Positions 1 to 64,000 of a stretch of DNA of 64,000 bases are shown here, in pieces. Every line of letters starts with the position of its first letter. The stretch's first letter is position 1. The stretch is from Melastoma dodecandrum (taxonomy: Eukaryota; Streptophyta; Magnoliopsida; Myrtales; Melastomataceae): NCBI GenBank assembly GCA_029817715.1, contig JARUPY010000434.1:2460001-2524000 (forward strand), in the 5' to 3' direction. The notes beneath the pieces are model-generated. The model had not been told where the DNA came from. It ran no database searches and saw only the letters and a program-made list of their open reading frames with translations. A program made the position numbers and the translations under genes.

Positions 1-6
1 AACAAT

Positions 7-20
7 TGATATCAGAATGG
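7..20 (+). other. Degenerate tRNA-iMet primer binding site
   Basis: The stretch TGATATCAGAATGG resembles the plant copia PBS TGGTATCAGAGC with two or more substitutions. It lies about 450 bases before the gag start, which is where a PBS belongs. It implies that the 5' LTR ends just left of this window. Confidence 0.5.
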
Positions 21-460
21 GTATCAACGAAAGCTTAGCAGCTTGTTGAGATCCTATAGTAGCTCGTACTTTCTACGTGCTCTATTCCTACTATATAGCT
101 TATACGTGCTCTATTACTGTCACAAATTGGTTTCTTTCTACAGTAGCTTATAGCTCTGCTAGAATCAAATCATTTGTATTAAAACTGGATTCAACAAAAG
201 CTTCAGTGATTAGTTATATCCTATAGAAGGCGTTACCTGCTATACACTTAAAATCGCTACTGTGTTGCTTTTCTTCTGCCGAAACCTTAAGGTTTTTGTG
301 GAATTAAACTCTTTGGTATTTCTGCTCTATTCTATAGAGATTTGATTACCAGCAACGTCATTTTCAGTCTAACAGAAGCTTATGTGCGTTGAGATTTAGT
401 ACAATACCATTAAGGTTATACTGTTCTGCATAGAAGCCTAAACGTTCTGAAAGTTGAAAA

Positions 461-1428
461 ATGAGTGATAATTACTATGTACCGAAACCACATATTGGTA
501 ATCCACCCATGTTTGATGGTAAAAATTTTTCCTATTGGAAAATTCGAATGAGTGCCTTTGTAGATGCAATCGATGATGATTTGTGATCGTTCATAGAAGA
601 CGGTCTACCTCTTTTGCCGATTGAACTACAAACTGGTCCTGATGGTCGTCCTATACAGGAGTGCCTTAGGATCAAATGACTCACTAAAACGGCTAAGTAC
701 TTCATGTTTAGTGCTTTGTCGGAAACTGAATTCGTTAAAGTCTCTACTTGCACTTCGAGCAAAGAAATCTTGGGTAAACTTGTCACCATATATGTTGGGA
801 TTAGATTAGATAAACCAAGGTGAATTTCTTAATTAATAAATATGAGAATTTTACCATGAAAGGAGAAGAATCTATAGAACAAATGTTCCAGAGACATAAC
901 CTCCTAGTAGATGCCTTAACTCATTTAGGCAAACACTATACTAATTCTGAATTAGTAAGAAAGGTTCTACGAATTTTACCCAAATCTTGGGAAGCCAAAA
1001 AAACGGCTATTGAGGAAGCTAAAGATCTTTCTACTCTTCTATTAGATCAGCTAATAACATCCTTAATGTCATATGAAATGGAGAGAACCTCTCAATCTGA
1101 TGTGAAAAGAGCTTCAGTAACCTTCAAAGCATCAAAAGAACCAACAGAAGATTCTAGCAATGAGGCGGAACTCGATTCGGACGATGAACTTGCTATGATT
1201 GCTAAACGCCTTCTGCGGTTCGCCTCCAAAAGATGTTTCAATAAGAGAAATCCGAAACGTGGAAAGCTATCTGATCATAAGATGATCAGATGCTATGAGT
1301 GCAATAGGAAGGGACATTTCAAGTTTGATTGTCCTTTACTTAAGGAGAAGGAAAAACCTTCTATACAAACCAAACCCAAGAAAGCAATGATTGCTTGGGC
1401 AGATATTGAAGATTCTGATGATGAGTAA
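461..1428 (+). pseudogene. Copia gag (nucleocapsid) pseudogene
   Basis: The reading frame opens at ATG 461 with the copia gag signature PPMFDGKNFSYWKIRM, where family members carry a conserved FDG..Y..WK..M block. It stops at TGA 584-586, at a position where relatives have Trp. The frame is broken again around 670 and 800. From 820 to 1428 a 202-codon open stretch holds the gag helical domain (about 838-1080), an acidic linker (about 1145-1190) and a CCHC knuckle CYECNRKGHFKFDC at 1291-1332. The protein would coat element RNA in virus-like particles. The nonsense codons make it non-functional. There is little doubt about family; clade is less sure. Confidence 0.8.
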
Positions 1429-1524
1429 GAACAAGCACTAATGTGCATAACTACTCATACAGAATCACAAAACTCTATAGAAAGTCAATTCTGTTTTCGA
1501 ACAGAAGCTACAGAAAGTGAATGA

Positions 1525-1959
1525 TATCTGGACAGTGGCTGCTCAAGGCACATGACCGGAGATCCATCGAAATTTTCTAAGCTGACTTTACAGAACGGAG
1601 GTTCTCTTAAATTCGGTGACAATAGTAAAGGCTCTGTCATCGGAACATGAACTATTGGAAGTCCTGACTTTATGGATATAGAAGAGGTTCTGTTGGTTAC
1701 AGAACTTAAATATAACCTACTGAGCATTAGCCAGCCTTGTGACAAAGGCTATACTATAACCTTTGATCAAGATAAATGTTTTGGTATCCTAAATAATGAA
1801 GTCCGCTCCATTGGAAATCGAAAAATGAACATCTACACTTTAACACAGGAGAGCTTCTGTGCTACAGAGAGTTGTTTTCTGTCTGTTAAAAATGAAACTA
1901 ATCTTTGGCATAGAAGTTTAGGACATTCCAACCTTCAATTGATATCCAAGCTTGCATGA
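1525..1959 (+). pseudogene. Copia protease and pre-integrase segment, broken
   Basis: The aspartic protease core reads YLDSGCSRHMTGD, with the catalytic Asp codon at 1531-1533. It is preceded by an in-frame TGA (1522-1524) where copia proteases usually have Trp. A further TGA lies near 1648. The frame continues through the LLSISQ block typical of copia PR (about 1720) and into the pre-integrase motif LWHRSLGHSN (about 1903-1932). The frame ends at 1957-1959 in front of a short oligo-A run. Recognised from conserved copia motifs; not translatable as one protein. Confidence 0.75.
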
Positions 1960-1965
1960 AAAAAA

Positions 1966-2655
1966 TTGGTAAAAGGCTTGCCTAATATCAAATTTGGGCA
2001 AAACAACTTCTGTGAAGCTTGTTCACTTGGTAAGCAAACTAAATCATCATTCAAGTCTAAGAATGAGATTTCTACTACTCAGCCCTTGGAACTTCTATAT
2101 ATGGATCTATTTGGTCCGACTAAAGTTCAAAGTATTGGTGGTAGAAGATACTGTCTAGTAGTAGTAGATGTCTACTCTAGATACACATGGGTCAAGTTTT
2201 TCACTCATAAAAGCGATACATTTGAATCTTTCATTAAGCTCGATAAGCAATTACAGAATGAAAATAGATCTTCTGTGAAAGCTATTCGAACGGATCATGG
2301 TACAGAGTTCGAAAACCATGATTTTGCTACCTTCTGTGATGAACATGGTATCGATCACAACTTCTCTGCTCCTTACACTCCTCAACAAAATGGAGTCGCA
2401 GAAAGGAAAAATCGAACCCTTTTAGACATGGCTAGAACCATGAATTGTAAGAGCAATGTTTCACAGAACCTTTGGGCTGAAGCAGTGAATACAGCCTGCT
2501 ATATCTCTAATAGAGTACTACTATGACCTAAATTAGAGAAAACTCCCTAACAACTATACAGGGGGAGAATACCGAATATTTCCTATTTTCATGCCTTTGG
2601 AAGTCCACGTTTTATACTGAGACCTTCTAAGGACAATCTCGGGAAATTTGATGCT
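1966..2655 (+). pseudogene. Copia integrase core, truncated
   Basis: The second half of the HHCC zinc domain (CEACSLGKQ, about 2010-2036) is followed by the rve integrase core. The three catalytic acids are visible: Asp in YMDLFGP (2104-2106), Asp in RTDHGTEF (2293-2295) and Glu in NGVAERKNRT (2401-2403). The 186-codon open frame ends at 2526. The copia sequence is still recognisable to about 2655 (HAFGS block) in another frame and then stops abruptly. RT and RNase H should follow but are missing. The catalytic triad is intact, but the ORF has no proper start and is out of frame with gag. Confidence 0.8.
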
Positions 2656-2714
2656 AAATCAGATGAAAAGAAAGTTGACAGAAGGAAGCACTTGCTACTT
2701 CTAAAGAGACTTGA

Positions 2715-2927
2715 CTTGCTGTTGAGAAGGCTGCAGTTCCACCTGTTCTAACACTGGATCACCCTCGCAAAGGTTCATCCTCCTCCTCACTGCCTAATAT
2801 AATCAAAGATGTGCAGCGACAACTTATTGCACTAACTGAGGAACTTAAGGTCCTCAAGGAGAAGGTTGCTGAGTTGGTCATCATTGTTGCACGTCAAGAT
2901 CAGCTCCTCCGTGACAATCTGCAGTGA
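2715..2927 (+). pseudogene. Short coiled-coil ORF fragment after the pol deletion
   Basis: After an in-frame TGA at 2712-2714 an open stretch of 70 codons ends at TGA 2925-2927. It has a Ser-rich linker followed by a heptad-like Leu/Val-rich helix (LTEELKVLKEKVAELV). This is not copia RT or integrase. Sireviruses carry an extra ORF with predicted coiled coils downstream of pol, and this could be its tail, but I cannot confirm homology. It could also be non-viral sequence joined at the deletion. Confidence 0.35.
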
Positions 2928-3074
2928 TGTGTTCTGTTTACTTTACAGCACCTTAGACCAGATCCTGTAGGATCTTAATGGTCATATTAACATGTATACC
3001 CCATCTTGGGATGAACTATTTTAAATTTCTGCAGTATGATCTTAACTTCTTCCTTCCATTCTTTTTGATATGAC

Positions 3075-3450
3075 AAAAAGGGGAGAGATTTTGGAGAACT
3101 TTGAAAAATAGTAAGTAACAATCAAGGGGGAGCTAACACAGAGATATAGCGTATGCCAATTCTCAAAACCACAAGAATTCTTGTGATATTTAGTGGTATA
3201 GAAGGACAAACCTTCTATGAGGTATATTAACCTTCTATAAGGGTTTGCAAAATTTGAGCACAACTCATTTTTGCTGGGAGCTATGTGCTTACACAGAAGC
3301 TTTTGCACTCTGCAAAAGTAAAAGCATGTTGAAGCTTTTATAAAGAGTCAAACCCTTATCGTCTCTATTTGAGGGGGAGTTTGATACGTCATCTTGTATG
3401 AACATATCTTCTATGGTTGAATGTTTTGTCATCGTCAAAAAGGGGGAGAT
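3075..3450 (+). promoter_or_regulatory. Multiple polypurine tracts before the 3' LTR
   Basis: Purine runs with the core AAGGGGGAG or a close variant occur at 3075-3087, 3124-3132, 3371-3380 and 3437-3450. The last one directly abuts the LTR start at 3451 and would be the functional plus-strand primer. Repeated PPT-like motifs upstream of the 3' LTR are a known trait of Sirevirus elements. Confidence 0.6.
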
Positions 3451-5389
3451 TGTTTGTAAGATTTTGATGATGAGTCAAACAGCAGGTTTGACCTGCTATG
3501 ACTTTACATAAGCTGTAACTCCTGTAACTTAGATATGCTTCGTAATAAAGGAAGAATATCACGATAATATTTTCTACTTCCCCAATGATCATTTTAGAAT
3601 CAAATGGTGTGATTAGAAAATATTTTCCATAAATAGATATTTCAAATATTAATTATTGATTATCTTAGTCATTTTTTATTTATAAGTAATACTCTATAAC
3701 CCAAATGAAAAGAGTCTGTACATATCTTATCTTAGTTATTTTATTAATTCAAAAAGGGAATATTCTTAGGAATATTATTTGAATTAATATTAAATAGTTA
3801 TCTGATAAAAAAAATGTTTGAAAGTCAAAAATAAAATATTTCCTAATCACTGAAATTATTTTGTTATTTTTGAGAACTTCTATCTAACCTTCTATAAAAG
3901 ATTAGGTTATTTAGAAACCACTCTCAAACAATGTTTAGAGATAAATTTCGTCCAGATATAATGAAAATCTTATCTGAAATGAATTATGTCAATTTGGAAA
4001 TAATTGATTGATTATTTCCATGTACTGAAGGTTGATTCGCTGTGCTGGCCAAATCTTCTATAGTGTTATATCTCGGGGTTAAAACATCCACTTAATACAA
4101 AATTATTTTTGGATAGTCCCCAACTGATAAATACACAAGTCCATGATCAGATTTCTCAGGTTGGAAATAACATATTTTTTCTTCCCAACTATAGAAAGTT
4201 GCTGATCAAATCTGGCTCCAATCTTTTGTAAGGTGATATCTTGTGATTGGATAGTCTGATTGATGTGAAATCAATCAGAGATTGTTCCCAAATGTTTATA
4301 CACTATGGGAATGAATCTGGTCATAATTTATTCTTAGAATAATAAATTTTCTTAATAATAGAATGTCTAAACTGCTATATAAGAGAGAAAACACAAAACT
4401 AAAAAAGAAGATTTTGAGCTTGGTAAGTCTTGACATTTGGCAACGTTAGTGGTTGTTTAACGTGTGTGTGAGTGTGCAGGACAGATTCTCCAGGCGAGCG
4501 TTCTCGCAGGAGGTGACAACAGCGGGTTGAGAGTGGGGAAGCCTCTCCGGTGTCGTCGTTGCGTAGAGATCTGAGGGACTCGACCGGATCTTTATCCGTG
4601 ACGTCGGACTGCATGCACCAGGGCCTACGGAGACGGTTCTTTGGTTGGCGAGTCGGCGTACAGAGTTGGTCAGAGGGAAGGAGTCTGTAGTAGGCGTTCG
4701 GTGGTGAAGGACCTCCAACCTTCTGTAGTTGGTTATTTTGATGTCTGTGAGCTTGCAGCAGGTGTGCATTGTTGAAGCCACTCCGTAGGCATCGTTGGAT
4801 GTGAATCCGAAGGACTTGGCCGGGAAAGCTGTCAGTAACGCCAGGTGGGCGTACCGCAGGTCCAAGAGAAGGTTTCTGCCCCATGCGTAAGTGGTGAGGG
4901 ACTGCAGCCTCCTGTAGACGGTTATCTTTATTTGTTTTGTAGATTATATCAAAAACACAAAAAGAGAAGCTTATCAGAGACGTCCAAACACTTGGAGAAA
5001 GTGTCATTGAATCTGTTCGCCGATCCACAGAAGCGACAGTCCGCTACAGCGTCACAGAAGGCTGAAGCTTCCAGCCAAGGTTTTGTGCTCACACAAGTCT
5101 GGTTGATTTCCATGTGATTCAACTATAGACTCATCTTAAACTAAGCAAGAGTGTTTCTTGGACTGGTTAAGCTATTCTAGCCACCCCGTGGTTAAAGAAA
5201 CTATTTTCTTATACCACAGAAGGTTCAACCTTCTACACTGTAATCACTATTTCAAAGTATTAGTGAAAACGACCGAAAGTGGACGTAGGTGCAATTACCG
5301 AACCACTATAAAATCCTTTGTGTTCTTCGAATTTATTTTAAAGTCCATTTCACAAGTTCTGTGTTACAGTAACTTGCTTCCGCTGTAAA
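3451..5389 (+). repeat. 3' LTR of the Sirevirus-like element (about 1.9 kb)
   Basis: The LTR starts with TG right after a polypurine tract at 3450. It contains a TATA box at 4376-4383, followed by a more GC-rich transcribed region (4440-5110) that yields chance ORFs on both strands. The 3' edge is not certain; sequence of the next copia element appears from about 5390, so the LTR ends at or shortly before that. The matching 5' LTR lies outside the window, so the ends cannot be aligned. Confidence 0.55.
4376..4383 (+). promoter_or_regulatory. LTR TATA box
   Basis: TATATAAG sits about 925 bases into the LTR and just upstream of the GC-richer putative R region. It is the best core promoter candidate for this element. 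Confidence 0.5.
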
Positions 5390-6281
5390 AATGATAAAAT
5401 AGAGTTCTCCCAATTTGATATACCTGACTTTCTTGATGAATTGACAAAAATAGTCAATTCAACAAGACTGGGAAGAATAAATGTTATCGCCGCGGCATGA
5501 AGGGCCACTAGTCACGTACCCGTCGTAAGCCAAAACATTTGACCGATCTCTATCAAGAGTCACTAAAAGGAAAAAGGGCAACCGAGACGAACTTCGTTTC
5601 CGATGAAGGAAAAGTGGCTTCCGGTGATATGATAAAAAAGATCTTGGCTTTGATGATTTTCTCCCAATTTGATATACCTCACTTTCTTGTCGAGCAAGAA
5701 AATAATAATAATGTTATTTAATTTTACTTCTCTTGATATATTTATTTATTTTTAAACGAAATTTTATGATTACCTAATTATACGTTATGTTGTGCAAATT
5801 AAACTAAAAAAACATTAAAATTGTATAATCTAAGTGTAATACTTTGGATTTTTTTTATTATTATTGTTGTTTTTATTTTCTTTTGTGCTCTTGTATATCA
5901 TTAAAAATTAATATTTTATTTATGAAGAAAATGGACGTTCCCGGAAGCGAATTCTCGAGCAATGAAAATTGCGACTGTCTCATAGATAGCGCATCGACAT
6001 ATACTATTTCCAAAAGCAAGAAATTCTTTTTCACCCATGATCTTTAGAAAAGTGATGATATTGATGTTCAACAGATACGTTCATTAGAAAATCTAGTAGA
6101 TTTATTCACAAAGACTTTGCCTACAATGATTATTGAAAGGCTGGTGCACAAAACTGGAATGCACAAACTTAGAGATTTAAAGTAATCTTACTGCGTAAAC
6201 ATACTGTACTCTTTTTTCCTTTACCATGGTTTTTTTTGCTGCAGGGTTTTCCCGAAAATCTTTTTAACGATGCAGAATCGG
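5390..6281 (+). repeat. Tandem copia unit 1 (left-truncated)
   Basis: A scrap of the gag tail (about 5400-5440) precedes the CCHC region, so an earlier partial unit may be fused here. The knuckle at 5482 on is damaged: its second Cys codon is CGC (Arg), and a TAG replaces Trp. A 60-codon frame at 5539-5721 holds the gag tail. The protease remnant is at about 5930-6047 and the pol C-terminus at 6080-6183. The unit ends at the GAATCGG junction, 6275-6281. Confidence 0.7.
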
Positions 6282-7125
6282 AAATGGACGTGGACGTGAT
6301 TATGGTCGAGGACGTAGTGGTGGTCGGTATTATTGTTGTAACAATCGTCCCCAACATGTGGAAAAGGGGAAGAGTGACAAAGTGATGCATGACGACAAAA
6401 ATAGTCAATTCAACAAGACTGTGGAGAATAAATGTTATCGTTGCGGCATGAAGGGCCACTGGTCATGTACCTGTTGTAAGGAAAACAGTTGACTGATCTC
6501 TATCAAGAGTCACTAAAAGGAAAAAGGGCAATCGAGACGAACTTCAATTCCGATGAAGGAAAAGTGGCTTCCAGTGATATGATAAAAAAGATCTTGTATG
6601 TGATGATTTCTCCCAATTTGATATACCTCACTTTCTTGTCGAGCATGAAAATAATAATAATGTTATTTAATTGTATTTCTCATGATATATTTGCTTATTT
6701 TTAAACGAAATTTTATGATTACCTAATTATACGTTATGTTGTGCAAATTAAACTAAAAAAAATTAAAATTGTATAATCTAAGCGTAACATTTTGGATTCT
6801 TTTTATTATTGTTGTTGTTTTTATTTTCTTATGTGCTCATCGACACATACTATTTCGAAAAGCGAGAAATTCTTTTTCACCCATGATCTCTAGAAAAGTG
6901 GTGATATTGATGTTTAACAAATACGTTCATTAGAAAATCTAGCAGATTTATTCACATAGGCTTTGCCTACAATAATTTCTGAAAGGCTGGTGCATAAAAT
7001 TGGAATGTGCAAACTTAGAAATTTAAAGTAATCTTACTAAGTAAAGATAATATACTCTTTTTTCCTTTACCATGTTTTTTCCCCACAGGGATTTCCTAAA
7101 AATCTTTTTAACGAGGCAGAATCGG
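6282..7125 (+). repeat. Tandem copia unit 2 (844 bp)
   Basis: Begins right after the GAATCGG junction with the gag Arg/Gly tract. The CCHC knuckle CYRCGMKGHWSCTC at 6433-6474 is complete. The segment between the AT-rich spacer and the protease remnant found in unit 1 is missing (join near 6838), which explains the shorter length. The pol C-terminus is at about 6905-7027. The unit ends at 7119-7125. Confidence 0.75.
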
Positions 7126-8031
7126 AAATGGACGTGGACGTGGTTATGGTCGAGGAAGTGGTGGTGGTCGGTATTATTATCGTAACAATCGTCCCCAATA
7201 TGTGGAAAAGGGGAAGAGTGACAAAGTGATGCATGACGACAAAAATTGTCAATTCAACAAGACTGTGGAGAATAAATGTTATCGTTGCGGCATGAAGGGC
7301 CACTGGTCACGTGTCGTAAGCCAAAATATTTGACCAATCTCTATCAAGAGTCACTAAATGGCAAAAAGGCAATCGAGACGAACTTTGTTCCGATGAAGGA
7401 AAGGTGGCTTCCGGTGATATGATAAAAAAGAATTTGGCTTTGATGATTTCTCGCAATTTGATATACCTAAGTTTCTTGTCAAGCATGAAACTAATAATAA
7501 TGTTATTTAATTTTATTTCTCTTGATATATTTGCTTATTTTTAAACGAAATTTTATGATTACCTAATTATTCGTTATGTTGTGCAAATTAAACTAAAAAA
7601 AATTAAAATTGTATAATCTAAGAGTATTATTTTGGATTCTTTTTATTATTGTTGTTGTTTTTATTTTCTTATGTGCTTTTGTATATCTGTATATCATTAA
7701 AAATTAACATTTTATTTATGAAGAAAATGGAGGTTCCCGGAAGCGAATTCTCGACCAATGAAAATTGCGACTGTCTCGTAGGGAGCGCATCGACACATAC
7801 TATGTGGTGATATTGACGTTGAACAAATACGTTCGTTAGAAAATCTAGCAGATTTATTCACAAAGGCTTTGCCTACAATAATTTTTGAAAGGCTGGTGCA
7901 TAAAATTAGAATGTGCGAACCTGGAGATTTAAAGTAATCTTACTAAGTAAACTTATTGTACTCTTTTTTCTGTTACCATAGTTTTTTCCCATAGGGTTTT
8001 CCTACAAAGCTTTTTAACGAGGCAGAATCGG
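7126..8031 (+). repeat. Tandem copia unit 3 (906 bp)
   Basis: Same order as unit 2. The knuckle starting at 7278 lost its last Cys through a small deletion. The start of the protease remnant (7715-7803) is retained, but the following segment present in units 1 and 2 is missing. The GAATCGG motif at 8025-8031 is here followed by the genuine element end (polypurine tract and LTR) rather than by another gag. Confidence 0.75.
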
Positions 8032-8040
8032 AATGGATAT

Positions 8041-8053
8041 TCAAGGGGGAGTA
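8041..8053 (+). promoter_or_regulatory. Polypurine tract
   Basis: TCAAGGGGGAGTA directly precedes the LTR start TGTAAACATAG at 8055. The form matches copia PPTs. Confidence 0.7.
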
Positions 8054-8054
8054 T

Positions 8055-8259
8055 TGTAAACATAGTGTAAATGCCCATTTATTTTAATCATTTATTATTC
8101 ATTCGGTTACAATTCGTTAGATTCTTTATGTTGTAAAATCTCTATAAATAGATGGGATATCTATTGTATACGTTAGAAATCAATAAGAAATTCTCCCCCC
8201 TCTCCACATTGTATTCTCGCTTTTTCCTTCTTCCTTTTTCCGTTCTTTGTTTTATAACA
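8055..8259 (+). repeat. Short 3' LTR of the non-autonomous copia
   Basis: The LTR runs from TGTAAAC to about ATAACA, roughly 205 bp, a usual length for short copia LTRs. It includes a TATA box (TATAAATA, 8143-8150) and a pyrimidine-rich 3' part. No 5' partner is visible upstream in the window. Confidence 0.65.
8143..8150 (+). promoter_or_regulatory. LTR TATA box
   Basis: TATAAATA is located 88 bases into the LTR, with the expected spacing to a transcription start within the LTR. Confidence 0.55.
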
Positions 8260-9181
8260 TCAACAATTTTTTTCAAAAATGTTAAAAGTCTCCAATGAAT
8301 GCATAATTTTTTTCCTTCTTTAAAAAAAAAAAAAAACTGTGTCAATCCAACTGACGAATGGAATCATGCCGTCGCTCGCCTAATATATTGGAAATTCTGG
8401 TTTCAAAATGAGGAAAACATTATTGTGGCATAGTTTGTGTGTTTGTGTTTCGGGAAAGATTTTGAAAGTGGAACGGAATGATGACGCCAATTACTTTTGT
8501 TTGATTCAATAAAGCGGTCGAAATGAAATAAGCATGTCGTTTATTTCTATGATCATTTACCAAATATAAGATTTGTTTAAAGACTTCATGGGAATAATTC
8601 ATTCTTAATATCTAATGCCTTCAATTATTCGGGAATGCTCATTATGAGAAAGCTGTTTTTAGAGTTAAAAGTATTTTCTGAAAATACCTTTTTCCGCTTA
8701 TTTTTTTTTAAAAAGAAACACCCAGATGTATATAAAGGAGCCAATCACATCGTTTATTTAATTTAAGAGTGAACGTGTGAGATTTAAAAGAATTTGGATA
8801 TAATTAAAACTTTGAACCCTCCATTCGCACAAGGTGAAGACAAAAATGTTTTTCTAAAACAATAAAAGTAGTTGAACTTACTTCATAATCTTAAAATGGA
8901 GAATATCGTGGTTTTAATTAACATTTTTATTTTCCAATAAAAGTTAAAATGTTCTATTGCTTATGACAAAAGATTCAGAACTTCACGTACAAAAAGTAAT
9001 ATATGCTTTGGAAGTATTTATTTAAAAAATAAATTAAAAGAAAAAGAGTAGAGACGACATGAACATAGTGGGTGAAATGCGTTACTTTGATAATAACAAA
9101 AACAATAAAGAAAACGAGCCTTGTGATTTTCGCCCCGAAGGACAAGACAAATTAATGCTCTTTGTACATATATGGCTTCTC

Positions 9182-9212
<31 letters not shown>

Positions 9213-9638
9213 TGTCAATTCACCCGAATTAATAAAGTAATGCAAATTTACTTAAGTAGAATGTATTTTTAGTGAACATTAATTGATTAAAATAACTTCG
9301 ACTTTTAAAAAATTAAGACGTAAAGTTTATTTTAAGACTTAAACATTTTCAAAATCTAATTAATTTGAAAAAAAAAAGAAAACATTTTACTTTCAAATAT
9401 GCAACTTTGGTAAAAAGGGGGCTCCTGTTCTTTTGAAATAATAAATATAACGGAAGGCCAAGTCAACGCACCAATTCCAAAAGACTCGTCTCCAACGATG
9501 ACTTTTGTCCCAAGCTCAAGTGGCCATCCAAACACAAAAAGACATGAGACTACATTTCCCATGTTGTTAAAACCCACCCCGACCCAAAAGTCCCAATCCC
9601 TATCTTGATCGGATCCTCCATTGCCCCCTAACTTACTC
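8260..9638. other. AT-rich intergenic region with a TTAT microsatellite
   Basis: No gene or element protein is recognisable. It includes an oligo-A run at about 8322-8335 and a (TTAT)n microsatellite at 9182-9213. A minus-strand open stretch at 9356-9682 overlaps the start of the following gene and looks like chance. The last 200 bases should hold the promoter and 5' UTR of the small gene at 9639; I see no clear TATA box. Confidence 0.6.
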
Positions 9639-10031
9639 ATGTCGACGGTATACCACTGCAAGGAGTGCAACGCCGACCTCAACCTCCACTCCGACTTCCT
9701 CTTCCCTCCCGACTTTTACTTCGAGGCTGGCAACAAGGGCACCACTTCCTTCTCCGCCATTGACCCCTCACGTTTTCGGTTCGAGAAGGAGGACAAGATT
9801 GCCCCCTTCTTTGAGACACTCAACTACTGGGGCATCCAGCGTAAGAGGACCAAGATTGTTTGTGCTTCCTGTGGTCTTCTCCTCGGGCATATCTACGATG
9901 ATGGTCCCCCTGCACTTCAAGGGACAGGGCAGATGCACATGGGACCGAGCCAGGTGCTGCCGAGGGCGCCCAGGTACAGGTTCAAGGACAAGGCCCTCAC
10001 CCTCTCCACCTCCTACAATCCCCGCTTCTGA
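9639..10031 (+). CDS. Uncharacterised plant protein of the At4g08330-like family (130 aa)
   Basis: An intact single-exon ORF of 130 codons runs from ATG 9639 to TGA 10029-10031. The protein has a CKEC pair near residues 8-11 and a CASC pair near residues 74-77. This looks like a four-Cys zinc-ribbon or MSS4-like fold, as in the small plant family annotated as At4g08330-like. Shared features from memory are the N-terminal Cys pair followed by LNL, a YWGI/YSWG block and the RTKxxCxxC block. The molecular function is not established. I chose ATG 9639 because it is the first ATG and begins just before the conserved VYHC. The coding sequence is about 55-60 percent GC in AT-rich surroundings, as expected of a real exon. 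No transit peptide is obvious in this start. Confidence 0.8.
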   Translation: MSTVYHCKECNADLNLHSDFLFPPDFYFEAGNKGTTSFSAIDPSRFRFEKEDKIAPFFETLNYWGIQRKRTKIVCASCGLLLGHIYDDGPPALQGTGQMHMGPSQVLPRAPRYRFKDKALTLSTSYNPRF

Positions 10032-10259
10032 TATTCGATAGGTTTCTTGCTCCCCCCGGCACCTATCCTCTCTTGTCGCTGCTCTTATATTTTATTTTGG
10101 TCTTTTCCTTTCTCTTTTGTTCCTTAAACAATATATGCTTCAGTAATATCTGGTAACGCACCGCATGATTCGATTATGTATTTCGATCATACTCGTCAAT
10201 CTTTTATAAGAAGCAAAAGTTCTTATTGAAATACTTACATACAGGGATTCATGAATGTA
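10032..10259 (+). other. Presumed 3' UTR and flank of the small gene
   Basis: Pyrimidine-rich then AT-rich sequence follows the stop codon. No canonical AATAAA is obvious. Nothing else is recognisable. Confidence 0.4.
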
Positions 10260-10674
10260 ATGTTGATCCTCCGAAATTAACTAATCAAACATTCAAAGCT
10301 GAATATAAAAACAGAAGAAAACCTTATAATAAAATACTACTTGTGTCGTGCTCTAGGAATACTAAGCTAAAAGAATATTTCCGCCCTCTAAATGCAAAGG
10401 TTTGCATGTGACAATTCCCCCATACTTCGCAAGTTCATTTGACTCGTGTGCCAATAACTAAAATCCCTTTATAACCAAAAGATGATTTAAGTGAAATCGA
10501 TAGGAGGAGATTTGAACAAAGAAGAAGAGAGGGGGGAAGATCCTTTATATAGGAGTTGGAAGACCCCAAGGTGAAGATTCTATCCAATTTGGAACAAATG
10601 AAAAATGGGCTAATTGGGCTCATGCGCTCAAGGCCCTTTTGAAAAACTAAAACAAATGTTAATAAAATTCAACA
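10260..10674 (-). repeat. 3' LTR of a minus-strand copia element
   Basis: Read on the minus strand the LTR begins TGTTGAATTTTATTAAC next to a polypurine tract (ATGGGGAT, plus 10675-10682). A TATA box CTATATAAAGG lies at plus 10542-10552, followed by a pyrimidine-rich leader. The far edge (low coordinate) is approximate. This LTR belongs with the RNase H fragment at 11150-11697. Confidence 0.55.
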
Positions 10675-11149
10675 ATCCCCATAATTTTTAAAAGGTTTGA
10701 AAATTATCTGGGTTATAGAACGTAAATCATTAAATCTAGTGTTTTTTGGACTATGAACTAGATCTAGACCAATAGGATTTAACTTGCGGAGAGACCGGTG
10801 AAGTAAACTTTTATGAATCATAATCTTGTTAGAAGTCCGTGATCTAATGGTCATTTTACATTTTCTCAATAATTCTTGTTTAACGCGGTTTTGCGCAAAT
10901 AGGACGTGCACTCGTTCGGTATTCATGAATGTTCTAGTAATTCAGCCACCAATTACATACAGGTGATTTTCAACAAGTATATCCTGCATTGAAAAATACA
11001 ACCGATAACGGATATGAAAATCATTAAGAGCTTCAATGCTCAACCTCTCGATAAAATGCATTACAACATCTCACACACCATAAGAATGGACTATCATTAT
11101 ATGATGCTATCATCAAATGACATGTTCTTGCCCATATGAACCTACTTCA

Positions 11150-11697
11150 TGGGATCTCCATTTATGTAGTTGGGTTACCATCACTGACGATTTCAAATTG
11201 GTATAAGTCCCATTCCCCTCGATGTTTGGTAGACTTACTTACTCCCCAAAGGCTTAGTTAGAAGATCGGCCAAATTCACTTGTGACTTCACATAATCGAT
11301 CGATATCACATTTTCGTTAAGAAATGGCTTCCCTATGTCGTGTCTCATCCTAGTTCGTCTGCTCTTTTCCATTAAAGCTTTTATTCATCGCCATTGCGAT
11401 TGCAGCGCAACTATCACAATGCATAGAGACATAAGGTGTTGGTTTCATTCCGGTTGGAATCTCTGCTAAGAAGTTTTCCAACCACTCAGCCTCAGTACCA
11501 GGTAACTCTAAAGCTATAAACTCTGATTTCATGGTCGACTTGGCAATAATAGTTTGTTTTGCAGATTTCTAAGCTACCGCACCACCACCAAGGTTGAATA
11601 CAAATCCACTTGTGGATTTAGTCTAATCCGAATAAGAGATCCAGTTTGCATCATTGTATCCTTCTAACATAGTGGGTGGACCACTATATTGGTGGGG
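11150..11697 (-). pseudogene. Copia RNase H C-terminal fragment
   Basis: On the minus strand the copia RNase H pattern is clear: LEGYNDANW (about 11650), STSGFVFNLGGGAVA (about 11590), then a 60-codon open frame (11350-11532) with MKSEFIALE, the AEWL block and HCDSCAAI. The downstream part resembles the ISIDYVKS, LADxLTK and GMG tail of copia pol but is full of stops. The N-terminal side is cut at about 11700 where another element's LTR abuts. The 475 bases between this and the LTR are the element's 3' untranslated region. Confidence 0.75.
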
Positions 11698-11703
11698 GTT
11701 ATA

Positions 11704-12053
11704 TGTGAAAGGATTGGATAGGAAGGGAGAAGGTGCTGACAGAACGTAGGTTCAGTACTGCCGACGACCTTCTATAGGATAGTGAAAACCTTCTATAGAG
11801 CTGCTGCTCCTACGAGGAATGAATATTTGGTGGAGTTCAAGTGTTTAGGCTACAAACTATTTTCTTCTTCATTTCTTTCAAATGATTACATGCTCCTCTA
11901 TATATAGGGAGGATAGAAATCCAAATGACAATAGAAACCGCTACCTTAAATGACATAGATTTAATGACCTACTTGAATGCTCTATTTGAATGCGCTACTT
12001 AATGATAATTTCATTACTAATATTGCATTTAATAAATTATAAATTACATTCAA
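11704..12053 (-). repeat. 3' LTR (350 bp) of the second minus-strand copia
   Basis: Read on the minus strand, TG at plus 12053 starts TGAATGTAATTTATAATTT and the LTR ends in CA at plus 11704. A TATA box (TATATATAGAGG) lies at plus 11896-11908. It directly follows the pol C-terminus on the minus strand. Its left edge lies within the RNase H fragment of the neighbouring element, consistent with insertion or recombination there. Confidence 0.6.
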
Positions 12054-12079
12054 CGCTCTATCTTAATTTATGATCTTTA

Positions 12080-12560
12080 AGAAGTCTATGAAAGTTTCGA
12101 ACTTCTCAGAAGACACCGCCTTTGTATGAACATCTGCGGGTTAATAATGGGTGCTGATGAGTTCTAGAAGAATATATTTCTGTGAAACCATCTCTCTAAT
12201 AAAATGATGACGAAGTTCTATGTGCTTCCTTGCATGGAAAAATGGATTCTTGGTCATAGCAATTGCAGTTTGGTTATCACAGAAGATTGTTGTTGGCTCG
12301 TTCACCTTCTGTTGTAGCTCGAGAAGTAAGCTTCTAAGCCAGACAACTTCTCTTATTGCCTCATTTGTTGTGATGTACTCAACTTGTACATATGAGAAAG
12401 CAACAATGCTTTATCTTCTTTGAACTCTATGAAATAGGCTTTGTTCCAATGCAGAACAAGTATCATGATGTGCTTCTATGATCATCCAAGCATCGTACCC
12501 AATCATTATCTACGTAACCCACTAGATCATACTTCTCCTCTTTTGTATAATTCAGTCCAA
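12080..12560 (-). pseudogene. Copia RNase H domain, heavily mutated
   Basis: Minus-strand fragments match copia RNase H in order: LVGYVDNDW and CLDDHRSTS near 12450-12520, then broken ISWSSKK, CDNQSAI and HIELRHHFIREMVS-like blocks towards 12150. The region ends with a NFHRLLKDHKL-like pol tail near 12085. Many stops and frameshifts are present. Confidence 0.65.
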
Positions 12561-12564
12561 CCTT

Positions 12565-13560
12565 CTATGTGCCTGTTAGGTAGTGTAAAACCTTTTTTGC
12601 TATTGAAAAATGAGTTCTACTGGGGTTGCTCATGAATCTAGACAATAAACTCACAGAATGAATAATATCACTCCGAGTGCGAGTGAGATAGATAAGAGAA
12701 CCCACTAGGCTTCTATAGATCTTCGAGTCAAAGCCCTCTATAGAGTCTTCCTTCTGTTGCTTTTCATTTAGTGACATTGGAGTAGAAATTGAATTTGCAA
12801 ACTCCATATGAAACTTCTTCAATAATTTCATTATGTACTTCTCCTGAGAAATGAAAATCTCTCCTTTCTTCTGCTTCACTTGAAATCCGAAAAAGTACTT
12901 CATCAATGCAAGGTCTGTCATCTAGAACTCTTCCATCATGGCTTTCCTGAACTTATGTAGCAAGCTTTTGCTGGTGCTAGTGTAGATCATATCATTCACA
13001 TAGAGACATGTTATTAGAAAATCAAGACCAACCTTCTATATGTATAACGAAAGATCTACTGAGCTTATAAAGTATACTTTCTTCCATAGGTAGGAATCAA
13101 TTATACAATTCCACGTTCTTGGTGCTTGCTTCAAACCATATAGAGCCTTATGTTGTCTGTACACTTTCTCTTCTGTGCATTTCATCTCCAATCCTTGTGG
13201 TTGCTCTGCGTAGACTTCTTCTTCTCGTTCCATTTTGAAATTCTGACCTGACATCAAGCTAGAATACTTCAAGCTCCTTCTGTGCTGTAATGGCTAGAAC
13301 AACGCGGATTGTCTCCATCCTTGCTACAGGAGCAAAAGTTTCTGTAAAATCAACACCGGGATTCTATGAATAGCCTTTTGCTACGATGCAAGCTTTATGC
13401 TTTTGCACGCTTCCATCTCCATTGTACTTGGTCTTGTAGATCCACTTCAAGCCGATAGCTTCTTTTCCTTCTAGGAGATCGACCAATGACCACGTGTCAT
13501 TCTTCTCTATAGAAGTAATCTCCTCCTTCATGGCATTTCTCCATTTTTCTTCTCTGACTG
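12565..13560 (-). pseudogene. Copia reverse transcriptase, inactive
   Basis: The RT can be followed on the minus strand from the WKWVYKTK-type N-terminal block (about 13430-13470) through VYRQHKALYGLKQAPRTW (about 13115-13170) and MTDLALMKYFFGFQV (12875-12921) to DIIHSVSLLSRFM (about 12635-12670). Open frames are 13036-13272 and 12565-12921, separated by stops. The catalytic YVDD box reads YVND (plus 12991-13002), so the first Asp is lost. This would kill polymerase activity on its own. A close relative at 59410-60776 keeps YVDD. Confidence 0.8.
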
Positions 13561-13952
13561 TTTCCTCAAAATTTTGTTGCTCAAATGTAGCAAGAGCAAA
13601 GTTAGCTTGCTCAGTGAAGGATTGATACCTCCTTGGTGGTGTATCTCTAATAGGACCCTTTGCTTTTGGAATGGTTCTAGAGGAACTAGCTTCTATTGTT
13701 CCAATGGGATTCTATACTTTAACTTTTGTTGCTGCTTCTGTTGTTCTGAGAGGGTTCTATACATATGCTTTTGCTACTACTTTTGTATATTGGAACATGA
13801 GCTATAGAAGACTCTTCCTGCCACTTCCAAGCTGTAAGTTCATCAAAGCTAACATCTCTCATAGAACTAACATGTCAGTGCTCGGATTATATAGACGATA
13901 TCCCTCATATTCTTCACTATATCCGATGAAAATCAACTTATCACCTTTCTCA

Positions 13953-14640
13953 TCAAACTTTTCTCTTCCTTGAGAAGGTGTGAGTGCATATCCAATACAC
14001 CCAAATACTTTCCAAATAATTCACCACAGGCTTCCTTCTGTGCCACGCTCCATATGGTGTCTTTTTCTTAACCACTTTTATAAGGGATCTGTTTAGAAGG
14101 TATGTAGATGTGTTAATAGCTTCTGCACAGAACTCGTTGGGTTGACCTTTGCCCTTCAGCATGCTTCTGGCCATCTCCACTATGGTTCTGTTCTTTCTTC
14201 CTACGACTCCATTCTATTGTGGAGAATACTGCACAGTCAACTGCCTCTGTATCCCCTTCTGTTGGCAATAGTCCAAGAATGGTGACAAAAACTCTCCTCT
14301 GTGATCTGTGTTCAAGGTTTTAATTCTATATCCACTTTAATTCTCTGTAAGTGCTTTGAAACTTCATAAAGGTGGTAAAAATATATGATTTCCTCTCTAG
14401 AAAATAACACCAAATCATTCTAGTATAGTCATCTACGAACAATAGAAAATATCTTATGTTAACGAGAGACGGAGTTTGAGTCGGACCACAAATATCTATA
14501 TGAACCAGCTCAAGAGGGGCTTGAGCTCTCCATGACGTGTTTGGGAATGGAAGATGATGCTGCTTTCCGAAGGCCCATCCTTCACAGACGTCACCTTCTG
14601 AAACTTGTATAGAAGGTAGTCCTACTACCATATCCTTCTA
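13953..14640 (-). pseudogene. Copia pre-integrase and integrase fragments
   Basis: The 101-codon minus frame at 14326-14631 has the end of the zinc domain (CEGWAFGKQHHLPF, where copia normally has CxxCxxGK; the second Cys is now Trp), then LVHIDICGPTQTPS and FLLFVDDYTRM, which is the first catalytic Asp region of the rve core. A second frame at 13953-14180 carries MARSMLKGKGQPNEFCAEA and TPYGAW, the C-terminal integrase blocks. The middle part with the remaining catalytic residues is frameshifted. Confidence 0.75.
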
Positions 14641-15370
14641 CTTCAATAGAGCTGAACCTTTCCTATTCATATGTCCATACCTGAGATGCCAAAGATGAGA
14701 ATAATCCATAACCTTAGTTTTGAGAACAACATTGCTGCAAGGAGTCATCTTTAATGGGAACAAATTGTTAGACGTCATCTTGACGACCGCAACCTTCTCT
14801 TCATTATCTCACATCGTCATTCTGCAAAAACCAACTTATATCCATTTTCCGTCATCTATCCCACACTTAGTAGGTTTTGTGCGATTTCTAGTGTGTAGAA
14901 CACGTCGTGCATCCTTTTCTGTTGACCTTCTGGACTGAAAACTGAAACAACACATTTACCTTCTATGTTCAATTTTTTTTACCTTCAAGTTCCAAAAGAG
15001 AGTTGTATTTCTCATCAAGCTCCACAAAGTTCTTCTTAATTTCTGTGTCATGGTTATTACAATAACTATGGAGGAATCATATCTCATTCATATCTTGCAT
15101 GAAGTTAGAGGAAAAATAGAAAAATTTAGAAGGTTCATCTTTCTTAGAGAAATTTTCCGAGCCTCTTTCATCATACTTATGTTCATGCTTCTGCTATTTA
15201 TCTTTGTATCAGCAATCACGATATGAATGAGTTGGGAACTTGCATCTCCTGCATCAAAGACGACAATTTTTTGTTTCATGATTATTCTTTCTACATGCGG
15301 CATCCTGCTTCTGCTTCCCAATGACCGCTTCTATGTTGACCTTCTGGTCGTCCTTCTGCATAGCCTTTAC
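14641..15370 (-). pseudogene. Copia gag/protease remnant
   Basis: Degenerate continuation of the minus-strand copia towards its 5' end. Cys- and His-containing blocks near 15200-15320 look like copia gag knuckles split over several frames, but no intact knuckle remains. A protease active site cannot be read. The element is cut at about 15370, where plus-strand gypsy sequence starts, and no 5' LTR is seen. Confidence 0.45.
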
Positions 15371-15388
15371 CTGGATGCTGCCGTCCAG

Positions 15389-16986
15389 AATCTAGAAGCC
15401 ATATCAGGAGTGCCTACAAACAGCCCTAGTAAGGAGAAGGGTAAATCGGCTACCAAACACCATATCAACTATGAAGCTCATAGAGCGTCAATAGCCGAAG
15501 GGAAGAAAAAGGCTGACTTGGGGGACATCTCTAATGTCTCCACAAGCTTCAAGAGATCTGCCTATAGCAATTCCCCGCTAGTAATCAATGAGGGTGGAAC
15601 AGTTGGGCGACAAGATTATCAAGCTGCATATCAACCGTCGTTGAGGGAGAACTTTTATATACCAGAGGAGAACAATTAGCTTCGTGCTCCCAAAGAACAT
15701 CAACACCCTGAATATGTCCCACAACCCATACGTGGAAGTGTAATGATGGTGCAGGAGATGATGGCCCCACCTGGTCGAGCAGGCGATCCCAGGGGCGAAC
15801 GATATGAACGAGGTCAAACTCTATCGTGCTCCTTACCCTAACAAAATCGACAGGGATTATCGTTTCCTAAGAGGATATCGTGTTCCTAAATTTCCCCATT
15901 TCTCGAGCGACGAAGGTATATCTCTCGTGAAACATATCGCCCGTTTCACTCACCAAGCTGGAGAAGCTGCCACTAATGGGTTCTGGAAACTTCGCCTGTT
16001 TCCCAGCTCTCTCACTTGAGCGACCTTTATTTGGTATGTGAAATTACCCCCAAATTCGGTGAGGAATTGAGAAGAAATGCAAGTGCAATTTACGATGGCG
16101 TTCGCTAAAACTGACCCAGCCATGACAATGCAAGATCTCACCCATATGAAACAACAACTTGGGTGTGGCAATCTTCCTGAATAGACTCAGAAAGGCAAGG
16201 TTGAGATGTAAAACTTATGCATCTGAAGCCGAATGTATAGCTATAGCTTAGGATTCTCTCCTTCTCGGGCTTAGGAAAAAGCTAGAAGGAGAAGTTTTAA
16301 GAGATTGAAACGAGTTGGCCGAAAGAGCCATCCGTTATGAAAATTTGCCCAAGGAGAAATCCAAGGCAAAAGCGAGCCTAATCACAGGACCTTTAGTAAC
16401 TTACCAGGTTGAGCCAATAGTAGACATCGACGTTGCAGAGAATGTAAAGGGGTAACCCATGACCTGCAAGGAGTTGACTAAGAAAAATTTCAGAGCCATG
16501 GCATCTCCAAAAACAGAAATTGAGAGAAAATACTCATTCGATGAGGCTAAAGCTGATGAAATGTTTGAGTTCATGCTTCAAAACAGGTGGATTCGATTGA
16601 AAACGGGCCATCGAGTCTCTCGTATTGACAGAGAGAAGTCTATAAACTCCTGCAAGTGGCATGGGTCTTTTACCAACACTACTAGAGACTGCATCACGTT
16701 TAGGAACTTGGTGCAAGACCTAATAGAGTCTAAGGAGTTGCGATTCTCGGATTCGGAGGACCAGGCGTTGACTGAGTTACAACTTATTGGTGACTTAATT
16801 GAAATAAACGCCTTTGGTGTCAGCTGTCTGATTGTCTCCCTTTCATTGATGAAGGGAGACAAGGATCAATTGACCGAGATTGGCGAGACGATCATTGCCA
16901 ACATGTTGTTCAAACGGTTGGTGAGCAAAAGGACATTTCAATGCCCCGTCGACCTTAAGGCCATGCAACATGATCGTTGTCGCTAA
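15389..16986 (+). pseudogene. Tat-like gypsy gag, frameshifted
   Basis: The core gag block is read at about 15804-16019: a PYPNKIDRDYRF start, an HIARFTHQAGEAA block, then LRLFPSSLT followed by a stop where relatives have Gly. It continues in a shifted frame with FIWYVKLPPNSV. The C-terminal part is an open frame of 175 codons (16459-16986) with YSFDEAKADEMFEFML and a C-x2-H-type block CKWHGSFTNTTRDC (about 16648-16690), followed by FRNLVQDLIES, a combination seen in Tat gag-pol. At least two frameshifts and several stops break the protein. Confidence 0.7.
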
Positions 16987-17716
16987 CACATGGATGCATC
17001 ACACACCACTAATTGGTGTCACACTTTTAAGAAGTACCCACTGAACAAAAGAAAAGCAGAGTGGTATGACCTTAGCAGCCTTGAGTAGATGGCTATAGGG
17101 CATCAACGCCCGAAGAGACATCAATAGCGAAAAGGCACCCCACCAACTGGAGTAAAGGAGCTCCACACCCTGGAGAACTCCTGAGACGGGGAACTACGGC
17201 TGAAAGTGAAAATACCCAACAGGAGCCTCGCACCACCGCCGGGGCGACAAGGATGCTATGGGAGGAGGAACCTCACTAGCCCAATTCGTGACAACGGATA
17301 TGCTTTTGTACAGGTGCAAGCCTATAGCAGCACGAAAGGAATTCATCACCCAGATGTGTCAACCCTGCTATAACCAGTCTTCCTACTGCTGATCAGTGTG
17401 GCAACTGAAGGGAAGATCAAGATAAAGACAGTCGACCCTCCTTCAGGTAGTACACTAGACTACGAGTCAACATATCTCTCCAATCCTTCTCTTGTGGAGA
17501 GCTTCCGAAGGGGTTATAGACCCATATAAGAGGGAATTTGTTCAGGTAGATAATCGCCTACAATCTCTCAAACACTTCCGATACATGACGAAAGATAGGC
17601 AAAAGGATGCAACCCCACGTACCTACCGAAAGAACAAAGAGGCGGAGAGAGAAAAGAGCGTGATGCGCCATGGAAAAACGAGCTAAATTGGCCACCTCCG
17701 ATGCTCGGAAAACTAA
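16987..17716 (+). other. Spacer within the Tat-like remnant
   Basis: About 730 bases lie between the gag C-terminus and the tandem repeat. I recognise no domain in it; a 64-codon open stretch at 17492-17686 is Lys/Arg-rich and may be a piece of the element polyprotein. Confidence 0.4.
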
Positions 17717-18593
17717 AGGCCCCAAATGTTTCCGAAACTATTCAAAACAAGAGTTATTCATGGTCCGTTTCATTGGAATTAGCTCATGTGCACAATGAGG
17801 AACCCCGCGCACAAGTTACACAAACTTGTGCATCCCGCATGCTCCGAACTTTTGTGCTTCCGAACTTACATTTTTTGAAGCCAAAACGATCCCTAAATGT
17901 TTCCCAAACTATTCAAAACAAGAGTTATTCATGCTCCGTTTCGTTGGAATTAGTTCCTGTAAGGATGAACACCGCACCCAAGTTATGTAAACTTGTGCAT
18001 CCCGCATGCTCCGAACATTCGTGCTTCCGAACTTACATTTTTCAAAGCCAAAAAGATCTCCAAATGTTTCACAAACTATTCAAAACAAGAGTTATTCATG
18101 GTCCGTTTCGTTGGAATTAGTTCATGTGCACAATGAGGAACCCCGCGCACAAGTTACGCAAACTTGTGCGTCCCGCATGCTCCGAACTTCCGTGCTTCCG
18201 AACTTGCATTTTTTGAAGCCAAAACGATCCCCAAATGTTTCCCAAACTATTCAAAACATGAGTTATTCATGGGCCGTTTCGTTGGAATTAGTTCCTTTCC
18301 ACAACGAGGAACCCCGCACACATGTTACGCAAACTTGTGCTTCCCGCATGCTCCGAACTTTCGTGCTTCCGAACATTCATTTTTCGAAGCCAAAATGATC
18401 CCCAAATGTTTCCCAAACTATTCAAAACAAGAGTTATTCATGGTCCGTTTCGTTGGAATTAGTTCATGTGCACAATGAGGAACCCCGCGCACAAGTTATT
18501 CAAACTTGTGCATCCCGCATGCTCCGAACTTTCGTGCTTCCGAACTTACATTTTTCGAAGCCAAAACGATCCCCAAATGTTTCCCAAACTATC
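17717..18593 (+). repeat. 171-bp tandem satellite array, about 5 monomers
   Basis: The motif GGAATTAG recurs at 17775, 17946, 18113, 18284 and 18455, giving spacings of 171, 167, 171 and 171. The array starts with CCCCAAATGTTTCC near 17720 and ends with the same segment at 18593. Monomers differ by only a few substitutions and small indels. Monomers 1, 3 and 5 carry a perfect dyad, GCACAAGTT and AACTTGTGC around a 5-base loop; in monomer 1 it is at 17809-17831. Chance ORFs across the array are artefacts of the repeat. Confidence 0.9.
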
Positions 18594-19199
18594 GATGGAG
18601 TGACATCACAGTGCGTTCTACTTGCTAATGGAGCCACAGTGAACGTGATTCCCTTTTGAGTATTCCAACATATAGGATATAATCGATTGACATTATCTGA
18701 CACGGATGTCATTATAAGTGGTTGAACTGGTCGTACTTCTCGCAGTTTAGGAATATTCCCTCTTAGCCTCCAAGTCGGGCGATTAGAGATCGAGACAACT
18801 TCCATTGTTATCGACGTAGAGACGACCTTTAATGCGTTACTAGGGAGAGACTAGTTGAATAATGCAATAGCAATTCCCTATACTTTACATAGGAAGCTAT
18901 TACTTTGGGTCGATTTTCAGGTCGATATTATAAAAGGTTATCGAACTATTTGTTCTAACATTATTGAGTTACAAGCAGGAGAGGGCATTGGTACAGTGAA
19001 GGGCTTATCCTTGAAGGAGCGACAATTTTTGGGAGATCTCAATGTTGGACTGCTCAAGGAATCATCTAAAACGTACAAATACATAATCACCTATGGAGGA
19101 CCTTCTCTACCTAATGTTGATGTTGCGACTGGATGGGATTTCAATATTGGCCCTACCAAAGCAGAAGCCAAAATTCACGAAAAAAGGAGGTCAGATTAA
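18594..19199 (+). pseudogene. Tat-like gypsy aspartic protease region
   Basis: Directly after the satellite the frame reads CVLLANGATVNVIPF, where Tat proteases have a VDxGAxxNxLP motif. The Asp codon is AAT (Asn) at 18627-18629, so the catalytic residue is lost. The typical downstream blocks follow: an LTVGS-like strand, TTSIVIDVETTFNALLGRD (18793-18852) and a Tat-like WxxFQV block. Stops occur at about 18657, 18723 and 18852. A 114-codon open frame (18855-19199) holds the segment leading towards RT. Confidence 0.65.
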
Positions 19200-19810
19200 A
19201 CTCCATCCACAAATCGACGGTGTAGACTGCAGATGCACCTAGATCCCACAACCCCGGTGTCGAAAGTAAGATTTCTTCCATCAAAGACTCGGAGATAGAG
19301 CTCGCTAGGCTCCTACAAGGTCCGAAACCATAGTTCATGTTGATGGCTTTGAAAGAACCTCTTGAAAATGAAGCACTTATCAGTGGTATGGGTGGTATCC
19401 ATCAGCCACCAAAAGATTTCGGCACATACAACAAATGATCGCACTAGAAGTTTGACGATCCCTTTATTTGCAAGCCTCAGGTAGAGAGCATTTGCCACAT
19501 AACCCTCTCTAGATAACTTGGAGTCCTGCAAAATCGGGCCCACGACTCTTCACTTAATAGATTCTTGTACTTAGTAGATTTCTGTAAGAACTCGTAGAGA
19601 TCTCAAAAAATCTCACCCTGAATTTTTTTCATATTCGAATATCGAATGCATGTTGAGTAATCGGCACAATCACTTACTTGGAAAGAATTGTTTTATACCA
19701 AAGACGTGTTTTGCTTAATCTTTGAAGAAATGAAGCAACATGTTCTCTAGGTTACTCCCTCATGAGTTCGACGAGTGTAATCATCGAATCCAACATTGCG
19801 AATGCTAACA

Positions 19811-20640
19811 TTATCCGGGTCTACATATCTGCCATCCTTGAATTGAATTAGGGGGCATGTGGATATACCAAGTGAAGGATGGTTCGGTTAACGTGTTTGG
19901 AAACAAATAAAGCTTCCAATTATCATTGTTTGAAGCCTCTCCAGCCTGGTGGGTGAATGTAGTAATACAGGATTCGTAAGATCCTCCCCCCAAAAATAGG
20001 TGAAATTGGGGATTTTGTACTCCATTGTTCATAGATAATCAATGTCGATATACTCAGGGTAAGGAGGTTTTATAAAGACTAACCTCCTCCCTCCGCATTA
20101 CTCCTAGGACCATTTGCTCGATTATTTGAGCAATGTACTGACAATAATCCAAGAGATCAACCGAAGGAATCCTAAGGGGTTATGTATCGTGCCTCTCTTT
20201 CTAAAAGCCTTCGCCGAAGAGTTGTCCAATCAGCGGAAGAATTACTAAACAAGCTAGCCAAAATCTGTCTTCTACCGTTGACCAGTATAAAAATTCTCCC
20301 ACCAACGATGCGGTGGGGCATAAGTTTGAGTTTTTTAGTTTTCCTTGTACTCGTTGTCCAATTCGATACTCATGGGAGTAAAAAACGACGATGTGTGCAA
20401 CACATGATTTGCTCCACCGACGATGTGTGCAACACAGGATTTCATTCAATGGGAGTAACAAACGGATCTCGTGAACTTCGGTGCTCTCCAAGCGATACTC
20501 ATGGGAGAAATATTTCTCTCTTGAGTCGAAGAGTCCAGTTTAGTGCACAAATCATGAACTTCCTTACGAAGTTTATTGATGATCACGAGGTTGAACGACA
20601 CCACGACCGGAATAGCTAAGTACCACCGGTGAAGCAAACG
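19811..20640 (-). pseudogene. Tat-like gag fragment, copy A
   Basis: The minus-strand frame 19811-20032 contains TTFTHQAGEASNNDNWKL, LFPNTLTEPSFTWYIHMPPN, the conserved gypsy gag core. It is clearly related to the plus-strand gag at 15944-16060. N-terminal parts towards 20640 are in broken frames. The open plus-strand frame 20182-20619 is the opposite strand of this gag and not a gene. Confidence 0.65.
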
Positions 20641-21498
20641 TTTGAATAAACATCATCACACTTGAAATCTAAAAAATGGTGAGAAAAGTGTAAACAGAGT
20701 CCAACATGTTTTTGGATTTTGTTTTCAATGACTCTAAAGAAACCATTATGTGCTACATAAAAGAAAGGGAAAATGAAAGAAATAAAACATAATAAAGGGA
20801 TAAATAAATGTGACAATCATGATGAAGTTGCATGAGTGATCTTTTTTTGCACGCATTCTTAAATGAAGAAGGGGGAAAGTAGTTGAGTGGTCTTGTAAAT
20901 GATTTGACATCAACTATCAACTCGAATGAATTTGGTTCTTGAGTGACGATGTCGGCTAGAATCCTGTCGTCCTGACTAATAACAATCGACTGGATTTGGA
21001 TAGACTGACATCTTGGATAGTCAATGGATATTTCGAGTTGAGACTTATGATTTTTTTAATTCAGCGTTATGTTGACAAAGATTTGTCCTCGAATCAAATG
21101 ATTCTTTGCCATCCTCGTATAAGTCGATATCGTGAGCCTTGAATGTAATGGATACTCCATAATATCCAGGTATGTTTGTCCGCGTCCTCCTTCCATGACC
21201 TCGGTGACGCACGATGGCGGTTCAGACGATGCGAGTTTCCGATCTCAATTTTCAGACTTATCCGGTCGGTGCCTCAACTCGAGCATCAGGTGTTGTGGAG
21301 GATATTGGAAATGAACCCTCTCTCAATTCTCAATCGGGCCAGCCTGGGCCCTCGTCGATCTCCTCAGTGCTCCGAAGAAGGCGACGGGCAAAAAGGTGGC
21401 ACATGACCCACATGATCTTGGAGTGGCTCGTGTCGTCTTCCCCTCATTCATGATGGCTCCGTAAAGAGTTGATCTGTCTTATCCTAGGTAAGTTATTG

Positions 21499-21514
21499 CG
21501 AAGTCGCCACCAAT
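21499..21514 (-). other. Probable Tat primer binding site, copy A
   Basis: On the minus strand TTGGTGGCGACTTCGC follows the LTR end. TTGGCGACT-like sequences are common immediately after 5' LTRs of Tat-type elements. The same sequence occurs in copy B at about 54960-54975. The tRNA partner is not determined. Confidence 0.4.
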
Positions 21515-21519
21515 ATATT

Positions 21520-23957
21520 TTTATAAAACTATTGAAGTCGCAAAAACAGTTGGTTCGGGTATTCGTAATTACTTGCTCTTACATTTAAACATCCGAAAAG
21601 CAGGCATTTGTTCTGAAAAGGTTTCCTTTTGATTAACGGGTGTTACACTCGAAGCAGGTGTCACTCCAAACTCATGTCATTGTATTTTGGGCGTTAGACA
21701 TTCGGGCTCGAACTCATGTTTGTTGTTAACAATCACATGCGACAAAAATCCTAAGGCGTGCCAGCATGCACCATCAAAATCGCAATGAAAAATTTAGATC
21801 AAATGGAGAGTGGGAGGGTGGTAATCGCTGGCTTATGCAATTGGCCCATGGCCCGTTACCTATGGAAATGAATGATTCGGGGAGGCCCGCACCTCCCCTT
21901 TGTACCTCAAGTTTGTCGGTTGGGGCCACTTTAAGCAAACGTTGAATTCTGTTACACCGTGCCTTTAGAATTTTGATTTTCTTCGAGAATTCCTTCCGGA
22001 CGACTAAGGACGCGTTGTCGATCATCCACGATGTTGGAGGAAAATAACCTTTGGAATAGAATCCTCCGTTGTTTCACATTCCAAATAGAGTAAATGAGGG
22101 AAAACTACAATGCCTTAGTATTGATTAAATTTGAGTGAAATCAATCGAATTAAATAAGGCATGACTGGCTGTCATGTCGAAAAGTTGTTCACCATACAAG
22201 TGCACGCGGTCGTACATGTAATAGAGTATAAGTAACATATTGTTCCCACGAGAAATGTTCTAAGCTTTCACCAAGTATTAAATTGCATCAAATCTCTATT
22301 ATTCAACTACACGAACTAAATATTGAATTATGGAAAACGAGAATTTTGCGAAGTAAAGTTCAAGATGAGAAAACACCTAGGGTAATGATTTCACCTAATA
22401 ATTAAGCGCAACTCATATCTCGATCAACACAATTAAATGATTCATTTGATAATATGAAATTTGGTTTTCTCTTTACGCCCTTGTCGTGGTCATAAGAACG
22501 TACATCTCTATAACTAGTAACTACTCTATCTTATTGTAATTTAATTACCTAGGACGATTAGGTATATGCATATCTCGTTCGTGAATAATCCTGTCTTCCA
22601 ACCAAGATCAACTTAGGTTATTCCTTTTCTCGTGCTCAACCTAGGATTTCATTTCTGAGTTCACCTAATTTCCCTATTCAATACTATTGGTGATCGATAA
22701 ATAAAAAAAAACATTAAGAACGAACAGAAATAATCAAACATAAATCATTCAAGAGTATGAAAAGTGATAAACTCTTGAAGATCCATCTTAACCCTAGGCA
22801 GAGAAAATTTGTTCAAAACGAAAGTAACTGAAAGCGTCAATTCAACCCTAGGCATAGAAAATGACATAAAGAAAAAAAATAGGTCCGTCCACGGCTCCTT
22901 ATCACCAGCAGCCTCCTAGGTCGACTTCCCCCCTCCTAGGTCGACTTCCCCCCTCATGAAGCTACACGTTTTTCTAGTGCAACTACAAAAAGTCTCCATG
23001 CAATTTCTTATCTCTTTCCTTCCTTCCGTGTAGATGCACGCTTTTCTAGTATACCTGCACCAAGTTTCTATAGGATTTTGGCCCCTTGTTCGTCAATGCT
23101 AGTACCTCTTAACCTTCATCAACTCTCCTCTTATGTCGTCGTGATTTTCTTCTCCGATTCCTTCCAAAATACACAAAAAGCACAAGGATAAGAGGATGAA
23201 CAACCTACTGGAAAGAGAAAAAATAAAGACTAAGACAATAGTCTAAAATATGATCCCATAACTTTCTTTTCATAGAGATATCACTTACAGCTTGAGGGAG
23301 GGAAATCGAGTCGACTTTTGATCTTGTGAGAATATCCCAATGGTAGAAGAGAGTGTTGTTCCATAACCAGTCCCTTGATCCATACATGTTATGAACCCTA
23401 CGAAAGTGAAGGAATATCAACAGTAGAATGTTTGAAATATATAATCAAAGAGACATGCATAAGTGCCTATGTCGTTACAATGATGAAAATCTAACCACTC
23501 ATTAAGTAGACAGATTAATTACATGCATGTCTATCAAATTTCACAATGATCTAACAGTGAGATCTTAATCCACATGGCAAAGAATAATTCAGCCAATCAT
23601 CGACCGTTTCCTCGAATTGCAGCAAACATACGATCATTAAAAAATTCATAACTTTTCATACACTTCTCTAAAAATTGTATAGTTTTACCAGAAAACTTTA
23701 TTTTCATTCCGCAAGCCAAATTTTAGGAAAAAGTAACATGTGATTTGCTGCTAGTAAAGTAGTTAATGTGCCTATTCAAACCAGACATGTTCTAGTCGAA
23801 CAACATACATGAGTGGGTTTGTCCCTCATTGATTATGGGCTAAAGTTGCTCAAAATAAAAATTGTGAAACATAAAAGTTGTCGAGGATTAAATATTCTAA
23901 GTCCAGGTTAAAAATTGTAAAAAGCTGAAATATGGTTCTAGAGACACCAAATGCATA
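21520..23957 (-). repeat. Long LTR of the Tat-like element, copy A (promoter segment deleted)
   Basis: About 2.4 kb of non-coding sequence matches 54980-57520 in copy B. At 22912-22951 copy A has a 20-bp direct duplication (CCTCCTAGGTCGACTTCCCC twice) in place of about 170 bp that copy B keeps (about 56387-56551), which includes the only good TATA box. The small open frames within (for example 21214-21453, 23205-23420) recur in copy B but have no recognisable domain. Confidence 0.6.
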
Positions 23958-24833
23958 AAATTGGACTGTGTGGTATCAAAAATAGTCTTTTTTCTCTGCA
24001 GCAATACTTGTTCGTTGCAAGGTGTTGTGGCGTTTTTGAGTTCACTACATTCCACTAGTAATTTTACCAGATTTTGTTGTTTGAATTAAGATCTTCAAAC
24101 ATGAAAGATTTAGTCCAATAAAAGATGCATCCGATCCAATAGGTTTCAAGTCAAATAGAGCCTTGGCATTAAAGTTATGTCCAAAAAACGGAGTCACCCT
24201 TCGAGCTTTGGTATTAAAGTTTCGCAGTCCAACTTTCAATGAGCAAAATTCGACCGAAAATGCTTCAAATTAAAACGTTTGCAAGAAAAAGGTTTTAGAT
24301 AAGTTAAAAGGGGAGTGATCCCAAGCAGTTTCAGGTAAATCCATGCTGTACAAACTAGTTTAGGTCCAATAGAGTGCAGCTAATGTCTCGTGGATACACG
24401 TAATAGGTCAGTTTTACGCTTCGACATTCAATGCTCAAAAACGTCGCCCAAAATTGTTTGTTTGTTTGAAAATTTGTAAACATGAAAGTTATTCCTCATT
24501 AACGAAGGGATCCAAAGAGTCAAAAGTCTGCTTAATTTATGCATTAAGAAAAATGTTATGCATGAAAACACCGTGCAACGAAAGCAGCGATGGGCATTTT
24601 CATTTCAGCATTCATACATCCCCAGAATAGGTCATAACTCAGGCTACACTTGTTGATTTGGGCGAACAACCTATCCACACGACCGGGAAAGAGAAAGGGA
24701 GAGGATAATCCTAACCAAGCTCAATTTCGTGCTGGACAAGAAAGCAACCTCCAAGGGAATAGATTGCCGACAAGGGTGTGTTGTTGCCATGACCAGGAAG
24801 CCCCTCTAGACCAAGCTCCAAGCTCTTCGGTTC
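23958..24833. other. Unassigned AT-rich sequence
   Basis: No recognisable protein or element ends. Parts (24040-24460) read like internally similar phrases (repeated ATTAAAGTTTCGCAGTCC or CATTAAAGTTATG segments), suggesting old degenerate repeats. A short open frame at 24650-24868 is not recognised. Confidence 0.4.
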
Positions 24834-25400
24834 TTAGACTTGCACAGGTAATAAGAAGGTCATCGTAAAAAGAGTCCCCTTCGCCAAGCGAAAGAAGCTG
24901 CGGGAGGTGATAGGGGCTTCATGACGGATGGAAGAAAACGCAGCCGGTCTGTGGAGCTCCATTGTGGATTTCGGGGCATCTCTCTTCTGCTGTAGCTTCC
25001 AGGGCCTTGAGGCTGTGTCATTGCTGGTGGTAAGGGGGTCTCCATGACCATGATTCGTTGACCATACGTTGGCCTTTGACAGGATAGTCTCTAGATGGTG
25101 GCTGGGTCGACGCCGAAGAAAATAATGGAGAAGGGGGTGACTGAGAAGGGGCTTGTCCGATTTAGTGGGGTTAATGGCCAAGAAGAAGAGAATCAGAAGA
25201 AGGAAGTTCCTTGGGAGAGATGAGAATGACCCCAGAAGAAGAACTGTGTAGGAGTAGTATTGTAGTTCTTGGTGGTCGTCATTAATTCGGAGAGTAGACT
25301 GATCGTCCTTGGAGGAGAGCAGCGCTGGGTGGCGGGGGAATGTAGTTAGGGGGACATTCAACAAAGAATGTTTTACTCGCAAGATCGGCACCTCCCCCAT
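24834..25400 (-). CDS. Unidentified 188-codon ORF
   Basis: The longest open frame between 24 and 29 kb lies on the minus strand and is more GC-rich than its flanks. The predicted protein has a Leu-rich hydrophobic stretch at about residues 52-76 (a possible membrane segment), then His/Arg/Ser-rich sequence. I recognise no domain. A shorter overlapping frame on the same strand (24860-25051) encodes a Pro/Arg-rich peptide. It may be a leader of an old element or a chance ORF; codon use does not clearly favour one frame. Confidence 0.2.
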   Translation of the reverse strand: MGEVPILRVKHSLLNVPLTTFPRHPALLSSKDDQSTLRINDDHQELQYYSYTVLLLGSFSSLPRNFLLLILFFLAINPTKSDKPLLSHPLLHYFLRRRPSHHLETILSKANVWSTNHGHGDPLTTSNDTASRPWKLQQKRDAPKSTMELHRPAAFSSIRHEAPITSRSFFRLAKGTLFTMTFLLPVQV

Positions 25401-26390
25401 TTTTCTTAATTGATTTTTGTTCCTGATTGTAAATGTGGGTATGTCTTTTTTGTTCTTTTGAGTCAGCCACGACTATAATTGGGAGGAATGACTACTAAAT
25501 AAATAAAAAATCCCGGTCTCTCATTTGACAATGACATGCCCTTGCGCCTGTGTGGTGGTGTAGGTAGGAATGGGCATTTGAGCGAGTGGGCTGCAGGGTG
25601 TCGTCATGTTTCGAAATGATTTTGTTTTTGTCCGAGACCGGTTAGCTAGTAAAACATTTACTTCAAATGTGGCCGTAAAAATCTTATTCTGGAAAAGTGT
25701 ATCTTGCATTATAACGTCGTCAACGTGGGTATCTACAATGGCGATCTAGTAAGCATTGTTGTTAACTATATTTGACCATCCAAAATCATGTAAGTAGTTC
25801 CCAACTCGATAGCATTATGTTATGAAATTTGTAGTCGGAAATGTAACATAATAAATGTAACTGTAGAAGTTAGTTACATAGTTGGCAATATAAGAATACA
25901 AGTCGGCGAGTAGAACGGTTAGTTGTTGAATTTGTTACCTTCATCTTCTTTATTCCTTTGTACATGCGACGACTTGCACTTCTCAAGCCTGCGATTGAAT
26001 GAATTACTCGATTGAGTTCTTGATTCATCAATCATGTATTCATTCCTCGATCATCTCGAGTTGATCCTGAAGATCATTGCACGTTACTTGCTTCATTCCA
26101 AACTTAATAGCTTTATCCATTCGATCTGGCATCATTGTCCTTTTGTTGAAGGAGATTCGTCTTCAAATTAAGGGAATCTTTGTCATCCTCGTATACGTCG
26201 AGATCTTGAATGTTGAATGTCGTGAAGACTCCATAATCTCCTGGTATGTCGATCTTGAATGTTGAATGACGCAGAGACTCTACCCCACGAACACAATCAT
26301 AAAGTTTACACAATACCTTATCTTAGCTTTATCTCGGGCACACGACTTTATGAACATGTTGTCAGCCTCACTGGAACATCCCAATTAAGC
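25401..26390. other. Unassigned intergenic sequence
   Basis: No gene is recognised. A segment at about 26150-26270 (TTGTCATCCTCGTATACGTCG and flanks) resembles part of the Tat-like leader at 21083-21180, so it is probably a fragment of that family; a short phrase from it is repeated within 100 bases. Confidence 0.4.
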
Positions 26391-26700
26391 GGCTCGATGA
26401 AAATGAACCTCAATAATACACGTCACACATGTGTCTCGAGGAAAGGGAGCCTCGGGATACATACTAGACATGTGGCTCGAGGAAGAGGAGCCTCAATAAT
26501 GCACACCAAACAAGTGGCTCGATGAAGAGGATCCTCGATGGTCCACACTAGATTGACAGATATTCAAAGATGATCCTCAGCGGTACAAACCAGGTAAGCG
26601 GCTTGACGAAGATGTGCCTTATGATACACTTCAGCCATGTGCTTGTGAAGAGAAACCTTAATGATACAAAATAGATAGACAACTCGGGGAAGAAGTTTTC
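26391..26700 (+). repeat. Degenerate minisatellite with a unit of about 42 bp
   Basis: The phrase GGCTCGA-GAA-A-GAGCCTC recurs at 26391, 26433, 26474 and 26516 (spacing 41-42). Weaker copies with larger gaps follow near 26600 and 26645. Each unit has the form (G)GCTCGATGAAGAGGAGCCTCAATAATNCAC. The ORF reading through it (26259-26525) is repeat-derived. Confidence 0.65.
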
Positions 26701-29118
26701 AACTCTAATGGTAGATATATAAAAGTAAAAAAATACTCAGCAAAGTCTTCACCCTCATTGATATAAAGAAACTATATAAGCATCTTGATGAAGATATCGT
26801 CAACCTCTACCATGTTGAAGCTTCAACGACTAATAAGATCACAACAAGCACCACAACTTGAGGCCAGCACAAGTCCTATGTCCTCGACATAATCCGATTA
26901 AGATACTTTACAAAGATAATATGCACTTTTTGCAGCAGAATTCAAAATTTATTGAGCTTCACAACAGTCACCATGTCGCAACGGGAAATACACGTACCAG
27001 CCCTTTCGACGGTATTTGTGTGTGTGTGTGTGTATATATACACAAACATGTATGTGGCAAACTTCTAGGGTTTGGCTTCATAGTGTCCGATATAGAACAA
27101 TCTTTAAGCATCAAGTTACCTTCGTAGTGGCATCCATAGATATACAGCGACCTCCCTAGGGGCGTCCACGAATATACGTTGACCTTAATAGTGTCATTCA
27201 TGGGTACAAAAATATATAGCAACTTTCAGGACATGTACAGGCTCTTCATGCCTACACAACATAAAGTGATCCTCTTCAGGCTTAAGGCATAGAAATAGTC
27301 AACAAGAATCGATCGTCATACCCTAGAATGTATGTTATTCATCAAAATTCCAACTTATTGCTCCGCAATAATCAGTGGTATTCACGAGCATTGATGGATA
27401 AACTCCCACAAGATTACTTCAATTCTTCACATGTCATAAAATGAAACATCTTCACTTGGGAATATTACGAGACACCCATAAGCGGAGTTCAATAAAAGAT
27501 TAAAAAACAACACTAAGAAGAAAACAAGAATTTATGAATAGAAGAGAGTCAGGCATATCTCTTATTTATAGTGTTTAAGAAGATAATATAAATATGATGT
27601 ATAAAAAGTAAACAAGCGATACTCCACGCGACACAACCTCAATGAAAATCAATTTTGAGATTTTTCATACATTTCTTGGTGAGAATTCCAATCAAATATA
27701 CAACAAGGCAAAATTAAAAAATATATATATATTGATGATCAAACAACAGCTGGCCAGCCTCCTTCACATATGATAGTGGATTTCATTCTCATGTGGAAAA
27801 GAAAAGAAATCCAATCTAATGTTCACGCATGTCATGGATAAATGAGCATAAGCGATACATCCAATATATTCGGCATCATTGATATCATATTCGACATCAA
27901 TTTGAAGATATGATCTTTTAATGTGTGAAAATATATTTTCAAGTAATATTCTGAAAATATATTTTAATGTGAATTTCTCTGCAATATATATACACGTACA
28001 ATAAGGTAAGATGAAATATATTTGAAATAATGTCATTCTGTCTGAACCATATGATATGATTATAAGGTATAAAAATTGTCATTGATTGACTAAATATTAT
28101 AAGGTAACATAATATTTATATTAATATTTTTGTGCCTTATAATGGAAGCCTAAATGGAGCTGGGCTTTTTGAAAATTCATGACCTTATAATATTGTTTTG
28201 TGTTATAATATATTTAGCCCAAATGATGCCTTTCTTTTAAGAAATAATAAGCGCAATCCACTTATATATTAGCTTCAACGTAGTTTATTCTTGGTATGAC
28301 TCATATGTTGACTCCATACAAAGCCTAACTTACATTTAAGCTCAAGTCATGGTCTTGCCCATATTTTGGTCCATGTTAAACATTTTGCATTAAAATTAAT
28401 TGCTTTTGGAGTCGATCACCCTAATTAATTGAAATTTTTTTCTATTAATTTTTAATTAATAAGAATCTAACTACTAAATGGTACATCTTTTTCAAATTAG
28501 TAGGAAAATCTAACTTAATTTTCACCCTCTAGAAATGTCCAAAAGGATGTCCCGTTTTATAACAATAAGTCCAAGTGAATTTTTTTTAAAATTAATAAGC
28601 AAGAGTAAATTTACCATATTCCAATTATAAAACAATATAAAGAAAAGTGCAAACATAAGTTAATTAGTCATGATAGAAAATTGTCCCACCTATTTAACTT
28701 GATAGGAGGATAAGGCCTAAGGGAGGTAAATTAAGCAAAAAGAAGAAACAAAACAGAAAGAGGTGTCCACCCAACAAGTCAGTTTATGAAAAGATAATAA
28801 GAAAACTTATCCATGAATTTTTGTTAAATGAGGAAAGCAGCATATCATCCCATTCTTTTCACACTCAAACAACAAGTAGTTAGAGAACCCTAAATACAAG
28901 TAAATGCCTGTTAAAAAATCAAAATTCCCAAATTACACTAACTCAATTAAACCCGAAATTCTTTATCCGGAAAGAAGAAGAGAAACCAAACCCACTTTGT
29001 TTTGTTTTAACAACAAATGTCGTCAACTTTGGTTAATCAACAAGAGGACTTGGCAATGAAATTTGGTTGTCTCTTCTTGATAATCTCTCTGTCAATCTCT
29101 GTTCAGTTGATTTGTTTG
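26701..29118. other. AT-rich intergenic region upstream of the transporter gene
   Basis: No coding sequence is recognised. It contains a (TG)n(TA)n microsatellite at 27017-27040. At about 27560-27575 the minus strand reads a TATA-like CTATAAATAAG followed by a pyrimidine-rich leader, so an old LTR in minus orientation may span part of 26.7-28.3 kb. 28260-28560 looks like non-coding LTR-type sequence. I could not define element ends. Confidence 0.4.
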
Positions 29119-29128
29119 TATATATAGA
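29119..29128 (+). promoter_or_regulatory. Candidate TATA box of the polyol transporter gene
   Basis: TATATATAGA lies 163 bases upstream of the start codon at 29291, a plausible distance for a 5' UTR of about 130 bases. It is the only good TATA box near the gene. Confidence 0.5.
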
Positions 29129-29290
29129 CATCGTGGGCTTTGGGACTCTCATCGGTAATCGATTTTACTTTTAAAGTGGTGAAACATTACTTGGTTTCGG
29201 GCCACGTTTGGGTGAGGGAGGGGCTGTCGCTGTAGAATTGAATTCTTTGTGGGGGCCCCCTGATAAGAGAGAAGCAGATAAAGTTCAAAG

Positions 29291-30876
29291 ATGAAGGATC
29301 CTGCTCACGGCGAGATGACCGAGAGGGTTGAAGTCGGGTTCAATCGCTTTGCACTCGGCAGCGTCATCGTTGCTTCCATCATCACAATTATATTCGGCTA
29401 TGGTAATCTTCTTTGTTTCCGGAAAGCGGGTTTGGAAGTTTCATTTCTGGCCTGACATACAGTGTGTGATCTGGAAATCCTGCAGACACGGGCGTCATGA
29501 GCGGCGCAATGATATTCATCAAGGAGGAATTTCTGATTACAGACAGGCAGGTGGAGGTCCTTGCAGGGATGTTGAACTGGTGTGCCCTTGTGGGGTCGCC
29601 CATTGCAGGGAGGATCTCGGACTTCATTGGCCGCCGTTACACCATTGTGCTGGCCTCAGTGATATTCCTTCTAGGGTCCGTTCTGATGGGCTACGGCCCA
29701 AACTATGCGGTCCTCTTGACAGGGAGGTGCATAGCTGGTGTAGGGGTTGGTTTCGCGCTCACAATCGCGCCTGTGTACACTACGGAGATCTCCTCAGCTA
29801 CCCACAGGGGCTTCCTGGCATCACTGCCGGAGCTCTGCATCGCCATCGGTGTGCTCCTCGGTTACCTATCAAACTTCTTCTTGGCCAAGCTTTCTCTGAC
29901 CCTTGGATGGAGGCTGATGCTTGGTATAGCCGCCATCCCATCCCTGGTCCTAGCATTCGGGATCCTGCAAATGCCCGAATCACCAAGATGGCTTGTGCTG
30001 CAAGGCCGCCTGGGCGATGCGAAGAAGGTCCTGCTAAATGTCTCAAACACATCGGAGGAAGCCGAGGTGCGGTTCCGAAACATCTTATCGGCAGCTGGGA
30101 TCGACGAGGACTGCAAAGATGATGTTGTGGAAGTCCCCCGAGTCAATTCTCGAGGTCATGGTGTCTGGAAGGAGCTCCTTCTGAGGCCAACCCCTGCTGT
30201 TCGGTGGATTCTTCTGGCATGCATCGGGATCCACTTCTTCGAGCACGCGACCGGGATCGAGGCTGTCATACTATATGGCCCGAGGATATTCAAGAAGGCC
30301 GGGGTAAGGAGCAAGTCGAAGCTGCTGCTTGCGACCATCGGGGTCGGTGTCACGAAGACGCTGTGCGTGCTCATCGCGACATGCATCCTCGACAAAGTCG
30401 GCAGGAGGAAGCTCTTGATGATCAGCAGTTCGGGGATGATAGTCGCCCTTACGGGGCTAGGATTCTGCCTGACGATGGTGGAACACGCCCAGGAGCAGAT
30501 CCTGTGGGCTCTGGTGGCTAGCCTGGTCGCAACTTACTCTTATGTGGCCTTCTTCAATATCGGTCTGGCACCTGTGACGTGGGTGTACAGCTCAGAGATC
30601 TTCCCGCTGAAGCTGAGGGCACAAGGGTTCTCTCTAGGGGTGGCGGTGAACAGGGGGATGAATGCCCTGATATCATCTACCTTCCTCTCCCTGTCGGAGG
30701 CATTGACGATCGGGGGAAGCTTCTTCATGTTCGCAGGCATTTCTGTGGTGGCACTGCTGTTCTTTTACTTCCTTTTCCCAGAGACAAAGGGGAAGTCATT
30801 GGAAGAGATTGAGGCCCTGTTCACCAGAGGAGGGAAGAAGCAACAAGACAATGACATGGAAATTCAGGCCAAGTAA
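29291..30876 (+). CDS. Polyol/monosaccharide transporter, PMT6-like (500 aa, one intron)
   Basis: A major facilitator sugar porter that would move polyols or monosaccharides across a membrane, probably with protons. Exon 1 is 29291-29402 and exon 2 is 29486-30876. The intron 29403-29485 has GT..AG ends and splits the Asp codon of GYDTGVMSG (residues 36-44), the usual place in plant polyol transporters. The 500-codon frame is open after splicing. Visible motifs: GRR after helix 2 (86-88), PESPRW (201-206), DKVGRR (340-345), SEIFPLKLRAQG (407-418) and PETKGKS (469-475). Twelve hydrophobic segments fit the family. The sugar-binding QQ of many sugar porters is EH here (290-291, FFEHATGIEAV). From memory the Arabidopsis At4g36670 (PMT6) clade also has this. 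The start fits the family length. The gene is GC-rich compared with its flanks. Substrate is not predictable. Confidence 0.93.
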
Positions 30877-31652
30877 TTAGATTATTTTCCTGTAATTTCA
30901 CTCTATTTATGTTTATATATTTATATATTTATATATAATACATGAATTAACTCCAGAAGATTGAGGCAATGTTTGGCTACTTGCCGAGATGATTATCTTC
31001 TCTTCTATGTCATCAAGTCGACGGCGCTTGTTGCAACAGTATCTTATACCCAGTAGTAACTTGTTTTTGGTAGTTAAACAAAATAGACGTAATCATCCAA
31101 ATAATTGAAATCCCATCCTTTGGGTGGTTCGAACGGCGTGAGTTTAGACGAGTCGCTTCAATACTTTCCGAATCCGGAGCTTGCCGATCTATTCGGATCT
31201 ATTATTATGCCTTTTTTAAATTAGTTTGTAATTAATTTTATTTCAAATAATACATATTTTTTTTAGTAATGAAAAATGAACTAAAGGCAAACATTTTTAC
31301 TATACTTATTCATGGGCTCGCAATTTATGTGATTTTGGACAGTATAATTTATTGGATGGGTTGGGTTTGGCCATAATTTTTATGCTCGATTAAATTTGGG
31401 CCGAGTTTAGATAAATAAAATAATAACCTTACTTGGCTCGCCCAATCCGGTCAAAATAATAACTAGAATTTTTACGGTGGTGCATCTATATCCATGGAGG
31501 TTGATCTCAATCCTTCTTTTTCATCATTCAGCAGCCTACACTACACACCTTCTGTCCATTCCAGCGTCACTCCATTCCGCACCCTTTTCAGTGACGTCCC
31601 CATTCGTTTTCGGTATTGGAATTATCTATTCCTTTCCGTCCCCGTATCATCT
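30877..31652 (+). other. 3' UTR of the transporter and AT-rich flank
   Basis: An AT repeat (30903-30945) after the stop resembles a plant far-upstream polyadenylation element. The rest is AT-rich. The final 150 bases lead into a gypsy primer binding site and may be remnant LTR, but no LTR start is clear. No gene seen. Confidence 0.45.
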
Positions 31653-31666
31653 TGGTATTAGAGCTC
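31653..31666 (+). other. Primer binding site of the CRM-like element
   Basis: TTGGTATTAGAGCTC is one base off the tRNA-iMet complement TGGTATCAGAGC in its core. It lies 11-24 bases before the gag ATG at 31677. Confidence 0.6.
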
Positions 31667-31676
31667 GTGGTTGTCA

Positions 31677-32875
31677 ATGGCCGGAAGATTTGAACGCGGT
31701 ATGACTCTAGACGAAGCATAAGTTGCTCGGCTTGAGGAGCAGATAGCCGATCTTCAGCAGCAACTACAGTCGTTAGGGACACACCATGTAACGACTTCCC
31801 GTAGTCGAATAAACAGCGATGAGGAGGAGAACCCATGGCGTGAGGAGTCTCAACGAGGATCTTCACCGGAGTATCGTAGGTAGGAGAGAAGAGCCCCGAC
31901 GATGAGCGTTCAGATTCCGGAGTTCGAAGGAAACTTGAACCCCGAGGAGTTCATCGACTAGATGCACACGGTAGAGCGCATCTTCGACTATGAAGAGGTG
32001 CCCGAGGAGAAAAAGGTTAAGATAGCTAGATTAAAGTTGAAGAAGTACGCCAGTTTATGGTGGGAGAACACCAACCACCAACGTCGAAGAGAAGGACGTG
32101 ATCAGATACGAACATGGTCAAAAATGAAGAGGGCTATGACTAAGAGGTTTCTGCCGGAGCATTATCGACGAGATCTCTACCTCAAGTTGCAGTCGCTTCA
32201 GCAAGTTTCAAGTGTATCGGAGTATACGAGGGAGTTCGAGAGATTATTGCTGCAGTACGATGTCCAAGAAGCCCAAGAGCAAACCATTGCCAGGTATCTT
32301 CGAGGACTTAAGCCTCATATTCCAGATGAGGTCGAACTACAACAATATTGGACTTTCAATGATGTTTTTGCATTAGCACACAAGGTTGAGCAGCAACAAG
32401 TGAAAAGATCGAATACCCGCTCATTTGTGAAGGCTTCGCCTTTCAACAAGGGGAGTAGCTCCCAGGCAAAGCCACCATTGACGACATCGAGAAAAACTCC
32501 TTCATCGACTACCAGACCAGAAGTTAAGTCAAACGAGCAAGATAATGCTAGACGATGTTTCAAGTGCCAAGGAATAGGACACATGGCTTCTGAGTGTCCG
32601 TCGAGAAGAAACGTTGTCATTAGAGAGCTGTCTGATGGAGAAGAAGAGTTCGATGAGAACGTCGATCCTGTTTGGGATGCAGGGGAGATTGAGGAGTACC
32701 CGGACGAAGGACAGTTGTTGGTCGTCCGAAAAGCCTTAAGCGTGACATCGGCGAGAGAGGAGAATCAAAGGGAAAGTATTTTCCACACCAGATGCACAGT
32801 CGAAGGAAAAGTTTGCTTGGTGATTGTAGATAGCGGAAGCTGCACCAACGTCGTGTCGAGGACGATGGTCGAATA
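31677..32875 (+). pseudogene. CRM-like gag and protease
   Basis: The gag starts at ATG 31677 and is stopped at 31719 (TAA). Its N-terminal part reads as a Gln/Leu-rich coiled coil (about 31725-31780). After another stop near 31884 and one at 31960 the frame is open for 304 codons (31962-32876). That stretch has the gag helical core (WWENTNHQRRREGRD), the FLPEHYRRDLYLKLQSL block, a CCHC knuckle CFKCQGIGHMASEC (32555-32596), an acidic linker and the protease motif VDSGSCTNVVS with catalytic Asp at 32829-32831. The frame then ends at TAG 32874-32876 and protease continues after a further stop at about 32948. Confidence 0.8.
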
Positions 32876-32948
32876 GCTAAAGTTGCCTATCGAAGCTCAT
32901 CCTCACCCCTATCATCTTCAATGGCTCAACAAGGAGAGTGATGTTTGA

Positions 32949-34792
32949 GTGACCCAAAGAGCGAGAGTTCCATTCTCGATTGGGAAAAGCTACAAGGATG
33001 AAGTCGTTTGCGACGTTATTCTAATGGATGCGTGCCACTTGCTCCTAGAAAGACCGTGGCAGTTTGATCGGCGCGCGCAACATGACGGGTATCGCAATAC
33101 CTACTCCATCAGCGTTGACGAGAAGAAGGTCACCTTGATGCCCCTCACCACTCAGTCTATGACAGCACAGCAGAATCAATCTACCGATCAGCGTCTCAAA
33201 GGAGTTCAATTGGTTCGAGCGATTCGCGAAGGTGAGAAGGCTTATTTTCTGGTTCTTGTCGAAACAACCCAGGATCAATCGACGAGCCATCCCCAAGCTG
33301 TATCCATACTCGAAGAGTTCAAGGATGTCTTTCCGGAGGAGTTGCCAGTCGAATTACCATCTATGCGAAGCATTCAACACCAGATCGACTTGGTTCCAGG
33401 AGCATCTCTTCTAAATCGACCGGCTTATCATTGCAATCTAGAGGAAGCTAACAAACTCCAGAGGCAGGTCGATGAGTTGCTTTAAAAAGGATTGGTTCGA
33501 GAGAGTTTGAGCCCTTGCTCAGTTCCCGCTATATTGGTACCGAAAAAGGAAGGTACTTGGCGAATGTGCATGGATAGTTGAGCGATCAACAAAATCACGG
33601 TGAAGTATCGATTTCCGATTCCTCGACTAGATGACATGTTAGATGAGTTGCATGGAGCGCAGGTGTTTTCGAAAGTGGATTGCATAGTGGATATCACCAG
33701 ATTCGGATGAAGGAAGGCGATGAGTGGAAGACCGCCTTCAAGACCAAGTATGGGTTGTACAAATGGTTGGTGATGCCTTTTGGTTTGTCAAACGCACCCA
33801 GCACGTTTATGCGACTGATGACCCATGTTTTGCGACCATTTATGGGGAAGTTTGTGGTTGTCTACTTCGATGACATTCTTATCTACAGCAGCAGTCTTGA
33901 TGAACATGATGAGCACCTTCGCACAATGTTTCATACACTTCGCGTCAAGAAGCTGTATGGAAATCCTAAGAAGTGTGAGTTCTTTCAGCCGAGGGTGGTA
34001 TATCTTGGTTTTGTAGTATCTGCTGAAGGAATCAAGGTCGACGAAAGTAAGATCAAAGTAATCAAGGAGTGGCCGACGCCAAACAGTTTCCACGACGTTC
34101 GAAGCTTTCATGGCTTAGCGTCGTTCTATAGGAGGTTCATTCGAGGTTTCAGCTCATTCGCAGCCCTAGTCACCGAATGTTTGAAAGGAGACAAGTTCGA
34201 GTGGACTCCAGCCGCACAAGCTAGTCTCGAGCAACTAAAGGAGCGTCTAAGCGAAGCACCCGTTCCTGCCTTACCTGACTTCACGAAGATGCTTGAGGTC
34301 GAATGTGATGCATCAGGAGTTGGGATTGGAGGAGTCTTGTTGCAGGAAGGGAGACCCATTGTATATTTTAGCGAGAAACTCAGTGGTGCCAAACTCAACT
34401 ACTCGACATACGATAAAGAGTTCCTAGCCATCGTTCGAGTACTCGAGACGAGGAGCCATTACTTGCTGCCCCGAGAGTTCGTGTTACACACCGACCATGA
34501 AGCTCTCAAATACATCAACGGTCAACACAAACTCAGTCGACGACATGCGAAGTGGATCGAGTTTCTAGAAGCTTTCACCTTTGTCTTGAAGCACAAACCA
34601 GGAGTGAAGAATGTAGTCGCTGATGCTCTCTCGAGGAAGATGACTCTACTATCCGCGATGGAGACAAAGTTAATTGGATTTGAGTACCTAAAAGATCTGT
34701 ATAAGGATGATGAAGACTTTGGAAGGATTTTCGTCCAATGCATCAATCAGGCCGTCGATCGATTCCATCAGGTGAATGGATTCTTGTTTTGA
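32949..34792 (+). pseudogene. CRM-like protease end, reverse transcriptase and RNase H
   Basis: Frame 32949-33485 covers the end of protease and the RT N-terminus (NRPAYHCNLEEANKLQRQVDELL). A TAA at 33483 and a TAG at about 33579 interrupt it. A small frameshift or deletion follows near 33680, at the [21 protein letters not shown] join. The 370-codon frame 33680-34792 then holds RT with the catalytic YFDD (33863-33874), the [15 protein letters not shown] connection and RNase H ([34 protein letters not shown]). RT catalytic residues are intact in this frame. It is a strong marker for phylogenetic placement. Confidence 0.85.
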
Positions 34793-35474
34793 GATTCAAA
34801 GTTATGCATTCCCAGGAGTTCGACTCGAGAGCTACTCATTTTGGAGTTGACAAGATGCTGTCAATGCTGCAAGAAAATTTCTATTGGCCTCGAATGGAAA
34901 AGCAGGTGCGAGGTCTTATTTCGAGATGTGCTATCTGCCAACAGGCAAAGAGCCGACTCCAACCACAAGCCCTTTACACTCCACTGCCCGTCCCAGAGCA
35001 TCCTTGGGAGCATGTAAGCATGGATTTTGTGCTAGGAGTGCCGAGAACGTAGAGGAGGAAGGATTCGATCATAGTTGTGGTCGATAGATTCTCGAAGATG
35101 GCACATTTTATTCCATGTCAGAAGACGGAAGATGCAACCAATATCACAGATCTGTATTTTCGAGAAATCCTGAGGTTGCATGGAGTGCCGAAGTCAATCG
35201 TATCAGATCGAGACGTCAAGCTCCTAAGCTACTTTTGGAAGACGTTGTGGCACAACTTGGGAACGAAGCTCATTTTCAGTACAACCTATCATCCCCAGAC
35301 CGATGGACAAACAGAGGTTGTCAATCGTACTATGACTGCAATCCTTCGAACCTTAGTCTTGAAGAACCAGAAGGATTGGGACGTGAAGCTCGCTCATGCG
35401 GCGATTTTACTCCAGACTTCGAAGGTATCCGTCCGGAGACACAATTCAGAGTTCTCCCTCTTCCAGAAGCTATC
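34793..35474 (+). pseudogene. CRM-like integrase, truncated
   Basis: After a frame break at 34790-34840 the integrase reads FGVDKMLSMLQENFYWP, then CAICQQAKS (about 34930-34955). The three catalytic acids are visible: Asp of VSMDFVLG (35023-35025), Asp of SDRDVK (about 35206-35208) and Glu of DGQTEVVN (35314-35316). One stop is at about 35050 (TAG). Similarity ends soon after the WDVKLAHA block (about 35400), where the pararetrovirus is joined. Confidence 0.8.
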
Positions 35475-37406
35475 TAGAATATCCAGAACTCTCTCCCATC
35501 CTCTTTCTCCGGCATGCTCATCTGCAGAGCTGAGATAAGAACGGAGAATCGTGACAGTTGTCATACCGTCACTGAGCACATAATATAGCTCCTTGCGGGC
35601 AAAAACGTGCTCCAGCACATCCTTCAGAAACTCAACCTTTATGGCCTTTCTTACAGTTTTATCCTTGTAATACTTGCACCATAAACCACTCTGATCGAGG
35701 TCCTGTTTTTGAGATTCTATCAGATGCCTACTTTCACTAGGATGGATATCCCACACTTGCATATTGGGAAGGATTACTTTCCCATATTGCTCATGCTCTT
35801 CCTCCTCCATCGTAGTGCTCGTAATCAACGCCGTGGCATATTTTGAACCATAGCCAAGGCACCCGAGTATGAACTTTACCAAATGAGGCAATGGTTCTAT
35901 CTGCTCTGGTTCTGATCTATCGATCTCCAGAATATCGATAAAACCCACTTACAAATACGGTAAAGCAACTCCCACCATACCTGAACTAATCCTTAGGGAT
36001 GGCCACTTCTCCGAAATCCAGTGTAGATATGGTTGAAGTACAGAGTTCTTCTCGAGTGAGGATTCTCTCATATCCACTACCACTTTAGAAGTCTCATAAT
36101 CTTTAACCTCACACGGTAGTATGGACATTGTTGTGGTGAGAATTTACTGTCTGTCCCTTACAGATTTAGACAGCTCTTCTCCATCTGCAGCCTTGTAAGT
36201 TAACTTGGCCTCCAGATCTTTGATGTACTCAATCGCTTTTGCTGCGAAAAACATAATTTGGGCTTGGTAATTATTTTTAATACCTCCCATAAGTCCTCCA
36301 CAAACAACAGTAGCATCCTAAGATAGGGATCCGTCCTCAAAAGAGTCCAAATCAAAAAGCCAATATCTATCTAGATCTTCATGACCTTCGTCATCGTGAG
36401 CTTGCTCCCCAGGTTCAACTGAACCTCCTTCAGGAATTACTTCCTCAAGGTTCTCCTGAGTTTGAGGATTACCTTCTTTGAGTGCAGTCGGTATTTCGTA
36501 ATTGAAATACTCGTCATACTCCATTTCCGCCGCATCGTCAGGATGTTCTTCCTTCCGAACAACTGGCTCTCCTATGAAGGCTTTGAACTTCGCCTCCTCT
36601 TCGGCATACTCTGTTTCCATCCTCTCTTTCTGTTCCTCCTTGCTTTGTAACAAAGCCTTGTAGGATTTCACAGCTTGATTAATGGAAATTTTCTTCTCCT
36701 TAGCCAGATAATTACGGCAGTAATTGAACTGCTCCGTGGTTAACGGGAACCACCAAGGTTCTTCAACCTTATCGTCCTTCTTAGGACCAGAAAACTTAAG
36801 CTGCTTCGCTTTCTTCTTTTTTCTAGCTTTCTCTTGGGAATTAGCCTCAGCTTCTTCCTTCAGATATACCATCTTCGCTTTTCCTTTAGAACTCACTTCT
36901 TCAGGATCAGCCATCTTCTTTTGAAGATCTTCCTTCACGTTTCCTTTGGGTTTGAAATTGTCTTCTCCCTTAGGACCCGTCACTCCCTTCTGGGAATCTT
37001 TTTCCACTTTTCCTTTGGAATTGGTTATTACCTTTTCCTTAGGTTCAGCCATTCCCTTCTGGGAATCTTCTTTCGTTTTTCCTTTGAAGTTGACCGGAGC
37101 CTTCTTCTTAGGATCAACCATCTCCTTCTGGAAATCTGTCTCCGCTTTTCTCTCAGAGTTGGTTTTTACCTTCTCCTTGAGATTAGCCACACCCTTTTGG
37201 GCATCCGCAGCTTTTAGCTTTCTGGGACATTCGAATGATCTATGTCCAGGTTGCTTACACTGCCAACACAAAGCTGATTTCGTTCCAGAAATGGAACCAG
37301 CATCACTATACTCACTTTTTCTTTTGATAGGATTAGGACATACCTTCTTGGAGTGTCCCTCCTGCTTACTTCTCCAGCAGATCTTCTTCTTTGCTACGGG
37401 ATCCAT
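35475..37406 (-). pseudogene. Downstream caulimovirid ORF with CCHC knuckles and Lys-rich repeats
   Basis: The frame opens at ATG 37406, overlapping RNase H by 41 bases. Its first 362 codons (to 36318) have a damaged knuckle (CWRS..H..C, second Cys replaced by Ser, 37338-37379), an intact knuckle CWQCKQPGHRSFEC (37227-37268), and about 130 residues of imperfect Lys/Glu/Ser repeats (SQKGMAEPKEK-type). A region around EEPWWFPLTTEQFNYCRNYL and an acidic tail follow. A TAG at about 36315 interrupts, yet the same frame continues in pieces to about 35475, including frame 35948-35475. Its position is that of the transactivator/inclusion-body ORF of caulimovirids. I do not recognise the transactivator domain, so identity is open. 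Confidence 0.5.
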
Positions 37407-38746
37407 CTATAAGTTCTCTAGAGAGAGAGTCAGCTATTATGTTTTTGTCTGAAGAGATATATTCGACATCAAATTTATAATAGTTAAACCATTCTTGCAA
37501 CCTCAAAAGTCTAGTCTGCCTAGCCTCCTTGAGGTTCAGACTCATAAACCTTTTTACGTAGGTCGAGTCAGAGCGCATTAAGAATTTCTTAGGTGCCAAA
37601 AAGATGTAAAAGGCTTTTATTCCATCTTTTAAAGCCAATACCTCTTTTTAATGTATCAGATATCGGAGTTCGTACCCCTTAAAACTACCCGACCAATACT
37701 TACAAACGGGTTCAGGTTTCCTTCCTTTAATTTTAAGGACAGCACACCAAAATTCGTTTGAAGCATCAATTTTCAGAACTAACTCATCTTTGTCAGATGG
37801 TAAAGAGAGTTGTGGTAAATTTTTAACCTTTCTCTTAATTCTCTGAATAGCATGAGTGTCCTCATCTTCCCATAACCAAGGATTTGCCGAAGAGGTTTTC
37901 TTCGAAATCCTTCCTAGATCTTGGGAAAGATCTTTCACAAACTTTCTTGCATAGTTAACAAATCCACAAAATCTTTGGACTTATTTTCTATCCTCAAGTC
38001 TGTCAGAAAAATCAACAATTATTTCGGCAATATGACTTTGCAATTTAATTTTTCCTTGCTCAATCTCCACGCCTAGAAAATTGACTAACTCCTTTAACCA
38101 TTCTATCTTCCTTTCCGATAGAATCATGCCCTCCTGTCGGAAGACATCAGTAACCTTATCAAGGTGCCTCATGTGGTCGTCTTCATTCTGACTGTAGACT
38201 AACACATCGTCTATATAGACCGCACAAAATTTTCGAACTTGCTTAAAAGCATTATCCATTTTGCGCTGAAACACGCCTGGAGCATTCTTCAGGCCGAACG
38301 GCATCACCAGCCATTCAAACATTCCTTGCGGAGCATTGAAGGCAGTTAGAAGAATCGACTCTTCCTCTATCTTAACTTGCCAGTATCCACTTTTCAAGTC
38401 AAATTTTGAGAAGAATTTTGGTTGGCTCAAACTAACTCTATCAATTAAATCTCCAGCAGTGGGAATCTTATAGCCATCGTCTTTTGTAGCTTTGTTAAGC
38501 TGACGATAGTCTATAACCATTCGGACTATAAAGGCAGGACTAGAATGCGGACTATAACTGTCCCTAATCAAGCCTTTTCCAAGCAACTCAGGAATTTGCT
38601 TGTCAAATTCCTCAACCATCTCAGCCGTATACATAATGTTTCTGGCCTTATAATGGTTCCGGGATCCTTTAACTCGAGTCTAGCCTTTAGGCTATTCCGA
38701 CTCCACAATTTTAATAGATCTTCACTAAAATTGTCGGCAAGTTTTA
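37366..38746 (-). pseudogene. Caulimovirid reverse transcriptase and RNase H
   Basis: The 217-codon minus frame 38634-37981 contains MVIDYRQLNKAT, FSKFDLKSGYWQVKI, MPFGLKNAPGVFQRKMD and the catalytic YIDD at plus 38207-38218. The pattern is that of caulimovirid RTs. After stops, RNase H is seen in a broken frame (37938-37648, with KIDASNEFWCAVL for the first catalytic Asp) and in 37638-37366 (MRSDSTYVKRFM, IIADSLSREL). The end overlaps the start of the next ORF by 41 bases in another frame, as in compact viral genomes. The copy cannot be expressed as one enzyme. Confidence 0.8.
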
Positions 38747-40915
38747 TCAGGAACTTATTCCCTGTATTGCCCTACACGCTTGTTTTGGAAACAAGTCGTC
38801 ATACCAGTTAGAACTTTTGGTATTCGTTAGAGAAAACAGGGTTTGTTCCCATGAATCGTTCTCATCCAACCGTATATCACCACGCTGAGCTCTCACTCTG
38901 AAAGCTTTTTCCCATGGTGTATTACCACAATATTCTGTCCGTTTTACCGGATAGAACCCAAATTTTAACCTCAACTTAGGTTCTTGGAGAATACTAATTT
39001 TCACCCCACCAATGGATACATGATGGACATCCTGCACAAAAGGTAAGTTTTCCTTTTGTCCTTTTAGAAAGGCATTACCAATTATGATGTCTGCCTCTAA
39101 TAAAGGATGGGCCAGGATTTCTTTAACGATGAACTGTTGTCCACCAATAAAGACAGGCACATTATTAGCCTGATGGCTGACTATTGTCGCCATTCCATCT
39201 ACATTCACCACATGGATAGGTTTCTGCAGTGGTTTCCACCACTCATCTGGTAGAGCATTGAGTCTAGCACAAGTTATGCTACACCCAGTATCTATCAAAG
39301 TATCCAGAGAATACTCATAGTATCCAGGAAACTTGAAAGTTAGAGCCACATACGTGCTCAAGTCTTCCTTCCTGACACTAAACCCAATATTCTTAGGTAC
39401 TTCTTGGGATGGTTCTATCATCCTCCAGATTTCGTCTATTGGTATAGACCTCTGCTCGGCTATTTGCTCAATAACCTTACAGACTTCAGGAATACTAAAT
39501 AAAGAGTTATCCGGATAGGTAACTCTCATCTTCTTTATTGATTCCTCTCTCGTTTGGTCTACCGGATCTTCATAGACTGGTAGTGACACCTGTCTATATC
39601 CAACTATTCTACCCGTATGTTGAGACGGGGTTCTCGAATCTGTAGACCTTCGAGACATTTCTTCTATTAGGGGTGGAGCAGATGCTTCTACTGGTCGGGA
39701 CACTATTATGTCCTCTCCCACATCACTAGGTCTAGAAGAAACTTCAAAGAGCGTATGAGTTCTTGGCTCTCTCAGGAGTGGCATCCTCATAGGCAGATGC
39801 CTGTCAGCTCTAAAACTATCTCTAGACGGTTCACCCAACATTAAAGTAATCTCGTTACCTCTTTGTCGGATATTAACCGCACTAATCGGTCTAGAGCTAC
39901 TACCAGGTTCAGTCATAACCCAATTTCTTGGCCAGGTTAACTCTAGTGGGTTCACCTCACGCCTATGAAATTGTTGGTAGTTATTATGACCTTCCTCGAA
40001 CAACTCAGTAAGTCTCGAGATGTTCCTCACACCTGGACTAGTAGTATTTACCAATCGGTAAATTACCCTAGTGTGATACGCCAAAAACTTGGCCTGGGAA
40101 TTCATTCTATCCATATTCATTGATTTTATCCTTAAGGTCAATGAATTTCCCAAACAACGATCATTCAGGGCCATCATGAAATTTGGATGGACCTAGAACC
40201 ATACAGGGCCATGTGCAAGGTTGGCCTGTATACCTGATATCAGTTGATCTCTAAACTCTCGCCATCGTTTATCGATTGCAGCTGCTACCACAGGACTATC
40301 CGCTGGAAGATTGAATAGCGGGATAAGTCCTACTTGGATCAACCCTATGTGTATGTAGTTATATACACCTCTCGCACGTTTCATGGTTTCCCTAATGCGT
40401 TGTACGTTGAGTAAGGGGATATCCAAAGTCTCAAGTTCCGTGCTTGTAACTTGAGCCGTTGCTTTTGTTTTTGAGATATCGATTATAGATCTTGAAACAT
40501 TATAGACCTCTCTCACATTAACATTGGGCAACCTCCATTCCAGAACTGACTGGGATGGATCTTCGTACTGGTGGGATTCATCCAGTACCTGATTCGATGC
40601 TTCCAAGGGAACCATCTCATCACCATCTCCATTTTGCTCTGCTCTCATCATGAACAGATGCATTTTCCAGAGATCAGAATCTTCTTCTGAGTCTGTATCA
40701 TAATTTGATACAACTTCATAGATAGATTCTACTTCCGAGTCTAAGTCAGAAATATCCTGCTCATCTATTAGTTCATAAGCCAGGACTTCTTCCTTGTGAC
40801 TCCTGTCATCCATAAACACTATTCGGAGTCTTTCTCTCCTCTGGTTCTTCTGGGGACAAGTATCCGCTTTGTGGGCTTTTGATCCACAAAACCAGCAACA
40901 ATTACAGTTGCCCAA
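38747..40915 (-). pseudogene. Caulimovirid CCHC finger, movement protein and protease
   Basis: On the minus strand the frame 40915-40193 begins with a finger CWFCGSKAHKADTC (40856-40897), typical of the capsid end, followed by an acidic linker. It then gives a movement-protein region (30K superfamily) with YNYIHIGLIQVGLIPLF (about 40325-40375) and the LAHGPVWF block. A TAG at 40193-40195 interrupts the same frame, which goes on (40177-38747, 476 codons) with PNFMMALNDRCLGNSLTL and AYHTRVIYRLVN. A retropepsin LIDTGCSITCARL follows, with catalytic Asp at 39290-39292. MP would open plasmodesmata; PR would process the polyprotein. Confidence 0.7.
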
Positions 40916-42414
40916 CGGTTTCCCTTTTGGACATTTAGGTTCTCTGCCATGCTTTCACTTAAAGGCTTCGATCCTATCTTTATCCTTAAGGTTAATCCGT
41001 CTCCTTACAAACCTCCTTGGTTTGTAAGCAGGACCTCCTCTATGTTTTTTCTGGAGGTCTCTCTTTGGCCAAACTTTCCTTTTGTTGTATCCAACAAATA
41101 TTTTCTTCTTTGGAAAGTTTCTTGTTCTCACATATTCTGTTTGAGTATCACATCCATACCTTCCCGGTACATACTCAATCTATGAACAACAGCTCTTGTT
41201 TAGGTATGGCAGCTTCTTAGCTGCCTCCTTAACTTGACGCTCAGTGCACGCCTTTCTCATCACGTACTTAACCGCCTGAATTTTTCCTCTGAGTCCAGAG
41301 ACAATCTTTTCCTCACTCAGAAGTAATTCATAGGCCTTTTGCGCAACTTCCGGCCAAGGTTCTGGAAGTTTTGCAAAAAAGGTTCCCAATTTGAACTGCT
41401 GAGAAACTACGTCCAGATTGTAATAATACTTCTGGAATTCACATACGTAGCTATCAAACCAGCACATATCACAAACTGTAGTTTAACCAGAGCATTCAAT
41501 GATTGCTCTTTTTCCACAGTTTCAGTGGATAACGAAAAACCACAGAACTCCCGTTTTAATGCATCAGCGATGATTGCCAATACACCATCAACGGTCAGCG
41601 CTTGATCTATCTTTTCTTTGATGTCAGTATGCGCCACCAAAGACTTCCAATATTTCTGCGCCGTTCCCATGAGGGCTACAACACATAATTCATAGACTGA
41701 TCCTGGTGATAATATCCCAGCAGACGCAGTCATTCGAATTAGAAATAACCACTCATCTATCTTTTCAGATACGTGATTCTCACAATCTATGTCGAGAAAA
41801 GCACCAGGGGTAATTATAGGCTTCAAAACATTATCCCTTGAAACAAATTCTTGTTTAGTTCTATGAGGATAATCGGGCCTGTAAATTTCCCTCTTCGCAG
41901 TTACCAATTCATTAAACGTTCGATTGTCTAAATGAACTAGAATGTCCTCTGCCAGGCCTAAGGCTTTCCTTAGGTCTTTTGCCAATTCTCTACTTTGAGA
42001 ATTCAAATTTGCATTTCGCTTTTGTGAGTCTAAAATGTAAGGAGCTACCGACTACTTATACATTTCATCCACACTCTTGCATTGATTCTGTTTGGAATTT
42101 CTTCCTCCCAAATTCAATCTTTCGACTGGTTTTCCTGTAGTACTTTCTAGGCATGAAGTCGCCTCGACTTCATGCCTTTTTAAACCTCTTTCTTGCTCAA
42201 TCGAGTCTAACATCTTGTTGACCATAGGGCCTACTTCCTGAGCAAGATGGTTTCGGCTCTCAAGACTTTCTGTATTCTCTTGAATGGTTAGCTGAGTTAA
42301 AATATCATTTATACTCTTGCTAATTCCATAAGGAGACAATCTAAACTCTGGAACGAACTCCAATCGTGATGGAGTTCTAGAAGGATTTCCCAAAGATTTT
42401 CCTTCTCCAGCCAT
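40916..42414 (-). pseudogene. Caulimovirid capsid-like ORF
   Basis: The frame opens at ATG 42414 with MAGEGKSLGNP and runs to a stop at 42052. The same frame continues as an open stretch 42006-41407, then shifts by one into 41467-41180 and onward. The central part holds a segment with WFDSYVCEFQKYYYNLD (about 41415-41465), then LPEPWPE, resembling the conserved core of caulimovirid coat proteins (YxCEFxKYYY-like). The basic tail and the CCHC finger (in the next ORF, 40856-40897) complete the capsid. At least two nonsense codons and one frameshift break it. Described only as a remnant. Confidence 0.6.
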
Positions 42415-42424
42415 CTCAAGGACT

Positions 42425-44431
42425 TATTTGAAAGTATTTCAAAATTTTGGGCTTTTCTTAAAATCAGAAAAAGACAAAAATGGGTTGGGACAGGCTTTAG
42501 GTAATTTGAAAACTTCCAACAGTGAAAACCGAATTTGTTTCTTTTCTCACGATACTTTAGAACCTTCCTCCTTGCCCCATCGGGGGTCTTCCGTCATTAG
42601 GGGAGAGGCACGATGTTCACCGTCTCCTGGGGCAAGAGGAATCGGCCGGAGAAAAGATCCCCCTTCCGTTTCCCCCGTTCCGCCGCCTTGGTCGCGAGCT
42701 CACTGATTTTCGTCGTCGCTGCGGGAAGGACAGCCAAAAGCACCCGGAAGACAGGCTCAGAGGAAGATGGGAGAGCGCCGAGGAGAAGAGTAAAACCCTT
42801 AATTCAAAGGGCTCGAAGCTGCTATACGGTCTCCCCCTCCCCTCGTCTATTTCTTCTGTTCTATTTGCGCATTTTCATGGTGGCGAGTTGAGTGGGTAGG
42901 GCGACGGGAGGTTGGTAGGTCGGGTAAGAGGATCCGTCGAATCTGAGTCGGTGAGTTGTGTGGTATGCATCTTCCATTTCTCGCCCACCTTCGTACGGGC
43001 ACTATTTTCTTCACCTAGCCTCGCCCGCATCCCATTTTTATATTTCCTCCCATCTCTGCTCACATACAACCCTTGATGAGTCGGAATGTCCCTCGTTTCT
43101 TCTTCTTGATTTTTGGCCGAACTGTCTTCGGTACTATTGGGTGTCGTGTGGTGTCGTGGGCGAGGAAGCAATTTGATTTCTTCTAGGGGCAGATTGTGCC
43201 GTGTTGTCTGAATTTCGTATTGCCTGCGGTACTTGGAGTGTTCGCCTCGGAAAGTTGGCCGCCATGAGTTGTACAGATTTGTCATTTTCTGTTGTTCCTG
43301 TGGTTATGCGTGATGACAATGCGGAGGAACTTTCAGTGGGAGTGAGCTGCGAGTTTAGTTGGTAGACAGCGAGTGGATTAGTGGTGTGCCTTGCTGTGAA
43401 TCGGGCGTGCAATCGGTCGGAAGTGATATGCTGATATTTGTCTGGATGATTGCTATTCTTCTGCCACTTTTGAACGTCTTGCCAAAAGAGTGAAATGTGA
43501 GGTTGATTTCGGTTATGAGTGGAAAAGGCAAACTTGTTTCATGAGGCTGAATCACCGTTTGTTTGAGCGAGTGTTTGTGAGGAAATCGTGCCACGAGTTG
43601 AATCGGGATAGAACCGAGCTTCACCCCTGGGGTGATGCGAAGATATCACCTGGACGGCGGGGAAGTTTTGTTGTTCTGTTCTGTGCCTTGTTCCGGGATG
43701 AACTCGCATTATGATGAGGTAGTGGAGGCTATGTCGGATGGCCGCTACCCGGTATTTTAATTCAATCTTCTGCCGCAATGAGACATTGGTTGAACATGAG
43801 ACATTGGTTGAGTGAGTGGCTGTTATTGTTACTGTTGCGAGGTGGAGTGGTATTACCCGGCTGTGATGTCTGAGGAGTACGGGGAGGCGACGACCATTCG
43901 CGGTTGCGCCGGCTGCCGTTACCCGGGCGCTCCCGGAGGAGTGGGTAGGGACGCACTTCGGTAGTCCTGGCACCATTCGAATTGTTGATACTGTTGGCCA
44001 GAGTGGTTTGAGGGAGTCGCTTTGAGAGAGTTGCATCGAGAGTTTCTGTTTCGGTTGGTTATCTTAATTTTAATATCTTATGAGTGATATCTTGTTGCAT
44101 TATGGTTGTGTTGATGATGTATTGTGGGATTATGAACTGTTTGTGCATAATACTTTCAAAAATACACGTTAGAATTCAATTAGTGGTCTCACTGTTTTTT
44201 TGTGTGCATGGGTAGGGCGTACTCAGCAAATTATCGCTGATCCCAGTTGGGGAATTTATTTTTAGTGTTGCAGAGAAACAAGAAGAAGGATACACGTGAC
44301 GAAGATTATCCGATTAGTCCATGGATGACAACACGGTGAAGACCTCAATTTTGTCGTTTCCGCTGTTTGACCGTTCAACTTCGGTTGAATCTTCTAATTA
44401 TAATTTGAAAAAAATTTTGTAGGTCGTTTCA
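42425..44431 (+). repeat. 3' portion of the 5' LTR
   Basis: About 2 kb ending in GGTCGTTTCA at 44431, two bases before the PBS. A GC-rich segment at 42570-42990 is probably promoter/leader sequence. The open frames inside (for example 42613-42891, 43539-44036) have no recognisable domain and overlap on both strands. Confidence 0.55.
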
Positions 44432-44433
44432 GT

Positions 44434-44445
44434 TGGTATCAGAGC
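44434..44445 (+). other. Primer binding site (tRNA-iMet)
   Basis: TGGTATCAGAGC, an exact match to the plant tRNA-iMet complement, placed two bases after the LTR end. Confidence 0.85.
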
Positions 44446-44521
44446 GTAGGTTAGGAAGGAATAATAAGGTGAAATAGGGTGTATCAGGCTTGAGAAAAGG
44501 AATAGTACGCTCACCCATGGC

Positions 44522-46503
44522 CTGAATCTCATAGTCTGTGTAGGCCCACTTTGGAAAATAGTCACTGATGCTGAAAAGCTGGTCTTAGAATGTAGAGGGA
44601 CTTAGTGAGGGTTCCTCAACCACGTGCTCAGAATCAATGGCACTCCATGATATACCAGTTGTAGCTGACTTCCCAGATCCACGACATCACCGAGTTCTTT
44701 AGACACCCACCTAAAAAAAAACTATCATTTTTGTTTAAACTAATCCCCCTTGGACCATAGTCTTTTATAGTAATTACAAGGGCAACATCTCTTTTGGCAG
44801 GATAGTCTTTTTCTGGTGGGGCAAAATCTTCTATGGTTTGCTCTAGGAAGCGAATAACTGGTTGGTACGATGAGTCCAAATCCAGAGACTGGTTCCTAGG
44901 CCATCCATGTATTCCCATATCGCCATTCAGAGGCTGAAAGTTGAATTAAGGTTAAAAATATTATTTATGTGAAGGGACAGAACAACAGGAAGGGGACAAT
45001 AAGTTGTCCTTAAAAGGAAGGGGACGAACAATAAATAAAACTCCCTCATACAGAATCTTTGCAAATGTGAATATTTCCAAGATTGGCTGATAGTAATTTA
45101 TGAGTCCACAATCGTTCAAGAAAGGAACAGACAAGTAATCGAGAAGTTCATAGGAAGACACTAATAAAGAAACTTTTACATGAAGAAGGGTCAAGTTCTT
45201 TAATAGAAAAGCCCCAATCCACTCAATCCCCACAATGGCATCTTATAGAACAGACTCCCAGTGGTTGAATTGAGACTTGATGGCTGTTGAATCCTACTTC
45301 CAATAACTAATTCTAGGTAAAAGATTGCAGAGAGAATCTGAAAGTCTTCCCCGGAAGAAAATTAGGCAATTCAATAGAGAAACCATTTCAAGGACAAACC
45401 TGGAATGGCCATTTTCAGCTCTTATTCTAATAATAAAATTTCCTCTAGGGCATAATACATTTTCTCTATCACTCTTTGGTATTCGAAAGAAAACGCAAAG
45501 TAACCAGTGTTGTGCCACAGTTCGGTCAAGACAGTTTACCCGACAATTCCCCTGTAGAGGAACCACTGGCATTCTTCAAGGCCAATCCCGAAAGGAATCG
45601 GCTGTTTAAAGGTCAACAATGCTTGAAGCAGAGTTGCACTAGTTCCGGATAAAGATTGTTTAGAAAATATCCTCCCACGTTTCCATTCCAAGGGACTTCT
45701 GTGCCTGAAGGGGATAACTATTGCTTGGGGGTGTCAACATGGACATTGAGCCGAAATTGCCATTTGTTGCAGAGGTGTGCCTACGATATTGTCATGATAA
45801 TGCAATAGGTATGAGGTGCTTGTAGATGCAGAACTCATCTTGTTCATCATAATAATTTGCCGCATCTCAAACAATGAATGGGAACCAGTGCCAATATGGT
45901 GAATGTCTTCTGCATGCTTTCGGGCCATAACAACATTTTCATAAAGAGACACCAGAGAGCTAGTAGGGCCAGTACAATCAGTGTTTCCTGAGTGTGCAGC
46001 ACCAATATTTCCAGAGAAGTTCTGTGATGTTGGGCTGTCTTCCTGAGTTCTCCTTATTCTCCCTAATTCCATTAACACTTGTTCCATTCTTCTCTACTTC
46101 CAAAAATAATGAACAAATACGATGTGCATCAACCCTGGTTCAAGCATTCCATAGCTAAGCCTTTGAAAGTTCTTATCTTCCATGCCAGGGGCATCGTAGC
46201 AGTGCAGTACATCAACATTCTCAATCTTAATGCTTTTCAAGAGCTTCCTTTACGGTCTTCCCATCTTCCTTCTTCCTCCAATTTTACCCATCCTCTCTAA
46301 AATATGTAGCACCTTCCGATCAAAAAGAAAAATGAATCACTTATTGGCCTGCTCGGAGATTCCGAGACAATCTGAAACCTCTGGGAATTACGAAGAATTT
46401 TACGAATTTTCATAGACTTTAACCATCGAGGTTGTGCCTCCTATTGTAACTGCTTGATGTCTAGCTGGGGGCTCAGGCCAAAAGAACCGCGTTGAGCCTT
46501 CAA
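44522..46503 (-). pseudogene. CAMTA calmodulin-binding transcription activator, processed partial copy
   Basis: Minus-strand fragments match CAMTA proteins in order. FGLSPQLDI (about 46450-46480), EAQPRWLKS and ILRNSQRFQI (46380-46440), an NWRKKEDGKTVKEA block (about 46245-46290), DVLHCY, LMHIVFVHY (about 46104-46128) and EDSPTSQ form the N-terminus and CG-1 DNA-binding domain. An ETWEDIF-like block lies near 45690. SKELGDV (44686-44715) and DQLFSISDYFPKWAYTDYE (about 44525-44590) lead into the start of the IPT domain. Ankyrin and IQ regions are absent. Many frameshifts and stops make it dead. The CG-1 region is read without introns, whereas plant CAMTA genes have several there, so it came from spliced RNA. 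It lies between a PBS and a PPT in opposite orientation. Confidence 0.8.
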
Positions 46504-46518
46504 GGATCGCACTAGGAG

Positions 46519-46546
46519 CCCTAATGCAGAACGTTCTGCATTAGGG
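46519..46546. repeat. Perfect 28-bp palindrome
   Basis: CCCTAATGCAGAAC is followed immediately by its exact reverse complement GTTCTGCATTAGGG. It sits 16 bases beyond the CAMTA N-terminal end, at the junction with element sequence. Confidence 0.9.
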
Positions 46547-46670
46547 TATTGATCAACGCTTCTGTATATCATGGGAGTTGAATACCGAATGAAATGAACA
46601 CATTCCTACCTAGGTGAGAAAGGTAATATAACAATTTTGTTACTAATTAAATTTCGATGATGAAATTCTC

Positions 46671-46683
46671 TTAAGGGGGTGGA
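46671..46683 (+). promoter_or_regulatory. Polypurine tract
   Basis: TTAAGGGGGTGGA, preceded by GATGAAATTCTC, the typical gypsy 3' end phrase, and followed by the LTR start at 46685. Confidence 0.75.
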
Positions 46684-46684
46684 T

Positions 46685-47111
46685 TGTAACGACCCGAAAA
46701 ATTTAACATCACAGATTTATTGGAATAATAATTATATACGAGTCAAATTTGGACTTAGTAAGAATCCGATGTGGGCACGAGAATTTAATATTCTCGTGGT
46801 CAGCTGATATTATTAGCGAGACACTATGGGTACCTTGAATTCGATTACGTGTGATTACATTACAAGGGAAATGGGACGCCCAGACCTAAACGTGAATGGA
46901 TTAGGATAACGATCTTGTTTGCATACTCCCATTGGTTGAGCACATGGTTAAATGTTTTATACATTCCCCGACGGCCAAGTCGACCCGCCGGAGTGATTAG
47001 TACTTGTATGTTTTCGCCAATATGGGGGCCAGACCTCCGTAGGGATATTATTCGGTACAACTTTCTCTAGTTTCCCCGTCGATGCAGAATCGCTTGTGGG
47101 CCCAACATGAA
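46685..47111 (+). repeat. 5' portion of the 3' LTR
   Basis: Starts TGTAACGACCCGAAAAATTT, the usual opening of many plant Tekay/Del LTRs. It can be followed for about 430 bases before the minus-strand open frame associated with the Tat-like segment begins. The border is approximate. Confidence 0.6.
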
Positions 47112-47731
47112 CTAAAGGGTCATTTTCCATCTAAGGTTTGTGGTGAGAACTTTTTCCCTCAACCTTGCCATCTGTGGGGACAAACGCTTCCCGGTAAATT
47201 TGGCGCCCCTTGGATGTAATTTGTTCTTCAAATTCGGAGGTTGTTCAATATTATGACCGAGACTCCATCGCATTATCCTTATCACTGCAAGCTCGATGGG
47301 AGTTCGATCAAACCATAGTTCATGTTGATGGTTTTGAAAGAACCTCTTGAAAATGAAGCACTTATCAGTGGTATGGGTGGTATCCATCTGCCACCAAAAG
47401 ATTTCGGCACATACAACAAATGATCGCACTAGAAGTTTGACGATCCCTTTATTTGCAAGCCTCCGGTAGAGAGCATTTGCCACATAACCCTCTCCAGATA
47501 ACTTGGAGTCCTACAAAATCGGGCCCACAACTCTTCACTTAATAGATTCTTGTACTTAGTAGATTTCTGTAAGAACTCGTAGAGATCTCAAAAAATCTCA
47601 CCCTGAATTTTTTTCATATTCGAATATCGAATGCATGTTGAGCAATCGGCACAATCACTTACTTGGAAAGAATTGTTTTATACCAAAGACGTGTTTTGCT
47701 TAATCTTTGAAGAAATGAAGCAACATGTTCT

Positions 47732-48568
47732 CTAATTTACTCCCTCATGAGTTCGACGAGTGTAATCGTCGAATCCAACGTCGCGAAGGCTAACATTATC
47801 CGGGTCTGCATACCTGCCATCCTTGAATTGAATTAGGGGCATGTGGATATACCAAGTGAAGGATGGTTCGGTTAACGTGTTTGGAAACAAATGAAGCTTC
47901 CAATGATCATTGTTCGAAGCCTCTCCAGCCTGGTGGGTGAATGTAGTAATACAGGAGTCGTAAGATCCTCCCCCCAAAAATAGGTGAAATCAGGGATTTT
48001 GTACCCCATTGTGCATAGATAATCAATGTCGATATACTCAAGGTAAGGAGGTTTTATAAAGACTAACCTCCTCCCTCCGCATTACTCCTAGGACCATTTG
48101 CTCGATTATTTGAGCAATGTACTGACAATAATGCAAGAGATCAACCGAAGGAACCTTAAGGGGTTATGTATCGTGCCTCTCTTTCTAAAAGCCTTTGCCG
48201 AAAAGTTGTCTTATCAGCAGAAGAATTACTAAAGAAGCTAGCCAAAATCCGTCTTCTACCATTGACCAGTATAAAAATTCTCCCACCAACGATGCGGTGG
48301 GGCATAAGTTTGAGTTTTGTAGTTTTCCTTGTACTCGTTGTCCAATTCGATTCTAATGGGAGTAAAAAACGACGATGTGTGCAACACTTGATTTGCTCCA
48401 CCGACGATGTGTGCAACACAGGATTTCATTCAATGGGAGTAACAAACGGATCTCGTGAACTTTGGTGCTCTCCAAGCGATACTCATGGGAGAAATATTTC
48501 TCTCTTGAGTCGAAGAGTCCAGTTTAGTGCACAAATCATGAACTTCCTTACGAAGTTTATTGATGATG
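47732..48568 (-). pseudogene. Tat-like gag fragment, copy B
   Basis: Minus-strand frame 47732-47977 has TTFTHQAGEASNNDHWKL and LFPNTLTEPSFTWYIHMP, nearly identical to copy A. A one-base deletion relative to A changes the frame after the PP block. N-terminal parts are broken. The sequence is interrupted at 48568 by the inserted CRM-like LTR. Confidence 0.65.
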
Positions 48569-49243
48569 TGAGTTGGATCAAGCAAGGACATGTAGGGACG
48601 CCAAAGTTGGGAGCCTCTCAAGAGGACCGACTGAGGTAGAGACTACCTAACGGAAATGAAGTGATCAAGATGATAACTCGAGAAGACATGAGTCCGTCTC
48701 GAAATTGTGAAGGTAGACGTTCATCTCGAGATCAAGGAAACGGGGTTTGTCTCGAGATCTAGTTCAACTTGCTCAAGGAAAACTCGAGACAAGGGAAACA
48801 CGAGATCACTCTAAGCCTCGAATTGCATGAAGGAAGGCCTTGTTTCTTTAGTTAATAATTTTGAACTTTTTTTATTAGTGTTTGATCTTTCTATTTTTGG
48901 CCTAATTCGGATCTAGGTTTAGCCCATTTCCGGTCTTCTATAACGGTTTGGGTTGAACATAACATTTTGAAGAATTTTCCGCTATGTGGCAGTCGTCAAG
49001 TTATCCCTTGAAGTTTGCCCTACTTCTCTTATCATTTGGTGGAGATCCAGACGTGGTGAGATTTCTCCGAGCGTCCCCATAATCGATGATGTATTTGTAT
49101 TCTATTGTGAGACATTCAACCCTCGTCACATTATATCCTGTGGCCGTCGGAGTCTTATCTAGTTGGCTTGTTTCGTCATTTTCGTTCGTTTAGTTTCGTC
49201 GTCATCGTAGTTTTTCCCATTACCGATGCGGTCGCACATCATT

Positions 49244-49255
49244 TGGTATCAGAGC
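49244..49255 (+). other. Primer binding site (tRNA-iMet)
   Basis: TGGTATCAGAGC, an exact match, 15 bases before the gag ATG at 49270. Confidence 0.8.
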
Positions 49256-49269
49256 ACAAAGATGAAGTG

Positions 49270-50195
49270 ATGGAAAATAGATTCCGAAGTGGGATGACGT
49301 TGGAGGTGGCCCCTTTCGACTCATTTAAAACAAGAAATTGAAGAGTTGCGGCAGCAGTTGTTGTAGCTTCGCATAGAAAGGGGGTTCCGCATACCACATT
49401 CTCCTCGACTATATGAGGAAGAAGAGGAGAATCCATTTTTCAATGATTTCAGTGATGGGGTGTATTCTAGGTGAGGACAAAGGGAACCATAGCATGTTCA
49501 AACTATCAATATGCAAGTGGACATTCCGGAGTTCGAGGAAAAATTGGATCCCAATGACTTTCTCGACTAACTCCTTTCAATAGAAAGAGTATTCTAGTAT
49601 GAGGATAGACAAGTCAAGATTGTAGCCCTTCGACGTTGAAAGTACGCAAGTTTGAATTTTAATCAGCAGCGTTCTCAAGAAGGAAAGGAGAAGATTCGCA
49701 CGTAGGACAAAATGAAATGGGAGATGAAGAAGAGGTTTCTGTAAAGCGGTATCGACAAGACTTGTTCATTAGATTGAACTCGCTTCATCATTCTTCCAGT
49801 GATTCTATGTACACTCGAGAGTTTGAGCAATTGAGGCTCTAGTGTGATATAGGTGAGCCCCCTGAGAACACCATTATTAGGTATATTAAAAGGCTAAAAC
49901 CTAACGTGGTAGATACTGTTGAGGTGCTGCCTTATTGGAGTTTTGTGGATGTATGTAACCTTGCCCATAAAGTCGATAAGCAACAAGCTAGGAGAACGCT
50001 TGTAAAACCAGCTATGAGGAGCACTCCTTTCAGCAAAAGGAGTTTGTCCTCGAGGCCAATCTCGAGTTCATCCTTAAGAACTCCAATCGCGAATAGTAAC
50101 AAGGACAAGGTCCAGGTTGAAGTTCGGCCACTCCCAAATGTTAGTGTCTCGAGAAAGTGTTTTAAATGCCAAGGAGTTGGGCATGCAACGTGGCT
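49270..50195 (+). pseudogene. CRM-like gag, truncated at the zinc knuckle
   Basis: ATG 49270 opens ENRFRSGMTLE, similar to the start at 31677 (GRFERGMTLDE). The following part has several stops. A conserved stretch is readable from about 49740: RYRQDLFIRLNSLHHSSSDS, YTREFEQLRL, RYIKRLKP, then the open frame 49906-50313. The knuckle begins as CFKCQGVGHAT (about 50157-50190) and then breaks into unrelated sequence. Confidence 0.7.
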
Positions 50196-50854
50196 TAACC
50201 ACAGCCTAGTTTTTTTTCTCTTCTTGTATTATAAATATCCCTTCGATCAGAAGGAACATGTAAGGTTTTCCGACGAAAAACACAGAAACACTTTGAAAAC
50301 CTCTCAATCATGAGTTTCTAAGTTTCCCAGGGGCAATAGTCGCGACAGTGGTGTCATAGTTTTCAACCAGTATTACGCCTTCTTACTTTATTCAGGGAGT
50401 CAGGGTTCTTACGCCTTGGTACAGATTGGATCATAAACATTGTTGGGAATATTCCCTTTTAATTTCCATAATTATTTATTAACTAAATAATTTTGTAATA
50501 AAAATATTTCCTTAAAAAAGTTCTCATTACGTTTAGCTTTTGTAGCTATAGACAGTTGGCTTCTATCCTGTAAAAGGTGAAGCTTCTTATGGCTTATCAT
50601 TTTTCTTTATAAACACATCAGACCATTATTTTCCTTACAAATAAAATGGGTGCTACATATGGAGAAATGCACAACCAGACGAATCTTTTATCCAACAACT
50701 CTTGAAGTTACGATTTCGAATCTTTTAATTCAGCAAGCCCCATTCGAGAGTGCCCTTTTGAAATATGTATTGTACCTGACAATACTTCCATAGAGAATTC
50801 CACATCCCGGATCAATTACAACCATGACAACATTTTATGGAACACATCCTTGAA
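50196..50854. other. Unassigned sequence, possible LTR-type
   Basis: No coding. TGTTGGGAATATTCCC at about 50440, an AT-rich run and TATAAACACATC near 50610 would fit an LTR fragment, but I see no matching partner. It could be the 3' LTR remnant of the minus-strand gypsy to its right or a separate insertion. Confidence 0.35.
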
Positions 50855-51400
50855 CTACACCACTGAATATCTTTCAAACTCATGAATGTCCTGTCCTTTA
50901 TTGATCTCCACCACAAGGAACACCTCGCGACCCTTGCTATAAACAAGTCGCGGTTGGTACCTCGACATCATCATCACCTTTCCGCTACCTTTGTGACATG
51001 TGTATGCTCGAGATGTTGGGCAAGACACCTCAAGCAAAAATTCTTTCTTTTCACAATCCCGTTGGGAACAACATGCACTCACCCAGTGCATGCCAAAGAT
51101 CATCTCAAAGTCACTTATCTGATACACAATCTAATCAGCCACAATACGCACATTGACAACAACAATCTCACATTGTTGGCACATTTCATTCACAATCTTA
51201 TGTTCCTTCCCTAATAATAACATATTCATCGCATGCTTAGTCTTTAATAATATGGAATTCATATGATAGACACAGTTTTTACCTACAAAGCAATAAGTAG
51301 CATCGTTGTCACGTCTTTTAGTTATTCACGAGAAATGTACCGAAAATCTCTTGTTTATATGCATTTGCATCCTCTTGCATGACACAATTCATTTGCCAAC
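50855..51400 (-). pseudogene. Gypsy protease remnant
   Basis: The 90-codon minus frame 50855-51127 reads ISDFEMIFGMHWVSACC, DCEKKE, matching the DFDVILGMDWL block after gypsy proteases. Upstream on the same strand, DDATYCFV-like text (about 51290-51330) stands where DxGAxHSF is expected, so the active site is lost. Confidence 0.6.
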
Positions 51401-51489
51401 CCATTGGAGAGCGATTAACAAATTTGTGTAATTAAGGAGGACATAGACACCCTCAATCCCATTATCGAATGCGGAGCACTCCAAATCAT

Positions 51490-52330
51490 CATGATTCCTT
51501 GTGGGAAATTCCAACGAATATGACCTAACTATCCACATTGGAAACATAAAATATGCCTGGTTAAAAACAAATTTTTCCAATGGTTCCACCTATAATGATC
51601 ACAACGCAGGGGTCCAACAACATTTATTCCTCAACAAGCTCCCTCTAGAAAGAAGACACACGTTCATGTCCATGTGGAGACATCAAAACATTAGCCCTCG
51701 ATTTCTTTTCTAGCCCCTCTAATTGGCGTCCCTTATAGGACATTCATTGCTAATGAAACCCAGTTGTCATAGAACTTTCAAAGGCATCAAAGTATCATTC
51801 TCATGGAATCCATTTTCGGTCCGTTGGGCTCGCATATACACTTCATCATAAATCGTCAGCATAAACGAAGTAATATGTGCTTTGATTGGCGGATTAAGCT
51901 TTTTCTCAAACTTCCTCACCCTCCACTCGAGATTCTTGGATGGTTATAACAAGATATCTCCAAGATTCGGCTTTCTCGTACTTGTTAACCATCATATTCC
52001 CATGGATCAAAAAGTCGAAAACTCGCACTTTATTCTTCCACATGGTGAAAGAAAAATATGTTACAAGAATATTTGAAATACTACCCATATAGTCCTGCGG
52101 TGAAACTTGTTCACTAATTTTTATGGCCTTCCACCATGCAGCTGCCTCTCATTAATTGGAGTACTTGACCAAAACAACTATCTCAATGATATTAGAACAT
52201 GATAACTCAATGATAATTTCCAATGGACCAATTAATTATTTCTCCCCTCAACGCTCTCATTATCATGAAACATCTAAGGATTCAGTCAATGAAAATGCTT
52301 AATCGATACCACTCACCTTTCTAACGAAAT
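51490..52330 (-). pseudogene. Gypsy gag core with zinc knuckle
   Basis: Minus-strand text includes AWWKAIKISEQ, then FTMWKNKVRVFDFLIHGNMM and VNKYEKAESWRYL, the usual order of the plant gypsy gag domain (WW..., F..KYFP..., V..Y). A knuckle CFQCG-LGHIRWNF is found at about 51515-51560, with its last Cys replaced by Phe and a stop inside. Several frameshifts. Confidence 0.55.
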
Positions 52331-52929
52331 GTCCCTGCACTCCTCTAGTGCACCATGACTAGCCAAATGCACGCTTTCCTCACCATCACTATTTCATAAC
52401 AATATACAGAATGTAATGTTGAATCACTTGCATCATATCATATACACATTTCTTAATTCATCTTGCATCAGGGGGTTTAGTGCAATCACAAACCAACAAA
52501 TGCCTACATTTTGGGCACACACTTTTCAACCCAACTCCTAAAAATCATCATAAACTCTCATTCAATATGTATGTGCACTCGGCCACCAATGCCACGACAC
52601 CACAAAACCGTTCCCATCTTATTCCAAAACTCAATTCACGTATCTCTTGTATTAAGTCCACATATTCCGACACCTACTGGACCCCTTACTCTTGTCTTTC
52701 AAGCGTTCTAGGCACCCCATATCAACACAACATCATCCGCACATTTTGCAAAAGATAATGCTGTTTTGATTTCATCAAAGAATTCCTCCATGACATCGAA
52801 ACATCAATATGAAATCATCATGCAAAAACATATACACGAACTCCATTTGTGCTTTTAAAACGGACTCTTTTCAAGTCAATTATTACCCTTAATACTCCCC
52901 TATTAGAGCCGCGATGATACCACATGTGT

Positions 52930-53880
52930 CATATTCAATTTTGCTCACATATACATTTGAAGAATTGGATTAAAAAATAATTAGCTATATTTAAAACCAA
53001 AGCCAAGTACATTCTTAAATTACATAGTATTTCTATGTGCATTCTAGACCATGCCCACACTTGACGAGGATGGCATTGCAAGCAACATCGCAAATCGGTT
53101 AGCGAAATGTCAAACACAAGCAGCATCCTAATAAAACTTTTCACTTTCGAAACTCCCAATATTTCCAAGATCATTCCCAAACAAAGCCTAAAAATGGCCA
53201 CAAAAGTTCTAGGTCAAACCATCCCAGGGGGGCAACAATCTCCCTCACCCCTTCATTGCCCCTTTCATATGAGCAAATTTCATTGCTCAGTTTCTGATGT
53301 GGGGCAGGTTAATTAACAATTTTCACTGCCCACCTAAGGTAAAATTCATATATCACCAATCTGCCACCTCGCTACCCCTTCCGTTCGCCTTTTTTAAACC
53401 TGCAAAGCCATTTCAATTCACATGGACCCTGAATCATCAGGGTCGGTTCGAGGTGGGCACATTCTGAATTTCAATTGACAATCCATTTTTTAAGGGTCGC
53501 CACAACCTCAAATATAAATTACCCTTCCTCAACTCAAGAAATGACATCACCAACCCAAATGACATCCACCATATATAATATCATCGAACTAACATTGATT
53601 ACATTGACTTCATTTCATTCTAATTGTGACGGGATTAATCATGTTCTCATCGGGACACTATCATTTTTGCCCCCTTATGCCCCCACTCGACTTACCCTAG
53701 GACCGATGTTGGGATCAATTTTGTCACTGCCTAGATTATATACCACAATCCTTGGGGTCTTATACATTCCTAACAATGACAGTACAACTATGAGCAATAA
53801 CACACATTCCTTAGAGAACCATAGATTCAATCATAAGTGCATACGATACACCTTGATGGGGGATGAGGTGAGGTGAGGAG
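52930..53880 (-). repeat. Candidate 5' LTR of the minus-strand gypsy
   Basis: Non-coding sequence between the degenerate PBS and the far border of the insertion. Plus-strand TG at about 52928 could be the LTR terminus. The right end is not defined. The small open frames inside have no recognised domain. Confidence 0.35.
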
Positions 53881-54979
53881 AGGTTCGGCTAGAACATTGA
53901 AGCTATGATTGAAAAATCACCCGAGAATTGGGTAATGAAAGTAACGATAAGGTCATGACAACTTTGGATACATGACAAAACCACCACTGAAGGTTGAATG
54001 AGCCATACTTGGAAGGTCACAGATACAACCAATGTACCACCGGACAATCACGAGGTTGAACGACACAACGACCGAAATAGCTAAGCACACTGGTGAAGCA
54101 AACGTTTGAATAAACATCATCACACTTGAAATCTAAAAAATGGTGAGAAAAGTGTAAACAAAGTCCAACATGTTTTTGGATTTTGTTTTCAACGATTCTA
54201 AAGAAACCATTATGCGCTACCTAGAAGAATGGGAAAATGAAAGAAATAAAACATAATAAAGGGATAAATAAATGTGACAGTCATGATGAAGTTGCATGAG
54301 TGATCTTTCTGTGCACGCATTCTTAAATGAAGAAGGGGGAAAATAGTTGAGTGGTCTTGTAAACGATTTGACATCAACTATCAACTCGAATGAATTTGGT
54401 TCTTGAGCGACGATGTTGGCTAGAATCCTGTCATCCTGACTAATAATGATCTATTGGATTTGGATAGACTGACATCTTGGATAGTCAATGGATATTTCGA
54501 GTTGAGACTTATGATTTTTTTAGTTGAGCGTTATGTTGACAAAGATTTGTCCTCGAATCAAATGATCTTTGCCATCCTCGTATAAGTCGATATCGTGAGC
54601 CTTTAATGTAGTCGATACTCCATAATCTCCAGGTATGTTTGTCCACGTCCCCCTTCCATGACCTCGGTGACGCGCGATGGCGGTTCAGACAATGCGAGTA
54701 TCCGAGCTCAATTTTCAGACTTATCCGGTCGGTGCCTCAACTCGAGCATCGGGCGTTGTGAAGGATATTGGAAATGAACCCTCTCTCGAATCTCAATCGA
54801 GCCAGCCTGGGCCCTCGTCGATCTCCTCAGTGCTCCGAAGAAGGCGACGGGCAAAAAGGTGGCACATTACCCACATTATCTTGGAGTGGCTCGTGCCGTC
54901 TTCCCCTCATTCATGATGGCTCCGTAAATAGTTTATTTGTCTTATCCTAAGTAAGTTATTACGAAGTCGCCACCGACTT

Positions 54980-57520
54980 ATTTTTATAAAACTATTGATG
55001 TCGCAAAAACAGTTGGTTTGGGTATTCGTAATTACTTGCTCTTACATTTAAACATCCGGAAAAGGTGTTACACCCGAAGCAGGTGTTACTCCTAACTCAT
55101 GTCATTATATTTTGGGCGTTAGACATTCGGGCTTAGGGGCTCAAACTCATGGTTGTTGGTTAACAATCACATGCGACAAAAATCCTAAGGCGTGCCACCA
55201 TGCACCATCAAAATCACAATGAAAAATTTAGATCAAATGGAGAGTGGAAGGGTGGTAATCGCTGGCCTATGCAATTGGCCCATGGCCCGTTACCTATGGA
55301 AATGAATGATTCGGGGAGGCCCTTTGTACCTCAAGTTTGTCAGTTGGGGCCACTTTAAGCAAACGTTGAATTCTGTTACACGTTCCTTTAGAATTTTGAT
55401 TTTCTCTGATAATTCCCTTTCGGACGACTAAGGACGCATTGTCGATCATCCACGACGTTGGCGGAAAATATCCTTCGGAATAGAATCCTCCGTTGTTTCA
55501 GATTCCAAATAGAGTAAATGAGGAAAATCTACAATGCCTTAGTATTGATTAAATTTGAGTGAAATCAATCGAATTAAATAAGGCATGACTGGCTATCATG
55601 TCGAAAAGGTGTTCACCATACAAGTGCACGTGGTCGTACATGTAATAGAGTATAAGTAACAAATTGTTCCCACGAGAAATGTTCTAAGCTTTCACCAAGT
55701 ATTAAATTACATCAAATCTCTATTATTCAACTACACGAACTAAATATTGAATTATGGAAAACTAGAATTTTGCGAAGTAAAGTTCGAGATGAGAAAACAC
55801 CTAGGGTAATAATTTCACCTAATAATTAAGCGCAAGCCATATCTCGATCAACACACTTAAATGATTCATTTGATAATATGAAATTTGGTTTTCTCTTTAC
55901 GCCCCTGTCGAGGTCATAAGAACGTACATCTCTATAACTAGTAACTACTCTATCCTAGGTGGATTAACTATCGAGAGTCCATTTAGAATTAATTGTAATT
56001 TAATTACCTAGGACAATTAGGTATATGCATATCTCGTTCGTGAATAATCTCATCTTCCGACCAAGATCTACTTAGGTTATTCCTTTTCTCGTGCTCAACC
56101 TAGGATTTCATATCTGAGTTCACCTAATTTCCCTATTCAATACTATTGGTGATCAGTAAATAAAAAAACACTAAGAATGAACAGAGTTAATCAAACCTAA
56201 ATCATTCAAGAGTATGAAAAGAGAAACCCTTGAAGATCCATCTTAACCCTAGGCAGATAAAATTTGATCAAAACGAAAGTAATTGAAAGCTTCAATTCAA
56301 CCTTAGGCATAGAAAATGACATAAAGAAAAAAATTGGTCCGTCGACGACTCCTTGTCACCAGTAGCCTCCTAGGTCGACTTCCCCCTTCAAAGAGATGGT
56401 GGAAGATCCTTTTATATCCCTAAAAAATGACCCTATAGGATCTCGATAATCTTGGAAAGAAAATATTATCTCAAGCATCAATGCAACTACACAAAATGCT
56501 CGTGCAGCTGCACAACATTTCTATGAAACTTCGTCTGTCTTTCTGGAGTCTCATGAAGCTACACGTTTTTCTAGTGCAACTACAAAAAGTCTCCATGCAA
56601 TTTCTTATCTCTTTCCTTCCTTCCGTGTAGATGCACGCTTTTCTAGTATACCTGCACCATGTTTCTATAGGATTTTGGCCCCTTGTTCGTCAATGCTAGT
56701 ACCTCTTAACCTTCATCAACTTTCCTCTTATGTCGTTGTGATTTTCTTCTCCGATTCCTTCCAAAATACACAAAAAGCACAAGGATAAGAGGATGAACAA
56801 CCTACTGGAAAGAGAAAAAAATAAAGACTAAGTCAATTAAGTCTAAAATATGATCCCATAACTTTCTTTTCATAGAGATATCACTTACCGCTTGAGGGAG
56901 GGAAATCGAGTCGACTTTTGATCTTGTGAGAATATCCCAATGGTAGAAGAGAGTGTTGTTCCATATCCAGTCCCTTGATCCATACATGTTATGAACCCTA
57001 CCAGTCCCTTGATCCATACATGTTATGAACCCTATGAAAGTGAAGGAATATCAACAGTAGAATGTTTGAAATATATAATCAAAGAGACATGCATAAGTGG
57101 CTATGTCGTTACAATGATGAAAATCTAACCACTAATTAAGTAGACAGATTAATTACATGCATGTCTATCAAATTTCACGATGATCTAACGGTGAGATCTT
57201 AATCCACAAGGCAAAGAATAATTCAGCCAATCATCGACCGTTTCCTCGAATTGCAGCAAGCATACGATCATTAAAAAATTCATAACTTTTCATACACTTC
57301 TCTAAAAATTGTATAGTTTTACCGGAAAACTTGATTTTCATTCAGCAAGCCAAATTTTTGGAAAAAGTAACATGAGTGGGTTTTTCCCCCATTGATTATG
57401 GGCTAAAGTTGCTCAAAATAAAAATTGTGAAACTTAAAAGTTGTCGATTAAATATTCTAACTCCAGGTTAAAAAATGTAAAAAGCTGAAATATGGTTCTA
57501 GAGACACCAAATGCATAAAA
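54980..57520 (-). repeat. Long LTR of the Tat-like element, copy B
   Basis: About 2.5 kb matching copy A at 21520-23957. It keeps about 170 bp lost from A (56387-56551) with a TATA box read on the minus strand (GGGATATAAAAGG, plus 56408-56420). A 41-bp phrase ending at ATGAACCCTA is duplicated near 56975-57035 only in this copy. Confidence 0.6.
56408..56420 (-). promoter_or_regulatory. LTR TATA box, present only in copy B
   Basis: Minus-strand GGGATATAAAAGG. The corresponding segment is deleted from copy A. Confidence 0.5.
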
Positions 57521-59409
57521 AAGGTTTCTCGACCATGTTAAAAGACAAGGGCAAGGGCTAAATAATATGGACGATGCAACACGAGGACAAATCCTAATAT
57601 TAATTTCATTGCATACATAAATGTGAAATTGTATTAAAAGAATACCAGTGGTCGAGGACGTTAATCGAAATTCATCTCGAGTCATCCCAATCTCAATGCG
57701 GAAGAAAGGATAATCTCGAGTACCATCGAGAGAAGCAAGTGTTGAGGGAGATAGTTAGTCGAGCGAGTTGTGGCGATAATAAGACTTCTAATGCGTGTGG
57801 CCAACCATCAACCACTATCTTTATTTCTACATTTTTATTGTCTACTATGCATGCAATGTAGTTGTGTATTACGTTCTTAACTATGCATCTTCAGTGTTTT
57901 ACATTTACTTCCTTCTCCTTCAAGGCTACTATGTAAAAAGCCTTTGAAAATGTTTAAAAAAGAAGATAATCATGAATTTTAAACCCTTTTAAGACTTTGT
58001 CTTTTTATCTTAAGTGAGTGAATTCTCCTATAACCCCATTCTCTGTTTAGTGGATTCTAAGTGTAGTAGAGTGTATCGTCTAGGTAGTGGTGTATCTGTA
58101 TCTACTGAGTCGCCTCCTCGTCCTCGTCTTTGTCCATGGTGGTGCATCTCTATCCGTGCTACAAGGGAGTTATTCGAGTAATCTTTCATGGTGGTATATA
58201 TGTATCCCTGGTGATTGTTCGCTTCCTATACCCATCCCTAGTTTGTGTTTATTCTATTGTTTCACCTTTGTTCCTCTTTCCTTTACCAAGTACTCACCTG
58301 CATAAATTTCATTCGCCCACATCATATACACCTTTCGACCACACACACGTCACCCTATTCGGCTCATTTAATGATGTCGGGGAGTCAAAGTGGATTACCC
58401 CTATGACCTTACATCACAATGAGACAACGTAATAGTTCCAATTATGTGGACGCATGTGTGGTTATGTAAATGCATGAATGCGATTGGTTTCAAACACGAA
58501 AAACGGAAGGAAAAAATATATGTTGTGGAATCCACTTGTAACCAACCCAAACTTCTAGAAAATCAATAAGGTTCAATCTAGAACATACAAGAATACCTGA
58601 CATGTGTCCCTACACACACAATGATTAATTAAATTAAATAAAAATAAACATGCGAGATTTGGAATCTGTACTGAATAAATCATTCCAAACTAGGATAAGG
58701 CTTCTATGACCTCTCTTAGATAGAGGAATGTAGATCTCGCACGCATAAACAATAAAAAGTTGTCAAGATTTCATACGATGATTACCTAGACCCAGCAATA
58801 AGGACTTATCTAGTCATGCCCAGGAAAGCGAGAGGAAACAAAGGACACTTGAGCATACATGCACTTCTTACAATGCGTGTCCCCCTCATTGTCGTACTAT
58901 GCGAAAAATGTTTGATAGAAACCAACAAGTATAGGTTCTCCCAATAGAATCACCATCTGGGATGTTTGTACCGTCTCAGTACGTGTGAGTTATCACGACA
59001 AGGATCACATTGAGGAGTCGAAGTTGATGTGTGGAAGGTAGAGAATGAACCGTTAAGAAAATACAAGGAGAATCAACTGGCCCTTATGCATTTTGTTCCT
59101 TCAAAGATAGCTTCCTTAAAAAACATGTTGGACTTTTTACTTTTAAAAACTATACATGGTAGATACCAGTTTATTTTAACAGTGGTATAAAGTTGGAAAT
59201 TAGGTGGGCTCCAAGGATTTATGCTTATAAACTTTCGCATGGGAAAAGGGAACTCTGAAAGAGGTTACACTTACATGTATCGGACCTAAATGATCTTTTC
59301 AAGTAAATGATATCATAAATGCAAACAAAAGCAAGTATGTTGATCAAAGGGGGTCGAAAAGTCCCATGGCATGTTACATATGTATGGATATAATGCTCGA
59401 ACTTTCTCT
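57521..59409. other. Unassigned region, possible old LTR fragments
   Basis: No coding sequence is recognised. 58087-58432 has pyrimidine-rich phrases (GGTGGTGCATCTCTATCC, CCATGGTGG) with a weak likeness to 31470-31560 upstream of the CRM-like PBS, so it may be a decayed LTR piece. The rest is AT-rich with no visible repeats. Confidence 0.35.
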
Positions 59410-60776
59410 CATGTACTCATAGGGTGAGATAGATAAGAGAATCCACCCGGCTTCTATAGGTCTTCGAGTCAAAACCTTCTATAAAAATCTTCAGTCTGCA
59501 GCTTTTCATTGAGTGAAATTGGAATAGAAATTGACTTTGCATTCTCCATACGAAACTTCTTCAACATATCAATTATGTACTTCTCCTAAGGAATGAAAAT
59601 ATCTCATTGTTTCTACGTCACTTGAAATCCAGGGAATTATTTCATCAAGCCAAGATCTATTATCTCAAACTCTTCTATCATGACTTCCTTAAACTTATGC
59701 TACAATCTCCTGCTAGTGTTAGTGTAGATCAAATCATCCACATAGAGACATGCTACTAGAAAATAAGGACCAAATTTTTGTATTAAAGCAAAGGTTTTAC
59801 TAATCTTCTAGAGAACTCATTCTTCTCTAAGCAGGAATCAAGTCTACAATTCCACACTATTGGTACTTGCTTCAAACCATATGGAGTCTTATGAAGTCTG
59901 TAAACTTTGTCTCATGTACCTTTCATCACGAATTCTTGTGGTTGTTCTACGTTGACTTCTTCCTCTAGTACTCCATTCAAAAATGTTGACTTGACATCAA
60001 GCTCCTTCTGTGCTAAAATAGCAAGAACATCATGGATTATCTATATCCTTGCTACATGAGCAAAATTTGTTGTAAAATCAAGATCGGGCTTATGCAAATA
60101 GTCATTTCCTACGATGTGAGCTTTATGCATATGCACGCTTCCATCTTCATTATACTTGGTCTTGTATACCCACTTTAAGCCGATAGCTTCCATTCCTTCT
60201 GGGAGATCAATTAATGACCACATATCATTCTTCTCTATAGAAGTCATCTCATCCTTAATGGCATTTCTCCATTTTCCTCTTTGGATGCCTCCTTAAAGTT
60301 ATGTGGCTCGATTGCAGCAAGAGCAAAGTTAGCTTGCTCATAAATTTTAGTGAATGATTGATACCTCCTCGGTAGTGTATCTCCAATAAGACCCTTTGCT
60401 TTTGGAATCGTTCTAGAGGTACTAGCTTATGTTATTCTAGTAGAATTATGTACTGTAAATTTTGATGCTACTTTTGTTGTTTTAATCGGGTTCCAAACAT
60501 ATGCTTTTGCTACTCTGCTGTAAACTAGAACGTCTAACTCATAGAAAACTCATCCCGCCACTTCCAAGCTGCATGTTCATCAAAGATAACATCTCTCGAC
60601 AGAAATTATTTTGTCAGTGTTTGGATTATACAGACGATATCTCTTCGATTTTCATCACTATATCCGATGAAAATCATTTTTTTCACCTTTCTCATCATAC
60701 TTTTACCTTTCTTGGGAAGGTGTGAGTGCATATCCGATACACCCAAATATTTTTAAATGATTCACGATGGGCTTCC
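59410..60776 (-). pseudogene. Copia RT fragment related to the 12.6-14.0 kb element
   Basis: Collinear with 12660-14030 at roughly 80-90 percent by eye. The 68-codon minus frame 60041-60247 has EKNDMWSLIDLPEGMEAIGL and KWVYKTKYNEDGSV, the copia RT N-terminus. The catalytic box is intact here (YVDD, plus 59733-59744), unlike YVND in the relative. Many stops elsewhere. The fragment is interrupted on its right by an LTR at 60777. Confidence 0.75.
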
Positions 60777-62285
60777 TGTTAGTGTGTGCACTTATGTGCT
60801 ATGACACTTTATTGTATTTGTGAATAAATAATTAATAAATGCGAGTATTTGTCATTGATTATTTTACTTTTCTCCATGTAAAATTATTAATGATAAAGTC
60901 TCACATATTAATTAGTATGTTAATCTCAAATAGTCTGTGATCGGATAGATGTTTAGAGGGGACATGGACATCTAGATTATCGCTAAGTATAACTGAGGTC
61001 AAGATAGACCGATGGATAGTTTATCCAAGTTATACTTAGGGGTACCCTGAGATTATGGTTACTGGACACGACCCTTTTAAGAGGATATCACATATTGAAC
61101 ATCATTGGTCAATCCTCTTTATGGACGAATGTAACTAATCTTTTGACTTGATACCTTCATTTATTCTATGCGCGGACTTTGTGCACTTTGACGTCGTTAA
61201 AAGCAGTCTTTAACTGGATTGTGAGTAATACAACTGTTGGGTGTGTGACAAAGCATAGAGAGAATAGTGTTGAGTCAATATAGGATTCATCGCTCTCTGG
61301 GATTAGAAAGTTAACATCTAGGCCACTTGATACAGATATTAGTGACTCTAAAATCCATGGCCATGGGAGGAATGTTTTACATTCAAGAGAGTCTATTATA
61401 TCTTGGTAATCAAGTAAAACAATTAATTTGGTGATGTTGTATTTTGCACCGGATTAATTGGGATGTCGGTTAGATAAAGAGATTGAATTACACAGTAATT
61501 AATTCATAGTGGTTTATGATTTATGATTATTATCCTAACATATTAGGTGACTAAAAATTATTTCTAGACGGTTACCTTAGTATGTGTATGGATTTACACT
61601 ACCTTCGTGTATAAGACCTAGAGGGTCGCACGCATAACACGTCGACACGAACATTGTATTACTGATTATATTAGTGGATACTAAAATTAATTATTTTATT
61701 ATTTCAGAATTAAAATTAATTGGATTATTAATTTATTATGAAATATCGGAAGTAATTTAGACCAAGATCGAATATAGATTTATTCGGGTCAATTTTTAAA
61801 GGATATCAAATAAATATTTTATCCAATTTATTTTTATTAAATATATTATTTAATAATTAATGCCTACGTGTCGTTTCATTATTTGATTTAAAAATATTTT
61901 AATAAAATAAAAAATTGCTTAATTACTTGCACGTTAGGTTTTGAAGGTTATAATTAATTATAAAAAAAACGTAAGGATCATTTCTTTGTCATAAGCGCGC
62001 AAGAAAGCAATGAGACGTTATAAGAAAAATAAGAAGGAATGAAAGAAGTGGTGATTGCTCCCTAGCCGTCTGTAGAGATTTTGAAAAACGTGACAGTTTT
62101 GAGAGAAAATTCATATAGTGAGATTAGCGAAAAGGAGAGTAATTTTTGTTATTACGTTTTGCTATTACGTTTTGTTTCGCCGAAAATGAAAAAGGATCTT
62201 CGGAAAATTTTATACGTACCATGAAATCCTTATTATTTTTTGGCATAAAAGTTTATATTTTTGTTTCCATTATGCCATAAAACTA
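60777..62285 (+). repeat. 5' LTR of the Tork-like element
   Basis: Starts TGTTAG at the break in the host copia sequence. The end is near 62277-62285; no clean CA directly precedes the PBS, so the terminus is mutated or a few bases off. AT-rich throughout. Confidence 0.6.
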
Positions 62286-62290
62286 AAAAA

Positions 62291-62303
62291 TGGTATCAGA
62301 GCC
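62291..62303 (+). other. Primer binding site (tRNA-iMet)
   Basis: TGGTATCAGAGCC, an exact match to the tRNA-iMet complement. Confidence 0.85.
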
Positions 62304-63317
62304 TCATCATGGTTGCATCGTATAATGTTATTATAATTTTGGTGATTATCTTCAATCAAAATTGATTTTATATATATCACGGTTTATTTGATAATATTAT
62401 AAAGCCTTTATGTTGTTGATATATTCTTATATTATTCCAAATCTCAAAGAAGAGATGTTTCTAATTAAAAATCTCTCAAATACTTATTTATTTTGAAAAT
62501 TTTTAAAATGCTAAAATTGTTTCAAAACACCAATAATTATAAATTCGACGCCATCAATACAGGTTGTATGAGAAACAAAATCTCGATGACGAGATTTGAA
62601 AAGATATTTGAAATAAAGTTGTTCTTAATGGTTCTGAGTATACAAATTTGAAAACGTATTTGTAATTATTTTCTTATTGATTATGTAAGTAATTTACATA
62701 ATCTATGTAACAGTTTAAAGGTTTCCAAAAGGAATTTAACATATATCCATAATTATTGGGCATTTTGATTTTAATAAATTCAAGTTTTTTGCTAAGTAAT
62801 TTTATAGTAAGATATGCATCTATTAATGTTAAGAATAATTTTAAAATCTTATATAAAATAATAATTTTAAGATTTTAAAATTATTGACCGACCATGGGAT
62901 GGTCAAAAGGGAAACAAATCTAGAAATATGATTTGATTTAATTATCAGCTGACTTATCTAAATTTAGTTGACTTGTTTAAATTTAGTTGACTTGTTTAGC
63001 TAAGCTAATGTAAGCTTTTTTAGGGGGCAAATGTTGAGTTTAAGAGTTATAGACTCAACGTAAAAATACCGAAAGTCACATAGATAATTGTGATTGGCGA
63101 GTTAAGGCCTACTTGTTTCATGTAATGTGTAGGTACAGCTCAGCTGTGTGCATACTCCATGTTTCAATATTTCAGTCTCACTAGGAATTTTTACCAATAA
63201 ATTCCCGATTTCAACAGTGGGGGCTGTTGTTTTTTAATAAAATAGTCGGTGTTATATTAAAGTCCTAGTAATTGATATTCCACAAATATTAAAACTGTGC
63301 TGTAAATTATTTTGTAG
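62304..63317 (+). other. Untranslated leader of the Tork-like element
   Basis: About 1 kb of very AT-rich non-coding sequence lies between the PBS and the gag start. The phrase TTTAGTTGACTTGTTTA is repeated at about 62965-62998. Nothing else is recognised. Confidence 0.5.
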
Positions 63318-64000
63318 ATGGCAAACACAAACACCCTTTCGTTATGAAGCATTCTCGAGAAAGAGAATATCATCATCGGTTCTAACTACCTGGATTGGTA
63401 CAAAAAACTGAAAATTGTCCTAAGGTACGAGAGAAAAATTTATGTGTTCGAGGATTAACCACTTAAAGAACTTGCACATAATGCTTCTAAGGACGATCAG
63501 TCCTACTACGGTCAATACTTGGAAGATGCGCTGGATGTTTAGTGTATCATATTGTCTTCTTTGTCTCCCTAGTTATATAGGCATCATGAGAACATGAATG
63601 TTGGAGAGATTTATCAGCATTTACTTGAACTCTTACAAGAGAGTGCCAGAGTCGAGAGGTATGAGACTTCTCGGGCACTGTTTCGAACAATGTTGGTGGA
63701 AAGAAACCCAGTTGGGCCACATGTACTCAAGATGATAGAGTACATTAAGAGGCTCGAGAGCTTGGGTTCCAAGTTGGACCTGGACTTAGCTGTTGACCTG
63801 GTTTTGTCCTCACTCCCACCATCATTTTCTCAGTTTATGTTGAGCTTCAATATGAACAGTATGGAGAAGAGTTTGACCGATATGATGGCAATGCTGAATA
63901 CTACTAATAAAGACATGAAGGTGAATCCTTCACTTCGAGCAATGATGGTCAGAAAGACCAACAAGCGTCCGGCACTGGGAAATTTAATCACAAGGCCAAA
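63318..64000 (+). pseudogene. Tork-like copia gag, interrupted, incomplete at the window end
   Basis: One continuous frame from ATG 63318 reads as copia gag: ILEKENIIIGSNYLDWYKKL, LQESARVERYETSRALF, NPVGPHVLKMIEYIKRLESLG and LVLSSLPPSFSQFMLSFNMN. Four in-frame stops interrupt it (first TGA at 63345-63347, then near 63457, 63541 and 63571). No frameshift is seen, so the copy is only mildly decayed. The knuckle lies beyond the window. Confidence 0.8.

Follow-up and report, generated by a model that had tools for sequence, protein, structure and literature searches.

Host genes carried by LTR retrotransposons have been reported in their hundreds to thousands in grasses and Solanaceae, as the available parts of three surveys state (PMC2774510, PMC3726574, PMC5664825). 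For maize, the accessible text lists 425 intact elements and at least 189 captures (PMC2774510), and an excerpt of a further survey gives 672 captured genes in rice and 1,343 in sorghum (PMC3726574). In pepper and other plants NLR genes have been retroduplicated, with about 72% of cases lying in elements without gag or pol coding potential according to the available part of that report (PMC5664825). In Plutella xylostella, the excerpted text describes 11 retrocopies of PxyMasc, named Pxyfem, together with sequenced antisense small RNAs directed against the parent gene (PMC9674220).

The locus described here lies in a 64,000-nucleotide stretch of Melastoma dodecandrum DNA, the whole of which was analysed and is called the window. 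We read it, with a probability of about 0.6, as the remnant of a dead non-autonomous LTR retrotransposon with Ty3-type termini, in which reverse transcription would have put a copy of the 5' half of a host CAMTA2 RNA in the place of gag-pol. Its features, in window coordinates, are as follows.

44420..44431, plus strand: 3' terminus of the left (5') LTR, ending in TAGGTCGTTTCA, by direct reading; inverted match of 9/10 to the LTR start at 46685
44434..44445, plus strand: putative PBS for initiator tRNA-Met, starting 2 nt past the LTR end
44446..44521, plus strand: presumed leader remnant of the element, reaching an ATGGC and lying outside the CAMTA match
44522..44933, minus strand: CAMTA2-like coding sequence, approximately residues 342-494 of Eucalyptus grandis CAMTA2 (P0004), stopping at an inferred exon end
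44934..45539, minus strand: 606-nt block resembling an intron, with GT..AG-type ends (GTAAAC...TTTCAG, read in the CAMTA direction) and rich in T
45540..46497, minus strand: CAMTA2-like coding region that has lost its start codon, beginning at residue 2 and running to about residue 310-328; it contains the complete CG-1 domain, frameshifts and stops, and no intron
46519..46546, no strand: perfect palindrome of 28 bp, no spacer, where the CAMTA 5' end gives way to the 3' part of the element; RNA hairpin with a 12-bp stem
46547..46672, plus strand: putative element remnant between the pol 3' end and the PPT, judged by where it lies and by how Ty3 pol genes usually end
46673..46684, plus strand: polypurine tract AAGGGGGTGGAT, by direct reading and motif search
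46685..47309, plus strand: beginning of the right (3') LTR, no longer than 625 bp should its break lie at 47310, where the copy of 19325-20583 starts

Termini and flanks of the element

Three hallmarks of an LTR retrotransposon are present at this locus, namely a PBS just inside the 5' LTR, a PPT before the 3' LTR and TG/CA inverted ends. The motif TGGTATCAGAGC, which we take to be the PBS for initiator tRNA-Met, occurs exactly at 44434-44445; with up to one mismatch, it has four matches (three exact) in the 64-kb window against 0.14 expected, and four or more were found in 0 of 100 shuffles. The PPT at 46673-46684 adjoins the LTR start, and the two together (AAGGGGGTGGATTGTAACGACCCG, 46673-46696) form the sole match at up to three mismatches in the 64-kb window. 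Both signals had been claimed in a sequence-only reading of this DNA, and both are borne out. The LTR end GGTCGTTTCA (44422-44431) and the LTR start TGTAACGACC (46685-46694) agree as inverted termini at nine of ten positions, a match equalled by 134 of 200,000 random TG../..CA pairs drawn from the window, and we think, with reasonable though incomplete confidence, that the ends at 44431 and 46685 belong to the same LTR family. The inner signals lie close to the CAMTA copy, at about 76 bp for the PBS and about 175 bp for the PPT. The leader and pol-end assignments are putative and follow the usual layout of such elements, and the lineage may be Ty3 Tekay/Del by the look of the termini.

The matching LTR termini of the earlier reading therefore stand as inverted ends over about 10 nt but not as a repeated LTR: a direct LTR-LTR match is absent from the window, so that an element with two LTRs is not demonstrated. 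Specifically, comparing the window with itself at E up to 1e-3 gave no match of the right flank to the left; when 46685-47330 was aligned locally with 40000-44431, the score was 23 against 21-29 in 20 shuffles, looser scoring of the same two flanks gave 20 against 15-24 in shuffles, and the longest word common to 42430-44431 and 46685-47309 was 11 nt against 9-15 in 50 shuffles. This absence of like LTRs fits truncation. From 47310 onward the right side duplicates 19325-20583 at 96.7% identity. A single long LTR running from 46685, with its PBS at 49244, was ruled out, because the sequence at about 48564-54046 is a separate insertion in the segment duplicated at 19325-23960. No gag-pol was recognised between 44434 and 46684, and we infer that it was replaced in a once-complete element.

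The surrounding window holds several further insertions and repeats. To the left of the element, minus-strand frames at 36321-42423 match a protease of caulimovirid type (Peptidase_A3, 2e-12) and, short of the Pfam cut-off, a movement protein, and appear to be the remains of an endogenous pararetrovirus; left of the 5' LTR end, a caulimovirid-like frame starts on this strand at about 42423. The segments 19325-23960 and 47310-57520 are a duplication whose pieces are 91-97% identical, the right copy being interrupted at about 48564, where 5.5 kb carrying a tRNA-iMet PBS (49244) has been inserted. A plus-strand element at 31650-35950 is of Ty3 type by the look of its frames and has a one-mismatch iMet PBS at 31653. 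An open polyol transporter gene occupies 29470-30870, its translation 99% identical to Melastoma candidum MLD38_031208 (next match 77%, Corymbia), which places the host in or very close to Melastoma (Myrtales, Melastomataceae); self-comparison revealed tandem repeats at 17720-18592, with a unit of about 170 bp, and at 5400-8040.

The CAMTA2-type copy and its inferred exon structure

The minus strand from 46497 to 44522 carries a degenerate CAMTA2-type sequence corresponding to approximately residues 2-494 of Myrtales CAMTA2. Using a composite protein read from minus-strand pieces with X at stops, we obtained at least 104 matches at E<=1e-3 among 7998 scored candidates. Pfam CG-1 and/or IQ/ankyrin domains are present in all of the matches listed except P0103, a JGI protein that itself matches an Arabidopsis CAMTA2 at 92%, and the best of the listed matches are Myrtales CAMTA2-type proteins (Rhodamnia, Syzygium, Eucalyptus). 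The read-through composite matched CG-1 (PF03859) at E=3.9e-28 and 98 bits over profile positions 1-114 of 116, and the alignment extends to the first residues of IPT/TIG, where the copy ends; the ankyrin and IQ/CaM-binding regions are absent. The protein comparison thus agrees with the sequence-only reading that CAMTA lies on the opposite strand and that the N-terminus, CG-1 and the start of the IPT domain are covered. Among ten pieces compared with Pfam, two gave sub-cut-off matches only (AXE1, CARD), taken as chance, and five gave none; one frame had no match among solved structures at 1e-3, Rfam returned 0 matches at the gathering threshold, and ARAGORN returned 0 genes.

Frameshift-aware alignment spans 46497 to 44516, with the final two codons unmatched. 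Against Syzygium P0002, 241 of the 467 aligned codons are identical, with 4 stops and 12 frameshifts; the corresponding figures are 235 of 468, with 3 stops and 13 frameshifts, for E. grandis P0004 and 224 of 465, with 3 stops and 10 frameshifts, for Trapa P0006. Coding potential was rejected on account of the stops, the frameshifts and the lost start codon, and the CAMTA copy is a pseudogene. Over the CG-1 region, 95 of 131 residues of the copy agree with P0002, to which P0001 and P0004 are identical at 129 and 128 and Trapa at 122-123 of 130, and simulated neutral change for this region gave about 0.14-0.15 substitutions per site. We propose that the copy decayed without selection. When a tree was built from the fragment and 30 of the 104 proteins listed, the fragment fell beside the Myrtaceae proteins (support 0.78, branch 0.76), which is the position that a Myrtales pseudogene would be expected to take. 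No protein named as Melastoma stands among the matches listed, nor among the 120 listed of 1335 in a second search, so that the parent gene was not found there.

The exon structure of plant CAMTA genes provides the frame for this copy. The available part of a study of 200 such genes gives 12 introns in 59.0% and 11 in 21.5%, with the first five introns conserved and five very small exons resulting; it assigns the phase profile 110201100100 to group IIIc woody-species genes including Eucalyptus, and places introns 8 and 9 in phase 0 in the dominant 12-digit profiles, one crucifer variant having 2 or 0 at intron 8 (PMC4770041). Junctions were inferred from 155 CAMTA2-type proteins, at the points where stretches are missing from or added to some of the gene models; these are models from other plants, and the junctions were selected from the data that also support them. 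They fall at 13/14, 53/54, 91/92, 122/123, 135/136, about 195, 236, 341/342 and 494/495.

Support for individual junctions is highest at 195-236 (17 models), stands at 6 models for 341/342 and falls to one or two for 122/123 and 494/495. Residues 14-53 are skipped in three models, and insertions at 13/14 occur in three; deletions end at residue 53 in four models, with an insertion at 53/54 in one; 91/92 and 135/136 each have two deletions and one insertion; and 122/123 has a deletion end in one model and an insertion in one. Of the deletions and insertions in residues 1-150, 12 of 16 and 7 of 9, respectively, begin or end no more than one residue away from one of the first five junctions; the others do not. 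A 39-residue stretch at about 195-236 is skipped in 17 of the 155 models, and deletions start at 341-343 in six of the 155; the middle of the protein also has many deletion edges other than 341/342 and 195/236. The exon end at 494/495 comes from P0096 and P0103, and the codon of residue 494 ends at 44522. Across the first seven inferred junctions the coding sequence of the window copy is uninterrupted, 46497-45572 giving 926 nt for residues 2-309 of P0002 (924 nt). At the inferred junction 195/196, five extra residues are present (45917-45931, minus strand), the last codon of which ends in AG, as an alternative splice acceptor would.

For P0103, only the edges of its match (123, 495) were used. 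It matches Arabidopsis CAMTA2 over residues 123-495 (P0004 numbering), and its ends are foreign, as unspliced introns would give. Compared with P0062 it has a 9-residue gap in the mid-part and four extra residues (NWQT) near the inferred junction 341/342; these differences, together with the models that skip about 195-236, suggest that P0103 likely derives from partly spliced RNA or a spliced model. The argument that P0103 runs unbroken through the middle of an Arabidopsis-type CAMTA2, and that the 0.6-kb block of the window copy is consequently not an intron, was rejected.

The sequence-only reading had described 1.98 kb of coding sequence without introns, which does not hold: CAMTA-like coding totals about 1.37 kb and is interrupted by the 606-nt block at 44934-45539. 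The copy can still be called intronless over the seven junctions at which it is unbroken, but the block looks like a retained intron. Measured on 44937-45540, it has 36% GC; the T-A excess on the CAMTA strand is +0.11, versus -0.03 and -0.02 in the exonic parts, and 211 of 6340 windows are as T-skewed. Its right edge reads CAG/CCT CTG AAT, in phase 0, at residue 341/342. The left edge is unsure: with GTAAAC at 45539, exon 8 would end about 19 residues early, and the frameshift-aware alignment places the first insert of the block after residue 309, 328 or 303, depending on the reference. With all three references, this alignment divides the block into inserts of 225-229 and 319-324 nt, separated by a short stretch read as coding, a result that counts against a single intron, but the intervening stretch is too weak to trust; an alternative would be a 0.32-kb intron plus a 0.23-kb insertion. 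No Pfam family was matched by two frames from the block. The block is probably the retained intron 8 of the source RNA, the numbers of this intron and of intron 9 at 494/495 being obtained by counting the inferred junctions. An 8-bp direct repeat, AATTCAAC, noticed by eye on either side of the 0.32-kb part, with edges picked after inspection, would suggest a transposon; we consider this less likely than an intron in view of the junction, the phase and the T excess. In our judgement, a retained intron is unusual in packaged mRNA.

Candidate origins of the reversed insert

Capture of a host CAMTA RNA by reverse transcription, as the sequence-only reading had proposed, is the best-supported account of the locus, given that introns are lost, the 5' end is kept, and the PBS and PPT lie outside; what needs amending is the state of the RNA. 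Incomplete processing of this RNA is suggested by the intron-like block and by the copy's termination at an exon end, and the source was probably a partly spliced CAMTA2 RNA with introns 1-7 gone and intron 8 kept, copied up to the end of exon 9. The inferred loss of introns argues that the captured RNA was sense, and a sense RNA in backward placement argues for switching during plus-strand synthesis, since sense RNA copied in minus-strand synthesis would give a sense insert and in plus-strand synthesis a backward one.

In the proposed sequence of events, plus-strand DNA synthesis would start with priming at the PPT, followed by the second strand transfer. The plus strand would extend past the PBS and leader, switch near the gag start to a co-packaged CAMTA2 RNA and copy this RNA from the exon 9 end toward its 5' end, until the template was exhausted near the start codon. 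A return jump to the minus strand of the element, shortly before the PPT, would leave the gene reversed within the element, and outer LTR parts would later be lost or overwritten. The RNA would thus be entered in its 3' part and exited at its 5' end. Plus-strand switching predicts the layout that is observed, with the leader followed by exon 9 to exon 1 (exon numbers inferred) and then the 3' end of the element, and we take this layout as a fit to the mechanism. A bold reading of the stop at an exon end would be the capture of a first-step splicing intermediate, the free 5' exon.

The copy retains the 5' end of the gene and lacks the 3' end and poly(A). Copies made by LINEs retain the 3' end and poly(A), and a LINE-type origin is disfavoured on these grounds; in LTR-mediated capture a poly(A) tail is not expected. 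These ends also bear on an unlikely rival, in which an independent processed CAMTA2 pseudogene would sit in or beside an older LTR element whose gag-pol was deleted, the PBS and PPT flanking it by chance. Neither an LTR pair nor a TSD links the two ends, and the region is a nest of insertions, as such a history would allow. Against it, the copy keeps its 5' end and stops at residue 494, the inferred exon 9 end, without an A/T run at 44522; moreover, the two LTR ends agree with each other as inverted termini, and the copy is separated from the inner signals only by the short distances given above.

The perfect palindrome at the exit junction is compatible with more than one history. Its hairpin has z = -3.1, two of 200 shuffles being equally stable, and its half was not found elsewhere in the window at up to two mismatches. 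Under plus-strand capture, our guess is that it could be a scar of the jump or a pause site. It could also mark a fold-back, as might accompany a sense copy captured in minus-strand synthesis and later inverted within the element. This second history, which we consider improbable, would give the same end layout and starts from the usual model, a switch from element RNA to cellular mRNA during cDNA synthesis, as set out in the available part of PMC5408686; it requires an extra inversion with breakpoints near both ends of the copy, which the sequence does not demand. More doubtful still is capture at the DNA level, by break repair or recombination, of a CAMTA2 segment already without its first introns, for which the intron-like block would be natural but which faces the joint absence of five, probably seven, inferred introns.

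Returning to capture by reverse transcription, the PBS, PPT and LTR ends look intact beside the drifted copy, a weak hint that the element may have moved after capture; by our own arithmetic, a run of twelve bases has a chance of about 18% of escaping change at 0.14-0.15 substitutions per site. No second copy of the element was seen within the 64-kb window. The locus is a possible but unlikely candidate source of antisense RNA against CAMTA2, unlikely in view of its decay and the single visible copy. As a long shot, a Melastomataceae lineage of elements might carry the backward 5' half of CAMTA2, its transcripts yielding antisense RNA and small RNAs against a calcium/calmodulin-dependent regulator of stress responses; were this so, intact ends beside a drift of about 0.15 substitutions per site would mean continued movement after capture.

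Comparison with known gene captures

The Melastoma locus resembles maize Bs1 and other gene-carrying plant LTR elements in holding a host gene fragment within an LTR element, as far as the available parts of these reports describe them (PMC13317346, PMC5408686). It differs from these elements in two respects, the reversed placement of the fragment and the intron-like block that remains in it. The term 'orientation' does not occur in the main text of PMC13317346, PMC2774510 or PMC3726574. With the NLR retroduplicates, in the accessible portion of their report, it shares the capture of spliced mRNA by LTR elements, whereas the main tested NLR group is under purifying selection (PMC5664825) and the CAMTA copy has stops and frameshifts. 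Among the publication titles listed in a search, none was on a CAMTA gene captured by a retrotransposon; this covers titles only and does not prove absence from print.

The closest likeness is to Pxyfem, also the nearest documented example of an antisense role that we met, which in the available text is likewise a reverse-complement partial cDNA of a host regulatory gene, with introns excluded, joined to LTR retrotransposon remnants. Pxyfem also sits among degenerate mobile elements, template switching has been invoked for it, and LTRs are not identifiable there either (PMC9674220). Unlike Pxyfem, which as excerpted is an animal case with 11 copies and small-RNA data, the Melastoma copy is single in the window, degenerate and known from DNA alone. 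Overall, the locus is a further case of a known phenomenon with some unusual detail. In our judgement the capture phase of reverse transcription is seldom readable, and here the layout hints at the step involved. If further copies confirm the junctions, the locus would offer a readable case of the plus-strand route and a plant counterpart, in layout, of the moth antisense retrocopies reported to silence their gene.
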